The notes below the pieces were generated by a model that was given only the letters and a program-made list of their open reading frames with translations, was not told the origin of the DNA and ran no database searches. Shown here one piece after another: positions 1 to 61,085 of a stretch of 61,085 nucleotides of DNA (positions are counted from its first letter, which is position 1; every line of letters starts with the position of its first letter). The DNA comes from an uncultured Spartobacteria bacterium (GTDB lineage: Bacteria > Verrucomicrobiota > Verrucomicrobiia > Chthoniobacterales > Terrimicrobiaceae): assembly GCA_937919825.1 (NCBI GenBank), contig CALFPA010000124.1, positions 1 through 61,085 of the forward strand, read 5' to 3'. A program made the translations under genes and the position numbers.

Positions 1-389
1 AAATCCTGTGGCGCGCGGTGGTCGGTGGGTCGGCCCATGTCGAGCGACACGAGCTCGCCCTCGAGCTTGGCGACGATCACGCCGGCCTGCGTTTCGAAGC
101 TCACTGACTCGGGTTTTTCCGGCATGAGGCGGGCGGAAAAGCGCGCGAAGCATCGAGCGCCATTGCCGCACATTTCGGCCTCGCCGCCATCGGCATTGTA
201 GTAGCGCATGCGGAAGGCGGCCTGGCCCTCGGCGGGTTCGATGGCGAGAAGGCCGTCGGCCCCCACGCCGCGATGGCGGTCGCACAGGCGGGCGATGGTT
301 TTTCCATCCAGCGAAAATTGGCGCGTGCGGTTGTCGATCACAACGAAGTCGTTTCCCGCGCCGTTCATTTTGGTGAAGCGAAGTTCCAT
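1..389 (-). CDS. dapF: Diaminopimelate epimerase, N-terminal part (runs off the window)
   Basis: Cytoplasmic cofactor-independent epimerase that converts LL- to meso-diaminopimelate for lysine and peptidoglycan synthesis. About 129 residues are present, from an ATG at 387-389. The family opening (FTKMNGAGNDFVVID, residues 5-19) and the catalytic-cysteine motif MCGNGARC (residues 73-80, active Cys74) are both visible. The reading frame is open to the window edge, so the second half, with the second catalytic cysteine, lies outside. No Shine-Dalgarno sequence is seen. The identification is firm; completeness cannot be judged. Confidence 0.95.
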   Translation of the reverse strand, partial: MELRFTKMNGAGNDFVVIDNRTRQFSLDGKTIARLCDRHRGVGADGLLAIEPAEGQAAFRMRYYNADGGEAEMCGNGARCFARFSARLMPEKPESVSFETQAGVIVAKLEGELVSLDMGRPTDHRAPQD

Positions 390-434
390 GAAGGGGGTGA
401 CATCTAGCGGCCCGCAAGCCTCCGCGCAATCGGC

Positions 435-1115
435 TTAGTTGAAATCGATGCTTAGGCCGTTGAGTCCCTCTTGGAGAATTTGGCCGCCGATTTCGGATTC
501 ATAGTCGACATATTCTCGCTCGGGAACGGCAGTTTCCGTTGGAGCCATAACGCGCGAGGTTCCTGCAAAGGCGCCGACTTTTTGGCGGATGGCATTGGCT
601 TGAAGGCGGCGCAGGCCGTTCTTGAAGGACTTCGCGCGGGAGGCGTCGGGGTAATCGGCCGGCATGCCGAAAGCGCGGGCATGGCCGGAACGGACGAGTT
701 CCTCGGCGAGGTTTTTTTTGCCCACGAGGATGACGGCGTAGTTTCGCGGTTGCCGGGAATTTCCACGAGCATCCTCCCATTTCGTTAGGACCGTGAACTG
801 ACCCGCGAGGAATTTTTTAGAGAATTCCTTGGCTTTCTCCCCGGCCGCAACCACGGCGGTGTCTTTCGCAAGGCCGAAATCCTCCATCTGGTCGGCGATG
901 CGCTTGGGAAATGAGGTGTCGGTCTCCGGGCAATCCACGAAATAAAGCCGAAAAATGTGGTTTTTCCGTTCGTGGAGGACATGGAAACTATCGCCATCCA
1001 TGTATTGATCCGGCGCGAGGCGGCATTTTTCCAGCGTCTGCCACTCGCCGGCTGCGGCATTTCCAAGAACGAGAAAAAAGCAAACGATGACTGCGTGGGG
1101 AGGTTTTCTAAACAT
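435..1115 (-). CDS. Exported staphylococcal-nuclease-like protein
   Basis: Protein of 226 residues, probably a secreted or periplasmic Ca-dependent nuclease. The chosen ATG (1113-1115) gives a typical signal peptide (MFRKPPHAVIVCFFLVLGNAAA); an in-frame upstream start at 1142 would place nine polar residues before it. The SNase core shows DGDSFHVL followed by FRLYFVDCPETD, which hold metal-binding Asp and catalytic Arg positions of the family, and later KWEDARG and the segment AEELVRSGHARAF. About 60 C-terminal residues follow the nuclease fold without a recognisable domain. It is leftward, 45 bp upstream of dapF, and divergent from the serine-palmitoyltransferase-like gene. Substrate (DNA or RNA) cannot be told. 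Confidence 0.85.
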   Translation of the reverse strand: MFRKPPHAVIVCFFLVLGNAAAGEWQTLEKCRLAPDQYMDGDSFHVLHERKNHIFRLYFVDCPETDTSFPKRIADQMEDFGLAKDTAVVAAGEKAKEFSKKFLAGQFTVLTKWEDARGNSRQPRNYAVILVGKKNLAEELVRSGHARAFGMPADYPDASRAKSFKNGLRRLQANAIRQKVGAFAGTSRVMAPTETAVPEREYVDYESEIGGQILQEGLNGLSIDFN

Positions 1116-1256
1116 GAGGCGCTCGAAATCTGAGTGAACCATTTCTCGTTATCAACTCGCAATTTTCCTGCATCTGGAGCCCTTTCGCAGTCGAATAGTT
1201 AGCAGTAAAAATTATTTACTTCTCTAGTGCTGGTGCAACTCTACCCACTCAAATAA

Positions 1257-2597
1257 ATGTCGAAAGCACCGAAAGACATCTTTCAGAAGTGTCGCGATTA
1301 CCGTGACACGGCTGATGCGCGGGCGCAGGGATTCTACCCTTACTTCCGATCCATCGAAGAACCACATGGCAATTATGTGATCTGCGAAGGCGAGCGGAAG
1401 ATCATGATCGGGTCGAATAACTACCTCGGCCTGGCTCAAGATCCCCGAGTGGTCGAGGCGGCCTGCGAGGCGATTAAAAAATACGGCTCCGGCTGCACGG
1501 GATCCCGCTTGCTGAACGGAACGATCAAACTTCATGTGGAGCTCGAGGAGGCTTTGGCGGATTTCCTTGGTCGCGATGCGGCGATTCTTTTTTCGACCGG
1601 ATTCTTCGCCAATCAAGGCGCCCTTATTGCCCTGACCGAGGATGGCGACGCCATCCTTTGCGATCGGGAAAACCACGCGAGCATCATCGACGGCTGCAAT
1701 TTCGCCCCTGGAAAGCTGATTCCTTTTCGCCACAACTCAGCCAACTCCCTCGAAAACCGCCTCAAGCGTCTGCCCGATGAAGCGGGGCGCGTCGTAATTC
1801 TTGATGGCGTCTTCAGCATGTCGGGCGACATCGCAGAACTTCCCGAAATCAATACCGTCGCAAAACGCCACCATGCCGCGATGTATGTGGACGAAGCCCA
1901 TTCGCTCGGCGTGCTCGGCCGCCAAGGTCGCGGCGCGGTCGATCATTTCGGTCTCAATGATGAGGTGGAAATCGTCATGGGCACTTTCTCGAAATCGCTC
2001 GGCTCGATGGGCGGCTTCATCGCGGGCGATGCCCAGATGATCGAATATTTGAAACACCGCGCTCGGTGTTTGATTTTCACCGCTGCCCTAGCTCCAGCGG
2101 TCGTCGGAGGCGTCAAAAAAGCCCTCGAACTCATGCAGGAAGAGACCTGGCGCATTGACCAGCTTTGGAAAAACACCCGCAAGATGCACGAGGGTTTCAA
2201 GCGCATTGGATTCAAGATCGGCTCCACGCAGACGCCGATTGTTCCCATCCTCATCGGCAGCGAGGCAAAGGCATTTATTTTCACTCAACGCCTCTTCGAG
2301 GAGGGCATTTTTGCCACACCTGCGATCTACCCAGCCGTTCGTTACGGAGAGGCCATCGTTCGCACGAGCTTCATGGCCACCCACACCGACGAGGACCTCG
2401 ACCGCGTGCTGGAAGTTTTCGAAAAACTCGCCCGTGAATTGGGAACCTTCGACGACCCCGCTTATGCCAACCCCGGCCGCCGCAAAAACATTTTCGATTT
2501 CCGATTGCCAGACTCCGTCGAGGAGGAAGCTGTTCGAGAGAACGGCGGAAGCCATTCACAAAACGGATCCGGTCTTCACGCCGCCCTTTCCCGGTAG
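1257..2597 (+). CDS. PLP-dependent acyl-CoA:amino acid acyltransferase, probable serine palmitoyltransferase
   Basis: Member (446 aa) of the alpha-oxoamine synthase family (SPT, KBL, BioF, HemA). Seen: the family opening SNNYLGL, the SGCTGSRLLNGT substrate loop, the Asp-bearing VDEAHSLG, and the PLP lysine in GTFSKSLGSMGG. The segment around FIAGDAQMIEYLKHRAR and IFTAALAPA is in the style of bacterial serine palmitoyltransferases, which join serine and palmitoyl-CoA to 3-ketosphinganine. About 70 residues follow the usual end of the fold. The next gene overlaps its 3' end and encodes a GNAT-fold protein, fitting a sphingolipid pathway because bacterial ceramide synthase is GNAT-like. Glycine C-acetyltransferase is the main alternative. 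No Shine-Dalgarno is present. Confidence 0.75.
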   Translation: MSKAPKDIFQKCRDYRDTADARAQGFYPYFRSIEEPHGNYVICEGERKIMIGSNNYLGLAQDPRVVEAACEAIKKYGSGCTGSRLLNGTIKLHVELEEALADFLGRDAAILFSTGFFANQGALIALTEDGDAILCDRENHASIIDGCNFAPGKLIPFRHNSANSLENRLKRLPDEAGRVVILDGVFSMSGDIAELPEINTVAKRHHAAMYVDEAHSLGVLGRQGRGAVDHFGLNDEVEIVMGTFSKSLGSMGGFIAGDAQMIEYLKHRARCLIFTAALAPAVVGGVKKALELMQEETWRIDQLWKNTRKMHEGFKRIGFKIGSTQTPIVPILIGSEAKAFIFTQRLFEEGIFATPAIYPAVRYGEAIVRTSFMATHTDEDLDRVLEVFEKLARELGTFDDPAYANPGRRKNIFDFRLPDSVEEEAVRENGGSHSQNGSGLHAALSR

Positions 2598-3612
2598 CAT
2601 CGCGAAATTTCTCGCGCCGGACTCCACCTTCAACCGGCGGCAAGGCACCATTACAGCTTTTATAGCCGAGCGCGATGGGCGGCCCATCGGTCGCATCGCG
2701 GCGATCGTTAACCGATCCCACAACGCCTACCACCAAGACCACACAGGGTTTTTTGGGTTTTTCGAGTGTGTGAATGAACCCGCCGTGGCGCGGGCCCTTT
2801 TTGAAAAAGCTACGGCTGTCCTGCGCGCAGCGGGCATGGAGACCATTCGAGGCCCCTACAACCCCAGTATCAACGACGACTGCGGCGTGCTCCTAAATGG
2901 CTTCGATAAACCGACCATGATCGGCCTGCCGTGGAATCCCGACTACTACCTGCGCCTGCTCACCGACCTCGGTTTCAACAAAGCCCGCACGCTTTATGTG
3001 ATGGATCTCCCGATGCACCGCCTCGACCCACCGGAGCGCTTCGTCCGAATCATCGAGCGTCTTAAGAAACGCGCCAATCTCACCATGCGCACCTTCGATC
3101 TCCCCAAAATCGAGCAGGAGCTCGAAATCGTCCGCCGCGTTTATAATGCCACACTCGAGCGGAATTGGGGCTTTGTGCCGATCGGCATGGAGGATCTGCT
3201 CGATTCCGCCGAGGACATCCGCGCCATTGCTGACCCCCGGCTTCTCCTCATCGGCGAGTCGAACGGTGAATCCGCTGGCGTGGCGATCCTCCTGCCGAAC
3301 TTCAATGAAATCCTCCATGCCGCGCGAAATACCCCCCACTGGCTCCGGTTGGCTCATATATTTCTTCTGATGAAAACTCGCAAAATCCGGACCTGCCGCC
3401 AGACCGTCCTCGGCGTCGTCCCAGAATTTCGCGACCGCGGACTTCACGCCTGGCTCGTCCATGAGCAATTCCGCGAAGCCAAGCGACACCACACTCACGC
3501 CACCCTTGGCTGGCTCGAGGACACCAACGCCGAAATCATCGAAATCTGCCGTGTCGTCGGCGGCGAAACCGACCGTGAGTGGGGAATTTTTGAAAAGCCG
3601 ATCGACGCCTGA
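2464..3612 (+). CDS. GNAT-superfamily protein, candidate N-acyltransferase partner of the SPT-like enzyme
   Basis: About 360-382 residues. The recognisable family pattern begins near FERTAEAIHKTDPVFTPP, continues through GRIAAIVNRSHN, GFFGFFECVN, GPYNPSINDDCG and a C-terminal GNAT acetyl/acyl-CoA-binding part (VVPEFRDRGLHAWLVHE). This type of long GNAT protein is common in bacteria; the bacterial ceramide synthase belongs to this fold. The start is uncertain: the first in-frame ATG (2464) overlaps the upstream gene by 134 bp, while homology begins near 2530, where only CTG follows a purine-rich AGGAGG. Tight overlap implies translational coupling and a shared pathway. N-acylation of a sphingoid base is an inference. 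Confidence 0.65.
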   Translation: MPTPAAAKTFSISDCQTPSRRKLFERTAEAIHKTDPVFTPPFPGSIAKFLAPDSTFNRRQGTITAFIAERDGRPIGRIAAIVNRSHNAYHQDHTGFFGFFECVNEPAVARALFEKATAVLRAAGMETIRGPYNPSINDDCGVLLNGFDKPTMIGLPWNPDYYLRLLTDLGFNKARTLYVMDLPMHRLDPPERFVRIIERLKKRANLTMRTFDLPKIEQELEIVRRVYNATLERNWGFVPIGMEDLLDSAEDIRAIADPRLLLIGESNGESAGVAILLPNFNEILHAARNTPHWLRLAHIFLLMKTRKIRTCRQTVLGVVPEFRDRGLHAWLVHEQFREAKRHHTHATLGWLEDTNAEIIEICRVVGGETDREWGIFEKPIDA

Positions 3613-3664
3613 TTTTTTCGTCCGTCTTTTCTCTTGTCACTCCCCCGCCCCCATCGAATGCTGA

Positions 3665-4948
<1,284 letters not shown>

Positions 4949-4956
4949 GAAAACAC

Positions 4957-5661
4957 GTGAGCGCCGTTGTCCCCAAACATGTCGCCATTATTATGGACGG
5001 CAACGGCCGTTGGGCCCAGCAGCGCGGCCTCCCGCGCATCGCGGGCCACGAGGCGGGCTCAAAGTCCATCGAGCGCTGTGTCCAGGCCTGCCTCGACACC
5101 GGCGTTCAATACCTGACGCTCTACGCCTTTTCCTCGGAGAACTGGAAACGCCCGGCCTTGGAGGTCAACGCCCTCATGCTCCTGTTGGAAAATTTCCTCA
5201 ACCAAAAGCGCGATGAAATGGTCCGTGAGGGCATCCGCCTCCACCACATCGGCCGCATCCAGGAACTCCCCTCCGTCTGCCAGCGCAAGCTTCGCGAGGT
5301 GATGGAAGCCACCGCGTCGAACACCAAGCTCCACTTCGTCCTCGCCCTGAGCTACAGCGGCCGCGCCGAGATTGTTGATGCTGTGAAATCCCTCGTCTGC
5401 GACACCGCCGCAGGCACCGTGAGCGAAGCTGACATCACGCCCGAGTTGATCGCCTCGCGCCTGAACACTGCCGGGATGCCCGACCCCGACCTCCTCATCC
5501 GCACCTCCGGAGAGATGCGCATTTCGAATTTTCTCCTCTGGCAACTCAGCTACACGGAAATCCATGTGACAAAAAAATTCTGGCCCGATTTCCAGCGCGA
5601 GGACTTCCTCGCCGCGCTCGAGGACTACGCCGGTCGCTCCCGCCGCTTCGGCGGCGTCTGA
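4957..5661 (+). CDS. uppS: Isoprenyl transferase (undecaprenyl diphosphate synthase)
   Basis: Cis-prenyltransferase of 234 residues that makes the undecaprenyl-diphosphate lipid carrier for cell-wall synthesis. The catalytic MDGNGRWA motif lies at residues 13-20 (Asp14), followed by GHEAGSKS, YAFSSENWKRP, the GRAEIVDA segment and the C-terminal DLLIRTSGEMRISNFLLWQ signature. The start is GTG at 4957, 8 bp after the purA stop; this places the DGNGRWA motif at the usual distance from the N-terminus. It sits between purA and valS in one direction. Confidence 0.95.
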   Translation: MSAVVPKHVAIIMDGNGRWAQQRGLPRIAGHEAGSKSIERCVQACLDTGVQYLTLYAFSSENWKRPALEVNALMLLLENFLNQKRDEMVREGIRLHHIGRIQELPSVCQRKLREVMEATASNTKLHFVLALSYSGRAEIVDAVKSLVCDTAAGTVSEADITPELIASRLNTAGMPDPDLLIRTSGEMRISNFLLWQLSYTEIHVTKKFWPDFQREDFLAALEDYAGRSRRFGGV

Positions 5662-5719
5662 TCCCCTACCCGCACTTTCCGCTTTCTCGCCTTGGGCGAA
5701 CCCGATTGAATCCCGCGCC

Positions 5720-8296
5720 ATGTCTGAATTGTCCAAGGCCTACGAGCCCCAGTCCGTCGAAGAAAAATGGTATTCCCACTGGATCGAGCGCGGCCATTTC
5801 ACTGCCGACCCCGCCTCGCCGAAGCCCGCCTACTCGATCGTCATCCCGCCGCCGAATGTCACCGGCGTCCTCACGCTCGGCCATGTGCTCAACAACACAC
5901 TCCAGGACATCCTCGCCCGCCACGCCCGCCAAACCGGCCATGAAGTCCTTTGGCTCCCCGGCACCGACCACGCCGGCATTGCCACGCAGACCGTCGTCGA
6001 GCGCAAGCTCCGCAAGGAGGAAAAGAAAACCCGCCACGACCTCGGCCGCGACGAGTTCCTCAAGCGCGTCTGGGAGTGGAAGGACAAACACGGCGGCATC
6101 ATCATCAAACAGCTCAAAAAACTCGGCTGCTCCTGTGATTGGACCCGCGAACGCTTCACGATGGACGACGCCTACGCGCGCAAGGTGCAGGAGGTTTTCG
6201 TCGATCTCCACGCGAAGGGGATGATCTACCGCGGCAAGCGCATGGTGAATTGGTGCCCCGTCTCACTCACTGCGCTCAGCGACGAGGAAGTCATTCCGAA
6301 AACCCAGAAATCCTTTTTCTACCACTACCGCGTCGAGGTCGTGGAAAAACCCGGCACCTTCCTCGAGATCGCTACGACCCGCCCCGAAACGATCATGGCC
6401 GACACCGCCGTGGCCGTGAATCCCAAGGACCCCCGCTACGCCGCCCTCATCGGCCTCCATGTCCGCCGTCCCCTCCCCGCCAATGTCGAAGCCCTCCTCC
6501 CTATCATCGGCGACGAGGCGGTTGATTTCGAATTCGGCACCGGCGTCCTGAAAGTCACGCCCGCGCACGACAAGACCGACTATGACATCGGCCTCCGCCA
6601 CAACCTCCCCGTCATCGACATTTTCAACCCCGACGCGACCTTGAACGAACTGGCCGGGGAGGAATTCGCTGGTCTCGACCGGTTCGAAGCCCGCACCGAA
6701 GCCGTCGCCAAGCTCACGGAACTCGGCCTCCTCGTAAAAGAGGAACCCCACGAAAACAATGTCGGCTTCAGCGAACGCGCCGATGTGCCGATCGAACCCC
6801 GCCTCTCCGAGCAGTGGTTCCTCAAATACCCGAAAACCGCCGAGTCCCGCGACGCCGTCCGTAACCACCTCATCCGCTTCTTCCCCGACCGCTGGGAAAA
6901 GGTCTACGACCACTGGCTCGAAAACATCCAAGACTGGTGCATCTCCCGCCAGCTGTGGTGGGGCCACCGCATTCCGGTTTGGTATCGAAACGACGAAGTC
7001 CTCTGTCAGATCGAGTCCCCCGGCGAGGGCTGGGTGCAGGATTCCGATGTGCTCGACACCTGGTTCTCCTCGTGGCTCTGGGCCCACGAGACGATGGACG
7101 CCGCCGCACTCAAAAAATTCTTCCCGACCAGCGTGCTCGTCACCGGTCCCGACATCATCTTTTTCTGGGTCGCCCGCATGATCATGGCGAGCCTCGAATA
7201 CACCGGCCAAATTCCCTTTCGCGATGTGTATTTCACCGGAATCATCCGCGACAAACAGGGTCGCAAGATGTCGAAAAGCCTCGGCAACTCCCCCGACCCG
7301 CTCGATCTCATTGCAAAGTTCGGCGCGGACGGGATTCGCTTTGGCCTCCTGCGCATCGCACCGCAGGGGCAGGACATCAAATTCGACGAGCAGCAAATCG
7401 TCGAAGGCCGCAACTTCTGCAACAAGCTCTGGAACGCATGCCGCTTCCGGCAAATGCAGGGTTCGCTCGACCCACAAGCCGATCCCTCGAAACACGAACT
7501 CTCCCTCTTCGCCCAAGACCTCCTCGCCCGACTCGACGCGACCATCCGCCGCGTCAACGAAGGCTACGAGGCCTACAAATTCAGCGACATCGCCCAGGCA
7601 CTCTACGATTTCGTTTGGGGAGATTTCTGCGACCGCTTTATCGAAGTCGCCAAATCCGATTTCGCCGCCGACTCCCCCCGCCGCGCCGGAACGCTCGCGA
7701 CTCTTGACTACACGATTAAACGCATCCTTCAACTCCTCCACCCCTACGCGCCATTCATCACCGAGGAACTCTGGAGCGGCCTCGGCTTCGGCAGCGATAG
7801 CATCATGTTCAGCGGTTGGCCCGAACCCTCCGCCTTCGCTGCCGATCCACGCTCCGAAGCCGTCTTCGCGGCCGTCTCCACCAGCCGCAACCTCCGCGCG
7901 ACCTACGGCATCCAAGGCAATCGCCGCCTGCCGTGGCAACTCGCCCCCGCCGCCGATTGGGTAAAAGACGAACTCCCCGTTCTCACGAACCTTCTCTACG
8001 CCGAATCGATCACGATTTGCGAAAAAGCTCCCGTCGGCCACGCCGCCTGCCCGACCGATCTCGGCACGATCTACCTCCCGCTCGAAGGTATCATCGACGC
8101 CGCCACCGAAGCCAAACGCCTCGACGGCGAAATCCGAAAAGTCGAAGCCGAGAGCGAAAAAGTGGCCAAAAAGCTCTCGAGCGAAACGTTCGTCCAAAAC
8201 GCCCCCGCCGAAGTCGTCGCCGACCACCGCCAGCGCCAACAAGACTGGCTCTCGAAACTCGCAGAACTTCAAAAAGCCAGGGCGTCCCTTGGTTGA
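5720..8296 (+). CDS. valS: Valyl-tRNA synthetase
   Basis: Class I aminoacyl-tRNA synthetase, 858 residues. It charges tRNA-Val and has an editing domain. The signature after PPPNVTGV reads LTLGHV (residues 51-56), so the first His of HIGH is Thr, a variant known in part of the family. The CP1 editing domain follows (TTRPETIMADTAVAVNP; HDKTDYDIGLRH), then the KMSKS loop at residues 516-520 and an anticodon-binding domain, ending in a C-terminal coiled coil rich in Glu, Lys and Arg. Length and motifs are complete. Gap to uppS is 58 bp. Confidence 0.96.
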   Translation: MSELSKAYEPQSVEEKWYSHWIERGHFTADPASPKPAYSIVIPPPNVTGVLTLGHVLNNTLQDILARHARQTGHEVLWLPGTDHAGIATQTVVERKLRKEEKKTRHDLGRDEFLKRVWEWKDKHGGIIIKQLKKLGCSCDWTRERFTMDDAYARKVQEVFVDLHAKGMIYRGKRMVNWCPVSLTALSDEEVIPKTQKSFFYHYRVEVVEKPGTFLEIATTRPETIMADTAVAVNPKDPRYAALIGLHVRRPLPANVEALLPIIGDEAVDFEFGTGVLKVTPAHDKTDYDIGLRHNLPVIDIFNPDATLNELAGEEFAGLDRFEARTEAVAKLTELGLLVKEEPHENNVGFSERADVPIEPRLSEQWFLKYPKTAESRDAVRNHLIRFFPDRWEKVYDHWLENIQDWCISRQLWWGHRIPVWYRNDEVLCQIESPGEGWVQDSDVLDTWFSSWLWAHETMDAAALKKFFPTSVLVTGPDIIFFWVARMIMASLEYTGQIPFRDVYFTGIIRDKQGRKMSKSLGNSPDPLDLIAKFGADGIRFGLLRIAPQGQDIKFDEQQIVEGRNFCNKLWNACRFRQMQGSLDPQADPSKHELSLFAQDLLARLDATIRRVNEGYEAYKFSDIAQALYDFVWGDFCDRFIEVAKSDFAADSPRRAGTLATLDYTIKRILQLLHPYAPFITEELWSGLGFGSDSIMFSGWPEPSAFAADPRSEAVFAAVSTSRNLRATYGIQGNRRLPWQLAPAADWVKDELPVLTNLLYAESITICEKAPVGHAACPTDLGTIYLPLEGIIDAATEAKRLDGEIRKVEAESEKVAKKLSSETFVQNAPAEVVADHRQRQQDWLSKLAELQKARASLG

Positions 8297-8374
8297 TCCA
8301 GTGATTTCACTGACACAGGTTTTATGGATCCACTTTCTGCGAAACTTTTGCGCTCTTTCAGTGTTTGATATGGC

Positions 8375-8707
8375 ATGAAGAATGAGTTTCCCGAAAATGA
8401 CGGCCTGTGGAATTTGCTGGGACAGGCCAGCCAGCACCAAGCCTCGCCCTTCTTTTCGCGCAATGTGCTCCGATCCATCCGCCAGTCCGCTCAGGCTCCG
8501 TCGCCTTGGTTTATTCCACGCTGGCTTGCGCCGGCGGCCTTCGCGGCGCTCATCTTGGGTTTTGTTTTCGCTCTGAACCAATCCCCTTCCGGCCAAGCGG
8601 CATCTTACCTGCCAAGTGATCTCGCGAGCTACATCGATGAGGCCGCCGGTCTCTACCAAATCGTCCCACTCACTGAATTCACGCCCGCCCATTTGGCAGG
8701 GCTCTGA
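8375..8707 (+). CDS. Small single-span membrane protein of unknown function
   Basis: 110 residues. The N-terminal half is soluble (ENDGLWNLLGQASQHQ, SPFFSRNVLRSIRQ), followed by one transmembrane segment (about residues 50-66, LAPAAFAALILGFVFAL) and a short exported tail. This layout resembles membrane-anchored anti-sigma-like or hypothetical proteins often coded after ECF sigma genes, but no sigma gene is adjacent; valS lies 78 bp upstream. The zinc operon starts 147 bp downstream after two regulatory dyads, so it is unlikely to belong to that operon. No function is assigned. Confidence 0.6.
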   Translation: MKNEFPENDGLWNLLGQASQHQASPFFSRNVLRSIRQSAQAPSPWFIPRWLAPAAFAALILGFVFALNQSPSGQAASYLPSDLASYIDEAAGLYQIVPLTEFTPAHLAGL

Positions 8708-8795
8708 CCCCGCCTCCGTATTGGGGGAGAAAACCTGATTTCTTCTCGGGCCTACCCCTGCCCACCATCTTCTCAAAAGGCTACGCAGTTTTAAT

Positions 8796-8859
8796 TGCAA
8801 GTTTTTTGCATTTTTAATTGATCGAGGCCCATCGTCTCTATTAATGCAAATTATATGCA
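8796..8859 (+). promoter_or_regulatory. Two copies of a 15-bp dyad, probable zinc-responsive operator
   Basis: Two matching 15-bp sites, TGCAAGTTTTTTGCA (8796-8810) and TGCAAATTATATGCA (8845-8859), share the form TGCAA N5 WTGCA. They lie 34 bp apart, about 49 bp centre to centre, inside an A+T-rich block directly before the first gene of the zinc operon. The second site covers the only plausible start codon (ATG 8855-8857). Position and symmetry suggest binding by a Fur/Zur-type dimer that represses under zinc sufficiency; the sequence is not a standard Zur box, and the regulator itself is not in the window. Confidence 0.5.
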
Positions 8860-10123
8860 ATTAAGAGATGGCTCTCGAAACCCCGTCAAACCGGCATCCC
8901 CGCTTTTCAAAAAGCTTCCTGTCACCGTTCTCTCTGGCTTCCTCGGCGCCGGAAAAACCACGCTTCTCAACCATGTCCTCAACAACCGCGAAGGCCGCCG
9001 CGTGGCGGTCATCGTGAACGACATGAGCGAAGTCAACATCGACGCGGAACTCATCCGCGACGGGGGCGCTGAGCTCAGCCGGACGGAAGAAAAACTCGTC
9101 GAGATGACGAATGGCTGCATCTGCTGCACCCTGCGCGACGACCTGCTCAAGGAAGTATCGCGCCTCGCCGAGGAGGATCGGTTCGACTACTTGCTCATCG
9201 AGTCCACAGGCGTCTCCGAACCGCTCCCCGTCGCACAGACTTTCACTTTTGCCGATGAAGAAGGAAAGAGCCTCCAGGAAGTCACGCGCCTCGACACGAT
9301 GGTTACGGTCGTGGACGCCTCAAATTTCCTCGAGCACTACGAGGCCGGCGAATCACTGAAGGAGAAAAACGCCGCCCTCGGCGAAGAGGACGAACGCACC
9401 ATCTCCGACCTTTTTATCGATCAAGTGGAGTTCGCCGATGTCCTCCTCATTAACAAAACCGATCTCATCGACCAAGAGCAACTCGAGGAACTCCGCGCCA
9501 TCCTGCAACACCTCAACCCCGGCGCGGAAATCATCGAAAGCACCCGCGGCCGCGTAGATCTCGCCAGCATCCTCGACACCCGCCGCTTCGACATGGAAAA
9601 AGCCCAAGCCTCCGCAGGCTGGCTCCGCGAGTTGAACAACGAGCACACGCCCGAGACCGAGGAATACGGTATCGGCAGCTTCGTCTTCCGCGCCCGCCGC
9701 CCCTTCCACCCACAGCGCTTCTGGGATTTCATCCACACCGAGCGCCCGGGGCTTCTTCGCTCGAAAGGCTACTTCTGGCTCGCCAGCCGCAACACCATGA
9801 TCGGCCTCTGGTCCCAAGCCGGAGGCAGCGCCGAATACCGCCCCGCCGGCTTCTGGTGGGCCGCAGCGCCGAAATCCAGTTGGCCCGATGACGACGACAC
9901 CTGGCGCTCGATCATGAAAGATTGGCAGGAACCCCACGGCGACCGCCGCCAGATGCTCGTCTACATCTGCCAAGACCTCGAAAAGGAAAAACTCCTCGCC
10001 GAGTTGGAATCCTGCCTGCTCGACGACCGCGAACTCGCCATGGGCGAGGAGAAGTGGGCCAAGTTCCGCGATCCGTTTCCAGAGTGGGTTGTTCAGCCAA
10101 CAGACCACCAACACGAACATTGA
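8855..10123 (+). CDS. COG0523/CobW-family G3E GTPase (first of three), putative zinc chaperone
   Basis: 422 residues. Walker [11 protein letters not shown] is at residues 27-36, the metal-binding CXCC motif NGCICC at 86-91, the ESTG switch follows, and NKTD is the guanine-specificity motif. The C-terminal CobW domain carries FRARRPFHP and ends in a short HQHEH tail. COG0523 proteins are metallochaperones that deliver metal to client proteins. Placement at the head of a znuACB operon suggests zinc. It is similar in layout to the YciC/ZigA type induced by zinc starvation. The ATG at 8855 overlaps an operator-like dyad and no other usual start precedes the P-loop. Confidence 0.88.
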
Positions 10124-10133
10124 ACCAACGAAT

Positions 10134-11474
10134 ATGATGAACACAAATCGCACGCCAGTCACCGTCCTCACGGGATTCCTCGGAGCCGGAAAAACAACAC
10201 TTCTCAACCACATTCTCACCGCGAACCACGGCAAACGAATTGCCGTGATCGAAAACGAATTCGGTGAGATCGGCATCGACCACGAGCTCGTCATCGATGC
10301 CGAGGAGGAGATTTTCGAAATGAACAACGGCTGCATCTGCTGCACCGTGCGCGGGGACTTGATTCGTATCCTCGGCCGCCTTGGAAAGATGCGAGATAAG
10401 TTCGACCATATCCTCATCGAGACCACCGGCCTCGCCGATCCGGGACCTGTCGTTCAGACCTTCTTCGTCGATCCCGAAGTGGGTGAAAAATTCCATGTCA
10501 ACGCGGTGGTCACACTCGTGGATGCCAAGCACATCTGGCAGCACCTCGACGACTCCGACGAAGCCAAGGAGCAAGTCGCCTTTGCCGATGTCATCATCCT
10601 CAACAAAACCGACCTCGTTCCCACTGCGGACCTCGATCGCCTCGAGGCCCGCATCAAGGGAATGAACGGCGTCGCCCGTTTCCACCGCACCCGAAATGCG
10701 GTGATCGAGATCGACAAGGTCCTCGATGTCGGAGGCTTCAATCTCGAGAACGCCATGAGCATCGATCCCAAGTTTCTCGAGCCGGAATACCCGTTCGAAT
10801 GGGGTGGAATCTTCGAACTTCCCGCTGGCGAGGTCAGGCTGGAAGCGCATCAGCAGCCAGACCCCTCGATGAAAATCTGCTGGGTTCCTGTCGAAGCCGC
10901 CACCGAAGAGGCGATGGCCAAGGCGCGAGAGAGGGTCGTCCGCGCCTTCTCGGAAGAATCCCCCGAGGCCGCTCCAGGAGCCCGACTCGCCTGCGATGCA
11001 GCCTGTCGCGACCTGATCCTCGCCGGGGATTCTATGACCTGGCACCTCGTGGTTCCGAAAGTGGGATTCTACGCGGCCTTCACCGAGCATTACCCGGAGG
11101 AGCTCGATTTTCGCGTTTGCCCTAGCGACGCCGTCGAACCGCTTCTCGCCGTCGCCTACAAGCCCGACCATGAGCACGATGACACCGTGACCAGCGTGGG
11201 CATCGAGTCCGACCGGGCCTGCGATCCGCGCAAACTCAACGACTGGCTTTCCAAACTCCTCCGCGAGCAGGGCAATGACATCTTCCGAATGAAGGGCGTC
11301 ATTTCCCTCGAGGGGAATCCGAACCGCGTCATCTTCCAAGGTGTGCACATGCTATTCGACGCCGCCGATGGAGGCCCGTGGGGAGAGCGTCCGCGCAAAA
11401 ACAGCCTCGTCTTCATCGGCCGCAACCTCGACCGCGAATTCCTCACAAACGGCTTCCAGTCCTGTCTCGCTTGA
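10134..11474 (+). CDS. COG0523/CobW-family G3E GTPase (second of three), putative zinc chaperone
   Basis: 446 residues from ATG 10134 (a second ATG follows at once at 10137). Walker [11 protein letters not shown] is at residues 13-22, the metal motif NGCICC at 65-70, ETTGLADPGPV follows, and NKTD is present. The C-terminal half is longer than in the first copy and has two Cys-bearing regions (LACDAACRD) and an acidic-His stretch (DHEHDD), then a CobW C-terminal domain with FRMKGVISLEG. It is 10 bp after the first GTPase and 25 bp before znuA. Sequence differs enough from the first copy that this is not a recent tandem duplicate. The metal is inferred from context. Confidence 0.88.
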   Translation: MMNTNRTPVTVLTGFLGAGKTTLLNHILTANHGKRIAVIENEFGEIGIDHELVIDAEEEIFEMNNGCICCTVRGDLIRILGRLGKMRDKFDHILIETTGLADPGPVVQTFFVDPEVGEKFHVNAVVTLVDAKHIWQHLDDSDEAKEQVAFADVIILNKTDLVPTADLDRLEARIKGMNGVARFHRTRNAVIEIDKVLDVGGFNLENAMSIDPKFLEPEYPFEWGGIFELPAGEVRLEAHQQPDPSMKICWVPVEAATEEAMAKARERVVRAFSEESPEAAPGARLACDAACRDLILAGDSMTWHLVVPKVGFYAAFTEHYPEELDFRVCPSDAVEPLLAVAYKPDHEHDDTVTSVGIESDRACDPRKLNDWLSKLLREQGNDIFRMKGVISLEGNPNRVIFQGVHMLFDAADGGPWGERPRKNSLVFIGRNLDREFLTNGFQSCLA

Positions 11475-11499
11475 TGACCAACCCAAACGAACACACATC

Positions 11500-12435
11500 A
11501 TGAAAAAAAACATCACCTCCTCGCTCCTCGCCTTCGCCACACTCGCTGTGGCCATGGCCCAGTCACCGGCTCCCGAGGCCGAAAAGCTCAATATCGTCAC
11601 CAGCTTCCTGCCAGTCCAATCGCACACCCTCGCCATCGCCGGCGACCACGCGAATGTGAAGCAATTGCTGGCCAAGGACACCGGTCCGCATGATTTCCAA
11701 CTTACCCCGGCGGATGTCAAAAAACTCTCCGATGCCGACCTGCTTATTATCAACGGTGCGGGCATCGAAGAATGGCTGGGCGAACTGATCAAAAAGTCGG
11801 GAAACAAAAACCTCGTCGTCGTCGATACCTCGAACCGGATCAAACTCGTCGAAAGCGCCGAGGAGATTGAGATTGGGCACTCACACTCCCACGCGCATGA
11901 TCACGACCACGGCGACGGAGCAAATCCCCACATCTGGCTCGATCCTGTGATCGCAAAAAAACAAGCCGCCAACATCGTGGCCGCGCTTCAAAAAGCCGAT
12001 CCCCCCAACGCCTCCGCTTACGCTCAGAATGGCAGGGCCTATGAGGCCAAACTCTGGGCCCTCGACTCCGACTACCGCTCGACCCTGGCTCCGCTTCCGA
12101 ACAAGAACCTCGTAACCTTCCACGACGCCTTTCCGTATCTGGCTGCTCGCTACCAGCTGAACTATGTCGGCGCCATCTCGGAATTCCCCGAGAAGGATCC
12201 AACGCCGAAGCAACTCGCCGCCCTCATCGACAAAATCCGCAGCCTGAAAGTGGGTGTCCTTTTCGCGGAGAACGGATACGCCCCCGGACTCCTGAAAAAA
12301 ATTGCTAGCGAGACAGGGGCTAAGGTTTCCGAACTCGACACACTCGAGGTCGGACAAGGAACTCCCACCGCCTACCTTGACCGCATGGGCGCGAATCTCG
12401 AGTCCCTTCGCAGTGCCTTCGGCAAGGGTGATTGA
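11500..12435 (+). CDS. znuA: Zinc ABC transporter, substrate-binding protein
   Basis: 311-residue exported solute-binding protein of cluster 9. A signal peptide runs to about residue 20 (MKKNITSSLLAFATLAVAMA). The metal-ligand histidines are in GPHDFQLTP (His64) and NPHIWLDP (His144), with a third in TFHDAFPYLA and the C-terminal acidic ligand region after ELDTLEVGQ. Between the first two is a His-rich loop (residues 127-137, GHSHSHAHDHD), a mark of zinc rather than manganese binders. Start ATG 11500 is preceded by an A/C-rich leader. znuC begins at the last base of the stop codon. Confidence 0.92.
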   Translation: MKKNITSSLLAFATLAVAMAQSPAPEAEKLNIVTSFLPVQSHTLAIAGDHANVKQLLAKDTGPHDFQLTPADVKKLSDADLLIINGAGIEEWLGELIKKSGNKNLVVVDTSNRIKLVESAEEIEIGHSHSHAHDHDHGDGANPHIWLDPVIAKKQAANIVAALQKADPPNASAYAQNGRAYEAKLWALDSDYRSTLAPLPNKNLVTFHDAFPYLAARYQLNYVGAISEFPEKDPTPKQLAALIDKIRSLKVGVLFAENGYAPGLLKKIASETGAKVSELDTLEVGQGTPTAYLDRMGANLESLRSAFGKGD

Positions 12436-13220
12436 TGATTGCTCCCGCTGCTCAATCCTTTCCCGCTGCCATCGGCCGGAAGCCCCTCCTCCAAATCCAA
12501 GGGCTTGGAGTGCGCTACGGTTCCCATTGGGCCTTGCGTGATTTCGACCTCGATGTCCACCAAGGCGACATGGTTGGAATCATCGGCCCGAACGGCGGCG
12601 GCAAGTCCACCTTGTTCAAAGCGATTCTGGGGCTTGTTCCGCCAACCGCCGGACGCGTGCTCAAACCCTCCGGCGCACTTCGTATCGGCTATGTGCCGCA
12701 GCACCTCACTTACGACACCTCGTTTCCCATCACCGTGGGGGAATTTCTCACCGTCAACCACCCAGCGAGGTTTTTCTGGTGCGGCGGAGTAGGTCGAAAA
12801 CAAAAACGGGAAATCACCGACACGCTCGAGCGTCTGCATGTTGCAGACCTCCTCGGGCAGCGATTGGGAACCCTTTCCGGCGGGCAGTTTCAACGGATTC
12901 TGGTCGCCTCCGCTCTCCTTCAAAAGCCAGAGCTTCTCCTCTTGGACGAACCCTCCGCGAGCGTGGATCGACGTGGCAGCGACGACCTCAGCGATATCTT
13001 GGAGGAAATCCACCGCGCCACCTCGCTCTCGGTGGTCTTTGTCTCACACGATCTTCACTTTGTAAGCCACCTCGCCAAGAAGGTGTGCTGCCTCAACCAA
13101 ACCTGCTGCGCCGCGGGTGACCCCGAAACCGTTCTCACCGACCACTTGCTTGCCCAAACCTACGGCACCACCGGGCACACTTGGCGGGGCTTTCAACCCT
13201 CAGATCCTCTTTCCCGATGA
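12435..13220 (+). CDS. znuC: Zinc ABC transporter, ATP-binding protein
   Basis: 261-residue ATPase that drives zinc import with ZnuB. Walker A GPNGGGKST is at residues 51-59, the signature LSGGQFQR and Walker B LLLLDEPSAS follow, and the switch His is in FVSHDLHFVSH. The C-terminal segment has several Cys (KKVCCLNQTCCAAGD), as in many ZnuC proteins. The start codon ATG at 12435 shares its A with the znuA stop (TGATG), and its 3' end overlaps znuB by ATGA, so translation of A, C and B is coupled. Confidence 0.93.
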   Translation: MIAPAAQSFPAAIGRKPLLQIQGLGVRYGSHWALRDFDLDVHQGDMVGIIGPNGGGKSTLFKAILGLVPPTAGRVLKPSGALRIGYVPQHLTYDTSFPITVGEFLTVNHPARFFWCGGVGRKQKREITDTLERLHVADLLGQRLGTLSGGQFQRILVASALLQKPELLLLDEPSASVDRRGSDDLSDILEEIHRATSLSVVFVSHDLHFVSHLAKKVCCLNQTCCAAGDPETVLTDHLLAQTYGTTGHTWRGFQPSDPLSR

Positions 13221-14074
13221 ACCTCTCCGAGATTTGGTCCTACGAATTCATCCGCTACGCGCTCATCTCCGCTTGTATCCTCGGGCCGACCTGTGCCCTT
13301 CTCGGCGTCTTTGTCACGCTGCGAGGAATGGCGTTTTTCAGCGACTCCCTCGCGCACTCGGCCGTGACCGGTGTGGCGCTGGGCTTTCTCTTGGAGGAAA
13401 AAACCGGCCTCGCGATCGATCCCATGTTGATAGTATTGGCATTCAGTATCGGACTCGCCTCGCTCATGGCGTGGCTTTTTCATCGCACCACCCTTCGGCC
13501 GGACACAGTCATCGCCTTTTCGTTTACCGGCAGTGTGGCATTCGGCGTCATCATTATCGCCTGGCTTCAAAAATACCGGCTCCTCGACGGCATTCTTTTT
13601 GGAAGCATCTACGCCAACGGTCCGGGGGATATCCTCCGCCAAGCCATTCTGGCTTTAGTTGTCGGCGGATTTCTCCTCCTGCAAATGCGTCCGCTCACCC
13701 TCTCGACACTCAACCCAGAACTCGCGCAGACCCGTGGCATCCGCACCGGTTGGCTGAACTACGCCTTTGCGATCCTCATAGCGGCAACGGTCGTCGTTTC
13801 GCTTCGAATGCTCGGAGCACTTCTCCTGAGTGCCTTGATTGTGATTCCACCGGCGGCCGCCAAGCTTGTGAGCAACAGCTTTGCCTCGCTCCTGCTGGTC
13901 TCCGCCGTCATCGGACTCGCCGCCCCATTTCTCGGCGTTGTGGCCTCCTGCCAACTCGATCTTCCCACCGGTCCGACCATTGTTCTGGCGAATGTGGGTG
14001 TGCTGATTTTGTGTTATGCTGCGAGTCTGTTTCTTGGAAATCGCGCCCTGCATCGAGGGGGGCGCCCCCAATGA
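13217..14074 (+). CDS. znuB: Zinc ABC transporter, permease
   Basis: 285-residue inner-membrane permease of the ABC-3 family with eight or so hydrophobic segments. The family pattern LRGMAFFSDSLAHSAVTGVALG near residues 35-56 and the late IVIPPAAAKLVSNS segment are clear. Start ATG at 13217 overlaps the znuC stop (ATGA). The end overlaps the next gene in the same way. The reading frame upstream of 13217 is not part of the protein. Confidence 0.92.
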   Translation: MNLSEIWSYEFIRYALISACILGPTCALLGVFVTLRGMAFFSDSLAHSAVTGVALGFLLEEKTGLAIDPMLIVLAFSIGLASLMAWLFHRTTLRPDTVIAFSFTGSVAFGVIIIAWLQKYRLLDGILFGSIYANGPGDILRQAILALVVGGFLLLQMRPLTLSTLNPELAQTRGIRTGWLNYAFAILIAATVVVSLRMLGALLLSALIVIPPAAAKLVSNSFASLLLVSAVIGLAAPFLGVVASCQLDLPTGPTIVLANVGVLILCYAASLFLGNRALHRGGRPQ

Positions 14075-14673
14075 TTTCCGAATGCCCCTCCCAACCCGCC
14101 TCCCGGCGGCGGAGCCTCGTGGGGGATCTGTGCAAGGGCGTCACCCAATCCATGGGATTCTGGGGCTGTGATGCCCGCCATCCGGCTGGGAACCTCCTTG
14201 TGGCTTCGGGGTTCGAACGATTAGAGAAAAACCCCGCCCTCACTGAAGGCAGCAGTCGCTACCGCAAACCATGGCGCAATGGCTGCATCGAACTGCACAG
14301 CTTTTGTGCGGGATGGTATCCAGCCAAGGGAAATGGCGTTGTTTTCATCCGCCACCGCGAACGCCTTTTTTCCTGCACGGCCGGCGATCCTCCCCGACCT
14401 GGCAAATACAACGATCGTCTTGCCGGGGGAACGAATGACGACCTTATCCACCTCGCCGCACCCTTTGTGGAATGGATGCTTGCCCACGAGAACTGGATTT
14501 CCTCCCGATGCGGACCGTGCTACCGAAGCGCCTGCTGGCACCATGTGCAGACCTTGCCAGGCACCCGTCCATGGCTCGCGCCGCAGGAAGGCGTGTCATG
14601 GCTCGAATCCTTTCTTCTCCACCCAAACCGCACCCCGCGCGCCCACGAGTGGGCATTGAGGAGCTTCCGATGA
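14071..14673 (+). CDS. Unknown Cys-rich protein inside the zinc operon
   Basis: 200 residues, not recognised. It starts at an ATG overlapping the znuB stop and ends in an ATGA overlap with the next gene, so it belongs to the operon. It is soluble, with no signal peptide. Eleven cysteines are present, including a cluster SRCGPCYRSACWHH (about residues 149-162) that could bind zinc, and conserved-looking segments MGFWGCDARHP, IELHSFCAGWYP and GVVFIRHRERLFSC. A role in zinc handling is inferred only from position. Confidence 0.75.
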   Translation: MISECPSQPASRRRSLVGDLCKGVTQSMGFWGCDARHPAGNLLVASGFERLEKNPALTEGSSRYRKPWRNGCIELHSFCAGWYPAKGNGVVFIRHRERLFSCTAGDPPRPGKYNDRLAGGTNDDLIHLAAPFVEWMLAHENWISSRCGPCYRSACWHHVQTLPGTRPWLAPQEGVSWLESFLLHPNRTPRAHEWALRSFR

Positions 14674-14984
14674 TTTCCTGTCCCGCATGTGGATTCGATG
14701 AAAGCCGCCTCGCAAAGAGCCTCCGACTTGGGTGTTCCACCTGCTACACAACCTTTGCTCCTCACATCGCCACCTTCCTGCCACGCCTCCATCGGGGAGT
14801 CATCCACACCGGCAAAAAACCGCCCGCCCTCACGGTTGCCGAGCTTGAACGCCGCATCGACCGGCTCGTGGCAAAAGTTCAAGAGCTCGCGCCGGGGTCG
14901 CCGGAAGCAACGGGGCTTTGCCAACTCCAATCGTCATGCCATGCCGCCTTTGATCAAATCCAAAGACACAACTACCCTTCCTAA
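14670..14984 (+). CDS. McsA-like zinc-ribbon/UVR-type small protein
   Basis: 104 residues. The first part matches the C-terminal half of McsA: CPACG (residues 4-8), RLGCSTCYTTF (about 19-29), then HRGVIHTGKKPP. A helical C-terminal part with the look of a UVR motif follows. McsA normally activates the arginine kinase McsB in a ctsR-mcsAB-clpC setting; here it has only one of the usual two ribbon regions and no kinase neighbour. It overlaps the preceding gene by ATGA and is 36 bp before the third GTPase. Zinc sensing, storage or acting as a client are possible roles. Confidence 0.75.
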   Translation: MISCPACGFDESRLAKSLRLGCSTCYTTFAPHIATFLPRLHRGVIHTGKKPPALTVAELERRIDRLVAKVQELAPGSPEATGLCQLQSSCHAAFDQIQRHNYPS

Positions 14985-15020
14985 ACTCGTTTTTTACCAA
15001 ACAACCAAAAACCTCTTCCT

Positions 15021-15974
15021 ATGACACCGCTCATCGTCATCGTCGGCTTCCTCGGAGCCGGGAAAACCACCTTCCTCCAAAAGCTCGTTCCTGCCCTCGG
15101 AGCCGAGGGACTCAGCCCGTCGCTTCTGATCAATGACTACCAAAACGCCCGAATCGACGCCGAGCGGTTCCGTGGAGTCATTGACGAAGTTACCACGCTG
15201 AATGGTGATTGTGTCTGCTGCGGGTCGCGCGACGAACTCCTCGCGGCGCTGGAGCAATTCAAGCACCGATCCGGTCGCGTGCTTCTCCTCGAGACCAACG
15301 GCACCACGGACTCCGAGCAACTCCTCGAGACCCTCGCCTTCAACAAAGACCTCAAACGCTTCACCCCGCCGATTCAGCTCTCGATCATCGATGGTCAACG
15401 CTGGCAGCGCCGCTTCTGGCACAACGCCCTCGAGCGCGACCAAGTCCACACCGCGACCCATCTTTTCATCTCGCGCACCGACATCATCGCGCCGGAACGC
15501 CTCGCATCTGTGAAAAAATCCCTCGCCGAACTCGGCATCCACGCCTCTGTGAACGACCCGGCCTCCTTCGCCCGAGAAATCGCCTCGCTCCCCGAGTTGC
15601 ACGATTCAGCCCATAACCACGAAACAAAACCCCATCACCACGCCGAGGAACACCACCACGGAGAGGGTCACCATCACCACCATACGCAACACCACTTCGC
15701 CTCTTGTGAAATTCCTCTCCCGGCATTTGTGAAAAAGCGGGCCTTCGAGGAATTCCTGAATTCCCTCCCCGAAGAAGTCCTGCGCGCCAAGGGCCTCGTC
15801 GTCCTCCGCGAAGAGCCCGGCGAATTCCAGATCTTCCAAAAAGTCGGGCACGATGGCGCGGTGCAATTTTTCCCCATCGGCCAGCACCCCACCCTACGCG
15901 ACCCCGTGGCCCTCTTCATCGGCCCGCATCTTCCCGTCGAATCCCTCCGAGAAAAGATCTCCGCCCTTTCCTGA
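15021..15974 (+). CDS. COG0523/CobW-family G3E GTPase (third), short and His-rich
   Basis: 317 residues, the shortest of the three. Walker [11 protein letters not shown] is at residues 8-17 and the metal motif reads NGDCVCCGS (Cys64, 66, 67), a variant of GCICC. The switch is ETNGTTD, and the guanine motif is SRTD rather than NKTD, which may alter nucleotide specificity. Residues 194-225 hold 16 histidines in a linker before the C-terminal CobW domain (FEEFLNSLPEEVLRAKGLV). It closes the operon after the McsA-like gene. A zinc-buffering or delivery role is inferred. Confidence 0.87.
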   Translation: MTPLIVIVGFLGAGKTTFLQKLVPALGAEGLSPSLLINDYQNARIDAERFRGVIDEVTTLNGDCVCCGSRDELLAALEQFKHRSGRVLLLETNGTTDSEQLLETLAFNKDLKRFTPPIQLSIIDGQRWQRRFWHNALERDQVHTATHLFISRTDIIAPERLASVKKSLAELGIHASVNDPASFAREIASLPELHDSAHNHETKPHHHAEEHHHGEGHHHHHTQHHFASCEIPLPAFVKKRAFEEFLNSLPEEVLRAKGLVVLREEPGEFQIFQKVGHDGAVQFFPIGQHPTLRDPVALFIGPHLPVESLREKISALS

Positions 15975-16015
15975 TCGGCCTCGATATTTTCAAGGCCTGC
16001 GGGAGCAGAGTGGTT

Positions 16016-17230
16016 TTACTTCAGCAACATCTTCCAAGCCGAGGACTCCAAAGCCGCTCGCAGGCTCGATAGATTTTTTTTGGAGACGAATTTCAGCTCG
16101 GGGGGAGTTTTTCCCCCGACGAGGAAGTGATTCAGCGCCGTTAGAAAAAGAGGGGCTTGCTCGTCGGGAGGGAGCTCGATGTCATCGGGAAATTCCGCAT
16201 TGAGAATCCAAGTGCCCGACTCCGAGCAATGGGTCAGCTCCACAGCCCAATGGAAAATATTTTCCAATGGATTTCCCGAGTAGCGCCGCGCGACCATGGC
16301 CAAGACGGCTTCGCGACTTTCGAGATTGAGAAGGAGAGCGAGGAGAAACCGATGGTCGGGATCTTCGATGCTCCCCCGCATAGCCACCAGAGCATCGCGG
16401 CGGATGATTTCCAAAAGGGAGGGAAGCACCGGCTCAGCCAAGGCGCCGTGTTTTTTGGAAAAAGCCGCCCACGCCTGATCCCAAGCGCCAAGATTCCGAA
16501 GATGGCCCATGGCATTTTGGAGAGTGAAAAATCCCCGCTCGAAATCGAGTGTCCCGATCATTTTCAGAATCAGGCTGGCATACTCCGGTGACGCGGTGTG
16601 CTCGAGCACATCGAGGAGTTGCTTTCGCCTAAGAGTCAGGAAATCCCCTTGAACCGGATCGATCGCCAGATGCGGCGGGAGGTAGGTGAACTGCGGTCCC
16701 GTTCCAGGATCGGATTGGGTGCGAATCACAATCGTCACCGAGGGAGTTTCCAGATGGAAGAGGGAGTGGATGCACGAGCGACCGGAAACGATCGGCACGG
16801 TGTCGCCCCGCTCCAGAAGCTGGGTTTCTTGGAGCTTCAAGTCCCCCACGCGGAAGTGCGCGGTGATGGATTCGGCATTCTCGAAAACATAGCGCGATTG
16901 AATGCTCGAGCCCTCGAGAACTTGGAAGGCCCCGGAGAATTCGTGCTGGTGAATGTCGGTGGTTCCATCGAGCCAGAAGAGGGCCTGAATATAAAACTTC
17001 GGGTTGTCGTAAACGATGAGTTCGGGCTGTCCAAATCCGGAGGACGATTGATGCGGCTGCTCGTCGTGAAGCAGAAAATCACGGGTTAATTTCTCCAGAT
17101 CGACATGCCGAGAGGCTGGCTTGGTTTGAAGCGCCTTGACGGCGATCTCAGGAAAAGCCGCCAAGGAAAAATTCGCCTTCTTCCAACGAGTGTAAACCGA
17201 GTTTCCCAGCTCCGCGAAATAGGCATCCAT
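16016..17230 (-). CDS. Cupin-like protein of unknown function
   Basis: 404 residues from ATG 17230; a GTG at 17275 would add 15 residues and abut the upstream gene. The N-terminal half has a cupin-type pattern: HQHEFSGAFQVLEG (about residues 96-109) with two metal-type histidines, and GRSCIHSLFHLETPSVT further on. This resembles metal-dependent dioxygenase cupins, but substrate is unknown. The C-terminal half is helical, Leu/Ala-rich, without recognisable domain. It is leftward and convergent with the zinc operon, and follows the Hsp20-like gene closely, so the two may be cotranscribed. Confidence 0.55.
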   Translation of the reverse strand: MDAYFAELGNSVYTRWKKANFSLAAFPEIAVKALQTKPASRHVDLEKLTRDFLLHDEQPHQSSSGFGQPELIVYDNPKFYIQALFWLDGTTDIHQHEFSGAFQVLEGSSIQSRYVFENAESITAHFRVGDLKLQETQLLERGDTVPIVSGRSCIHSLFHLETPSVTIVIRTQSDPGTGPQFTYLPPHLAIDPVQGDFLTLRRKQLLDVLEHTASPEYASLILKMIGTLDFERGFFTLQNAMGHLRNLGAWDQAWAAFSKKHGALAEPVLPSLLEIIRRDALVAMRGSIEDPDHRFLLALLLNLESREAVLAMVARRYSGNPLENIFHWAVELTHCSESGTWILNAEFPDDIELPPDEQAPLFLTALNHFLVGGKTPPELKFVSKKNLSSLRAALESSAWKMLLK

Positions 17231-17276
17231 CCGCCAACTCTTTCGCACACCCGCCGGAGGAACAAGAAGAACCACC

Positions 17277-18077
17277 CTACGATTTCGGGAGCGTCACTTC
17301 GAGGCGGCCATTTTTGTATTCCATCTTCATCTGGTCCACCCGCACCGGTCCGGGAAGCGTGAGGGATTGGGTGGAACTCGAGGCACTGAATGCGGCGAGG
17401 CCACCCGCGCCGGCTTTCTGGTCCTGCTTGGTGGTGATCGTAACGAAACGGTCGTTATCCACATTCACGCTCACATTTTTTGCCTGCGCCTCCGGAATGG
17501 CGGCGCTGAGGATGTAGCGGTCGGCTTCATCCCGGAGTTCAAATCCTCCCGCCGCACCACCAATAACCCCGGCGAGGCCCGATTGGTTCAAGAGCGATTG
17601 GAGCATGTCGATGCCGCTGCCGCCGGAGGAGGATTTCGCCATTTGGTTGAACTGCCCCATCATCGCCGCCGCCTGCTTGAGCATGTCGCCGCGCATCGCA
17701 TCGAAATCATCGAGCCCCTGAAACGCGTCGCGGAATGGATCGGGCGCCGACGCCGTGGAGGGCGCGGGGCCACCCTTGGGAATCGTGATCACCAATTCAC
17801 CGCTATCGCGCTGGATGCCCAGCGGCGCGTCGGGAACGGCAGCTGGGAGTTGCAGGCTCTGATCGTATCGGGGCTCCTTCTCGCCGCCGCTCGTTTCCAG
17901 CAAAAGCCGCCGACCCGCGAGGCGGACATTCACCGTAGTTTTCTCGGGAACTCCGAGCCGAACTGTGTAGGCAGAGTCGGTTTCGGTGAGGTTCATCGAG
18001 GAACTTAACACAGGGACGGCCTGAAGCGTCCAAGCGGACAGACCAAGACAGACAAGGAAGGCATGGGATTTTTTCAT
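17277..18077 (-). CDS. Exported protein with two alpha-crystallin (Hsp20-like) domains
   Basis: 266 residues with a signal peptide (MKKSHAFLVCLGLSAWTLQAVP). A first beta-rich domain (about residues 28-100) ends with SGELVITIPK, and a second (about 178-266) has the Hsp20 order: FELRDEADRYILSAAIPEAQ, VSVNVDNDRFVTI, SLTLPGPV and GRLEVTLPKS. Between them is a low-complexity Ala/Met/Gly/Ser linker. Small heat-shock proteins are usually cytoplasmic with one domain; this one is exported and doubled, which suggests an envelope holdase. The chaperone role is inferred from fold. Confidence 0.75.
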   Translation of the reverse strand: MKKSHAFLVCLGLSAWTLQAVPVLSSSMNLTETDSAYTVRLGVPEKTTVNVRLAGRRLLLETSGGEKEPRYDQSLQLPAAVPDAPLGIQRDSGELVITIPKGGPAPSTASAPDPFRDAFQGLDDFDAMRGDMLKQAAAMMGQFNQMAKSSSGGSGIDMLQSLLNQSGLAGVIGGAAGGFELRDEADRYILSAAIPEAQAKNVSVNVDNDRFVTITTKQDQKAGAGGLAAFSASSSTQSLTLPGPVRVDQMKMEYKNGRLEVTLPKS

Positions 18078-18110
18078 GGCGTTAAAATGACAAAGCCGCT
18101 GGGCAGTTGT

Positions 18111-18446
18111 TCAATTTCTTTTGAAGGCAATCATCAGCCAGCCGATCAGGAACAACACCCCGCCGATGGGTGTAATCGCCCCGAGCCAGCGCAGGTTTGT
18201 CACCGCGAGCAGGTAGAGAGTCCCTGAGAAAATCGCCACCCCGGCGGTCCAAACCCAAACGACGACAGGCCGTTTTTCTGCGGCCCAAAGGGCGGCGACC
18301 GCATGGACGAGGTGGTAGAGGACGGCTGTCTGCCAGATGGCTGTGGTGCCGTAGGTTTCGAGGAGGTTTTTCAGGCTGTGGGCCCCAAAGGCCCCGAGGC
18401 TCACCCCCAAAAAACCCAAAATGGCAGCGACGCGGATGGTAGTCAT
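18111..18446 (-). CDS. DUF423 family small membrane protein
   Basis: 111 residues, four transmembrane segments. The family pattern LGVSLGAFGAHSLK near the N-terminus and YHLVHAVAAL, FSGTLYLLAV and TPIGGVLFLIGW are clear. Function of DUF423 (YgdD-like) is not known. The start ATG (CAT at 18444-18446) shares three bases with the first likely start of the divergent cstA-like gene. It is 33 bp upstream of the Hsp20-like gene, same direction. Confidence 0.85.
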   Translation of the reverse strand: MTTIRVAAILGFLGVSLGAFGAHSLKNLLETYGTTAIWQTAVLYHLVHAVAALWAAEKRPVVVWVWTAGVAIFSGTLYLLAVTNLRWLGAITPIGGVLFLIGWLMIAFKRN

Positions 18447-20337
18447 GGAGCCATGCTTGCACAGGAATCCTGACCGCGACAACATTCCGCTCGTGGGTCC
18501 GATCCTTCTCACCATTTTGGCCAGCTCGTTCCTGTGCTACTGGCTTGCGGAACGCTTCTACGGTTCGTTTTTGGAGCGCGCCCTTGGCGTGGAGCCGAAA
18601 AACCAAACCCCCGCCGTCTCGCGAAACGACGGCCGCGATTTCGTCCCAGCCAAGCCCTATGTGCTCTTCGCTCACCACTTCGCGGCAATCGCCGGCGCGG
18701 GGCCAATCGTGGGGCCCACCCTGGCGTTGGTTTACGGCTACCTACCGGCGCTGATCTGGGTGGTCATTGGCGCGACACTCCTCGGCGGGGTTCATGACAT
18801 GGTCACGCTTTTCATTTCTTCGCGGGAAGAAGGCCGCTCGGTGGCCGATATCGCCAGGACTTATCTTGGCCCGACAGGCTATATTTTAATCGTCAGTTTT
18901 TTGGTGATCGGGCTCCTGATGATCACCGCGACCTTTCTGAACCTCAGCGTCACCGCCCTGACCAGCATGTATCCCGCCGGGAAGGTCGGCATCGAGCCAG
19001 CCACGACAGAACAACTCGCCGCCGCACTCCATACTCCCACCGATGCGCTCGGCATGCATCCGTTTCATCACGGCGACGGCCTGCCGACTGTAGTGAAGGT
19101 GGAGAATGGCCAGCCCGTCCTCATCGCGAAGATCGGCGGCATCGCCTCGACCAGCGTGCTGTTCATCACACTCTGCGCCCCGATTTTGGGGTGGATGATC
19201 TACAGGCGCCGCACTCCGGCATGGCTCAACTACTCGATGGCCGCCGCCCTGTGCGCAGGCTCAGTCTGGCTTGGCATGATCCATCCGGTTGTCGTTTCAG
19301 CCGACACCTGGCGCATCATGATGACGGCTTATGTGGTCCTTGCCTCCGCGATTCCCGTATGGCTGCTCCTCATGCCAAGGGATTTTGTAAATGTTCAAAT
19401 CCTCTACGCGGGCATGATCGCCGTTGTCGCGGGACTCGTCGCGGCAGGATTCAGCGGCCGGTTTCCAGAAATCCCGCTCGCCCCCCAAAATGCTGCCGAG
19501 ATGATTCCGGCATGGGACCCGCAGACGGGACTCCAATATATCGGGATGCTCTGGCCGATGCTTTTCATCACGGTCTCCTGCGGAGCGATCAGCGGCTTTC
19601 ACTGCCTCGTTTCCAGCGGAACAACCGCGCGTCAACTTTCCTGCGAAAGCCATGCGCGCAAGGTCGGCTACCGCTCGATGCTTCTCGAGTCGATGCTTGC
19701 CGTCTCGATCATCCTCACGCTGCTCGTCGGAATGGATTGGGAAAACTACCGACTCATCACCTACGGCGAAAAAAATCCCATCCTCGCCGTCTCTCTCGCC
19801 ACCGGCACGCTCGTCCACACGGCCTTCGGCCTCCCGCTCTGGGCCGGAACGATTCTCGGCATCCTGCTTCTGGAGGGCTTCGTCGTCACCACGCTGGATG
19901 TCGCCGTTCGATTGAACCGCTACCTCCTCGAGGAAATCTGGAAATTTCTTTTTAAAAACCCGCACCCGATTCTCTCCAGCGCCTGGTTCAACACCTCGCT
20001 TTGCGTGGGCCTCATGTATCTCATCTCGCGCTCCAATTCCCTCCCGATGCTGTGGCAGGTCTTCGGCTCCGCGAACCAGATGATGGGCGCCATCGCGCTC
20101 TTGGTCGCCTCCGTGTGGCTCCGCGACCACGGGCGCCGCTGGGCTTTTACCCTCATCCCGGCCATCCTGATGTTCGCCACCACGCTCGCTTCGACCTCGA
20201 TCTCGCTCTGGAAAAACACCCAGCTCGGCAACTGGCCCCTCGTCGCCACTTGCGGGGTCTTGATCCTTCTCGGCATCGGCCTCGCCGCGATCGGAACCCG
20301 CATTTTCCTCGCCCCGCGACGGACCGCCCCGATTTGA
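18445..20337 (+). CDS. cstA: Carbon starvation protein CstA family transporter
   Basis: 630 residues from ATG 18445, a polytopic inner-membrane protein with about 16-18 hydrophobic segments. The CstA pattern is clear: FVPAKPYVLFAHHFAAIAGAG, GPTLALVYGYLP, GGVHDMVTLFIS and, late, FGSANQMMGAIALL. CstA/BtsT proteins take up pyruvate or peptides when carbon is scarce. The start is open to doubt because 18445 overlaps the divergent DUF423 start codon; TTG 18457 and GTG 18493 are alternatives that still precede the first membrane segment. Confidence 0.9.
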   Translation: MEPCLHRNPDRDNIPLVGPILLTILASSFLCYWLAERFYGSFLERALGVEPKNQTPAVSRNDGRDFVPAKPYVLFAHHFAAIAGAGPIVGPTLALVYGYLPALIWVVIGATLLGGVHDMVTLFISSREEGRSVADIARTYLGPTGYILIVSFLVIGLLMITATFLNLSVTALTSMYPAGKVGIEPATTEQLAAALHTPTDALGMHPFHHGDGLPTVVKVENGQPVLIAKIGGIASTSVLFITLCAPILGWMIYRRRTPAWLNYSMAAALCAGSVWLGMIHPVVVSADTWRIMMTAYVVLASAIPVWLLLMPRDFVNVQILYAGMIAVVAGLVAAGFSGRFPEIPLAPQNAAEMIPAWDPQTGLQYIGMLWPMLFITVSCGAISGFHCLVSSGTTARQLSCESHARKVGYRSMLLESMLAVSIILTLLVGMDWENYRLITYGEKNPILAVSLATGTLVHTAFGLPLWAGTILGILLLEGFVVTTLDVAVRLNRYLLEEIWKFLFKNPHPILSSAWFNTSLCVGLMYLISRSNSLPMLWQVFGSANQMMGAIALLVASVWLRDHGRRWAFTLIPAILMFATTLASTSISLWKNTQLGNWPLVATCGVLILLGIGLAAIGTRIFLAPRRTAPI

Positions 20338-20344
20338 TCCCGAC

Positions 20345-20707
20345 CTACTCGCCGCGATAGGAACACCGCGCGAACGGTGTCTCGTGAATCACAATCTCCG
20401 CGAGGCCGGGAAGCTGCGGCTCCAATTTTTTCCAAAGCCAATCCGCCATCAACTCAATCGTCGGATTTTCCAGACCCGGCATATCGTTGAGAACCGAATG
20501 GTCGAGTTGTTGGATGATCGGCTTCATCGCCGCGCTGATCCGCGCGTGGTCGTAAATCCAACCCGTCTCTGGATCGACCGCCCCCTCGACCGTGATTTCA
20601 ATCTTGAAAGTGTGACCATGCATGAGGCGGCACTTGTGCCCCTCCGGCGCCTTCGGCAAAAACTGCGCGGCTTCGAGAACAAAATCTTTGGTAAGGCGGG
20701 CCTTCAT
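20345..20707 (-). CDS. queD: 6-carboxytetrahydropterin synthase (QueD/PTPS family)
   Basis: 120 residues, normal length. Second step of queuosine/7-deazaguanine synthesis, making 6-carboxy-tetrahydropterin from dihydroneopterin triphosphate. Seen: PEGHKC with the catalytic Cys26, the zinc histidines in MHGHTF (His30, His32), and the end motif HETPFARCSYRGE. Where E. coli QueD has the first zinc His (AAH), this protein has Gln (AAQF), a variant I believe is common in the family. Convergent with cstA, 7 bp apart. Confidence 0.9.
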   Translation of the reverse strand: MKARLTKDFVLEAAQFLPKAPEGHKCRLMHGHTFKIEITVEGAVDPETGWIYDHARISAAMKPIIQQLDHSVLNDMPGLENPTIELMADWLWKKLEPQLPGLAEIVIHETPFARCSYRGE

Positions 20708-20801
20708 AATTGCGGTCTTATATACCCGCGAGAAGGGATCGATTGGGAGTCCTTTATCTCGCGGAGACTAAAAATGGGAAGGCGGATTCATGTCAGAATT
20801 T

Positions 20802-21118
20802 CTATAACGGAGCCCTTTTATTCCTTCCTTTCAATTCCTTGTGTGTCCAAAGCGGATGCCTGCGAAGATCCAGAACTGCAAAAACCTCTGTGTGCATAGG
20901 CGTTTCGCGGTAGTAGATTCCGAAAGGAAATCTCTCGGACAGCATGCGATGGAATCCAAAATGTATGGAGTGAATTCCATGAAAAAGCACCAGACTCTCG
21001 ATATCGGACAAGATGGTGTCTTCAAATAGGGTCCGATGCCAATTTCCTGCAGTTCGTAAAATTCATGCCCGCGCTCGATGTCTTCGGTAGCTTCCTCGAG
21101 ATCAACGATCCTCCTCAT
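20802..21118 (-). pseudogene. RelE/ParE-type toxin, broken by a one-base deletion
   Basis: The gene starts at ATG 21118 (MRRIVDLEEATEDIERG) and reads through HEFYELQEIGIGPY. The natural continuation (F-E-D-T-I-L-S-D-I-E-S-L, then GIHSIHFGFHRMLSERFPF and EVFAVLDLRRHP) is in another frame. Adding one A to the run at 21024-21026 on the plus strand restores one continuous reading frame of about 105 residues typical of ParE/RelE [20 protein letters not shown] toxins. The start overlaps the antitoxin stop by ATGA. Either real decay or a sequencing error. Confidence 0.75.
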
Positions 21119-21332
21119 GCTTGTTTAGAGTCTAGTCGGGTTTTGAGTTCGGAGAGACTGAGAAATTTCCCTTCGTCGGCTTCTACTTTTGCCAGTCGCG
21201 CGGAAAGCACTTCACCGTGCCAATCAGGAGAGGGAAACTCATCTTCCAAACCAGAAATGAGCGCAAAAGTAGCTCCTTCGCTTGCAAGCGCTCGGTTGCA
21301 CTCATGCTTTTGATTTCGGAACCTGCTAACAT
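21115..21332 (-). pseudogene. Addiction-module antitoxin, broken by a one-base deletion
   Basis: Reads MLAGSEIKSMSATERLQAKE from ATG 21332, then the conserved part EDEFPSPDWHGEVLSARLAK, EGKFLSLSELKTRLDS lies in another frame. Inserting one G near 21246-21247 (plus strand cc) joins the two as WEDEFPSPDW. The whole matches the short antitoxin family (TIGR02574-like, putative addiction module component) that precedes RelE/ParE toxins. Stop overlaps the toxin ATG. Both members of this pair therefore carry a one-base loss. Start codon is less certain than the 3' part. Confidence 0.65.
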
Positions 21333-21481
21333 GATTTCAATCCAAAATCTGGGCATGCATTTGACTCAATCAATGCCCAGCGATTTCGCTAATTCAATAA
21401 TAATGAGTATTTTGCAGCGGTTGAATGAAGTGCATACCCAGAATCATTTTTGTAAATATCAACATTGCTGGCAGAGATTTT

Positions 21482-21775
21482 TTATGCGGCAATCTGCCCA
21501 TATTGTCGTGCAAAGAATTTCTCTAAGGCTTTTCGCGCAAGGCTGGGCATCTCTTTGGCCCCCGCCATCAAACCTTCGACACTCAGGTCGCAATCTAATG
21601 ATTCCCAATGAAGCGAGTGGTCAAAAACTTCCATATCCTGTCGCTCTTTCTCGGTTGCCAAAAGAAGCGTTGGAACATGCTCCAATGGCATAAGCACGGT
21701 GATTCCTGAGTCCAGCTTCACTTTGAGCTGGGAGGTTGTTATCTCGGCATCAAGAATTTTTGGCGGCGGATTCAT
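21482..21775 (-). CDS. DUF2442 family protein
   Basis: 97 residues from ATG 21775. The DUF2442 pattern is visible: ILDAEITTSQLKVKLDSGI, then PLEHVPTLLLAT and HWESLDCDLSVEGLMAG. Such proteins are usually coded after a DUF4160 gene, as here, with a 26-bp overlap; the pair is often regarded as toxin-antitoxin-like but the function is unproved. It lies in an A+T-richer stretch next to a decayed toxin-antitoxin pair. Confidence 0.85.
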   Translation of the reverse strand: MNPPPKILDAEITTSQLKVKLDSGITVLMPLEHVPTLLLATEKERQDMEVFDHSLHWESLDCDLSVEGLMAGAKEMPSLARKALEKFFARQYGQIAA

Positions 21776-21995
21776 ATGTTTTTTGGATGAGATTTCGATT
21801 TTCCGTAACCAAACGCAAAATGGCATTCAATTCGTGGGATGCAAATCCAGAGCTCCATGCAACTTCGATATCCGGCTCGATCCAAAGCTTGCATTCAAAT
21901 CGTTCGCGTCGGACATGCACATGGCGTCGCTCCGCCAAATCGAAACTGAAGAAGCTCACGCGATACGGGCAATTTGGAATGGGAATCCGTGGCAT
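21750..21995 (-). CDS. DUF4160 family protein
   Basis: 81 residues. Pattern MPRIPIP...YRVSFFSFDLAERRHVHVRRE, with the paired HVHV histidines, then CKLWIEPDIEVAWSSGF and ELNAILRLVTENRNLI, is typical of DUF4160. It starts 21 bp before the acnA stop region on the same strand (acnA ends at 22017) and overlaps the DUF2442 gene. Likely a mobile two-gene cassette inserted between acnA and queD; function unknown. Confidence 0.85.
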   Translation of the reverse strand: MPRIPIPNCPYRVSFFSFDLAERRHVHVRRERFECKLWIEPDIEVAWSSGFASHELNAILRLVTENRNLIQKTYESAAKNS

Positions 21996-22016
21996 GTCGT
22001 TTCATTCCGTAAAACC

Positions 22017-24809
22017 CTACTTCGCCTCAGCGATCAACTGCCTTAGCACAAACGGCAGGATGCCGCCGTGGCGGTAGTAGTCGACTTCGATCGGGGTATC
22101 GATGCGAAGTTTGACTTGGTGGGATTCCTTGGTGCCGTCTTTGCGGGTGATGGTGAGAGTGACATCTTGGCGGGGTTGGATGCTGTCGCTGAGGCCGGTG
22201 ATGTCGTAGGTTTCGGTGCCGTCGAGGTTGAGGGATTGCGCGCTGATGCCTTCTGGGAATTGGAGCGGGAGGACGCCCATGCCGACGAGGTTGGAGCGGT
22301 GGATGCGTTCAAAGCTTTGGGCGACGACGGCTTTGACTCCGAGGAGGCGGGTGCCTTTGGCGGCCCAGTCGCGGCTGGAGCCGGTGCCGTATTCTTGTCC
22401 GGCGAAGACGATCAGCGGGGTGCCGGCGGCCTGATATTTCATGCAGGCGTCGTAGATGCTCATTTGCTCGCCGGTCGGCTGGTGGATCGTGAGGCCGCCT
22501 TCCACACGCGTGCCATCGGCTTTGGCGGGGATCATGAGGTTTTTGATGCGGACATTGGCGAAGGTGCCGCGAGTCATGACGCGGTCATTGCCACGGCGGC
22601 TGCCGTAGCTGTTGAAATCGACCGCTTCGATGCCGTTTTCGACGAGGTATTTTCCAGCAGGTGAGCTGGCTTTGATCGCGCCGGCGGGAGAGATGTGGTC
22701 GGTCGTAACCGAGTCGCCGAAGATACCCATCGGGCGGGCGCCTGTGATGTCGGTGATCGTTCCGGCGGACATGCCGAAGTTCTCGAAGAAGGGCGGTTCC
22801 TGAATGTAGGTGCTCTTGGCGTCCCAATCGTAGATCTGGCCGACGCTTGATGGCACTTCGTTCCACTTGGGATTCTGGTCTGCGAAGCCGGTGTAGAGTT
22901 TTTGAAAAATCTCGGGCTTGAGAGCGGCTTGCATTTCGTTGCGAATTTCCTCGAGGCTGGGCCAGATGTCTTTCAGGAAAACATCAACACCGGCGCTGTC
23001 CTTGGCGATGGGTTCCTTGGTGAGGTCGATGTCCACACGGCCGGCGAGCGCGTAGGCGACGACGAGCGGTGGCGACATGAGGAAGTTGGCGCGGATGTTT
23101 TGGTGAATGCGGGCTTCGAAGTTGCGGTTGCCTGAAAGGACTGCAGCAGTGACGAGGTCGTTCTCGACAATGGCGCTTTCGATCTCGGGTGCGAGCGGGC
23201 CGGAGTTGCCGATGCAGGTCGTGCAGCCGTAGCCGACGATCTGGAAGCCAAGCTGATCAAGGTAGGGCTGGAGGCCGGTGGTCTCGAGGTAATCCTTCAC
23301 CACGCGGGAGCCAGGAGCGAGCGAGGTCTTGACGGCGGGATCGACGCGGAGGCCGCGGCTTGCGGCTTTTTTCGCGAGGAGGCCGGCGCCGATCATCACG
23401 CTCGGGTTGCTGGTGTTTGTGCAGCTTGTGATGGCGGCAATCAGCACCGAGCCGTTGCGGAGATGGAGGTCGCCTTTCGCATGGGCGGCGGTAATGGCAT
23501 CCGGCGTTGGGCGATCATTGACCATTTCGGCCTCGTCGGCGCTTTGGGCGCCGTTGCGTTTGACGGGAGCCGTCTTGGAGAGGTCGTTCGCTGCCTTGCC
23601 GTAACCGCCTTCGGCGACGGATTTCGTGAGCAGGCTGTTGAAGGTATTTTTGAGATCGGGGACATTGATGCGGTCCTGCGGGCGCTTCGGACCTGCCACG
23701 CCGGGCTGGACGGTCGAGAGGTCGAGGTCGATATCCACGCTGTAGGCGATGTCGCCTTTTTTCGGCATGCCAAAGAGGTTTTGGGCCTTGAAATAATTTT
23801 CGAAAGCGCGGCATTGCTCGGGCGTGCGGCCGGTGGCGGCGAGGTAGTTGACGGATTCGGCATCGACTGGGAAGAAGCCCATGGTGGCGCCGTATTCGGG
23901 AGCCATGTTTGCGATGGTCGCACGGTCGGTGAGCGGGAGCGTGACAGCCCCCTCGCCGTAGAATTCCACAAATTTTCCAACCACCTTCGCGGCGCGGAGG
24001 AGCTGGGTGACATGGAGGGCGAGGTCGGTAGCGGTCACTCCTTCGCGCAAGCGGCCAGTGAGGTTCACGCCAACCACTTCGGGAGTCAGGAAATAGACGG
24101 GCTGACCGAGCATTCCCGCTTCAGCTTCGATGCCGCCGACACCCCAGCCGACGACGCCGAGGCCGTTGATCATGGTCGTGTGGGAATCGGTGCCCACGAG
24201 CGTGTCGGGGTAGTAGAGGTCGCCGGCGCTGAGCACGCCTTTCGCGAGATACTCGAGGTTCACTTGGTGCACGATGCCGATGCCGGGAGGCACGACGCCA
24301 AAAGTTTTGAAGGCTTGCTGACCCCATTTGAGGAACTGGTAGCGCTCGCGGTTGCGCTTAAATTCCATGTCGAGGTTGAGCTGGAGCGCATTGGCGGAGC
24401 CGTAGAAATCAACTTGCACCGAGTGGTCCACCACGAGATCGACGGGCACAAGGGGCTCGATGATGGCCGGGTTGCCACCGAGGCCTTTCACGGCTGTGCG
24501 CATGGCGGCGAGGTCCACCAGAAGCGGCACGCCGGTGAAGTCCTGCAGAACGATGCGGGCCACGACAAAGGGAATTTCCTCCTCAGCGGGGGCTTTCGCA
24601 TTCCAGTTTGCAAGCGTCTCGACATCACGCGCCTGGACTTTTTTTCCATCGCAGTTGCGGAGCACGGATTCGAGAACGATGCGGATGCTGACGGGGAGTT
24701 TTGAGATCGGGCCGACGCCTGCTTCTTCCAGAGCGGGTAGAGAGTGGAGTTGGCCGGTTTTTCCGTTTCCGAGGTTGAAGGAGCGCAGTGTGTTGAATGG
24801 CGTGGTCAT
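22017..24809 (-). CDS. acnA: Aconitate hydratase (AcnA type)
   Basis: 930 residues. Isomerises citrate to isocitrate in the TCA cycle with a [4Fe-4S] cluster. Cluster cysteines are seen in [10 protein letters not shown] and [33 protein letters not shown] and the swivel-domain segment [17 protein letters not shown] with [14 protein letters not shown] are present. Length fits the AcnA/IRP type. It starts 120 bp from the divergent PEP carboxykinase gene, so a shared control region for the two carbon-flow genes is plausible. Confidence 0.97.
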
Positions 24810-24929
24810 GCTTAAACCCTGAATTCAAGCAGTTCGGGAGTCCCATCGCAATCTCGTTTCCGAATCAAAGTCGGACATCACCCCGTTTTTCTTGTGAGCT
24901 CATTTTGATAGGTGGAGACTCAATTCATC

Positions 24930-26777
24930 ATGAAAAACGAACCCATTTCGCACACCGGTGCGCCGAAACCGAATAACGCGGCCGTTCTCGCGTGGGTCGA
25001 GGAATTCGCCGCGCTCACACGCCCCGAGCAAATCTTCTGGTGCGACGGGTCCGAGGAACAGGACAAAGCCATGCGCGAGGCAATCGTCGCCTCGGGTGCC
25101 GGCCAGTGGCTGAATCCCAACAAGCGCCCGAACTCCCTGCTCGTCCGCAGCGATCCTCGCGATGTCGCCCGCGTGGAGGAGCGGACCTACATCTGCTCGC
25201 AATCGAAAAGAGACGCCGGCCCGACGAACAATTGGGAGGCGCCCAACAAGATGAAAGCCAAGCTGCAAGGCCTGTTCGACGGATGCATGCGCGGGCGCAC
25301 TCTTTTTGTGATTCCCTTCAGCATGGGCCCCGTCGGCTCGCCGATCGCCCAATACGGCATCGAACTCTCCGATAGCCCATATGTCGTCGCGAACATGAAA
25401 ATCATGACGCGCGTGAGCCTTGAAATTTACGCCCAGATCGAAAAAACCGGCGTCTTTGTGAAATGCCTGCATTCGGTCGGATGCCCTCTCGAGCCCGGCC
25501 AAAAGGATGTCGCCTGGCCCTGCAACCCGCCGGAGACCTACATCACGCATTTCCCCGAGGAGCGCCTGATCATGAGCTTCGGCTCGGGTTATGGCGGCAA
25601 TGCCCTGCTTGGCAAAAAATGCTTCGCCCTCCGCATCGCTTCCGCCATGGCACGCGACGAGGATTGGATGGCCGAACACATGCTCGTGCTTGGCGTGAAG
25701 TCCCCGGACGGCGAAAAAAACTATGTCACCGCCGCGTTCCCGAGTGCCTGCGGCAAGACGAACTTCGCCATGATGATCCCGCCGGATTCCATCAAAAAAC
25801 AAGGTTGGGAGATTACCTGCGTGGGTGACGACATCGCGTGGATCAAGCCCGGGCCTGATGGCTACCTCCGTGCCATCAACCCCGAGGCAGGCTTCTTCGG
25901 CGTCGCGCCCGGCACCTCGTATTCGAGCAACCCGATCGCCATGGACTCGATCAAATGCGACACCATTTTCACCAATGTCGCCCTCACCGACGACGGCGAT
26001 ATCTGGTGGGAGGGAATGACCAAGGAACCGCCTGCGCACCTCATCGATTGGAAAGGCCAAGACTGGACGCCAGGCCAGACCGACAAGGATGGCAAACCCA
26101 TTCTCACCAGCCACCCGAATAGCCGCTTCACCGCGCCAGCGAGGAATTGCCCGGTGATCGACCCCGAGTGGGAAAACCCCGCCGGCGTGCCAGTCAGCGC
26201 GATCATTTTCGGCGGGCGCCGCTCCACGACGATGCCGCTCATTTTTCAGTCCTTCAACTGGTCGCACGGCGTCTATCTCGGAGCCACGATGGGATCCGAG
26301 ATGACCGCCGCCGCCGCTGGCACGCTCGGCCAAGTCCGCCGCGACCCGATGGCCATGCTGCCCTTCTGCGGCTACAACATGGGCGACTACCTCACCCACT
26401 GGCTCCAGATGCGGAAACTCATCAAATATGTGCCCCGCATTTTCCATGTGAACTGGTTTCGCAAAAGCCCCGAGGGCAAGTTCCTCTGGCCAGGCTACGG
26501 CGAGAACGCCCGCATTCTGAAATGGATGGTCGAACGCTGCCGCCCCGGCGCCCACGCGCTCGAAACCACGATTGGCTGGATTCCTGACTACGAAGACATC
26601 GACATGGAAGGTCTCGAAAAAACCATCACGCCCGAGGTTTTCGCCGAGGCCCAGAAAATCGACACCTCCGAATGGCACCGCGAACTCCTCCTACAGGACG
26701 AGCTTTTCATCAAACTTTACAGCGAACTCCCAAAAGACCTCATCTTCCAGCGCGAACTGCTGATGTCGCGGTTGTAA
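24930..26777 (+). CDS. pckG: Phosphoenolpyruvate carboxykinase (GTP)
   Basis: 615 residues. Converts oxaloacetate and GTP to PEP for gluconeogenesis. The kinase P-loop [12 protein letters not shown] and the metal-site CVGDDIAWI are present, as is the GTP-type mobile-lid region and the C-terminal [23 protein letters not shown]. Length and motifs fit the GTP form, not the ATP form. ATG 24930 was chosen over GTG 24912. Divergent from acnA. Confidence 0.96.
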
Positions 26778-26806
26778 AAAAATGGGCACCAGCCTGCATT
26801 GGCCGA

Positions 26807-27096
26807 TCAATCCGCTTGCCCGCGATTGATCCAGTATTCGGGTTTTCGCGCGCTATGTGACACTGCCAAAATCCAAAGGTTTTCACCGCGAATGATAAAG
26901 GGAATATAGTAGGGAAACGCTCGAAGATTGATCCGGCGATCCGCAGATGGTATAGATCATGGTTGTCTTTTATCCAAAGAATGCAGCGATCCGTTTCATT
27001 CTTGAATCTACTCCCGAGCCCCTTCCTTGCGGCCTCGTAATAGGAAATGGCATCGAGAAATTCCGCCTGAGCTTCTGGAACGAAAATGATGTTCAC
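26807..27096 (-). pseudogene. RelE/ParE-type toxin, broken by a one-base deletion
   Basis: Starts at GTG 27096 (VNIIFVPEAQAEFLDAISYY, DRCILWIKDNHDLYHLR). The expected rest (RINLRAFPYYIPFIIRGENL, LWILAVSHSARKPEYWINRG, stop 26807-26809) is intact but in another frame. One missing base near 26938-26944 accounts for the shift. With it restored the protein has about 96 residues and a standard ParE-type layout. The start overlaps the antitoxin stop as GTGA. Without repair the frame runs on into nonsense for another 50 residues, overlapping the pckG 3' end. Confidence 0.8.
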
Positions 27097-27326
27097 GGAG
27101 CAAGGCGGCGATCGGCCTCTCGCATGACATCGCTGTAAGGAATCCCAGACACGGCTCCGCCATCCACGACTCGAATCCGGCTCTGAATCTCGCGTTCCCA
27201 GGCCTCATTGCTCTCGGAATGCTCGGCTGAATCATCCATCTCCAAGAGAAAACCCGCCAAAGCCAAACGCTGCCGGGCAGGAAGCTGCATGACTTGCCGA
27301 GTGATATTTTCAAGCGTTGCAGTCAT
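27093..27326 (-). CDS. Addiction-module antitoxin (intact)
   Basis: 77 residues, with the layout of the putative addiction module component family: ITRQVMQLPARQRLALAGFLLEM at the N-terminus, an acidic middle, then AWEREIQSRIRVVDGGAVSGIPYSDVMRE. It precedes a RelE/ParE-type toxin and overlaps it by GTGA, the usual order. It looks complete although its toxin is frameshifted. DNA binding and autoregulation are expected from the family but not visible. Confidence 0.75.
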   Translation of the reverse strand: MTATLENITRQVMQLPARQRLALAGFLLEMDDSAEHSESNEAWEREIQSRIRVVDGGAVSGIPYSDVMREADRRLAP

Positions 27327-27442
27327 AGCTGGAACTTTGCAGAGCCCATGCCTTCGGTCAAAAAGACATTTTCAGGGCAGCCCATCCTCGGGATGCCGTA
27401 AAACCACTTGCACGAAAAAAAACAGACGCCGATTTTCCAACC

Positions 27443-27673
27443 ATGGCCATCTACACCTACGGGACGATTCCTGCCGCGCTGGATCAGCCTGTGCGCACTT
27501 ACGAGATTCGCCAGAGTATGAGGGACGCCGCCCTCTCCACGCACCCCGAGACCAGCGAACCCATCCGCCGCGTCATCACTGGCGGGCTCGGGTTCATGAG
27601 TTCAGGCAAGGGCGGTGCTTCTGCGACTCCATCCAGCGGGCATGGATGCGGCGCGGGTTGCGGCTGCGGTTGA
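27443..27673 (+). CDS. FmdB-like small protein without the zinc-ribbon cysteines
   Basis: 76 residues. Layout follows FmdB-type regulatory-protein-like peptides: an opening MAIYTYGTIP, a middle ALSTHPETSEPIRRVITGGLGF, then a Gly/Ser linker and a Cys/Gly tail (GHGCGAGCGCG). The two CXXC knuckles of classic FmdB are missing, leaving cysteines only in the tail. Function unknown. It stands alone 45 bp before the cfa gene. Confidence 0.7.
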   Translation: MAIYTYGTIPAALDQPVRTYEIRQSMRDAALSTHPETSEPIRRVITGGLGFMSSGKGGASATPSSGHGCGAGCGCG

Positions 27674-27717
27674 ATCCTTGATTCGGCTCGAAGCGGGCTT
27701 CATCGTGCCAGCCCGCA

Positions 27718-28947
27718 ATGTTTTTCCGACGCCTTGTTCTTAATAGTTTCGCCAAGCTCCAATCCGGCCGCATGGAGGTCCTTTTGCCCGATGGCGCGCG
27801 GGGCGTCTACGGCGGTCTCGGCTCCGGCGTCGAGGCCCGCATCGAGGTGCAGGATGAAAATTTCTTTAAGCGCTGCGTGCTCCACGGCCCGATCGGTTTT
27901 GCGGAAGCCTACATTGCGGGCGAGTGGGCCACGCCCGATCTCGTTAAAGTCATCGCGTGGTTCATTCTCAATTCCGATGAGGCCGAGGCCCTGCAAACCC
28001 GGACCCGGCGCGGCACCGGAGCTTTCAATCTGCTGAATTTCGCCAACCGCCTCCTGCACCTCCGCCGACCAAACAGCCGCCGGATGAGCCGCGAGAACAT
28101 TCGCGAGCACTACGACCTCAGCAACGATTTCTTCCAACTCTGGCTCGACCCGACGATGACCTACTCGAGCGCGTATTTCGAACGCGCCGACGAGCCGCTC
28201 GAAGCCGCCCAGATCCGCAAATACGACAAGCTCTGCCGCCGCCTCCACATCGCCCCGACCGACAGCGTGCTCGAGATCGGCTCCGGCTGGGGCGGCTTCA
28301 GCATGCACGCCGCGAAGACCTATGGTTGCCGCGTCACCACCGTCACCATCTCGCAACAGCAATTCGACGAAGCCTCACGCCGCATCCAAGCCGCCGGGCT
28401 CGGCGAAAAAATCCAAATCCTCCTCTGCGACTATCGCGACCTGCGCGGGCAGTTCGACAAAATCGCCTCGATCGAAATGCTCGAAGCCGTCGGCGACAAA
28501 TATGTGGATGGCTATTTCGCAAAGATCGACCAACTCCTCGCCCCGCGCGGCCTAGCCGGCCTCCAGGCGATTCTCTGCCCCGACAACCAATACCCCATCC
28601 TCCGCGACGGCGTGGATTTCATCCAAAAGCACATCTTCCCCGGCTCGCTCCTCATGTGCAACGCCCGCATCGCCCAAGCCCTCCGCGCCTGCGGCGACCT
28701 AAATCTTTTCGACTACGAGGACATGGCGCCGCACTACGCGCTCACGCTCCAACGCTGGCGCGAGACTTTTGAGGAAAAACTCGACGCCGTCCGCGCGCTC
28801 GGGTTCGACGAGGTTTTCCTCCGCAAATGGCGCTACTACCTCGCCTACTGCGAAGCCGCCTTCGGCACCCGCCACATCACGGTCGCCCAATTCGTCCTCT
28901 CCCGCCCCGACAACCTCGTGATCCCCTCGGCGATATACTCAATCTAG
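27718..28947 (+). CDS. cfa: Cyclopropane-fatty-acyl-phospholipid synthase family methyltransferase
   Basis: 409 residues. Uses S-adenosylmethionine to add a methylene bridge to unsaturated acyl chains of membrane lipids. The SAM motif VLEIGSGWGGFSMHAA, the REHYDLSNDFFQLWLD and TYSSAYFE segments and the FIQKHIFPGS and WRYYLAYCEAAF motifs are all present. Length matches the full CFA synthase with its N-terminal lipid-binding part. Stand-alone gene. Confidence 0.92.
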   Translation: MFFRRLVLNSFAKLQSGRMEVLLPDGARGVYGGLGSGVEARIEVQDENFFKRCVLHGPIGFAEAYIAGEWATPDLVKVIAWFILNSDEAEALQTRTRRGTGAFNLLNFANRLLHLRRPNSRRMSRENIREHYDLSNDFFQLWLDPTMTYSSAYFERADEPLEAAQIRKYDKLCRRLHIAPTDSVLEIGSGWGGFSMHAAKTYGCRVTTVTISQQQFDEASRRIQAAGLGEKIQILLCDYRDLRGQFDKIASIEMLEAVGDKYVDGYFAKIDQLLAPRGLAGLQAILCPDNQYPILRDGVDFIQKHIFPGSLLMCNARIAQALRACGDLNLFDYEDMAPHYALTLQRWRETFEEKLDAVRALGFDEVFLRKWRYYLAYCEAAFGTRHITVAQFVLSRPDNLVIPSAIYSI

Positions 28948-29064
28948 CCCGAGCTCCGGAGTTTCAAAAGTCGTTCCCACGCCCCGCAATAGCTTTCTTC
29001 GGCGCTCCATGGCCCTTTTCGAAAAAACAAAGCATCCTTTGCAAGCAACTGAAAAAAAGGGAAA

Positions 29065-29147
29065 TGGGCAGAACTGGATTCGAACCAGTGAAGGCGTAAG
29101 CCAGCGGATTTACAGTCCGCCCCGTTTGGCCACTTCGGTATCTACCC
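29065..29147 (-). tRNA. tRNA-Tyr (anticodon GUA)
   Basis: 83-nt class II tRNA. Acceptor arms GGGTAGA (29141-29147) and TCTGCCC (29066-29072) pair with one G-T; the anticodon stem-loop CGGACTGTAAATCCG has GTA read from 29111-29113. A long variable arm and the T-loop GGTTCGAATCC follow. The discriminator is A at 29065 and CCA is not encoded. It lies 18 bp downstream of the cyclophilin gene. Confidence 0.95.
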
Positions 29148-29165
29148 TTGGGTGCTTCGCGACGG

Positions 29166-29771
29166 CTACCGCTGGACGGCGGCTTGGTCGCGAGGGGTGA
29201 GGACTATGGATTTGATGCGAATTTTGGGCAAGGGAAAATCGTCACTGTTTGTGGGGGCCTTGCTGATTTCTTCCAAAACATCCAAGCCTTCGAGCACAGT
29301 GCCGAAGACGGTGTATTGGCCGTCGAGCTTGGGCATGGGTGCGAGGCAGACATAGAACTGGCTGCCGTTCGAGTTTTTGGCGGGGTTGATTTTGTCGGGA
29401 AGGCGGGCCATGGCGATGGAGCCTTTGGCGTGCTTGAGACGGATCTCGGCGGGGAGAGTCCAACCCGGACCACCAGTGCCAGTTTTGTCACCTTGCCCCC
29501 AGCGGCTGGCGGGATCGCCGGTTTGGACAAGCGTTCCGGGAAAGGCGCGGTGGAATCGGAGGCCGTTGTAGAATTTTTTTTGGATGAGTTTTTTGAAGTT
29601 CTCGACGGTGTAGGGAGCGGAGTCGTCGTGGAGGCCGATGATGACTTGGCGGGGTAGCTTTTCCTTGGGGAATTGGATTTGGACGACGGCGACTTCGGGG
29701 CCGAGATTAGCGGCGCGGGCGGGGATGGCGGCGAGAAGCGCGAGGAAAAGGGCGGTGGCGAGTGTTTTCAT
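29166..29771 (-). CDS. Exported cyclophilin-type peptidyl-prolyl isomerase
   Basis: 201 residues with a signal peptide (MKTLATALFLALLAAIPARA). Cyclophilin motifs are present: PYTVENFKKLI, FHRAFPGTLVQTGDP with the catalytic-type Arg, GSQFYVCLAPMPKLDGQYTVFG and the closing GLDVLEEI. Acts on folding of envelope proteins, by family. Its start overlaps the ygfZ stop (ATGA), so it is the distal gene of the ygfZ group. Confidence 0.9.
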   Translation of the reverse strand: MKTLATALFLALLAAIPARAANLGPEVAVVQIQFPKEKLPRQVIIGLHDDSAPYTVENFKKLIQKKFYNGLRFHRAFPGTLVQTGDPASRWGQGDKTGTGGPGWTLPAEIRLKHAKGSIAMARLPDKINPAKNSNGSQFYVCLAPMPKLDGQYTVFGTVLEGLDVLEEISKAPTNSDDFPLPKIRIKSIVLTPRDQAAVQR

Positions 29772-30706
29772 AAAATGGGAAATTCTCGGCGTTCGACTTC
29801 GCCTAGCGTGCAGCCGGTTTCATCGGCGACTTCGAAGCGCGGGAGGCTTTCGAACTGTCGCTTGAGATATCCGAGGGCGGCGGTTTGCGCCATGTCAAAA
29901 TGGCGGGCGTGGCTGGTCAGCGCGCCGGCGGCGGTGGCGGGGTCGCCGGGGAGACGCAGAAAAAGAGGGACGCCGGAAGGGAGTTCGAGGGAGCCAAAAA
30001 AACCATGGAGGCGTTTGTTCACTCGGCCGACGCTCTTGAGGCGCGAGACGGTTTCCTGGCCGACATAGCAGCCTTTGTCGAAATCGACGGCGCTCTCTTC
30101 GAGTCGGGCTTCCTGCGGAAGGGTGTCTTCGGAGAGTTCGCGTCCCCAGATCGGCACGCCGTGAAGGATGCGGAGGAGTTCGATTTCCTCGGGAGAAAAC
30201 TCGCGGAGATCGGTGGGTTTTTCTTGGGAATCGATGCCGAAGAGGCCGAGGCGTTCGATGGTTAATGCGGGGTTCGCAGGATTAAGAGAGTCGCTCCGGC
30301 CCTGACAAGCAGGGCCCTCCTGGGCGTTTGGTTGTGCAGGAGCGATGAGGTGGCAGAGCGGTTGTGGCAGAGGGATTGGGAGGAGTTCGACATCGTCGGC
30401 GATGATGTATCGCTCGAGGCGGGCTTGGATATTTTCTGCAAGGGCGGCGGGGCCTTCGACCACGAGCGAATCGTTAGACCGCCAGACTTGGAGGAGGGCG
30501 CAGAGTTTTCCCTTGGCATTGAGAAGGCAGGCGGGGCGGGCTTTTCCGGGCGTGAGGCGGGAGATGTCGATGCTGAGTTGGCCGTTCAAGTAGCGAACGG
30601 CATCGGGGCCCCGGAGTGCGAAACGAACGCGGTCGGTGACTTGGAAGTAGCCGGAAAGCGGGGCGGTGGACGACACGGAGGTCGTCCCTCCAGGGGAGGC
30701 GTTCAT
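29768..30706 (-). CDS. ygfZ: YgfZ/GcvT-like folate-binding protein
   Basis: 312 residues. YgfZ supports Fe-S cluster enzymes and tRNA modification using folate. The signature KGCYVGQETVSR is present (about residues 210-221) along with RFALRGPDAVRYLNGQLS near the start and LLNAKGKL. In the middle (about residues 124-137) a stretch AQEGPACQGRSD is coded by a copy of a genomic hairpin repeat at 30291-30325, an in-frame insertion. Overlaps both neighbours by ATGA. Confidence 0.9.
   Translation of the reverse strand: MNASPGGTTSVSSTAPLSGYFQVTDRVRFALRGPDAVRYLNGQLSIDISRLTPGKARPACLLNAKGKLCALLQVWRSNDSLVVEGPAALAENIQARLERYIIADDVELLPIPLPQPLCHLIAPAQPNAQEGPACQGRSDSLNPANPALTIERLGLFGIDSQEKPTDLREFSPEEIELLRILHGVPIWGRELSEDTLPQEARLEESAVDFDKGCYVGQETVSRLKSVGRVNKRLHGFFGSLELPSGVPLFLRLPGDPATAAGALTSHARHFDMAQTAALGYLKRQFESLPRFEVADETGCTLGEVERREFPIL
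30291..30325 (-). repeat. Hairpin repeat copy inserted in frame in ygfZ
   Basis: On the minus strand this reads CAGGAGGGCCCTGCTTGTCA and onward to GGGCCGGAGCG; GGCCCTG-CTTGT-CAGGGCC forms a 7-bp hairpin. It matches the two copies at 58270-58352 (GGCTCTG-CTTGT-CAGAGCC in one), with paired changes in the stem. It is translated as AQEGPACQGRSD in YgfZ. Confidence 0.7.
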
Positions 30707-31677
30707 TTTTTCCAGCCCAGGAGGCCCCAGAGATTCGAGAGTCGGCGCGGAGCGAGGGCGACTTCCACTTCATCGACTGGTTCGGCTTCCGGGGCGGGTT
30801 CGGAGTTTTGCGGATTGCGACCAGTGTAGCCGTAGAAGCGCGACAAGACGGAGAAATCCTCTTCGCCCCATCCGCGCTGGAGACCAGCCATGGCCATGCC
30901 GGCGAAGGCCGAGGCGGTGGGAAGTTCGACATCCTTGTCCTCTGCCATGGCGAGGGCGATTTGGATGTCTTTGAACATATTCTTGAGTGAAAAGCGTGCC
31001 TCGAAATCGCCTCTGAGAATTTCGGGGAGTTTCATGTCGATGACGCCGGATCGGGCGGCGTTATTTTCCAGAGCGAGTTGGAGTTTGGAGAGGTCCACCT
31101 CGTGCCGGTCGAGAAGCGCGAGGGCTTCCGTGAGAGCGGCGATCTGCGTGGCGGAGATGACATTCGTGGCGACCTTCATGGCCGAGGCATGGCCGATGGC
31201 GCCGATGTGGAGTATTTGCTTCGCAGCGACCTCAAGAACTGGACGAACGGACTGTAAGACCTCCTCGTCACCGCCGATGTAATAAATCAACTCCCCTCGC
31301 CCGGCGGCGTCGCGACTTCCGGTGAAAGGGGCATCGAGAAAAGAGGCTTGGCGGTCTTTAACGATCTCTGCGGCCTCGAGAGTTTCGGCGGGCGAAACGG
31401 TGGCGTGGTTGATGACCACATGGGCCGGCGTGAGGGCCGGGGCCATGTTGCGGACCACGGAAAGCAGTGCCTCGCCATTGGAGACAAAAATCTGAATGAA
31501 TCTCGAAGCCTCCGCGACCTCGGCCGGGGAGCTCAGGAAATTCGGCTCCGGCCGCACGGTGCGGTTCCAGAGCCAAACGGGGTAGCCCGCGCGGCGGAGA
31601 TTCGAAACGACGCGCGAACCGATGATTCCCAACCCGATGACGCCGACGGCCGAGTTTACAGGCTTTTCGGCGGTCAT
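30703..31677 (-). CDS. NAD(P)-dependent beta-hydroxyacid dehydrogenase family protein
   Basis: 324 residues, 3-hydroxyisobutyrate dehydrogenase/GLYR1-like. The nucleotide fold GVIGLGIIGSRVVSNLRRAG is at the N-terminus, the substrate loop GSRDAAGRGEL and the catalytic Lys (KVATNVISATQIAAL) in the second domain. Its substrate is unknown. Some members reduce succinic semialdehyde or glyoxylate. Six bp after the SurA-like gene and ATGA-overlapping ygfZ, so cotranscribed with them. A C-terminal tail rich in acidic residues is poorly conserved. Confidence 0.85.
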   Translation of the reverse strand: MTAEKPVNSAVGVIGLGIIGSRVVSNLRRAGYPVWLWNRTVRPEPNFLSSPAEVAEASRFIQIFVSNGEALLSVVRNMAPALTPAHVVINHATVSPAETLEAAEIVKDRQASFLDAPFTGSRDAAGRGELIYYIGGDEEVLQSVRPVLEVAAKQILHIGAIGHASAMKVATNVISATQIAALTEALALLDRHEVDLSKLQLALENNAARSGVIDMKLPEILRGDFEARFSLKNMFKDIQIALAMAEDKDVELPTASAFAGMAMAGLQRGWGEEDFSVLSRFYGYTGRNPQNSEPAPEAEPVDEVEVALAPRRLSNLWGLLGWKK

Positions 31678-31683
31678 TCGGGA

Positions 31684-32880
31684 TTAGTTCGAGGCGGGCT
31701 GAGAGGGGGCTGCTGGAGCGGGCGCAGCGGGATCAACCGCTGGCAAGAAAGTCTGAACTTTCGCCGAATCCTTGAGGTCCTTCATCACCTTCTGCACCGC
31801 TTCGCGCTGGCGCATGGATTTGAGGTAGGAGGTGATTTGGTTATTCACTTCCTGGAAGGGCACGGTGCCGGCGGCTTTCTTGTCGGTGACTTTGATCACA
31901 TGCCAGCCGAACTGGGTTTTTACGGGCTCGCTGATGTCATTGAGATTTGCGGCGAAGGCGGCGTTGGCGAATTCGGGCACCATGCGGTCTTTCGGGAAAA
32001 ATCCGAGGTCTCCACCGGATTCCTTGGCACCGGGCTCCTCGGAAAGTTCCTTGGCGAGCGTGGTGAAATCCTCGCCTCCCTTGGCGCGGGCGGCAGCTTT
32101 TTGGGCAGCCTCTTCTTTCTGCTTCACAACATCGGGCGCGGCATCGGCATCCACCATGAAAAGGATGTGGCTGGCTTTGACGGTCTCGGGCTGCTCGAAC
32201 TCCTTGAGGTTCGATTCGTAGAAAGACTTCGCATCGGCGTCGCTGACTTCGGGAGTCTTGACCTGGGATTCCATCCAGCGGCGGATTTTCAGTTCTTCGC
32301 TCACATCACTTTGAAGTTTTTCGGGAGTCATTCCGGCCTGCTTCATCTGGGTGTCGAAGATGGCTTCGTCGGGGAATTGGGATTTGAATTTTTTGATCTC
32401 GGCCTCGACATCCTCGTTCGTGATTTCCTCTTTCGAGGCGGCGTCGAGAAGGAGCTGGCGGTCGATCAAGTCATTCAACAGCTGGATGTAGCCTCCGATT
32501 TGTTGGGCGGAGGAGAGATCAGCAACATTCATGCCGGAGGATTGCACGGCGGCGTTGAAGATGTCTTGGAGCTGGATGCGGGTGATGTCCTTGCCGTTGA
32601 CGGTCGCGACGACCTCGGGAAGTTCGATCGGCTTGGCTACGGCGGCGGGTTTTTGCTCGGCGGCGGGCTCCTCAGCGGAGGGAGCGGCTGGCGTGGTTTC
32701 CGCCGGAGCTGGCGCGGCTTCCGCCGGAGCTGGCGCGGCTTGGGCAGGCGCCTCGGCGGCTGGGGCGGCTTCAGGCTTGGGGGCGGTTTCGGCGGGAGCT
32801 GGTGGTTTGCAGGCCGGGAGCGCCAGGAGGCCTGTGGCAATAGCGGTGGCAAGTGTGGCGCGGGTCGTTGGGAATTTCAT
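31684..32880 (-). CDS. SurA/PrsA-like parvulin peptidyl-prolyl isomerase, lipoprotein
   Basis: 398 residues. A lipoprotein signal ends in LPAC (Cys24). A long Ala/Pro/Glu-rich linker (about residues 25-85) leads to a SurA-type N-terminal chaperone domain and one parvulin domain (about 235-345) with KASHILFMVD, GGDLGFFPKDRMVPEFANAAF and FGWHVIKVTD. Tether in the periplasm or outer membrane is inferred. The linker DNA holds short tandem GCN-type repeats. Upstream of the dehydrogenase and ygfZ, same direction. Confidence 0.88.
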   Translation of the reverse strand: MKFPTTRATLATAIATGLLALPACKPPAPAETAPKPEAAPAAEAPAQAAPAPAEAAPAPAETTPAAPSAEEPAAEQKPAAVAKPIELPEVVATVNGKDITRIQLQDIFNAAVQSSGMNVADLSSAQQIGGYIQLLNDLIDRQLLLDAASKEEITNEDVEAEIKKFKSQFPDEAIFDTQMKQAGMTPEKLQSDVSEELKIRRWMESQVKTPEVSDADAKSFYESNLKEFEQPETVKASHILFMVDADAAPDVVKQKEEAAQKAAARAKGGEDFTTLAKELSEEPGAKESGGDLGFFPKDRMVPEFANAAFAANLNDISEPVKTQFGWHVIKVTDKKAAGTVPFQEVNNQITSYLKSMRQREAVQKVMKDLKDSAKVQTFLPAVDPAAPAPAAPSQPASN

Positions 32881-33052
32881 ATTTGGAATGGAATTGAGTC
32901 GGTTGTCATCTCACGGCTGGTGGTCAAATGCCACTTTTTTCTGTTCGAGGCTGGGTGGGGTTTTGACCGTAAAAAATCAGGCTGGACGGCAAAAATCGTC
33001 ATTGGGCGTTATCGAAACACGTTCCGTGTTCCGCTACCGGCGAAAGAGGAAA

Positions 33053-34663
<1,611 letters not shown>

Positions 34664-34690
34664 GGACGGAAGCCGGTTTCAGTGGGATTG

Positions 34691-34718
34691 ACCACAGAGG
34701 ACACAGAGAGCACAGAGG
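34691..34718 (+). repeat. CACAGAGG-type dispersed repeat
   Basis: The sequence ACCACAGAGGACACAGAG plus AGCACAGAGG lies between tsf and the ABC-F gene. Similar repeats occur at 60963-60982 and, inverted, 61051-61085. The 160-bp gap 34664-34823 otherwise holds nothing I recognise. Confidence 0.6.
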
Positions 34719-34823
34719 TCAAGGGAATGGCTGACCTTCAGGTGTGGTCGTTCCGAGTAATCCCGAGAAACATTTGGAGTTTGGGACGACACGGCTTTCC
34801 CCCATCCAAACGCACGGACAGCC

Positions 34824-35423
34824 TCAGGCGAGTTCTTCGCCGACGCCGTAGCGGGTGAAGCGGCGGATGATGATATTCTCGCCGAGTTCCGCGATTTTCG
34901 ACTTCACGAGGTCCTCAATGGTGACATCGGGATTCTTGATGAAGGACTGCTCAAGCAGGCAGATCGTGCTGTAGAATTTGTCGATTTTGCCGTCGACGAT
35001 TTTGTCCACAATGTTGGCGGGTTTGCCGACGACTTGGGCGGCGGCGATTTCGCGCTCTTTGGTGATGAGGGCCTCAGGGACCTGGGCACGGGTGACATAG
35101 AGCGGATGCGCGGCGGCGATGTGAAGGGTGATGTCTTTCACGAAGTCGCGGAAGTTGTCATTCTTGGCGACGAAGTCGGTTTCGCAGTTGATCTCGACGA
35201 GGACGCCGACCTTGCCCTGCATGTGGATGTAGGAGGCGATGGTTCCTTCTTTGGCAGCGCGGTCGGCTTTCTTGCCGGCACTGGCGATGCCTTTTTTGCG
35301 GAGGAATTCTTCGGCGGCGGCGAGATCGCCCCCGGTTTCGGCGAGGGCTTTTTTGCAATCCATCATTCCCGCGTTGGTTTTTTCGCGGAGTTCTTTGACG
35401 AGTGCGGCAGAGATTTCGGACAT
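34824..35423 (-). CDS. tsf: Elongation factor Ts (short form)
   Basis: 199 residues. Nucleotide exchange factor for EF-Tu. The N-terminal UBA-like domain with ALVKELREKTNAGMMDCKKAL and the core INCETDFVAKNDNFRDFV are clear. It is shorter than the E. coli form (about 280), like Thermus EF-Ts, with a single core subdomain. 26 bp after rpsB, same direction. Confidence 0.96.
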   Translation of the reverse strand: MSEISAALVKELREKTNAGMMDCKKALAETGGDLAAAEEFLRKKGIASAGKKADRAAKEGTIASYIHMQGKVGVLVEINCETDFVAKNDNFRDFVKDITLHIAAAHPLYVTRAQVPEALITKEREIAAAQVVGKPANIVDKIVDGKIDKFYSTICLLEQSFIKNPDVTIEDLVKSKIAELGENIIIRRFTRYGVGEELA

Positions 35424-35449
35424 GGTGGTAATCGGACGGAGCGGGTGTG

Positions 35450-36199
35450 TTACTCGGAGACGGCAGCGAGTTCGGGGGCGCGGGATTTGCCGCGGGTGCC
35501 TTTGGCCTCCATGATCGACTCGACGAGTTTGCCGAGGATCACGCGGATCGATCGGATGGCGTCGTCGTTGCCGGCGATGGGGTAATTGATTTTGTCGGGG
35601 TTGCAGTTGGTATCCACGATGGCGATGATCGGGATGCCGAGGCGGTTGGCTTCGGCGACGGCAATTTCCTCGCGGACGGTGTCGATGACGATCATCGCGG
35701 CGGGGAGTTTATCCATCTCGACGATACCGCCGAGATTATGGAGTAGCTTGACCCCTTCACGACGGATGCTCGAGGCCTCGGCTTTATTGATCTTGGCGAA
35801 GGCGGGGGATTTTTCGAGGGCCTGGATTTCCTTGAGACGGCCGACGCTGCGACGGATCGTGGTGAGGTTTGTGAGGGTGCCGCCGAGCCAGCGTTGATTC
35901 ACATAGAACTGGCCAGTGGCCTCGGCTGCCTCGCGGATTGCTTCCTGGGCCTGCTTCTTGGTGCCGACGAGAAGAATTTTGCCGCCATCTTTGACGAGGC
36001 CCTTGAGGAAGGAGGTCGCATTGTCGAGTTGATCGATCGTGAGCTCGATATCGATGATGTAGATCGAGTTTTTTTCCTCGAGGATGTAATCGCGCATTTT
36101 CGGGTTCCATCGCTTGGTCTGGTGCCCGTAATGGACGCCGGCCTCGAGGAGCTCGGTCATGAGTTCGATGTTTGGTTGGGTGGCTGTGGATTCAGACAT
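35450..36199 (-). CDS. rpsB: 30S ribosomal protein S2
   Basis: 249 residues. S2 signatures [17 protein letters not shown] and [11 protein letters not shown], then [25 protein letters not shown] and the late [14 protein letters not shown] are seen. It begins 13 bp after rpoC, so it appears to sit in the rpoBC transcript, unlike the usual placement beside frr or pyrH. Confidence 0.97.
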
Positions 36200-36212
36200 G
36201 ATATGATTTTAA

Positions 36213-40325
<4,113 letters not shown>

Positions 40326-40360
40326 GTGTGGAATGGTTCGTCAGTTTTTGGTGGTTGGGA

Positions 40361-43300
40361 TCAGGCGAGAGCGGCTTCGGTGAGGGACGGCTGTTTGCCG
40401 CCGACGCGAACATCGAGGCCGAGGCCCTGCATTTCCTTGATGAGCACATTGAAGGACTCCGGAGTGCCGGCTTCGAGCGAGTTGTCGCCCTTGACGATGC
40501 TCTCGTAAATGCGGGTGCGGCCGGCGACATCGTCGGACTTGACCGTGAGGAGTTCTTGGAGCGTGTAGGCGGCTCCGTAGGCTTGGAGCGCCCAGACTTC
40601 CATTTCTCCGAAACGCTGGCCACCGTATTGGGCCTTGCCGCCGAGCGGTTGCTGGGTGACGAGGCTGTAGGGTCCGACAGCACGGGCGTGGATTTTGTCT
40701 GCGACCAAGTGGCCGAGCTTGAGCATGTAGATATAGCCGACAACAACATCTTGGTCGAAGGCATCCCCGGTGAGGCCGTCGTATAGCGTGGCCTTGCCGT
40801 TTTCCTTGATCCAAGTGTAGCCGTCCACTTTCCTGGCTTCTTTGAGGTATTCGCGGATTTTCGATTCGGGAATGCCGTCGAAAACCGGAGTCGCGACCTT
40901 GAAACCGAGCGCCTTGGCAGCAACGCCGAGGTGGGTTTCAAGAACCTGACCGACATTCATTCGGCTTGGCACGCCGAGCGGATTGAGAACGATGTCCACA
41001 GGTGTGCCGTCCGCGAGGTAGGGCATATCCTCTTCGGGAACGATCTTGGCGACGACGCCTTTGTTTCCGTGGCGGCCGGCCATTTTGTCACCCACGCTGA
41101 GCTTGCGCTTGCTGGCGATGTAGACTTTGACCTGCTTGATGATGCCGGGGTCGATATCGTCCCCGCTCTCGATGCGGCCGAGGTTTTGGTCGCGCTCGTT
41201 GTCGAGGTCGACAAACTTGTGTTCGAACTGGCCGATGATCTCGTGGATCTTATTGCGGATCGGGCTTGGGTCGATTTCGACATGGTTGTAAACGCCCGCG
41301 AGCTTGCGAAGGAGTTGCTTCGTGATCTTGCGGTTCGCCGGGATGATGATCTCGCCGGTCTGGGCGTTCACCACATCGAGCGGGATTTTTTCGTTGAGGA
41401 GGATGTTCGAGAGCGCGGCGGTGAGTTGCTCGTGGAGGTCTTCTTTCCGCTTCTTGTGGTCCTCACCGATCATCTTTTGCTGACGCTTTGACTCGGAAGG
41501 GGTCATTTTGGTGCGGGTGACCTCTTTTTTGGAGGAGACCTTCACATCCATAACGATGCCGTAGGTGCCGGACGGAACGGTGAGCGAGGTGTCCTTCACA
41601 TCGGCTGCCTTCTCGCCGAAGATGGCGCGCAGGAGGCGCTCTTCGGGGGCGAGTTCGGTCTCGGATTTCGGAGTAATCTTGCCGACGAGGATGTCGCCGG
41701 GTTTTACCTCTGCTCCGATGCGGATGACGCCGTCGCTGCCGAGGTTTTGGAGGGCCTCTTCGCTGACATTCGGAATATCGCGGGTGATTTCCTCAGGGCC
41801 GAGCTTGGTGTCGCGGGCGCCGATCTCGAATTCATCGATGTGGATGGAGGTGTAGATGTCCTCTTTCACCACGCGCTTGGAAATGAGGATCGCGTCCTCG
41901 AAGTTGTAGCCGTTCCAAGACATGAAGGCGACGAGCACATTGCGGCCGAGGGCGAGTTCGCCTTTTTCGGTGTTTGGTCCGTCGGCGATGACATCGCCCT
42001 TCTTGATCGATTGTCCTTTTTTGACGATCGGCTTTTGGTTGATGCAAGTGCTGGCGTTTGAGCGCATGAACTTGCGGAGTTCGTAAACGAACACTCCATT
42101 TTCCGGATCGTGCTTGATTTTCTTTTTGCCTTCCGGAAGCGCGCCGTCCTTGGTGATGACGATCTGATTTGCGGTGACCGAGGCAACCTTGCCAGCGGAT
42201 TCGGAGCAAATGACAGCGCGCGAGTCGCGGGCGACGCGGCCTTCGATTCCGGTGCCGACGATCGGCGAGTCGGAGGTGAGGAGCGGAACGCCTTGGCGTT
42301 GCATGTTCGAGCCCATGAGCGCGCGGTTGGCGTCGTCATGCTCGAGGAACGGAATCAAGCCAGCGGCCACAGAGACGAGCTGCTTCGGCGAGACATCCAT
42401 GTATTGAACTTGGGATGGCTCGACTTCCAAGAAGTCGCCGCGATAGCGGGTGGAAACCTTCTCACCGGTGAGGTTGCCTTTGGCATCCACCGTGGAGTTC
42501 GCCTGCGCGATGTAGAAGTTTTCGTCGCGGTCGCCGCTGAGGTATTCCACCTCATCTTGAACGCGGCCCTTCGCCACCTTGCGGTAAGGGGTTTCGATGA
42601 AGCCGAAATCATTGATCCGGGCGAAAGTGCTGAGCGAGCTGATGAGGCCGATGTTCGGGCCTTCGGGCGTCTCGATCGGGCAAATACGGCCGTAGTGCGA
42701 AGGATGCACATCTCGAACTTCAAAGCCCGCGCGATCTCGGCTGAGGCCTCCTGGCCCGAGGGCGGAGAGGCGGCGCTTGTGGGTGAGTTCGGACAGTGGA
42801 TTCGTCTGATCCATGAACTGGCTCAGCTGCGAACGACCGAAGAAATCGCGAACGACGGCGCTGAGCGATTTGGGATTGATGAGCTTCTGCGGAGTGATCT
42901 GGTCTGTGGTGGGATCAAACAGCGTCATGCGCTCGCGGACGAGACGCTCGGTGCGGGCGAGGCCCACGCGGCACTGGTTCGCGAGAAGTTCGCCAACGGT
43001 GCGGACGCGGCGGCTGCCGAGATGGTCGATGTCATCGGTCACACCATCACCCGCACGGAGGCGGACGAGATATTTCATCGCAGCGACGAAATCCTCCTTG
43101 GTGAGCGTGCGCTCCTCCTCGGAGACCTTGAGATCGAGTTTTTGGTTGATCTTGTGACGACCGACGCGGCCGAGATCGTAACGCTTGGCGTCGAAGAACA
43201 GGCGCTTGAGCATGCTGCGCGAGTTTTGAACGGTTGGTGGATCGCCGGGGCGGAGCTTGCGGTAGATGTCTTTGAGAGCCTCGTCCTCGTCGTGGGCGGG

Positions 43301-44158
43301 ATCTTTTTTGAGGGACTTGATGATGGTGTCGTCCTCTTTGGTATCCACGACCTTGACGGTCTTATGGCCGAGGCGGAGGAGTTCGCGAACGATCGCGGTG
43401 GTGAGGGGCTCGAAAGCACGGCCGACGGTGATTTCGCCGTCGCGGATGTCGGCGATCAGGACCTTCGTGGCGATCTCTTCCTCGTCGAGTTTCTCGCTGA
43501 GTTTGAGATCCTCGGTTTTGTAGAAAAGTTTAACAATTTCCTCATCCGACGGATAGCCGAGGGTGCGGAGGAAGGTGGTGGCCAAAAATTTGCGGCGGCG
43601 CTTGCGGCGGTCGAGATAGACATAGAGCAGATCGCTGGTATCGAACTGCACCTCGATCCAAGAACCGCGGTCGGGAATGATGCGGAAGCCGTGGAGGACT
43701 TTGCCATTTGTGTGAATCGAGGTCTCGAAGCAAATGCCGGGTGAGCGGTGGAGCTGGGAAACGACGACGCGCTCGGCGCCGTTGATCACAAAAGTGCCCT
43801 GTGGAGTCATGAGCGGAAGTTCGCCCATGTAGACTTTTTCCTCCTTGGTGCTGCGTTCATCCTTGTAGCGGAAGGTCACATAAAGCGAGGCGCTGAAGGT
43901 CTGGCCTTCGCGCTGGGATTCGAGCGCGGACATTTTGGGTTCGCCGAGCTCGTAGCTGACGAAGTCGAGGGAGGATTTGTCCTCGAAACCATGGATCGGG
44001 AAAAATTCGCGGAAAACGGCCTGAATGCCGACATTCCGGCGCTTACTAACCGGAACATCCCTTTGGAAAAACTCGTCGTAGGAATTAATCTGGAGCTCGA
44101 TGAGGTTGGGTGGCTCGATGGCCTCTTTCAATTTACCGAATTGGATGCGTTCAGACAT
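40361..44158 (-). CDS. rpoB: DNA-directed RNA polymerase subunit beta
   Basis: 1265 residues. The rifampicin-region segment [18 protein letters not shown] (with [20 protein letters not shown] after it), [12 protein letters not shown], and the late [18 protein letters not shown] and [19 protein letters not shown] are seen. Gap of 258 bp to rplL holds a dyad at 44371-44396 but no other recognisable element. Confidence 0.98.
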
Positions 44159-44370
44159 GGTTTTGGTGCGGTGCCGCGGGTTGGGTTGGCCGAGTTCAGT
44201 CGGCCGGGTTCATTCGCCGATCACTGGAAACAAAAGATCCGGCATCGATGAACGACCTCTTCTTGAGGCGGTTGCGATGACGGAGACTTGATTGTTTTGT
44301 GGTGCTGGACGGCAGATGTTTGTGAGAAAAACGGATGAAGCGAGCGTGAAAAGGTAGGGAGTTTGGCAGA

Positions 44371-44396
44371 GGGATCAAGGAAAATTTTCCCGATCC
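44371..44396 (-). other. Dyad between rplL and rpoB
   Basis: GGGATC (44371) pairs with GATCCC (ends 44396-44397), enclosing the palindrome GGAAAATTTTCC, with small mismatches. On the minus strand it lies 20 bp after the rplL stop. No T-run follows, so it could be a processing or attenuation site rather than a simple terminator. Confidence 0.3.
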
Positions 44397-44416
44397 CCCT
44401 GCGCAAAAAATCCGAC

Positions 44417-44794
44417 TTACTTGATGTCCACTTTGGCGCCAGCGGCCTCGATCTTTTTCTTGATCTCGGCGGCTTCTTCCTTGGTGACACCTTCTTTGAG
44501 AGCCTTGGGGGCTCCTTCGACGAGGGCTTTCGCCTCGGCGAGTCCGAGACCGGCCACAGCGGCGCGGACCTCTTTAATGACGGCAATCTTGTTGCTGCCT
44601 GCATCGGTGAGGATGACATCGAAGGATGTCTTCTCTTCAGCGGCGGGAGCTGCAGCGGCGGGACCGGCGGCTGCAACGGCTACGGGAGCAGCGGCGCTAA
44701 CGCCCCATTTTTCTTCGAGTTGTTTAACGAGGTCAGCGATTTCGAGGACGGTGAGTCCGCTGAGCTGATCGACGAGTGCTTGTGTGTCTGCCAT
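44417..44794 (-). CDS. rplL: 50S ribosomal protein L7/L12
   Basis: 125 residues. N-terminal dimer domain ([20 protein letters not shown]), Ala-rich hinge, and C-terminal domain [20 protein letters not shown] with [14 protein letters not shown]-type pattern ([18 protein letters not shown]). ATG 44794 chosen; it is preceded by an ACACACAC leader. Stalk protein that recruits translation factors. Confidence 0.96.
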
Positions 44795-44941
44795 ATGATG
44801 TGTGTGTTTTGGTATCGTCGCTTCCCGAGGCATCGGGTCGATTGAGCTGAGCAGCCGCCCAGCCGACGAGGAACCGGTTTATGTTTGGTTGGTATTCGTC
44901 CAGAGATTCGAAAACCTCCGGGCGAAAGTGTTTTTTTCGGG

Positions 44942-45463
44942 TTAGCTGGCGGAGCCGAGGGCGTCGGCTTTGGCTTTGAGGACGCGGGCGAGGCTCGAGG
45001 CGGGCTCGTTGAGCACACGCACGAACTGACTGGCCGGGGTCTGCAAGAGGCCCAGGAGCTTGGCGCGGAGGACATCCTTGCTCGGGAGGTCGGCTAGTTC
45101 ATTAACTTGCGCCGCATTGAGCGGAGCATTGTCGAGCACGCCGGCACGAACGGTTGGGAGCTTGAACTCCGCGGCGAAGGTTTTGATCACTTTGGCCGCA
45201 GCGCAAATGTCGGTCTCACCGGTGACCATGGCGGTCTGACCGGCCAGCGAGTCGGTGAGCTCGGGCATCTGCAATTCCTGCGCCGCGATGCGGAGGAAGG
45301 TATTGCGGACAACGCTCATTCGGGCTCCAGCCTCGTAAAGACGGGTGCGGAGCGACTCGAAGTGCGGCACTTTCATGCCGGAGTAATCGACGATCAAGAG
45401 ATATGGCGAGGCTTGAAGCTTCTCGCGGATGTCGGAAACGATGGTTGTTTTCTCGGGTCTCAT
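44942..45463 (-). CDS. rplJ: 50S ribosomal protein L10
   Basis: 173 residues. Stalk base protein that anchors L7/L12. Seen: VSDIREKLQASPYLLIVDYSGM near the start, ESLRTRLYEAGARMSVVRNT and the C-terminal helix LNEPASSLARVLKA. It starts 12 bp after rplA. The 147-bp gap to rplL may include a leader but I see no certain control site. Confidence 0.95.
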   Translation of the reverse strand: MRPEKTTIVSDIREKLQASPYLLIVDYSGMKVPHFESLRTRLYEAGARMSVVRNTFLRIAAQELQMPELTDSLAGQTAMVTGETDICAAAKVIKTFAAEFKLPTVRAGVLDNAPLNAAQVNELADLPSKDVLRAKLLGLLQTPASQFVRVLNEPASSLARVLKAKADALGSAS

Positions 45464-45475
45464 GGATGAAATGGC

Positions 45476-46177
45476 TTAGTTTTTGAGATAAGGAGCCGGA
45501 TCCACAGGGAGACCGGGCGACATCGTGGCGCTGAGGGTGATCGCGTCGACAAACGCGCCCTTGGCGGTGGCGGGGCGGGCTTTGACCACGGCGTCAATAA
45601 CGGCGCTGCCGTTTTCAACAAGGGATTTCGAGTCGAAAGAAAATTTACCAACGGGAACGGCGATGTTGCCGTTTTTATCGAGTTTGAATTCCACGCGACC
45701 GGCTTTGACTTCTTTCACGGCCTTCGCGGTGTCGTCCGTGACGGTGCCGGTTTTTGGATTCGGCATGAGGCCACGAGGTCCGAGGACCTTGCCGAGCTTG
45801 CGGACTTCCGCCATGGCAGCGGGAGTGGCGACGGCGACATCGAAATCGGAAAAGCCGGAGGTGACTTTTTTGATGAGATCCTCGAATCCCACATATTCCG
45901 CACCGGCCTGCTTGGCGGCTTCGGCGGCTTGGCCGCTGGCGAAAACAAGCACTCGGACATTCTTGCCGCTACCATTCGGGAGTGGGCAAGTGCCGCGGAC
46001 CATTTGGTCGCTCTGCTTGGGATCGACACCCAGCTTGAAGGAAAGAGTCACCGTCTGGTCGAACTTGACGGGAGGAAGGGTTTTCAAGGTTTCAACGGCG
46101 TCGTTCAAAGAGAATTTTTTATTCGCCTCTACTTTGGCCGCTGCCTCGCGGTAGCGTTTGCTGCGTTTTTTTTGCAT
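45476..46177 (-). CDS. rplA: 50S ribosomal protein L1
   Basis: 233 residues from ATG 46177 (MQKKRSKRYREA); ATG 46204 would add nine residues. L1 motifs: KFDQTVTLSFKLGVDPKQSDQMVRG-type region, VLGPRGLMPNPKTGT, and GRVEFKLDKNGNIAVPVGK. First gene of the leftward rplA-rplJ-rplL-rpoB-rpoC-rpsB-tsf group. rplK, usually directly upstream, is not here; instead rpoZ starts divergently 183 bp away. Confidence 0.95.
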   Translation of the reverse strand: MQKKRSKRYREAAAKVEANKKFSLNDAVETLKTLPPVKFDQTVTLSFKLGVDPKQSDQMVRGTCPLPNGSGKNVRVLVFASGQAAEAAKQAGAEYVGFEDLIKKVTSGFSDFDVAVATPAAMAEVRKLGKVLGPRGLMPNPKTGTVTDDTAKAVKEVKAGRVEFKLDKNGNIAVPVGKFSFDSKSLVENGSAVIDAVVKARPATAKGAFVDAITLSATMSPGLPVDPAPYLKN

Positions 46178-46359
46178 GTATTTTTTTGCAGTGCGAACGA
46201 CCATCCGGTCTCCTGCGGTTGAAGTGCCCCGGTTCGCGGGAGGGGAGAGACTAGGGGCGAGTTAGCGACTGTCAAACAAATTTCCAAAAAAAATTTGACT
46301 CCGTGACGACGACTTCTAGTGTGCACGACCGCGCTTCCGCCCAACGGCGCCACCATTTC

Positions 46360-46569
46360 ATGAAAGCCAAAAACATCGAAGCAGCCTCCAAGGTCATTAC
46401 CGAGTCCCAGATTTTAATCAACATGGTCTCCCGTCGTGTTCGTCAGTTGAACGCCGGAAGCCGTCCGCTCATCGACGCCGAAATCGGCGAAGGATTCGCT
46501 GACATCGCGCTTCAGGAAATCGCGCAAGGCAAGATCGGCCTTGCAGTGACCGAGCCTCTCGCGGCCTAA
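46360..46569 (+). CDS. rpoZ: DNA-directed RNA polymerase subunit omega
   Basis: 69 residues. Shows the omega pattern ILINMVSRRVRQLNAGSRPL and IALQEIAQGKI. It assists folding of beta' and assembly of RNA polymerase. ATG 46360 chosen; the open frame extends upstream to 46303, with no Shine-Dalgarno at either. Divergent from rplA-rpoBC, so beta, beta' and omega genes lie within 10.3 kb. Confidence 0.85.
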   Translation: MKAKNIEAASKVITESQILINMVSRRVRQLNAGSRPLIDAEIGEGFADIALQEIAQGKIGLAVTEPLAA

Positions 46570-46597
46570 GGCCTGCCCTGCGGTTGCGCACCGCTGT

Positions 46598-47059
46598 ATG
46601 TCCTCGGAAATTACCACGAACCGGAAAGCTTTTCGGGATTACCACATCCTCGAGAAATTCGAAGCCGGCGTGGAATTAAAAGGCACTGAAGTCAAGTCCC
46701 TCAGGGCTGGCTTGGTTTCGCTCCAAGGCTCTTTCGCCCGCGTGCAAAACGGCCAGATTTGGCTGCATGATTGCACGATCCAACCCTACGAGCGGGCCAG
46801 CCACGAACAGCACGAATTGAAGCGACCCCGCCGGCTCCTGATGCACCGACTCGAGATTGATCGGCTTGCTGTCTCGGTCGAGCGGGAGGGTCTCACCATT
46901 CCCGTCCTCCGGCTCTATTGGAAGAAAGGCCGCGTGAAAGCCGAGATCGGTCTGGGCAAAGGAAAGCTCGATACTGACAAGCGAATGGATTTGAAAAAAC
47001 GCGTCGAGACCCGCGAGGCGGAACGGGCGGTCTCAGCTTTCAACAAGCGCGGTCGCTGA
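46598..47059 (+). CDS. smpB: SsrA-binding protein
   Basis: 153 residues. Partner of tmRNA in trans-translation. Seen: NRKAFRDYHILEKFEAGVEL, KGTEVKSLRAG and the C-terminal KGKLDTDKRMDLKKR region. It follows rpoZ by 28 bp. The stop lies inside the 3' end of the convergent RibD-like gene (20-bp overlap). No tmRNA was recognised in the window. Confidence 0.96.
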   Translation: MSSEITTNRKAFRDYHILEKFEAGVELKGTEVKSLRAGLVSLQGSFARVQNGQIWLHDCTIQPYERASHEQHELKRPRRLLMHRLEIDRLAVSVEREGLTIPVLRLYWKKGRVKAEIGLGKGKLDTDKRMDLKKRVETREAERAVSAFNKRGR

Positions 47060-47324
47060 CCCGCCGAAAAGTCGCCAAGCAACGGCCCTCGACGACCTTC
47101 ATCGAGGCCATTCGAAAATCGAGCGGCTTCGGCAAAAACTCCCCTGGCAATCCCGTGAGCGTTGGCGTTTTCGCACCACCGAGGATTTGAGGGAAAATTT
47201 CCACCTCGATTTCTTCAATCGAATCCGTTTCCGCCAAGGCCCGGAGCGCTTCTCCCCCACCCTCGCCGGCAAGCAACTTGCCATCGACCGACATCGCGAA
47301 GCGGGTCTTTTTTTTTGCGCTCAT
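47040..47324 (-). CDS. Miniature RibD-reductase-like protein
   Basis: 94 residues. It starts with the opening of the RibD C-terminal (DHFR-like reductase) domain (TRFAMSVDGKLLAG) and then goes straight to its last part (EGGGEALRALAETDSIEEIE and FPQILGGAKTPTLTG), so about 100 residues of the usual domain are missing. ATG overlaps the flippase-like stop (ATGA), so it is translated. It may be a degraded or a reduced NADPH-binding protein; enzymatic function is doubtful. Confidence 0.65.
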   Translation of the reverse strand: MSAKKKTRFAMSVDGKLLAGEGGGEALRALAETDSIEEIEVEIFPQILGGAKTPTLTGLPGEFLPKPLDFRMASMKVVEGRCLATFRRVSDRAC

Positions 47325-48364
47325 GCGCCGGGGTTGCGGCCCTGCTCGAGGTTTTGCTCGATGCGGTGCTCCAGGGCATCGACCGCATTTTCCATCTCGC
47401 CGAGCGGCATTCTCTGCGAAGTGCGATAGCCGAGATAGATCACGCCACCGACGAGGCTCCAGAAAACCTGCATCATGAAACCCGAAAGCGAGACGAGCGT
47501 GGCGATGGATTCCGGCGTGGCATAGAGCGCACCGAGGATTTGGATGAAGAGCCCCTCGCGGAGGCCCGCTCCACCAATGCTGATGGGCAACGCCGTCACG
47601 GTCGCCACGATCGGCATCACACAATAAATGCTCAAAAGATTCAGCCCGGCACCGAAGGCTTTTGCCCCAAACCAGAATGTGGAAAACATCAGCAGATGCG
47701 CGGGGATCGAGAGCAGGAAGGCCTTGCCGACCGATCCGCCCGCCCGGGCGTATTCCACAAAAGCTCCTGCGGCCTCGACGAGCTTGTCGTGCGCGGGCAG
47801 CCATCGCGGAAGTTTCGCCGCGAGATGGAATCGCCCCGCCAGCCATGCCACGATAACAAATCCGATCGAGCCGCCGAGGATTAACGCGGCCGTGGCCACG
47901 CCGTAGCGGGTGACTTCGTGCGCCATGAGGTCCTGCCAGCGAAGCAGGATCACCACAGCCGAAACCGCCGCCAGCGCAAGCACGCCGACCACACGGTCGA
48001 TGAAAACACTCAGCAAAGCGCCGGCTTTTTTATCGGGAGCCTCGCGCATGATGAGGAAAATTTTGATGATGTCGCCGCCAGTGGCTCCGAGCAGAAAGAG
48101 GTTGAAAAACATCCCCACGAGAAGAATTCGCAAGCTCCGCCAATACGAGATCGCGATGCCCTGCACATCGAGCAGGATGATCCACCGCTTGGCCTGCAGC
48201 AGCAGCCCGCCGACGAGCGCGAGAAGGCCCGGGAGCAACCACCACTCGTTCGCCACATCGAGCGCCTCGAGCATTTTTCGATTCTGCTCGGGATTGCGGA
48301 AAATCCAGAAAAGCAGGCCGACGGTGACGAGCAACTGGATCGCGGTGAGAAGGTGTTTTTTCAT
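47321..48364 (-). CDS. Flippase-like (lysylphosphatidylglycerol synthase TM region) membrane protein
   Basis: 347 residues, about eight membrane segments. Family pattern: FFNLFLLGATGGDIIKIFLI, FIDRVVGVLALA, and the late ALPISIGGAGLREGLFI. Related proteins move or modify lipids; no catalytic domain is attached. ATG 48364 shares bases with the stop of the upstream TIM-barrel gene. It is in a three-gene leftward group. Confidence 0.82.
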   Translation of the reverse strand: MKKHLLTAIQLLVTVGLLFWIFRNPEQNRKMLEALDVANEWWLLPGLLALVGGLLLQAKRWIILLDVQGIAISYWRSLRILLVGMFFNLFLLGATGGDIIKIFLIMREAPDKKAGALLSVFIDRVVGVLALAAVSAVVILLRWQDLMAHEVTRYGVATAALILGGSIGFVIVAWLAGRFHLAAKLPRWLPAHDKLVEAAGAFVEYARAGGSVGKAFLLSIPAHLLMFSTFWFGAKAFGAGLNLLSIYCVMPIVATVTALPISIGGAGLREGLFIQILGALYATPESIATLVSLSGFMMQVFWSLVGGVIYLGYRTSQRMPLGEMENAVDALEHRIEQNLEQGRNPGA

Positions 48365-49272
48365 GTGAACCGTTTGGCCCAAGCTTCTGCCGCGTTGACG
48401 ATGTCGGCCGCCTCGGTGCGCGGGGACATTTCCAAAACCATGGCGCATTTTTTCGGAAGCAACGGCACGAGTTCGTCGAAGCGAATCCCACCGCTGAGGG
48501 GCGGGCAGTGGTCGCGAAACGGCCAGCGCGTGTCGTGAATATGGCAGCCGAGGAGCCGGGGAGCCATGGTTTCGAGATGCTCGCGGTGGTCGATGAGGCC
48601 AAGGTTTTCCTTGATCTGGGCGTGGCCGAAGTCATGCCAGTAGCCGGCGTTTTTCGAGTCAAGGCGTTTGAGAAAATTCGGGAATTCCCGCTCGCTCGGG
48701 ATCGCCTCGTAGTGTTCGCGGTTCTCGATGCCGAGCTTCACTCCGCGCTTGCCGGCGTGCTTGGCGGCTTCGCGCAGAGTGTCCAGCACACGAATGGTGT
48801 AGGCCTCGGCCACTTTCTCGCGTGTCTGCACGGCGGCGAGCTTTTGGCGGACATATTCGCGGGAGTGGAGATTGCCCTGCTCGACCATCGCACGGAGTGG
48901 TTCGCTCAAATTCAGCGAGCGCATGCGGCCGGTGTGGACGACCACAAATGGCGCTTCAAGTTTGGCCGCCCAATCGATCGTCGCGAGTGTGAGCTTGAGG
49001 GCGCGGTCACGGTCCGTCGCCCGGTCGGAGGTGAACTCGTAGCAATCCGGCGAGTCAGTCTGAACTTCGACCGGCATGGGCATGAAATTGTGGACGCTGG
49101 AGACCTGGAATTTTCGCTTTTCGCGGATTTGGAGGACACCCTCGAATTGCGACGGGCGGATGCCGTGACTGAGTTCGAGTGAGTCAAAGCCGAGCGCCAG
49201 GATTTCCTCGATCATGGCGCGGCCGTCTTGGTGACGCCAAGAATTCCAGCAGGTCGACAGCGAAAGTTTCAC
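48361..49272 (-). CDS. Sugar phosphate isomerase/epimerase-like TIM-barrel protein
   Basis: 303 residues, AP endonuclease 2/xylose isomerase-like fold. Metal-ligand-type positions occur in LGIENREHYE, WHDFGHAQIK, CHIHDTRWP and MVLEMSPR. Substrate not known. First gene of the leftward group; its stop overlaps the flippase-like start. An 11-bp-stem terminator of the facing gene lies just upstream. Confidence 0.82.
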   Translation of the reverse strand: MKLSLSTCWNSWRHQDGRAMIEEILALGFDSLELSHGIRPSQFEGVLQIREKRKFQVSSVHNFMPMPVEVQTDSPDCYEFTSDRATDRDRALKLTLATIDWAAKLEAPFVVVHTGRMRSLNLSEPLRAMVEQGNLHSREYVRQKLAAVQTREKVAEAYTIRVLDTLREAAKHAGKRGVKLGIENREHYEAIPSEREFPNFLKRLDSKNAGYWHDFGHAQIKENLGLIDHREHLETMAPRLLGCHIHDTRWPFRDHCPPLSGGIRFDELVPLLPKKCAMVLEMSPRTEAADIVNAAEAWAKRFT

Positions 49273-49330
49273 GGGGTGGAGATTAACAAAAACCAGCAGA
49301 AGGTCACGGCCCTTGTCGGGTTTGTTCGGA

Positions 49331-49370
49331 AAAGCAAAAAGGCGTTCCGCTGTGGAACTGCGGAACGCCT
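49331..49370 (-). terminator. Rho-independent terminator of the wHTH protein gene
   Basis: Perfect 11-bp stem AGGCGTTCCGC (49340-49350) / GCGGAACGCCT (49360-49370) with a 9-nt loop. Read leftward it is followed by TTTTTGCTTTT. It lies 20 bp after the stop of the 49390-49809 gene and on the right strand for it. Confidence 0.85.
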
Positions 49371-49389
49371 ATTTGTGAAATGGCCTGAC

Positions 49390-49809
49390 TTATTGCTGGG
49401 CGGGTTTGTTGCGGTATTTGCCTGCGTCCGTCTTTTCAAAATGGCCGAGTTTCTTGCCTGTGCTGCTGAACCACACATAGATGTGCTGGATCGGCTTGCC
49501 GACTTGTGCAGCGATTTCCTTCACGCTGGCTCCGGCTTCTCCGGCAGCGTTAAGGATCGAGGTGATTTGCTCTTTGAGTTGGCCCTTAGGAGCGCGTGGG
49601 CGTGTGGATTTGGCTCTTTTCGCGCCGGCTTTGCGACCGCGTTTGGCTTTTTTAGCACGGAGCACGCGAATGGCCTCGCGAGTTTCGCCGGAGGCTAATG
49701 CGGAGATTTGTTTCTCAACGGCTTCAACTTTCGCCAAGAGGGTTTCTTTTTTCTTGGTAAGAGAAAGAAGAGCCGACAAGGTTTTCGTATTAATATCTGC
49801 GAGTTTCAT
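49390..49809 (-). CDS. Basic coiled-coil/winged-helix-like DNA-binding protein
   Basis: 139 residues from ATG 49809. N-terminal heptad-like helix (TKTLSALLSLTKKKETLLAK onwards), a very basic linker (RAKKAKRGRKAGAKRAKSTR), then a compact C-terminal domain (GQLKEQITSILNAAGEAGAS, VKEIAAQVGKPIQHIYVWFS) that looks like a winged helix. Strong terminator downstream suggests high expression. A nucleoid-associated role is a guess. Divergent from the PPTase, 55 bp between starts. Confidence 0.6.
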   Translation of the reverse strand: MKLADINTKTLSALLSLTKKKETLLAKVEAVEKQISALASGETREAIRVLRAKKAKRGRKAGAKRAKSTRPRAPKGQLKEQITSILNAAGEAGASVKEIAAQVGKPIQHIYVWFSSTGKKLGHFEKTDAGKYRNKPAQQ

Positions 49810-49864
49810 GAGGCCAAAAGAAAAGCCTGAAATCGCTTCCGTGTGCAATCTTTTTTTACAACAA

Positions 49865-50509
49865 ATGAATCACTTTGAAATCCCGGGTCCGGGGGAATTC
49901 CATATTTACTGTGTCACTTCCCAAGGGGATGAAAGTATTTTGAGTAAATCTGAATATCAAAGGTATGCGTTATTTTCTTCGAAACACTCCCGAGATATTT
50001 ATCTCAAGAGTCGCAGTGCGGTGCGACATTTAGCGGCGAATTATACAGGGAAAAAAACTTCGGATTTGGAATTAGAAATCTCACCGCAAGGGAAACCTTC
50101 CTTAAAATGCACGCCGCACCTACATTTCAACCTGAGCCATTCAGGGGATTCCGTTTATATTGCCTTCTCATCTGATCCAGTGGGTTTTGATATCGAAAAA
50201 ACTTCTAGAAAAGCAAACTTCTCGAAGCTCGCGCAACGGTATTTTCAACCGAGCGAGAGGGAACTTATGGATGCCTCTTCAAAACCCGAATGTATCGCTT
50301 TTTTGGAGCTTTGGACCGCCAAGGAAGCCATGCTTAAACTCCTCGGAATCGGAATTGCTTACGGGTTGGACAAAAGTCTGGTTTTGAATCCAGAGGAAGG
50401 ACTTTTTAATGATACAAAAATCCACTTCAACCGCTATGCTTGCGGAGATTTGATAGGAACATTAGCGAGTTTTTCCAAGATTTGCTTGGTGCGCGAATTC
50501 ACTTATTGA
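49865..50509 (+). CDS. 4'-phosphopantetheinyl transferase (Sfp type)
   Basis: 214 residues. Adds phosphopantetheine to carrier proteins. Motifs: HFNLSHSGDSVYIAFS, PVGFDIEKT with metal Asp/Glu, and FLELWTAKEAMLKLLG. Length is in the Sfp range. The coding sequence is visibly A+T-richer than its neighbours, with many TTT, AAA and ATT codons, suggesting transfer. No PKS or NRPS gene is in the window. Its end overlaps the convergent TPR gene by 11 bp. Confidence 0.85.
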   Translation: MNHFEIPGPGEFHIYCVTSQGDESILSKSEYQRYALFSSKHSRDIYLKSRSAVRHLAANYTGKKTSDLELEISPQGKPSLKCTPHLHFNLSHSGDSVYIAFSSDPVGFDIEKTSRKANFSKLAQRYFQPSERELMDASSKPECIAFLELWTAKEAMLKLLGIGIAYGLDKSLVLNPEEGLFNDTKIHFNRYACGDLIGTLASFSKICLVREFTY

Positions 50510-52217
50510 CCGGAGGATTTTCGGCTTCTTCCATCGCAGCGCGAAGGTTTTCCCGAGCATCTAGAAGATTCGGATCAATCTCCAAGGCGCGACGAAAACT
50601 CGCGATCGCTTCGGTTTTTTTTCCAGATTGGTAGAGCGTCACGCCGAGATTGCACAGGAAGGTAGGATTGTCCGGATAACGCCGACAGAGGTCGGCGTAA
50701 AACTCGGCGGCCGCAGCGGGCTGGTTATCCAGCAGCAACGCCCGCGCGAGATTGGATTGGATCGCAACGATATCCGGTGATAGGCGAAGCGCCTCTTGAA
50801 AATGCTTGATGGCTGCCTTTGTATCCTTTTTGGCGAGCACAGCGGACCCGAGGTTGTTCTGCGTCTCAGCCAAATCCGGTCGCAATCGGGTAGCTTCCCG
50901 CAAATGTTCGAGCGCGACATCGACATTGCCGCGATTGAACTCCTTGGCGCCAATTCGGTTGTGAGCCTGCCAGCACTCCCAGTTATGCAGTAGGGTGTAG
51001 TTCCAAAGTTTGTCTTCATTTTCCCAGATTCCGGCATAGCGATGACTCCAGAAAGCCAGCACGACCACGACAAACGCCGCGAACGCTCCAAAAACCAGAC
51101 GCCATTTCTTTCCAGCAAGGTCGGTTGCGCGAAACCCAACTCCGACGCCCAGCGCCACGACTCCAATCATCGGGATGTAAATGAAGTGGTCCGCCACCCA
51201 CCCCACCCTCATATACGACATCGCGACGAAGCCCAGCACCGGCAGCAGCGTGATAAGATAAAATCCCACACCCATTAGCGCATGCCGACCCCAGGTTTTT
51301 CGGCGAATCCAAAAAACTCCCAGGACTCCGGCGAGAACCGACCACGGAAGGAATTGGATGAGTTCCGGAGGATTGGCATTCCACTGCGGGTAGATCGGCA
51401 GAAGCAGGACCGGCCAGAGGATTTTCGAAAGGTAGAAAAAGATCGCCATCCCGGCGATGGCAAATCGTGAGTCCAGCCCGCCAATCGGGATCGGCTCGTT
51501 ACCGATCGCGCGGCTGTGCTGAAAATACAGCGTCACCAACCCCAAAATCAGCGACACCAAAAAAAACGGCGCGGAATTCCAGAGGTCACGCCAAACAATT
51601 CGGTCCCGCCGCCACCAGATATACAGCAACATCACCACGGGGAACATCACCGCTGAGCTTTTGGCCAGCATCGCCGCTAGAAAAAACACCAACGCCCCCC
51701 AATAAAAAATCCGCCGCCCCGTATCCTCCAACCTCACAAAGAAACACCCCGCCGCCAGAAAAAACGGGAGCGAAAAGGTATTCTTCAGCTCCGAGACCCA
51801 AGCAACCGACTCCACTGCAATCGGATGAACCGCAAAAATCAACCCCGCCAGCCAAGCCCCCCTCAGCCCGATGGTTTTCAGCAACGTCCATACGAGGCAT
51901 GACCCCAGAGTGTGAAGCAGCACCGACGCGACATGGTAGCCGGTAGAGTCCATCCCGAACCATTTCCACATGAGCCAAAGCAAGCTCATCGTGAGCGGAA
52001 AGTAGTCGGCCGTTTTCGGCTCCACCCAAAAACTCGCGAACCCGTCCGGCGACTGCACCACCGGGTTTGCCGTAATCAGATAGTCGTCATCCCACAACCA
52101 GTCGCCATTGAAGACCGGCGAATAAATCCACAGGCAGGCGATCACAATCACGAGCACCTTCACGATCAGCGTTTCCCATTTTGAAAAATTGGTCTGGGAC
52201 TTGCGGGTGGTGTTCAT
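50499..52217 (-). CDS. Polytopic membrane protein with C-terminal TPRs, GT-C/TMTC-like
   Basis: 572 residues. About ten membrane segments (to about residue 370) and four to five TPRs at the end (AEFYADLCRRYPDNPTFLCN, NLGVTLYQSGKKTEAIASFR). The first loop holds FNGDWLWDDDYLI, an acidic motif as in GT-C glycosyltransferases, and the layout equals that of TMTC O-mannosyltransferases. Glycosyl transfer is an inference. ATG 52217 was chosen over TTG 52238. Confidence 0.7.
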   Translation of the reverse strand: MNTTRKSQTNFSKWETLIVKVLVIVIACLWIYSPVFNGDWLWDDDYLITANPVVQSPDGFASFWVEPKTADYFPLTMSLLWLMWKWFGMDSTGYHVASVLLHTLGSCLVWTLLKTIGLRGAWLAGLIFAVHPIAVESVAWVSELKNTFSLPFFLAAGCFFVRLEDTGRRIFYWGALVFFLAAMLAKSSAVMFPVVMLLYIWWRRDRIVWRDLWNSAPFFLVSLILGLVTLYFQHSRAIGNEPIPIGGLDSRFAIAGMAIFFYLSKILWPVLLLPIYPQWNANPPELIQFLPWSVLAGVLGVFWIRRKTWGRHALMGVGFYLITLLPVLGFVAMSYMRVGWVADHFIYIPMIGVVALGVGVGFRATDLAGKKWRLVFGAFAAFVVVVLAFWSHRYAGIWENEDKLWNYTLLHNWECWQAHNRIGAKEFNRGNVDVALEHLREATRLRPDLAETQNNLGSAVLAKKDTKAAIKHFQEALRLSPDIVAIQSNLARALLLDNQPAAAAEFYADLCRRYPDNPTFLCNLGVTLYQSGKKTEAIASFRRALEIDPNLLDARENLRAAMEEAENPPVNK

Positions 52218-52266
52218 GAAAAAGTTTTGCTGAAACAAACGGCGTCGGTAGGCGGATTAGCACCAA

Positions 52267-52315
52267 CTCAAAAATTGAGCGAAAAAAAAATTGATGCCCG
52301 AACCGCGCCGGTTCG
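52267..52315 (+). promoter_or_regulatory. Two dyads in the cytochrome oxidase operon leader
   Basis: CTCAA-AAA-TTGAG (52267-52279), followed by an A-run, and CGAACCG-CGC-CGGTTCG (52299-52315, perfect 7-bp stem) followed by TATATAAC. Both are in the 136-bp gap between the divergent starts of the TPR gene and ctaD. They could be an operator, a hairpin in the leader, or a stop signal. Confidence 0.35.
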
Positions 52316-52353
52316 TATATAACCTAGTCGATCTTTTAACCAACAACTCCACA

Positions 52354-54123
52354 ATGAGCGCCATCACAGCCGAAGCACCCGCCGAAACAAGCCACCAGCA
52401 CCACGACGACCACCAGGAGGTCGGATTCGTCAAAAAATACCTCTGGACCTACGACCACAAAATGATCGCGCTCCAATACCTCTGGACCGCGCTCGCTTTC
52501 CTCTTCATCGGCGGAGCGCTGGCTATGGGAGTTCGCTGGCAACTCGGCTTCCCCGGCGTTCCAATTCCGTTCATCGGCAATCTCCTTCCATCCACGGTTG
52601 CCGTGGACGGCTCGATCATCCCCGGTGGCTACAACATGCTTGTGACCATGCACGCCACGGTCATGGTTTTCTTCGTGGTTATGCCACTGCTCATCGGAAC
52701 ATTTGGAAACTACCTCATTCCGCTCCAAATCGGCGCGGGCGACATGGCGTTCCCGCTACTTAACGAGGTTAGCTACTGGCTTTATGTGCTCTCCGGCTTT
52801 ATTCTCCTTGCCGCATTCTTCGTTCCCGGAGGCGCACCCGGAACCGGTTGGACAGGTTACGCACCGCTCAGCTCTGTGGCCGCCTATAACGGCACCCCAA
52901 TCGGCCAGAGTCTTTGGGGCGTGGCGCTGTTCGTAAACGGCCTTTCCTCGATTGCCGGCGCGACGAATTACATCACGACGGTCGTGAACATGCGCGCTCC
53001 TGGCATGAGCATGTTCCGGATGCCGCTGCCCGTTTGGTCGCTATTCATTACAGCCATCCTCCTGCTCACTGCCGTGCCGGTTCTTTCCGCCGCAGCGGCG
53101 ATGCTTTTCGCCGACCTCAACTTTGGAACGAGCTTCTTCTCTCCCGCTGGTGGTGGCCAACCCCTCCTCTGGCAGCACCTCTTCTGGTTCTTCGGCCATC
53201 CTGAAGTCTACATCATGATTCTTCCTGCAATGGGTCTGACCTCGGAAATTCTTGCGACTTTCTCTCGCAAACCAATCTTCGGTTACAAAGCGATGGTTTA
53301 CGCCATGATTGCCATCGGATTCCTCGGTTACATCGTGTGGGGTCACCACATGTTCGTCAGCGGCATGAACCTCACCCTGAGCGCGGCTTTCTCGGTTTCG
53401 ACCATGATTATCGCCGTTCCTTCGGCCATCAAAACCTTCAACTGGATGGGCACCGTATGGCGCGGATCGATTGAGTTCACCACACCGATGTGCTTCGCGC
53501 TGGCCTTCGTCTCGATGTTCGTCATTGGCGGTCTGAGCGGCATTTTCATGGCCTCCACGCCGGTCGACCTATTCGTTCACCACACCTACTTCATCGTCGC
53601 GCACTTCCACTATGTGCTCTTCGGCGGAAGTATCTTCTCGATCTACGGAGCCATCTATTTCTGGTTCCCGAAAATGTTTGGTAAAATGCTGAACGAAACG
53701 CTCGGCAAGGTTCACTTCTTCGCCACCTTGATTTTCTTCAACTTGACCTTCTTCCCGATGCACAACCTCGGCCTCGGCGGAATGATGCGCCGTATCGCGG
53801 ATCCGACCGTTTACGATCACCTGCGCCAGCTTCAACCGCTCAATGTGCTCTGCACCATCGGTGCGATCGGCCTCGGCTTCTCGACCTTCCTCTTCATCTG
53901 GAATGTCGTGATCAGCCTCCGCAACGGCAAAAAGGCTCCGGAAAATCCTTGGCTCTCGAACACACTCGAGTGGACCATTCCATCGCCTCCCGGGCACGGC
54001 AACTTCCCGAAAACCCCGACTGTCTACCACGGCCCCTACGAATACAGCGTTCCCGGTATCGAGAAGGATTACCTCCCGCAAAACGAGCCAGCGCCAGACA
54101 GCGCCCGCTTGGAGTCGCACTAA
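52354..54123 (+). CDS. ctaD: Cytochrome c oxidase subunit I (aa3 type)
   Basis: 589 residues. Proton-pumping heme-copper oxidase. Heme and copper ligands: His in MLVTMHATVMVF, FFGHPEVYIMILP (CuB His, cross-linked Tyr, and Glu of the D-channel in A1-type), WGHHMFVSGMN, and HHTYFIVAHFHYVLFGG. Twelve membrane segments expected. ATG 52354 chosen; leader CAACAACTCCACA has no Shine-Dalgarno. Followed 12 bp later by ctaA. No ctaC upstream. Confidence 0.97.
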   Translation: MSAITAEAPAETSHQHHDDHQEVGFVKKYLWTYDHKMIALQYLWTALAFLFIGGALAMGVRWQLGFPGVPIPFIGNLLPSTVAVDGSIIPGGYNMLVTMHATVMVFFVVMPLLIGTFGNYLIPLQIGAGDMAFPLLNEVSYWLYVLSGFILLAAFFVPGGAPGTGWTGYAPLSSVAAYNGTPIGQSLWGVALFVNGLSSIAGATNYITTVVNMRAPGMSMFRMPLPVWSLFITAILLLTAVPVLSAAAAMLFADLNFGTSFFSPAGGGQPLLWQHLFWFFGHPEVYIMILPAMGLTSEILATFSRKPIFGYKAMVYAMIAIGFLGYIVWGHHMFVSGMNLTLSAAFSVSTMIIAVPSAIKTFNWMGTVWRGSIEFTTPMCFALAFVSMFVIGGLSGIFMASTPVDLFVHHTYFIVAHFHYVLFGGSIFSIYGAIYFWFPKMFGKMLNETLGKVHFFATLIFFNLTFFPMHNLGLGGMMRRIADPTVYDHLRQLQPLNVLCTIGAIGLGFSTFLFIWNVVISLRNGKKAPENPWLSNTLEWTIPSPPGHGNFPKTPTVYHGPYEYSVPGIEKDYLPQNEPAPDSARLESH

Positions 54124-54135
54124 GCGCGTCCGCGA

Positions 54136-55182
54136 ATGGACGCCACCCGCTCGCCGATCAGTTCACGCCGCGTCGCCTTGCACTACTGGTGCATGGCGAC
54201 TTGGATGGCGACTTTCGTGCTCCTCTGCAGCGGCGGCATCGTGACCTCAAAGGGGGTAGGAATGTCGGTTCCCGACTGGCCGACCACTTTCGGCTATAAC
54301 ATGTTTTTCTTTCCGATCTCGAGCTGGGTCGGCGGAATTTTTCACGAACATCTCCACCGGCTCATCGCCTCGGGGATCGGCCTGATGACCATGATCCTGA
54401 CGGTTTCGACTCTGGCTGTGGAACCTCGCCGCTGGGTCAAAAACCTCGCCGCGATCGCCTTCATCGCTGTCTGCATCCAAGGCCTCCTCGGCGGCCTCCG
54501 CGTTTCGCTCTTCAAAAACGAAATCGGCATCTTCCACGGCATGCTCGCCCAATCGTTTTTCTGCCTGCTGGGCATCCTCACCGTCAGCACCAGCCCGCGA
54601 TTCCTTCGTGGAAATTGGGACCTCTTCCTCCCCCACCCATTCCTGAAAAAAATCGTCCTGCTCGCGACCGCGCTGATTTTTGTCCAACTCGCCCTTGGCG
54701 CCTCGATGCGCCACGCACACCTCGGCCTCTCGATTCCTGACTTCCCTCTGGCCTACGGAAACATTCTGCCCGACACCTCCGCTCCAACGATTGAAAAAAT
54801 CAACGAAGCCCGCTTGGCCGATAGCCAAATGCCAACCACGGCTGCCCAAATCTGGCTCCAAATGGCCCACCGCACGATGGCGTTCGTGATTCTCGGCGTC
54901 GTCGTCGCTGTGGCCGCGCTCACTTTTTCAAACCCCATCGCCCGCGCCGCCTCCGCGTGGGGAGCGGCTTGGCTGGGGATGATCCTTTGCCAAGTTGCGC
55001 TTGGCGCCTGGACCGTTTGGTCGAACAAAGCGGCCGATGTCGCCACCGCCCACATGGCCCTCGGCGCCCTGTCCTTGGTCGTCGGCGTGATTTTCACTTT
55101 CCGCTTGTTCCGCGCCTCGGACAGCAACCGCTTCACGGTGCCTGACGACCTCCACTCCTCCAATCTGACCCGCGTCGCATGA
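54136..55182 (+). CDS. ctaA: Heme A synthase (COX15/CtaA)
   Basis: 348 residues, eight membrane segments. Converts heme O to heme A. Seen: VLLCSGGIVTSKGVGMSVPD, FHEHLHRLIASGIGL, the second-half pair QMAHRTMAFVIL and ATAHMALGAL, and LGLSIPDFPLAYG. ctaB begins at its stop (ATGA). In the operon with the oxidase it serves. Confidence 0.93.
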   Translation: MDATRSPISSRRVALHYWCMATWMATFVLLCSGGIVTSKGVGMSVPDWPTTFGYNMFFFPISSWVGGIFHEHLHRLIASGIGLMTMILTVSTLAVEPRRWVKNLAAIAFIAVCIQGLLGGLRVSLFKNEIGIFHGMLAQSFFCLLGILTVSTSPRFLRGNWDLFLPHPFLKKIVLLATALIFVQLALGASMRHAHLGLSIPDFPLAYGNILPDTSAPTIEKINEARLADSQMPTTAAQIWLQMAHRTMAFVILGVVVAVAALTFSNPIARAASAWGAAWLGMILCQVALGAWTVWSNKAADVATAHMALGALSLVVGVIFTFRLFRASDSNRFTVPDDLHSSNLTRVA

Positions 55183-56069
55183 AGCCCGCTACCGCGACCA
55201 CAGATTTGCAAAAGATCGGCCTCCTCGACGATGTCATGGAACTCGTCAAAGCGCGCCTCTCGCTTCTCGTTCTTCTTACCACACTCGTCGGCTTCCTGAT
55301 CGCCTGGCGCGGCCCGATGGATTGGGTGCTTCTCACCGCCACGCTCCTCGGCACCGCCCTCTGCGCCGGCGGAGCCGCCGCACTCAATCAATGGATGGAA
55401 CGCGATATCGACGCCCGGATGAAGCGCACCCGTGAGCGTCCCCTCCCCGGCGGCCGGATGTCTCCGCGCGATGCCCTGCTTTTCGGCCTGCTCTTTTCCC
55501 TCACCGGTATCGCGATTCTCGGGCTCTTTACGAATCTCCGCGCCGCGTTCCTCGCGTTTGCCACCATCGCCATCTACATCATCGTCTACACTCCGATGAA
55601 GCGGATGAGTTCGCTGAATACCATCGTCGGTGCGGTTCCCGGTGCGCTCCCGCCGCTCATTGGCTGGGTCGCCGCGCGCGGCAGTTACGGCCTCGAGGGC
55701 GGCCTTCTTTTCGCCACCCTCTTTTTCTGGCAAATGCCCCACTTCCTCGCCATCGCCTGGATGTTTCGCGATGACTACAAAGCCGGCGGCTGCGTGATGC
55801 TCACGGACAACGACTCCGACGGCTCCATGACCGGCCGCCAAGCCCTGCTCTACTCGATCTGCCTCCTTGTCATCTCGCTCCTGCCCGGCTTCCTCGGCTT
55901 CAACTCACCGTTTTATTTCTACGGCGCGCTTCTGCTAGGTCTCGGATTTTCGGCCTTCTCGGCGATCTTCCTCATCCGCCGCGACCGCGACTCGGCCCGA
56001 AACCTCTTTTTCGCCTCGATCCTTTACCTCCCGCTTTTGCTCGGCCTCTTGGTCGCCACCCTCCGATGA
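55179..56069 (+). CDS. ctaB: Protoheme IX farnesyltransferase (heme O synthase)
   Basis: 296 residues, UbiA-like membrane enzyme. Aspartate-rich motif NQWMERDIDARMKRTRERP and second loop FRDDYKAGGCVML with YTPMKRMSSLNTIVGAVPGA are clear. Overlaps ctaA by ATGA, and its own stop overlaps a 40-codon gene. Confidence 0.95.
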   Translation: MKPATATTDLQKIGLLDDVMELVKARLSLLVLLTTLVGFLIAWRGPMDWVLLTATLLGTALCAGGAAALNQWMERDIDARMKRTRERPLPGGRMSPRDALLFGLLFSLTGIAILGLFTNLRAAFLAFATIAIYIIVYTPMKRMSSLNTIVGAVPGALPPLIGWVAARGSYGLEGGLLFATLFFWQMPHFLAIAWMFRDDYKAGGCVMLTDNDSDGSMTGRQALLYSICLLVISLLPGFLGFNSPFYFYGALLLGLGFSAFSAIFLIRRDRDSARNLFFASILYLPLLLGLLVATLR

Positions 56070-56188
56070 GCAACAAGCCCCGCCGCGCCAATTTTCGCCT
56101 CATGGTGATCCTCTGGATTTTCGCCGTGGGATTGACCGCGCTCGTTTTAATCCTTATGAACCTCCGAGGGCCACTGACACCGCCCTGA
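56066..56188 (+). CDS. 40-residue single-span membrane peptide in the cox operon
   Basis: Small gene starting at ATG 56066, overlapping the ctaB stop (TGA 56067-56069) by ATGA, ending TGA 56186-56188. Product has a basic head (MSNKPRRANFRL), one membrane helix (about residues 13-31, MVILWIFAVGLTALVLILM) and a short tail. Not recognised. Its position between ctaB and ctaE suggests an assembly or small accessory subunit. Confidence 0.65.
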   Translation: MSNKPRRANFRLMVILWIFAVGLTALVLILMNLRGPLTPP

Positions 56189-56213
56189 TTTTTTAAAAAA
56201 TACCAAACACACC

Positions 56214-56837
56214 ATGTCCAGCGCAGCCCTAACCCACGATTCCCACGACCATCCAAGCGCCCCGCCCGCCGTGGCAAAATTCGGCATGATCATGTTTCTC
56301 ATCTCCGAGGGCATGCTTTTCGCCGGTCTTCTCGGCGGCTATTTCGTCCTACGCTGGGCGGAAGTCGGTTTCCCTTGGCAAGCCGGTCACGCTTGGCCTC
56401 GCGGAGAGGGTGTTCCACTCCTCCCTGTCTTCCTCACCTCGATCAACACGGTGTTTCTGCTCGCCAGCAGCTTCACCTTCCACTTCGCCGAAGTCGCCGT
56501 GGCCAAGCGCAAATCCGGTCTCACTTGGCTCTTTGTCACCATCCTCCTCGGATCCCTCTTCGTCGGCATCCAATGCTACGAGTGGTGGCATCTCCATCAC
56601 GAAGGCCTCTGGTTCAACACCGGCGGCGTTTACGGCTCGAGTTTCTTTTTGATCACTGGATTCCACGGATTGCATGTGGCCATCGGCGTTCTGCTCATCC
56701 TCTGGTGCTTCCTGCGTCAGCTTTTCACGAAGTGCTTTACGCCCGAACACCACCCTGCCCTCGCGAATGTCGCCCTCTACTGGCACTTCGTCGATGTCGT
56801 GTGGCTCTTCGTGCTCACACTTCTCTACTATGTCTGA
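56214..56837 (+). CDS. ctaE: Cytochrome c oxidase subunit III
   Basis: 207 residues, five membrane helices, short form. Seen: FGMIMFLISEGMLFAGLLGGYF, INTVFLLASSFTFHFA, FLITGFHGLHVAIGV and YWHFVDVVWLFVLTLLY, characteristic of subunit III. The His-rich N-terminus (HDSHDHP) is probably not a metal site. Overlaps the SCO gene by 8 bp. Leader is CCAAACACACC. Confidence 0.95.
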   Translation: MSSAALTHDSHDHPSAPPAVAKFGMIMFLISEGMLFAGLLGGYFVLRWAEVGFPWQAGHAWPRGEGVPLLPVFLTSINTVFLLASSFTFHFAEVAVAKRKSGLTWLFVTILLGSLFVGIQCYEWWHLHHEGLWFNTGGVYGSSFFLITGFHGLHVAIGVLLILWCFLRQLFTKCFTPEHHPALANVALYWHFVDVVWLFVLTLLYYV

Positions 56838-57477
56838 CCTCCCGGCTCGCTCCGGGATCAAACCAATCGTCTGGGTCATCGCCTTCGTTGCGGCGGCTCT
56901 CCTCATCGGGCTTGCCTATGTGAGCCTGAAAAACACCCGCCCTGCCGAGCCATCGGCGCCGATGGAAAAGCTCGCGCAGGTCCCGGAGTTCACGCTCACC
57001 GATCAAACCGGCGCCCCCTTCGCCTCCGCCGATCTCAAAGGCAAAATCTGGGTGGCCAATTTCATCTTCACCCGTTGCAAAGGCCCCTGCCCCCTCATCA
57101 TCGCCCGCATGGTCGAGCTCAACGGCAAACTCAAAAAAATCCACGACGGCGTAAAGCTCGTGAGCTTCACCGTTGATCCCGAACACGACACGCCTCAAGT
57201 CCTCGCCAATCTCGGCCAAAATCTCGCCGCCAACCCGCCCGACTGGAAATTCCTCACCGGCTCGCCGGAGGCCATCAACAACATCGTCGTGAAAGGCCTC
57301 CTCCAACCCCTTGCCAAAGAGCCCGACGGCACCCCCGCCCACTCGCAACGCTTCGTCATTGTGGACGGCAAAGGCTGGATTCGCGGCTTTCGCGAGGGCG
57401 AAGACCCCGAGGTCGTCCAAAAGCTCATGGTGGACATCGGCACACTTTTGCGGGAAAATTCCACTATACAAAAATGA
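56830..57477 (+). CDS. SCO1/SenC-family copper chaperone
   Basis: 215 residues, membrane-anchored by one N-terminal helix (about residues 11-31). Thioredoxin fold with TRCKGPCPLI, the CXXXC copper site (ANFIFTRC before it), and AHSQRFVIVDGKG with the late His. Delivers Cu to the CuA site of oxidase subunit II in relatives, although subunit II is not in this operon. ATG 56830 chosen by overlap with ctaE. Confidence 0.92.
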   Translation: MSDLPARSGIKPIVWVIAFVAAALLIGLAYVSLKNTRPAEPSAPMEKLAQVPEFTLTDQTGAPFASADLKGKIWVANFIFTRCKGPCPLIIARMVELNGKLKKIHDGVKLVSFTVDPEHDTPQVLANLGQNLAANPPDWKFLTGSPEAINNIVVKGLLQPLAKEPDGTPAHSQRFVIVDGKGWIRGFREGEDPEVVQKLMVDIGTLLRENSTIQK

Positions 57478-57719
57478 AAACCTTCTCGGCACTCCTCGCT
57501 GTCTTTTTCCTGACCCGCCTGCCCGCAGCCCTGGCTTGCGTCGGTTGCCGCGCTCCGGGCACCGCCGGCCCCGATGAACCGCAAACCATCACCGCCGGCA
57601 TCGCCCTCTCCTGGGGCGTCGTCGGAATGCTCGGCGTCGTTTTTCTGATCGTCACCGGCTTGGTCTATTACATCGTGGATACCTGCCGGAAACTCGACCG
57701 CCAAAATTCGCCGCAATGA
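57474..57719 (+). CDS. Small exported membrane protein with CXXC
   Basis: 81 residues. Signal peptide (MKTFSALLAVFFLTRLPAALA), then CVGCRAPG with a Cys pair, and a second membrane helix (about 46-67). ATGA-type overlaps with both the SCO gene and the DUF420 gene. Could be a copper or redox assembly helper. I do not recognise the family. Confidence 0.7.
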   Translation: MKTFSALLAVFFLTRLPAALACVGCRAPGTAGPDEPQTITAGIALSWGVVGMLGVVFLIVTGLVYYIVDTCRKLDRQNSPQ

Positions 57720-58150
57720 GCGTCTCCGATCTGCCGGCGCTCAACGCCGGACTCAACAGCATCGCGACCCTCCTCCTCCTCGCCGGTTTTATTTGCATCA
57801 AAACCGAACGCAAAATAGCCCACCGCTACTGCATGCTCGGGGCGTTTTTCGTCTCCTGCATTTTCCTCGCCACCTATGTCCTTCACAAATATCTCGTGCA
57901 AGGGGTTCACACCCCCTTCGGCGGCGAAGGCCTCTGGCGCACTTTTTACTACGGGATGCTTTTCTCGCACATCGTCCTCGCCATCGCCATCGTCCCGCTG
58001 ATCCTTGTCACAATGACCCACGCCCTCAAAGGCCGCTTCGAGCGCCACCGCGCCTGGGCCCGCTGGACCTTTCCACTCTGGTTCTATGTCTCCGTCACTG
58101 GAGTGCTGGTTTACTTCATGCTCTACCAGTGGTTCCAAAAGGCGGCGTGA
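57716..58150 (+). CDS. DUF420/CtaM-like membrane protein
   Basis: 144 residues, four membrane helices. Family pattern: LNSIATLLLLAGFICIKTER, HRYCMLGAFFVSCIFLATYV, then FYYGMLFSHIVLAI and RHRAWARWTFPLWFYVSVTG-like end. In Bacillus relatives it assists oxidase assembly. Last gene of the oxidase operon. A repeat pair lies 120 bp downstream. Confidence 0.85.
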   Translation: MSVSDLPALNAGLNSIATLLLLAGFICIKTERKIAHRYCMLGAFFVSCIFLATYVLHKYLVQGVHTPFGGEGLWRTFYYGMLFSHIVLAIAIVPLILVTMTHALKGRFERHRAWARWTFPLWFYVSVTGVLVYFMLYQWFQKAA

Positions 58151-58269
58151 AACATGACGCCGCCGCTTGACCAACTCATTCGCACCGTGCGGCTTTGCTT
58201 TTTTAATGTCACAAAAAGTGACCATATAAAATCCCCCCTCCTCAAAAAAAACGCTCTCTCCCGCGCTAT

Positions 58270-58352
58270 GCGAGGAGGGCTCTGCTTGTCAGAGCCGGAA
58301 CGATGTGTTTGCAAAAGCCGCCCCGTTCCTGACAAGTAGGACCCTCCTGAGC
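58270..58352 (+). repeat. Inverted pair of a hairpin repeat
   Basis: Left arm 58270-58302 (GGAGGGCTCTGCTTGTCAGA, continuing to GCCGGAACG) and right arm 58321-58352 (CCGTTCCTGACAAGTAGGAC, CCTCCTGAGC) are imperfect inverse complements, each with an inner hairpin around CTTGT. A third copy lies in ygfZ (30291-30325). The 233-bp gap 58151-58383 holds nothing else I recognise; the pair could also stop transcription of the oxidase operon. Confidence 0.7.
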
Positions 58353-58383
58353 TAATTACTTAATTACCAACGCTCAAAATTCC

Positions 58384-58806
58384 ATGAACCCGCCTAACAC
58401 CTCCGCCCGCCCGATGGGCCTCTCGCATCCCGGCGTGCTCGACGCCTTCGCCCACGACAAGCGCCGCGACCTTCTCGTGCTCGCCATGTATGAGAGCCGC
58501 CCTTGGAATGGCGACGAACGCCAACTCCAGCAACTCCAGGAAAAACTCAACGCCTACGCGTCCTTCATACTCGACGGCGAAATGGCCGACGCCTTCCCGC
58601 ATTTCGTCGGCAAGCCCGTCGAAATCCAACTCCGCACACGCCACCTACCCGATCCCCTCGCACTCGGTCTGCTCGCCCAAGCCCGAGAACAACTCTCCCT
58701 TCAGAAAATCTCACTCGAGACCATCCAGATCGAGCCGGAATTCGAAGTCCAGCCCGAACCAGCCTCCAGCGGCTGCGGGTGCGGCGCGGGCCATTGCCAA
58801 AGCTGA
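58384..58806 (+). CDS. Conserved small protein, DUF6572-like
   Basis: 140 residues. Helical pattern with LLVLAMYESRPWNGDERQLQ, LQEKLNAYASFILDGEMADA and VEIQLRTRHLPDP suggests a DUF6572-type protein, a call of low certainty. The tail is Cys/Gly-rich (SSGCGCGAGHCQS). No function known. It is 16 bp before the HAD gene, probably cotranscribed. Confidence 0.6.
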   Translation: MNPPNTSARPMGLSHPGVLDAFAHDKRRDLLVLAMYESRPWNGDERQLQQLQEKLNAYASFILDGEMADAFPHFVGKPVEIQLRTRHLPDPLALGLLAQAREQLSLQKISLETIQIEPEFEVQPEPASSGCGCGAGHCQS

Positions 58807-58822
58807 CCGATCCACCCGGACT

Positions 58823-59599
58823 ATGGCCCGAATCAAGCTCCTCAGCACCGACTTCGATGGAACACTGATCGAGCACGGAGCGAACCTTCGATGCACGGCG
58901 GCCATGGCCGAGGTGCTCCTCCACAACAAGCACCAAGGCGGTTTCTGGGCCATCAATACCGGCCGCAGCCTCTGGCACGCCATCGAGGGCCTCGAAGAAT
59001 TCCACCCGCCCGTGCCGCCGGATTTCCTGCTCACCAACGAGCGCGAGATTTTCCACCGAACCTCCGAGGGCCGCTGGGTGCCCGAGCACCACTGGAACCA
59101 CACCTGCATGGAGCGACACGCCGAGCTTTTCGCTCAAGCTGACGACCTCTTCGCCAAAATCCGCACCCACACCACCGAGCATCCCGGCATCAATCTCGTG
59201 GAGGAAAACGACGAACCCGCCGGCGTGATCACCTCGAATGAGAAGGTGATGGAGGAATTTGTCGCGTTTCTTGAAAACGAGATCCGCACTCACCCCGATT
59301 TCTCCTACCAGCGAAATACGATCTACCTCCGCTTCAGCCATCGCGATTACCACAAAGGCTCCGCACTCGCCGAACTCACCCGTCTGATCGGCCTCTCGCG
59401 CGCCGATGTCTTCGCCGCCGGGGACCATTTCAACGACATCCCGATGCTTGATGGACTCCACGCCAGCCACGCCTGCTGCCCATCCAATGCCATTCCCGAA
59501 GTGCGTGAGATCGTCCTCCGCTCGAACGGCCACATCGCCACCAAACGAGCCGCCGACGGCGTGGCCGAGGCTTGGCATTTTTTCGAGAACGCCTCATGA
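58823..59599 (+). CDS. HAD-superfamily hydrolase, Cof-like
   Basis: 258 residues. Motif I LSTDFDGTLIE (Asp10, Asp12), a C2-type cap region, and the late GDHFNDIPMLDG with two Asp. Lysine motif appears in YHKGSALAELTRL. Likely a phosphatase for a sugar or small phosphate ester. ATG 58823 was chosen for the position of motif I. Stop overlaps the next start (ATGA). Confidence 0.85.
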   Translation: MARIKLLSTDFDGTLIEHGANLRCTAAMAEVLLHNKHQGGFWAINTGRSLWHAIEGLEEFHPPVPPDFLLTNEREIFHRTSEGRWVPEHHWNHTCMERHAELFAQADDLFAKIRTHTTEHPGINLVEENDEPAGVITSNEKVMEEFVAFLENEIRTHPDFSYQRNTIYLRFSHRDYHKGSALAELTRLIGLSRADVFAAGDHFNDIPMLDGLHASHACCPSNAIPEVREIVLRSNGHIATKRAADGVAEAWHFFENAS

Positions 59600-60963
59600 C
59601 CGACTCCTTCCGCAAAAAGCTCATCAAAAAACTCGGCGTCGCTGCGGTGATGACATCCCCCGCGCCCGAGTTCGCCTCCGACAAATGGTTCGCCAAAGGC
59701 TCGCCCGAGCTGGTCGTTTTTCCCAAGTCCACCGAGGAAACCTCCTTCGTCCTGCGCGAGGCCTACCGCGCAGGAATCCCAGTCACCCCTCGCGGTGCGG
59801 GCTACGGCTATGTCGGCGGATGCACACCCGTGGCGGGCGGGATCGTGCTGTGCCTCGACCGCATGAACCGCATCCTCGAAATCAACGAGCGCGATTTCGT
59901 CGCCGTCGTCGAGCCGGGCGTCATCACCGAGAAGCTCCAACTCGCCGCCCGCGCCAAAAAACTCTTCTACCCGCCCGACCCCGCGAGCCTGAAGGATTGC
60001 AGCCTCGGCGGGAATATCGCCACCAACGCCGGCGGCCCGCGCTGCCTCAAATACGGCGTCACCCGCAACTATGTCCTCGGCCTCACGGCCGTCCTCCCCG
60101 ATGGCACGATCATTCGTTGCGGCGGCCGCACCCACAAAAACAAAACCGGCTTCGACCTCGTCGGCCTCTTTACCGGCTCGGAAGGCCTGCTCGGCGTCGT
60201 GACCCAAGCCACGCTCCGCCTCCTCCCCCTCCCCCCCGCCCGCGCGGTGCTCACGGCGGGTTTCCCCACGATGAAAAAAGCCGCCGCTGCGATCCAAGCG
60301 GTTTTCGCCGCCGGCTTCCTCCCCGCCGCCGTCGAGGTCGCCGATGAATTCACTCTCGATTCCGCCCGCGCCTACAACCCGAAGGCCGAGTTCCCGCCGG
60401 GCAAAGCCCAATTCATCCTCGAAGTGGACGGCCAACCTGCCAGCGTGAAAAGCGAAGCCGCCTCCCTCGAAAAGCTCCTCAAAAAATCCGGTGCCCTCGG
60501 CATCCGCAAAGCGACCACCGAAAAAACCTGCGAATCCCTCTGGTCCCTCCGCCGCGTCTATTCCCAATCCCTCAAAGCCACCGGCCTCAAGAAACTCAAC
60601 GAGGACATCGTCGTTCCCCGCGGGCGGCTCGTAGACCTCGTGGACTTCGCCGCGCGCCTGCAAAAAAAATCCGGCCTCCCCATTGCCTGCTTCGGCCACG
60701 CGGGCGACGGCAACATTCATGTGAACATCATGGTCGCCGATCCCGAAAATCCCACCGTTCAAAAAAAAGCCAACGCCGCCTTGAACGAACTCTTCCGCCA
60801 AGTCCTCGCCTGGGACGGCGCGATCACCGGCGAGCACGGCATCGGCCTCGCCAAAATGCCTTGGTGGAATCTAGCCGTTCCCCCCGAAACCCGCGAACTC
60901 CACCGCCGCCTCAAATCCGCCCTCGACCCCAAAAGCCTGCTGAATCCGGGGAAGTTTGTTTAA
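59596..60963 (+). CDS. FAD-linked oxidase, GlcD/D-lactate dehydrogenase type
   Basis: 455 residues. FAD-binding PCMH domain (VTPRGAGYGYVGGCTPVAGG, LGGNIATNAGGPRCLKYGVT) and the C-terminal FAD-oxidase domain (GHAGDGNIHVNIM, ITGEHGIGLAKM, LDPKSLLNPGKF). Oxidises a 2-hydroxy acid such as glycolate or D-lactate, by family; partner subunits GlcE/GlcF are not here. ATG 59596 overlaps the HAD stop. Its stop touches a repeat. Confidence 0.9.
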   Translation: MTDSFRKKLIKKLGVAAVMTSPAPEFASDKWFAKGSPELVVFPKSTEETSFVLREAYRAGIPVTPRGAGYGYVGGCTPVAGGIVLCLDRMNRILEINERDFVAVVEPGVITEKLQLAARAKKLFYPPDPASLKDCSLGGNIATNAGGPRCLKYGVTRNYVLGLTAVLPDGTIIRCGGRTHKNKTGFDLVGLFTGSEGLLGVVTQATLRLLPLPPARAVLTAGFPTMKKAAAAIQAVFAAGFLPAAVEVADEFTLDSARAYNPKAEFPPGKAQFILEVDGQPASVKSEAASLEKLLKKSGALGIRKATTEKTCESLWSLRRVYSQSLKATGLKKLNEDIVVPRGRLVDLVDFAARLQKKSGLPIACFGHAGDGNIHVNIMVADPENPTVQKKANAALNELFRQVLAWDGAITGEHGIGLAKMPWWNLAVPPETRELHRRLKSALDPKSLLNPGKFV

Positions 60964-61085
60964 CCACAGAGAGCACGGAGAGGGAGAAAATTGGGCGGAA
61001 CGAGAAAGCAGGCAATAAGCTCACCTGCGGGATAAATTTTCGCTGCAAAAACTCCGTGCCCTCTGTGTCCTCTGTGTCCTCTGTG
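60963..61085 (+). repeat. CACAGAG-type inverted repeat element (runs off the window)
   Basis: Left end ACCACAGAGAGCACGGAGAG (60963-60982), right end ACTCCGTGCCCTCTGTGTCC onward to the window edge (61051-61085, three CTCTGTG units). The arms are inverse complements around about 70 bp of other sequence. Related to 34691-34718. Confidence 0.65.

Follow-up and report, generated by a model that had tools for sequence, protein, structure and literature searches.

A zinc operon lies on a 61,085-nt stretch of DNA (the window, meaning the whole stretch analyzed) from an uncultured Spartobacteria bacterium of the phylum Verrucomicrobiota. One of its genes encodes a protein of 200 amino acids, here called P0001, which founds a family that is listed in no collection searched. 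The features of the locus are as follows.

8793–8813, no strand: predicted Zur-type operator, box 1 (pattern match; identical in the sister genome)
8842–8862, no strand: predicted Zur-type operator, box 2, which overlaps the listed start of ZigA (pattern match; identical in the sister genome)
8855–10123, plus strand: ZigA-type COG0523 GTPase (NF038288, 655 bits, above the 600-bit cut-off)
10089–11474, plus strand: second COG0523 GTPase, YjiA-like (Pfam cobW, 1.9e-61)
10126–15019, plus strand: 4.9-kb cassette of YjiA, ZnuABC, the P0001 gene, and the McsA-like gene (BLASTN collinearity on both flanks)
11503–12435, plus strand: ZnuA-type zinc-binding protein (Pfam ZnuA, 1.3e-78; longer ORF 11341–12435)
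12432–13220, plus strand: ZnuC-type ATPase (Pfam ABC_tran; NCBIfam ZnuC, 9e-52, below the cut-off)
13217–14074, plus strand: ZnuB-type permease (Pfam ABC-3, 1e-55, scanned as 13181–14074)
14071–14673, plus strand: P0001, 200 aa (no internal stop; homologues)
14670–14984, plus strand: small McsA-like protein containing two CxxC pairs (NF053706, 8.5e-11)
15021–15974, plus strand: third COG0523 GTPase, carrying a His-rich loop (Pfam cobW, 4.6e-25)

The operon order is ZigA, YjiA-like GTPase, ZnuA, ZnuC, ZnuB, P0001, McsA-like protein, and third COG0523 GTPase. Position 10089 is the mechanical ORF start of the YjiA-like gene, and the real start probably lies some codons further on. The P0001 gene is genuine: its frame is free of stops, homologues occur in 32 genomes, and selection on it is purifying (dN 0.29 and dS 1.7 against the nearest homologue, L010). 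The sequence-only reading had placed the gene in an operon on account of ATGA overlaps at both ends, and both were found, one joining its start to the ZnuB stop (14071–14074) and the other its stop to the next start (14670–14673); the gene does belong to the zinc operon. A 518-aa GTG frame with the same stop (13117–14673) was rejected as an open-frame artifact because most homologues begin near 14071. For the downstream gene, described as McsA-like, the NF053706 match is partial and below the cut-off. A piece related to this 104-aa McsA-like protein (53% over 47 aa) lies behind ZigA in another genome (G035, L105). On the minus strand, an ORF at 20345–20707 of the window resembles a QueD/PTPS enzyme, a type known from Zur regulons.

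The claim that P0001 belongs to no known family was borne out by Pfam, NCBIfam, PHROG, and PDB-sequence searches, all without a match; against Pfam, no family, including the cobW domain, was hit at E ≤ 1. Isolated weak matches to glutathione S-transferase (0.17–0.24) and the sigma-54 CBD (0.34) were at chance level and were set aside. A plasmid search gave no match, the viral contigs searched contained no relative, and no paper naming the family was found in a literature search. Relatives were present in 8 of the 97 near genomes, 13 of the 387 phylum genomes, and 25 of the 384 class genomes, each count including the genome of origin, and the carriers add up to 32 distinct genomes. The family is thus patchily distributed within one phylum, with carriers that include Verrucomicrobia bacterium REEB449, Spartobacteria bacterium ZE-3nov15-113, and an entry labeled Akkermansia muciniphila MoH-23oct19-253; four divergent members (L038–L041, E = 1e-17 to 8e-4) come from outside the class. 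Two frameshifted genes were also seen, namely the family gene of G071 (L017 8018–8570) and ZigA of G269 (L032 7672–8840), each lying in two frames through either assembly fault or true decay. The assemblies are fragmentary, so that a missing or frameshifted gene may reflect a fault of assembly.

To our knowledge, the Zur box of the phylum Verrucomicrobiota has not been established, and our literature search found no Zur regulon study for it. A palindrome, TAAYGCAA-N5-TTGCRTTA, recurred at the family loci. In the 463 kb covering the 32 loci (whole window included), it occurred 6, 6, and 8 times at 0, 1, and 2 mismatches, respectively, i.e., 20 sites with two mismatches or fewer compared with a mean of 0.05 in 20 order-2 shuffles, and a box with three mismatches or fewer lay at most 300 bp upstream at 9 of the 32 loci compared with 87 of 6272 control windows, although these enrichment figures are not independent because the pattern was derived from the same loci. 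Alternative spacers of 0 to 11 gave no site at 0 or 1 mismatch and at most one at 2, which makes the spacer of 5 unique; a spacer-3 version scarcely exceeded its control and was abandoned in favor of spacer 5. With three mismatches allowed, a site was found at 22 of the 32 loci. At 21 loci it lay no more than 7.5 kb from the family gene; the remaining 11 of the 32 had none within that distance.

Within the 2.71-Mb genome of origin, WATKCAANNNNNTTGMATW with one mismatch allowed matched a single site, at window position 8794. The form AWTGCAANNNNNWTGCAWT had two zero-mismatch sites, at 8794 and 8843, both before ZigA, and a single one-mismatch site, on contig C25 in no recognized zinc setting; two-mismatch sites were many, among them a tandem pair on contig C41. 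Between this genome and the sister genome G003, none of the 60 columns of the two boxes had changed, whereas 8 of the 107 neighboring columns differed. Three Fur-family genes in the genome, on C88, C3, and C108, are candidate repressors. From the boxes and the operon context, we consider it highly probable that the P0001 gene belongs to a Zur-type zinc-deficiency regulon. The tandem operator-like boxes on C41 (15859–15908; L085 1502–1569) precede a gene whose product has HGPGHFH in its N-terminal part and shares 49% identity with an outer-membrane-like protein from the L013 zinc island (OMP match weak). This gene is a candidate for a zinc-regulated outer-membrane protein, and the boxes together with the L013 likeness hint, in part independently, at a shared regulon. 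PMC10957091 reports that zepA occurs in the PVC superphylum and that, in Luteolibacter, a palindrome lies upstream of this gene; that palindrome may be the same as the box reported here.

To compare the genomic neighborhoods, we took the distance between the family match and the closest COG0523 BLASTX match in each locus stretch. A COG0523 gene was present at 24 of the 32 loci, within 400 bp at 21, and on the same strand and downstream at 16, the own window being counted among these 16 even though the McsA-like gene intervenes. The question of whether homologues stand beside znuB or COG0523 genes was thus answered in favor of the latter, as znuB was rarely adjacent. Eight loci had no COG0523 gene in the stretch (L011, L033, L035, L037, L039, L069, L072, and L074), of which L011, L039, and L072 are contigs of just 5 to 6 kb. 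ORF clustering across the 32 loci yielded neighbors of choice-of-anchor-M type (13), prepilin type (11), MerC type (7), and ZnuA type (6); NF038134 scored above its cut-off in all five choice-of-anchor-M-type proteins tested, and the identity of the single MerC-type protein tested was confirmed. Altogether, 30 of the 32 loci had a COG0523, choice-of-anchor-M, MerC, or Znu-type neighbor, the remaining two (L037 and L069) being devoid of zinc genes altogether and also having no prepilin-type neighbor. The subtype of the neighboring GTPase varied among loci. A ZigA match (E ≤ 1e-80) was found in 17 of the 25 family-positive class genomes versus 44 of the 359 family-negative ones (Fisher p = 1.3e-9, uncorrected for kinship), and 44 of the 61 class genomes with a ZigA match were without the family. 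The clustering with zinc genes supports the assignment of the family to the zinc response. It does not prove contact with the GTPase, because membership in the same regulon alone would also yield clustering with COG0523 genes.

The choice-of-anchor-M genes that recur in these zinc islands (L014 6312–7010, L032 6341–7066, L039 1737–2807, L011 2896–3645, and L013 7957–8649), often with a prepilin-like gene near, perhaps encode surface partners of zinc uptake. At L069 (7057–8642; G587), the family gene lies right behind secY-map at a ribosomal operon end with no zinc gene near. On account of this arrangement, a link to methionine aminopeptidase (Peptidase_M24) was considered; it was dropped as it held for 1 of the 32 loci, a map-like gene at L076 (by clustering) lying 6 kb off.

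Four known systems can be compared with this one. DUF1826 (PF08856) is named among Zur-regulated COG0523 clusters in the Fig. 4 legend of PMC2770081, and, like the P0001 family, it is about 200 aa long and uncharacterized. In G035, the order is DUF1826, ZigA, McsA-like, HisI-like (by eye), and COG0523, so that DUF1826 stands directly upstream of ZigA, in the slot that the P0001 family takes in other genomes; the P0001 family also resembles DUF1826 in standing beside COG0523 genes, at a distance of 400 bp or less at 21 of 32 loci. Homology was rejected, with 0 of 15 members matching PF08856 at E ≤ 1 and an hhalign probability of 0.2%. We read these few cases as one slot filled by different proteins. 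DUF1826 is infrequent (3 of 58 genomes of relatives and 4 of 384 class genomes), and both families co-occur in G013, where the DUF1826 gene comes after the P0001-family gene. The ZigA/YciC-type COG0523 GTPases share operons and predicted regulon with the P0001 family and are its commonest direct neighbors, but the cobW domain is theirs and absent from P0001, which makes them candidate partners and P0001 no member. Similarly, a McsA-like gene comes next after the P0001 gene, whereas P0001 itself matched no McsA or zinc-ribbon model in Pfam or NCBIfam. The ZepA zinc system is reported in PMC10957091 to have COG0523 and Fur-family neighbors and to occur in the PVC superphylum, but ZepA is exported with a PEP-CTERM, whereas P0001 has no signal sequence by eye. 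The latter suggests a cytosolic location.

A role for P0001 as a partner or adaptor of a COG0523 GTPase is put forward tentatively, at somewhat less than an even chance. Conservation was counted over the 30 full-length members, L016 and L017 being excluded as incomplete or split. Seven residues were invariant (G32, D34, L43, G60, E140, R152, and W177), and others were nearly so (Y64 and G47 in 29 of 30; N41, S62, and R94 in 28 of 30). Two AlphaFold2 models, one of P0001 and one of the L011 protein (pLDDT 82 and 80; pTM 0.82 and 0.79), were built from four sequences and agreed on a long N-terminal helix, a six-strand meander, and a helical C-terminal part, with just two or three of the five models confident within each prediction. 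A fold search of PDB and viral libraries gave no significant match, and Foldseek none at E ≤ 0.001. The best Z scores of the two models were 4.0 and 5.9 (TipC2, rmsd 4.0, 119 aligned), all below 8; polo boxes, p32/Mam33, the DnaK substrate domain, and TipC2 came up at Z of about 3 to 6, and we do not count them as relatives.

The strongest rival to a GTPase partner is a protein of the zinc-deficiency response that works as an enzyme or binds a small ligand, for example as a zinc-free stand-in for some zinc-dependent activity, and that would leave the GTPase untouched. The residues D34, N41, S62, Y64, R94, E140, R152, and W177, largely polar or aromatic, would suit an active site, and Zur regulons commonly hold zinc-free enzyme paralogues according to PMC6103462, but neither the sequence nor the fold searches linked P0001 to an enzyme family or a solved structure, and we hold this alternative to be rather unlikely.

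A protein that itself binds zinc through cysteines and histidines, as a store, chaperone, or sensor, appears improbable. The Cys/His cluster noted earlier, SRCGPCYRSACWHH, is indeed present in P0001, which has nine cysteines in all, and the gene stands in a zinc operon, both of which favor such a role. However, the cluster is already lost in the nearest homologue at 62% identity, where it reads ERHGPAYRAACWRH, and no position is always Cys or always His among the 30 full-length members, so that the cluster did not hold up as a metal site. The same applies to the cysteines said to look conserved: C147 and C150 are rare in the family, C33 is kept in 6 of 30 members, and C155 in 18, and only C79, which lies outside the cluster, is fairly well kept (22 of 30). 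Homologues thus share no conserved cysteine as far as the cluster is concerned, which is not fully true of C79. H37 is kept in 19 of 30 and H76 in 16; the counts of C79 and H76 would allow H37/E74/H76/C79 to act as a single site in some members, yet H76 is replaced by Tyr in 10 members and Trp in 4, and C79 is missing in 8. Because its nearest homologue has ERHGPAYRAACWRH and the cluster cysteines are poorly kept, the visible SRCGPCYRSACWHH cluster is a peculiarity of P0001, and the working site of the family probably lies elsewhere. Since the cluster is not conserved, P0001 probably assists the zinc system without binding zinc through cysteines.

The cassette at 10126–15019 is missing as a single block from the sister genome G003 (L108), where ZigA is directly followed by the third COG0523 gene and the flanks are about 92 to 95% identical to window positions 3436–10125 (in pieces) and 15020–20536. 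The two genomes, one with and one without this zinc uptake cassette, form a natural pair for comparison. In G593, which belongs to another family, the ZnuA–ZnuC stretch is 87% identical to the window and ZigA 76%, and ZnuB is 93% identical in amino acids. Behind this ZnuB, an overlapping remnant of the family gene ends after about 39 matching residues (L113 1605–1765), and a HisI-like gene (by eye) comes next; G593 also keeps an intact family member before ZigA. The block absence in G003, the identities in G593, and its pair of remnant and intact copies suggest that the cassette has moved between lineages and that one family copy suffices. That the P0001 gene is an unrelated hitch-hiker on this mobile cassette is very unlikely: its presence in 25 of the 384 class genomes, its gain or loss together with the cassette, and the decayed copy in G593 would fit, but it recurs next to COG0523 genes in many non-cassette arrangements, is under purifying selection, and persists as an intact copy upstream of ZigA where the copy behind ZnuB has decayed.

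On the GTPase-partner reading, zinc shortage would make a Fur-family repressor leave the TGCAA-N5-TTGCA boxes, and the operon of ZigA, YjiA, ZnuABC, the P0001 gene, the McsA-like gene, and COG0523, whose gene order and boxes were observed, would then be expressed. P0001 would work together with a COG0523 GTPase; the likeliest role is that of an adaptor or partner, binding either the GTPase or its client. The proposed contact would involve the conserved polar residues D34, N41, S62, Y64, R94, E140, and R152, with no zinc held by Cys or His. Taken as a whole, the proposal that P0001 serves a Zur-type zinc-deficiency regulon as an accessory protein in the cytosol and acts with a COG0523 GTPase has, in our estimate, nearly an even chance of being right. 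The further-reaching idea that these proteins form a family, new to science, of adaptors (or clients) dedicated to the bacterial zinc GTPases of COG0523, with a conserved non-metal site, in the place of DUF1826, and under a TAAYGCAA-N5-TTGCRTTA zinc operator new for Verrucomicrobiota, is more doubtful.

As far as we know, little is understood of the way in which COG0523 GTPases select their clients. The P0001 family offers a concrete candidate partner, tied to COG0523 genes in one phylum and combining sharply invariant residues with no conserved Cys/His ligands, and the box offers a route to listing zinc-deficiency genes across Verrucomicrobiota.
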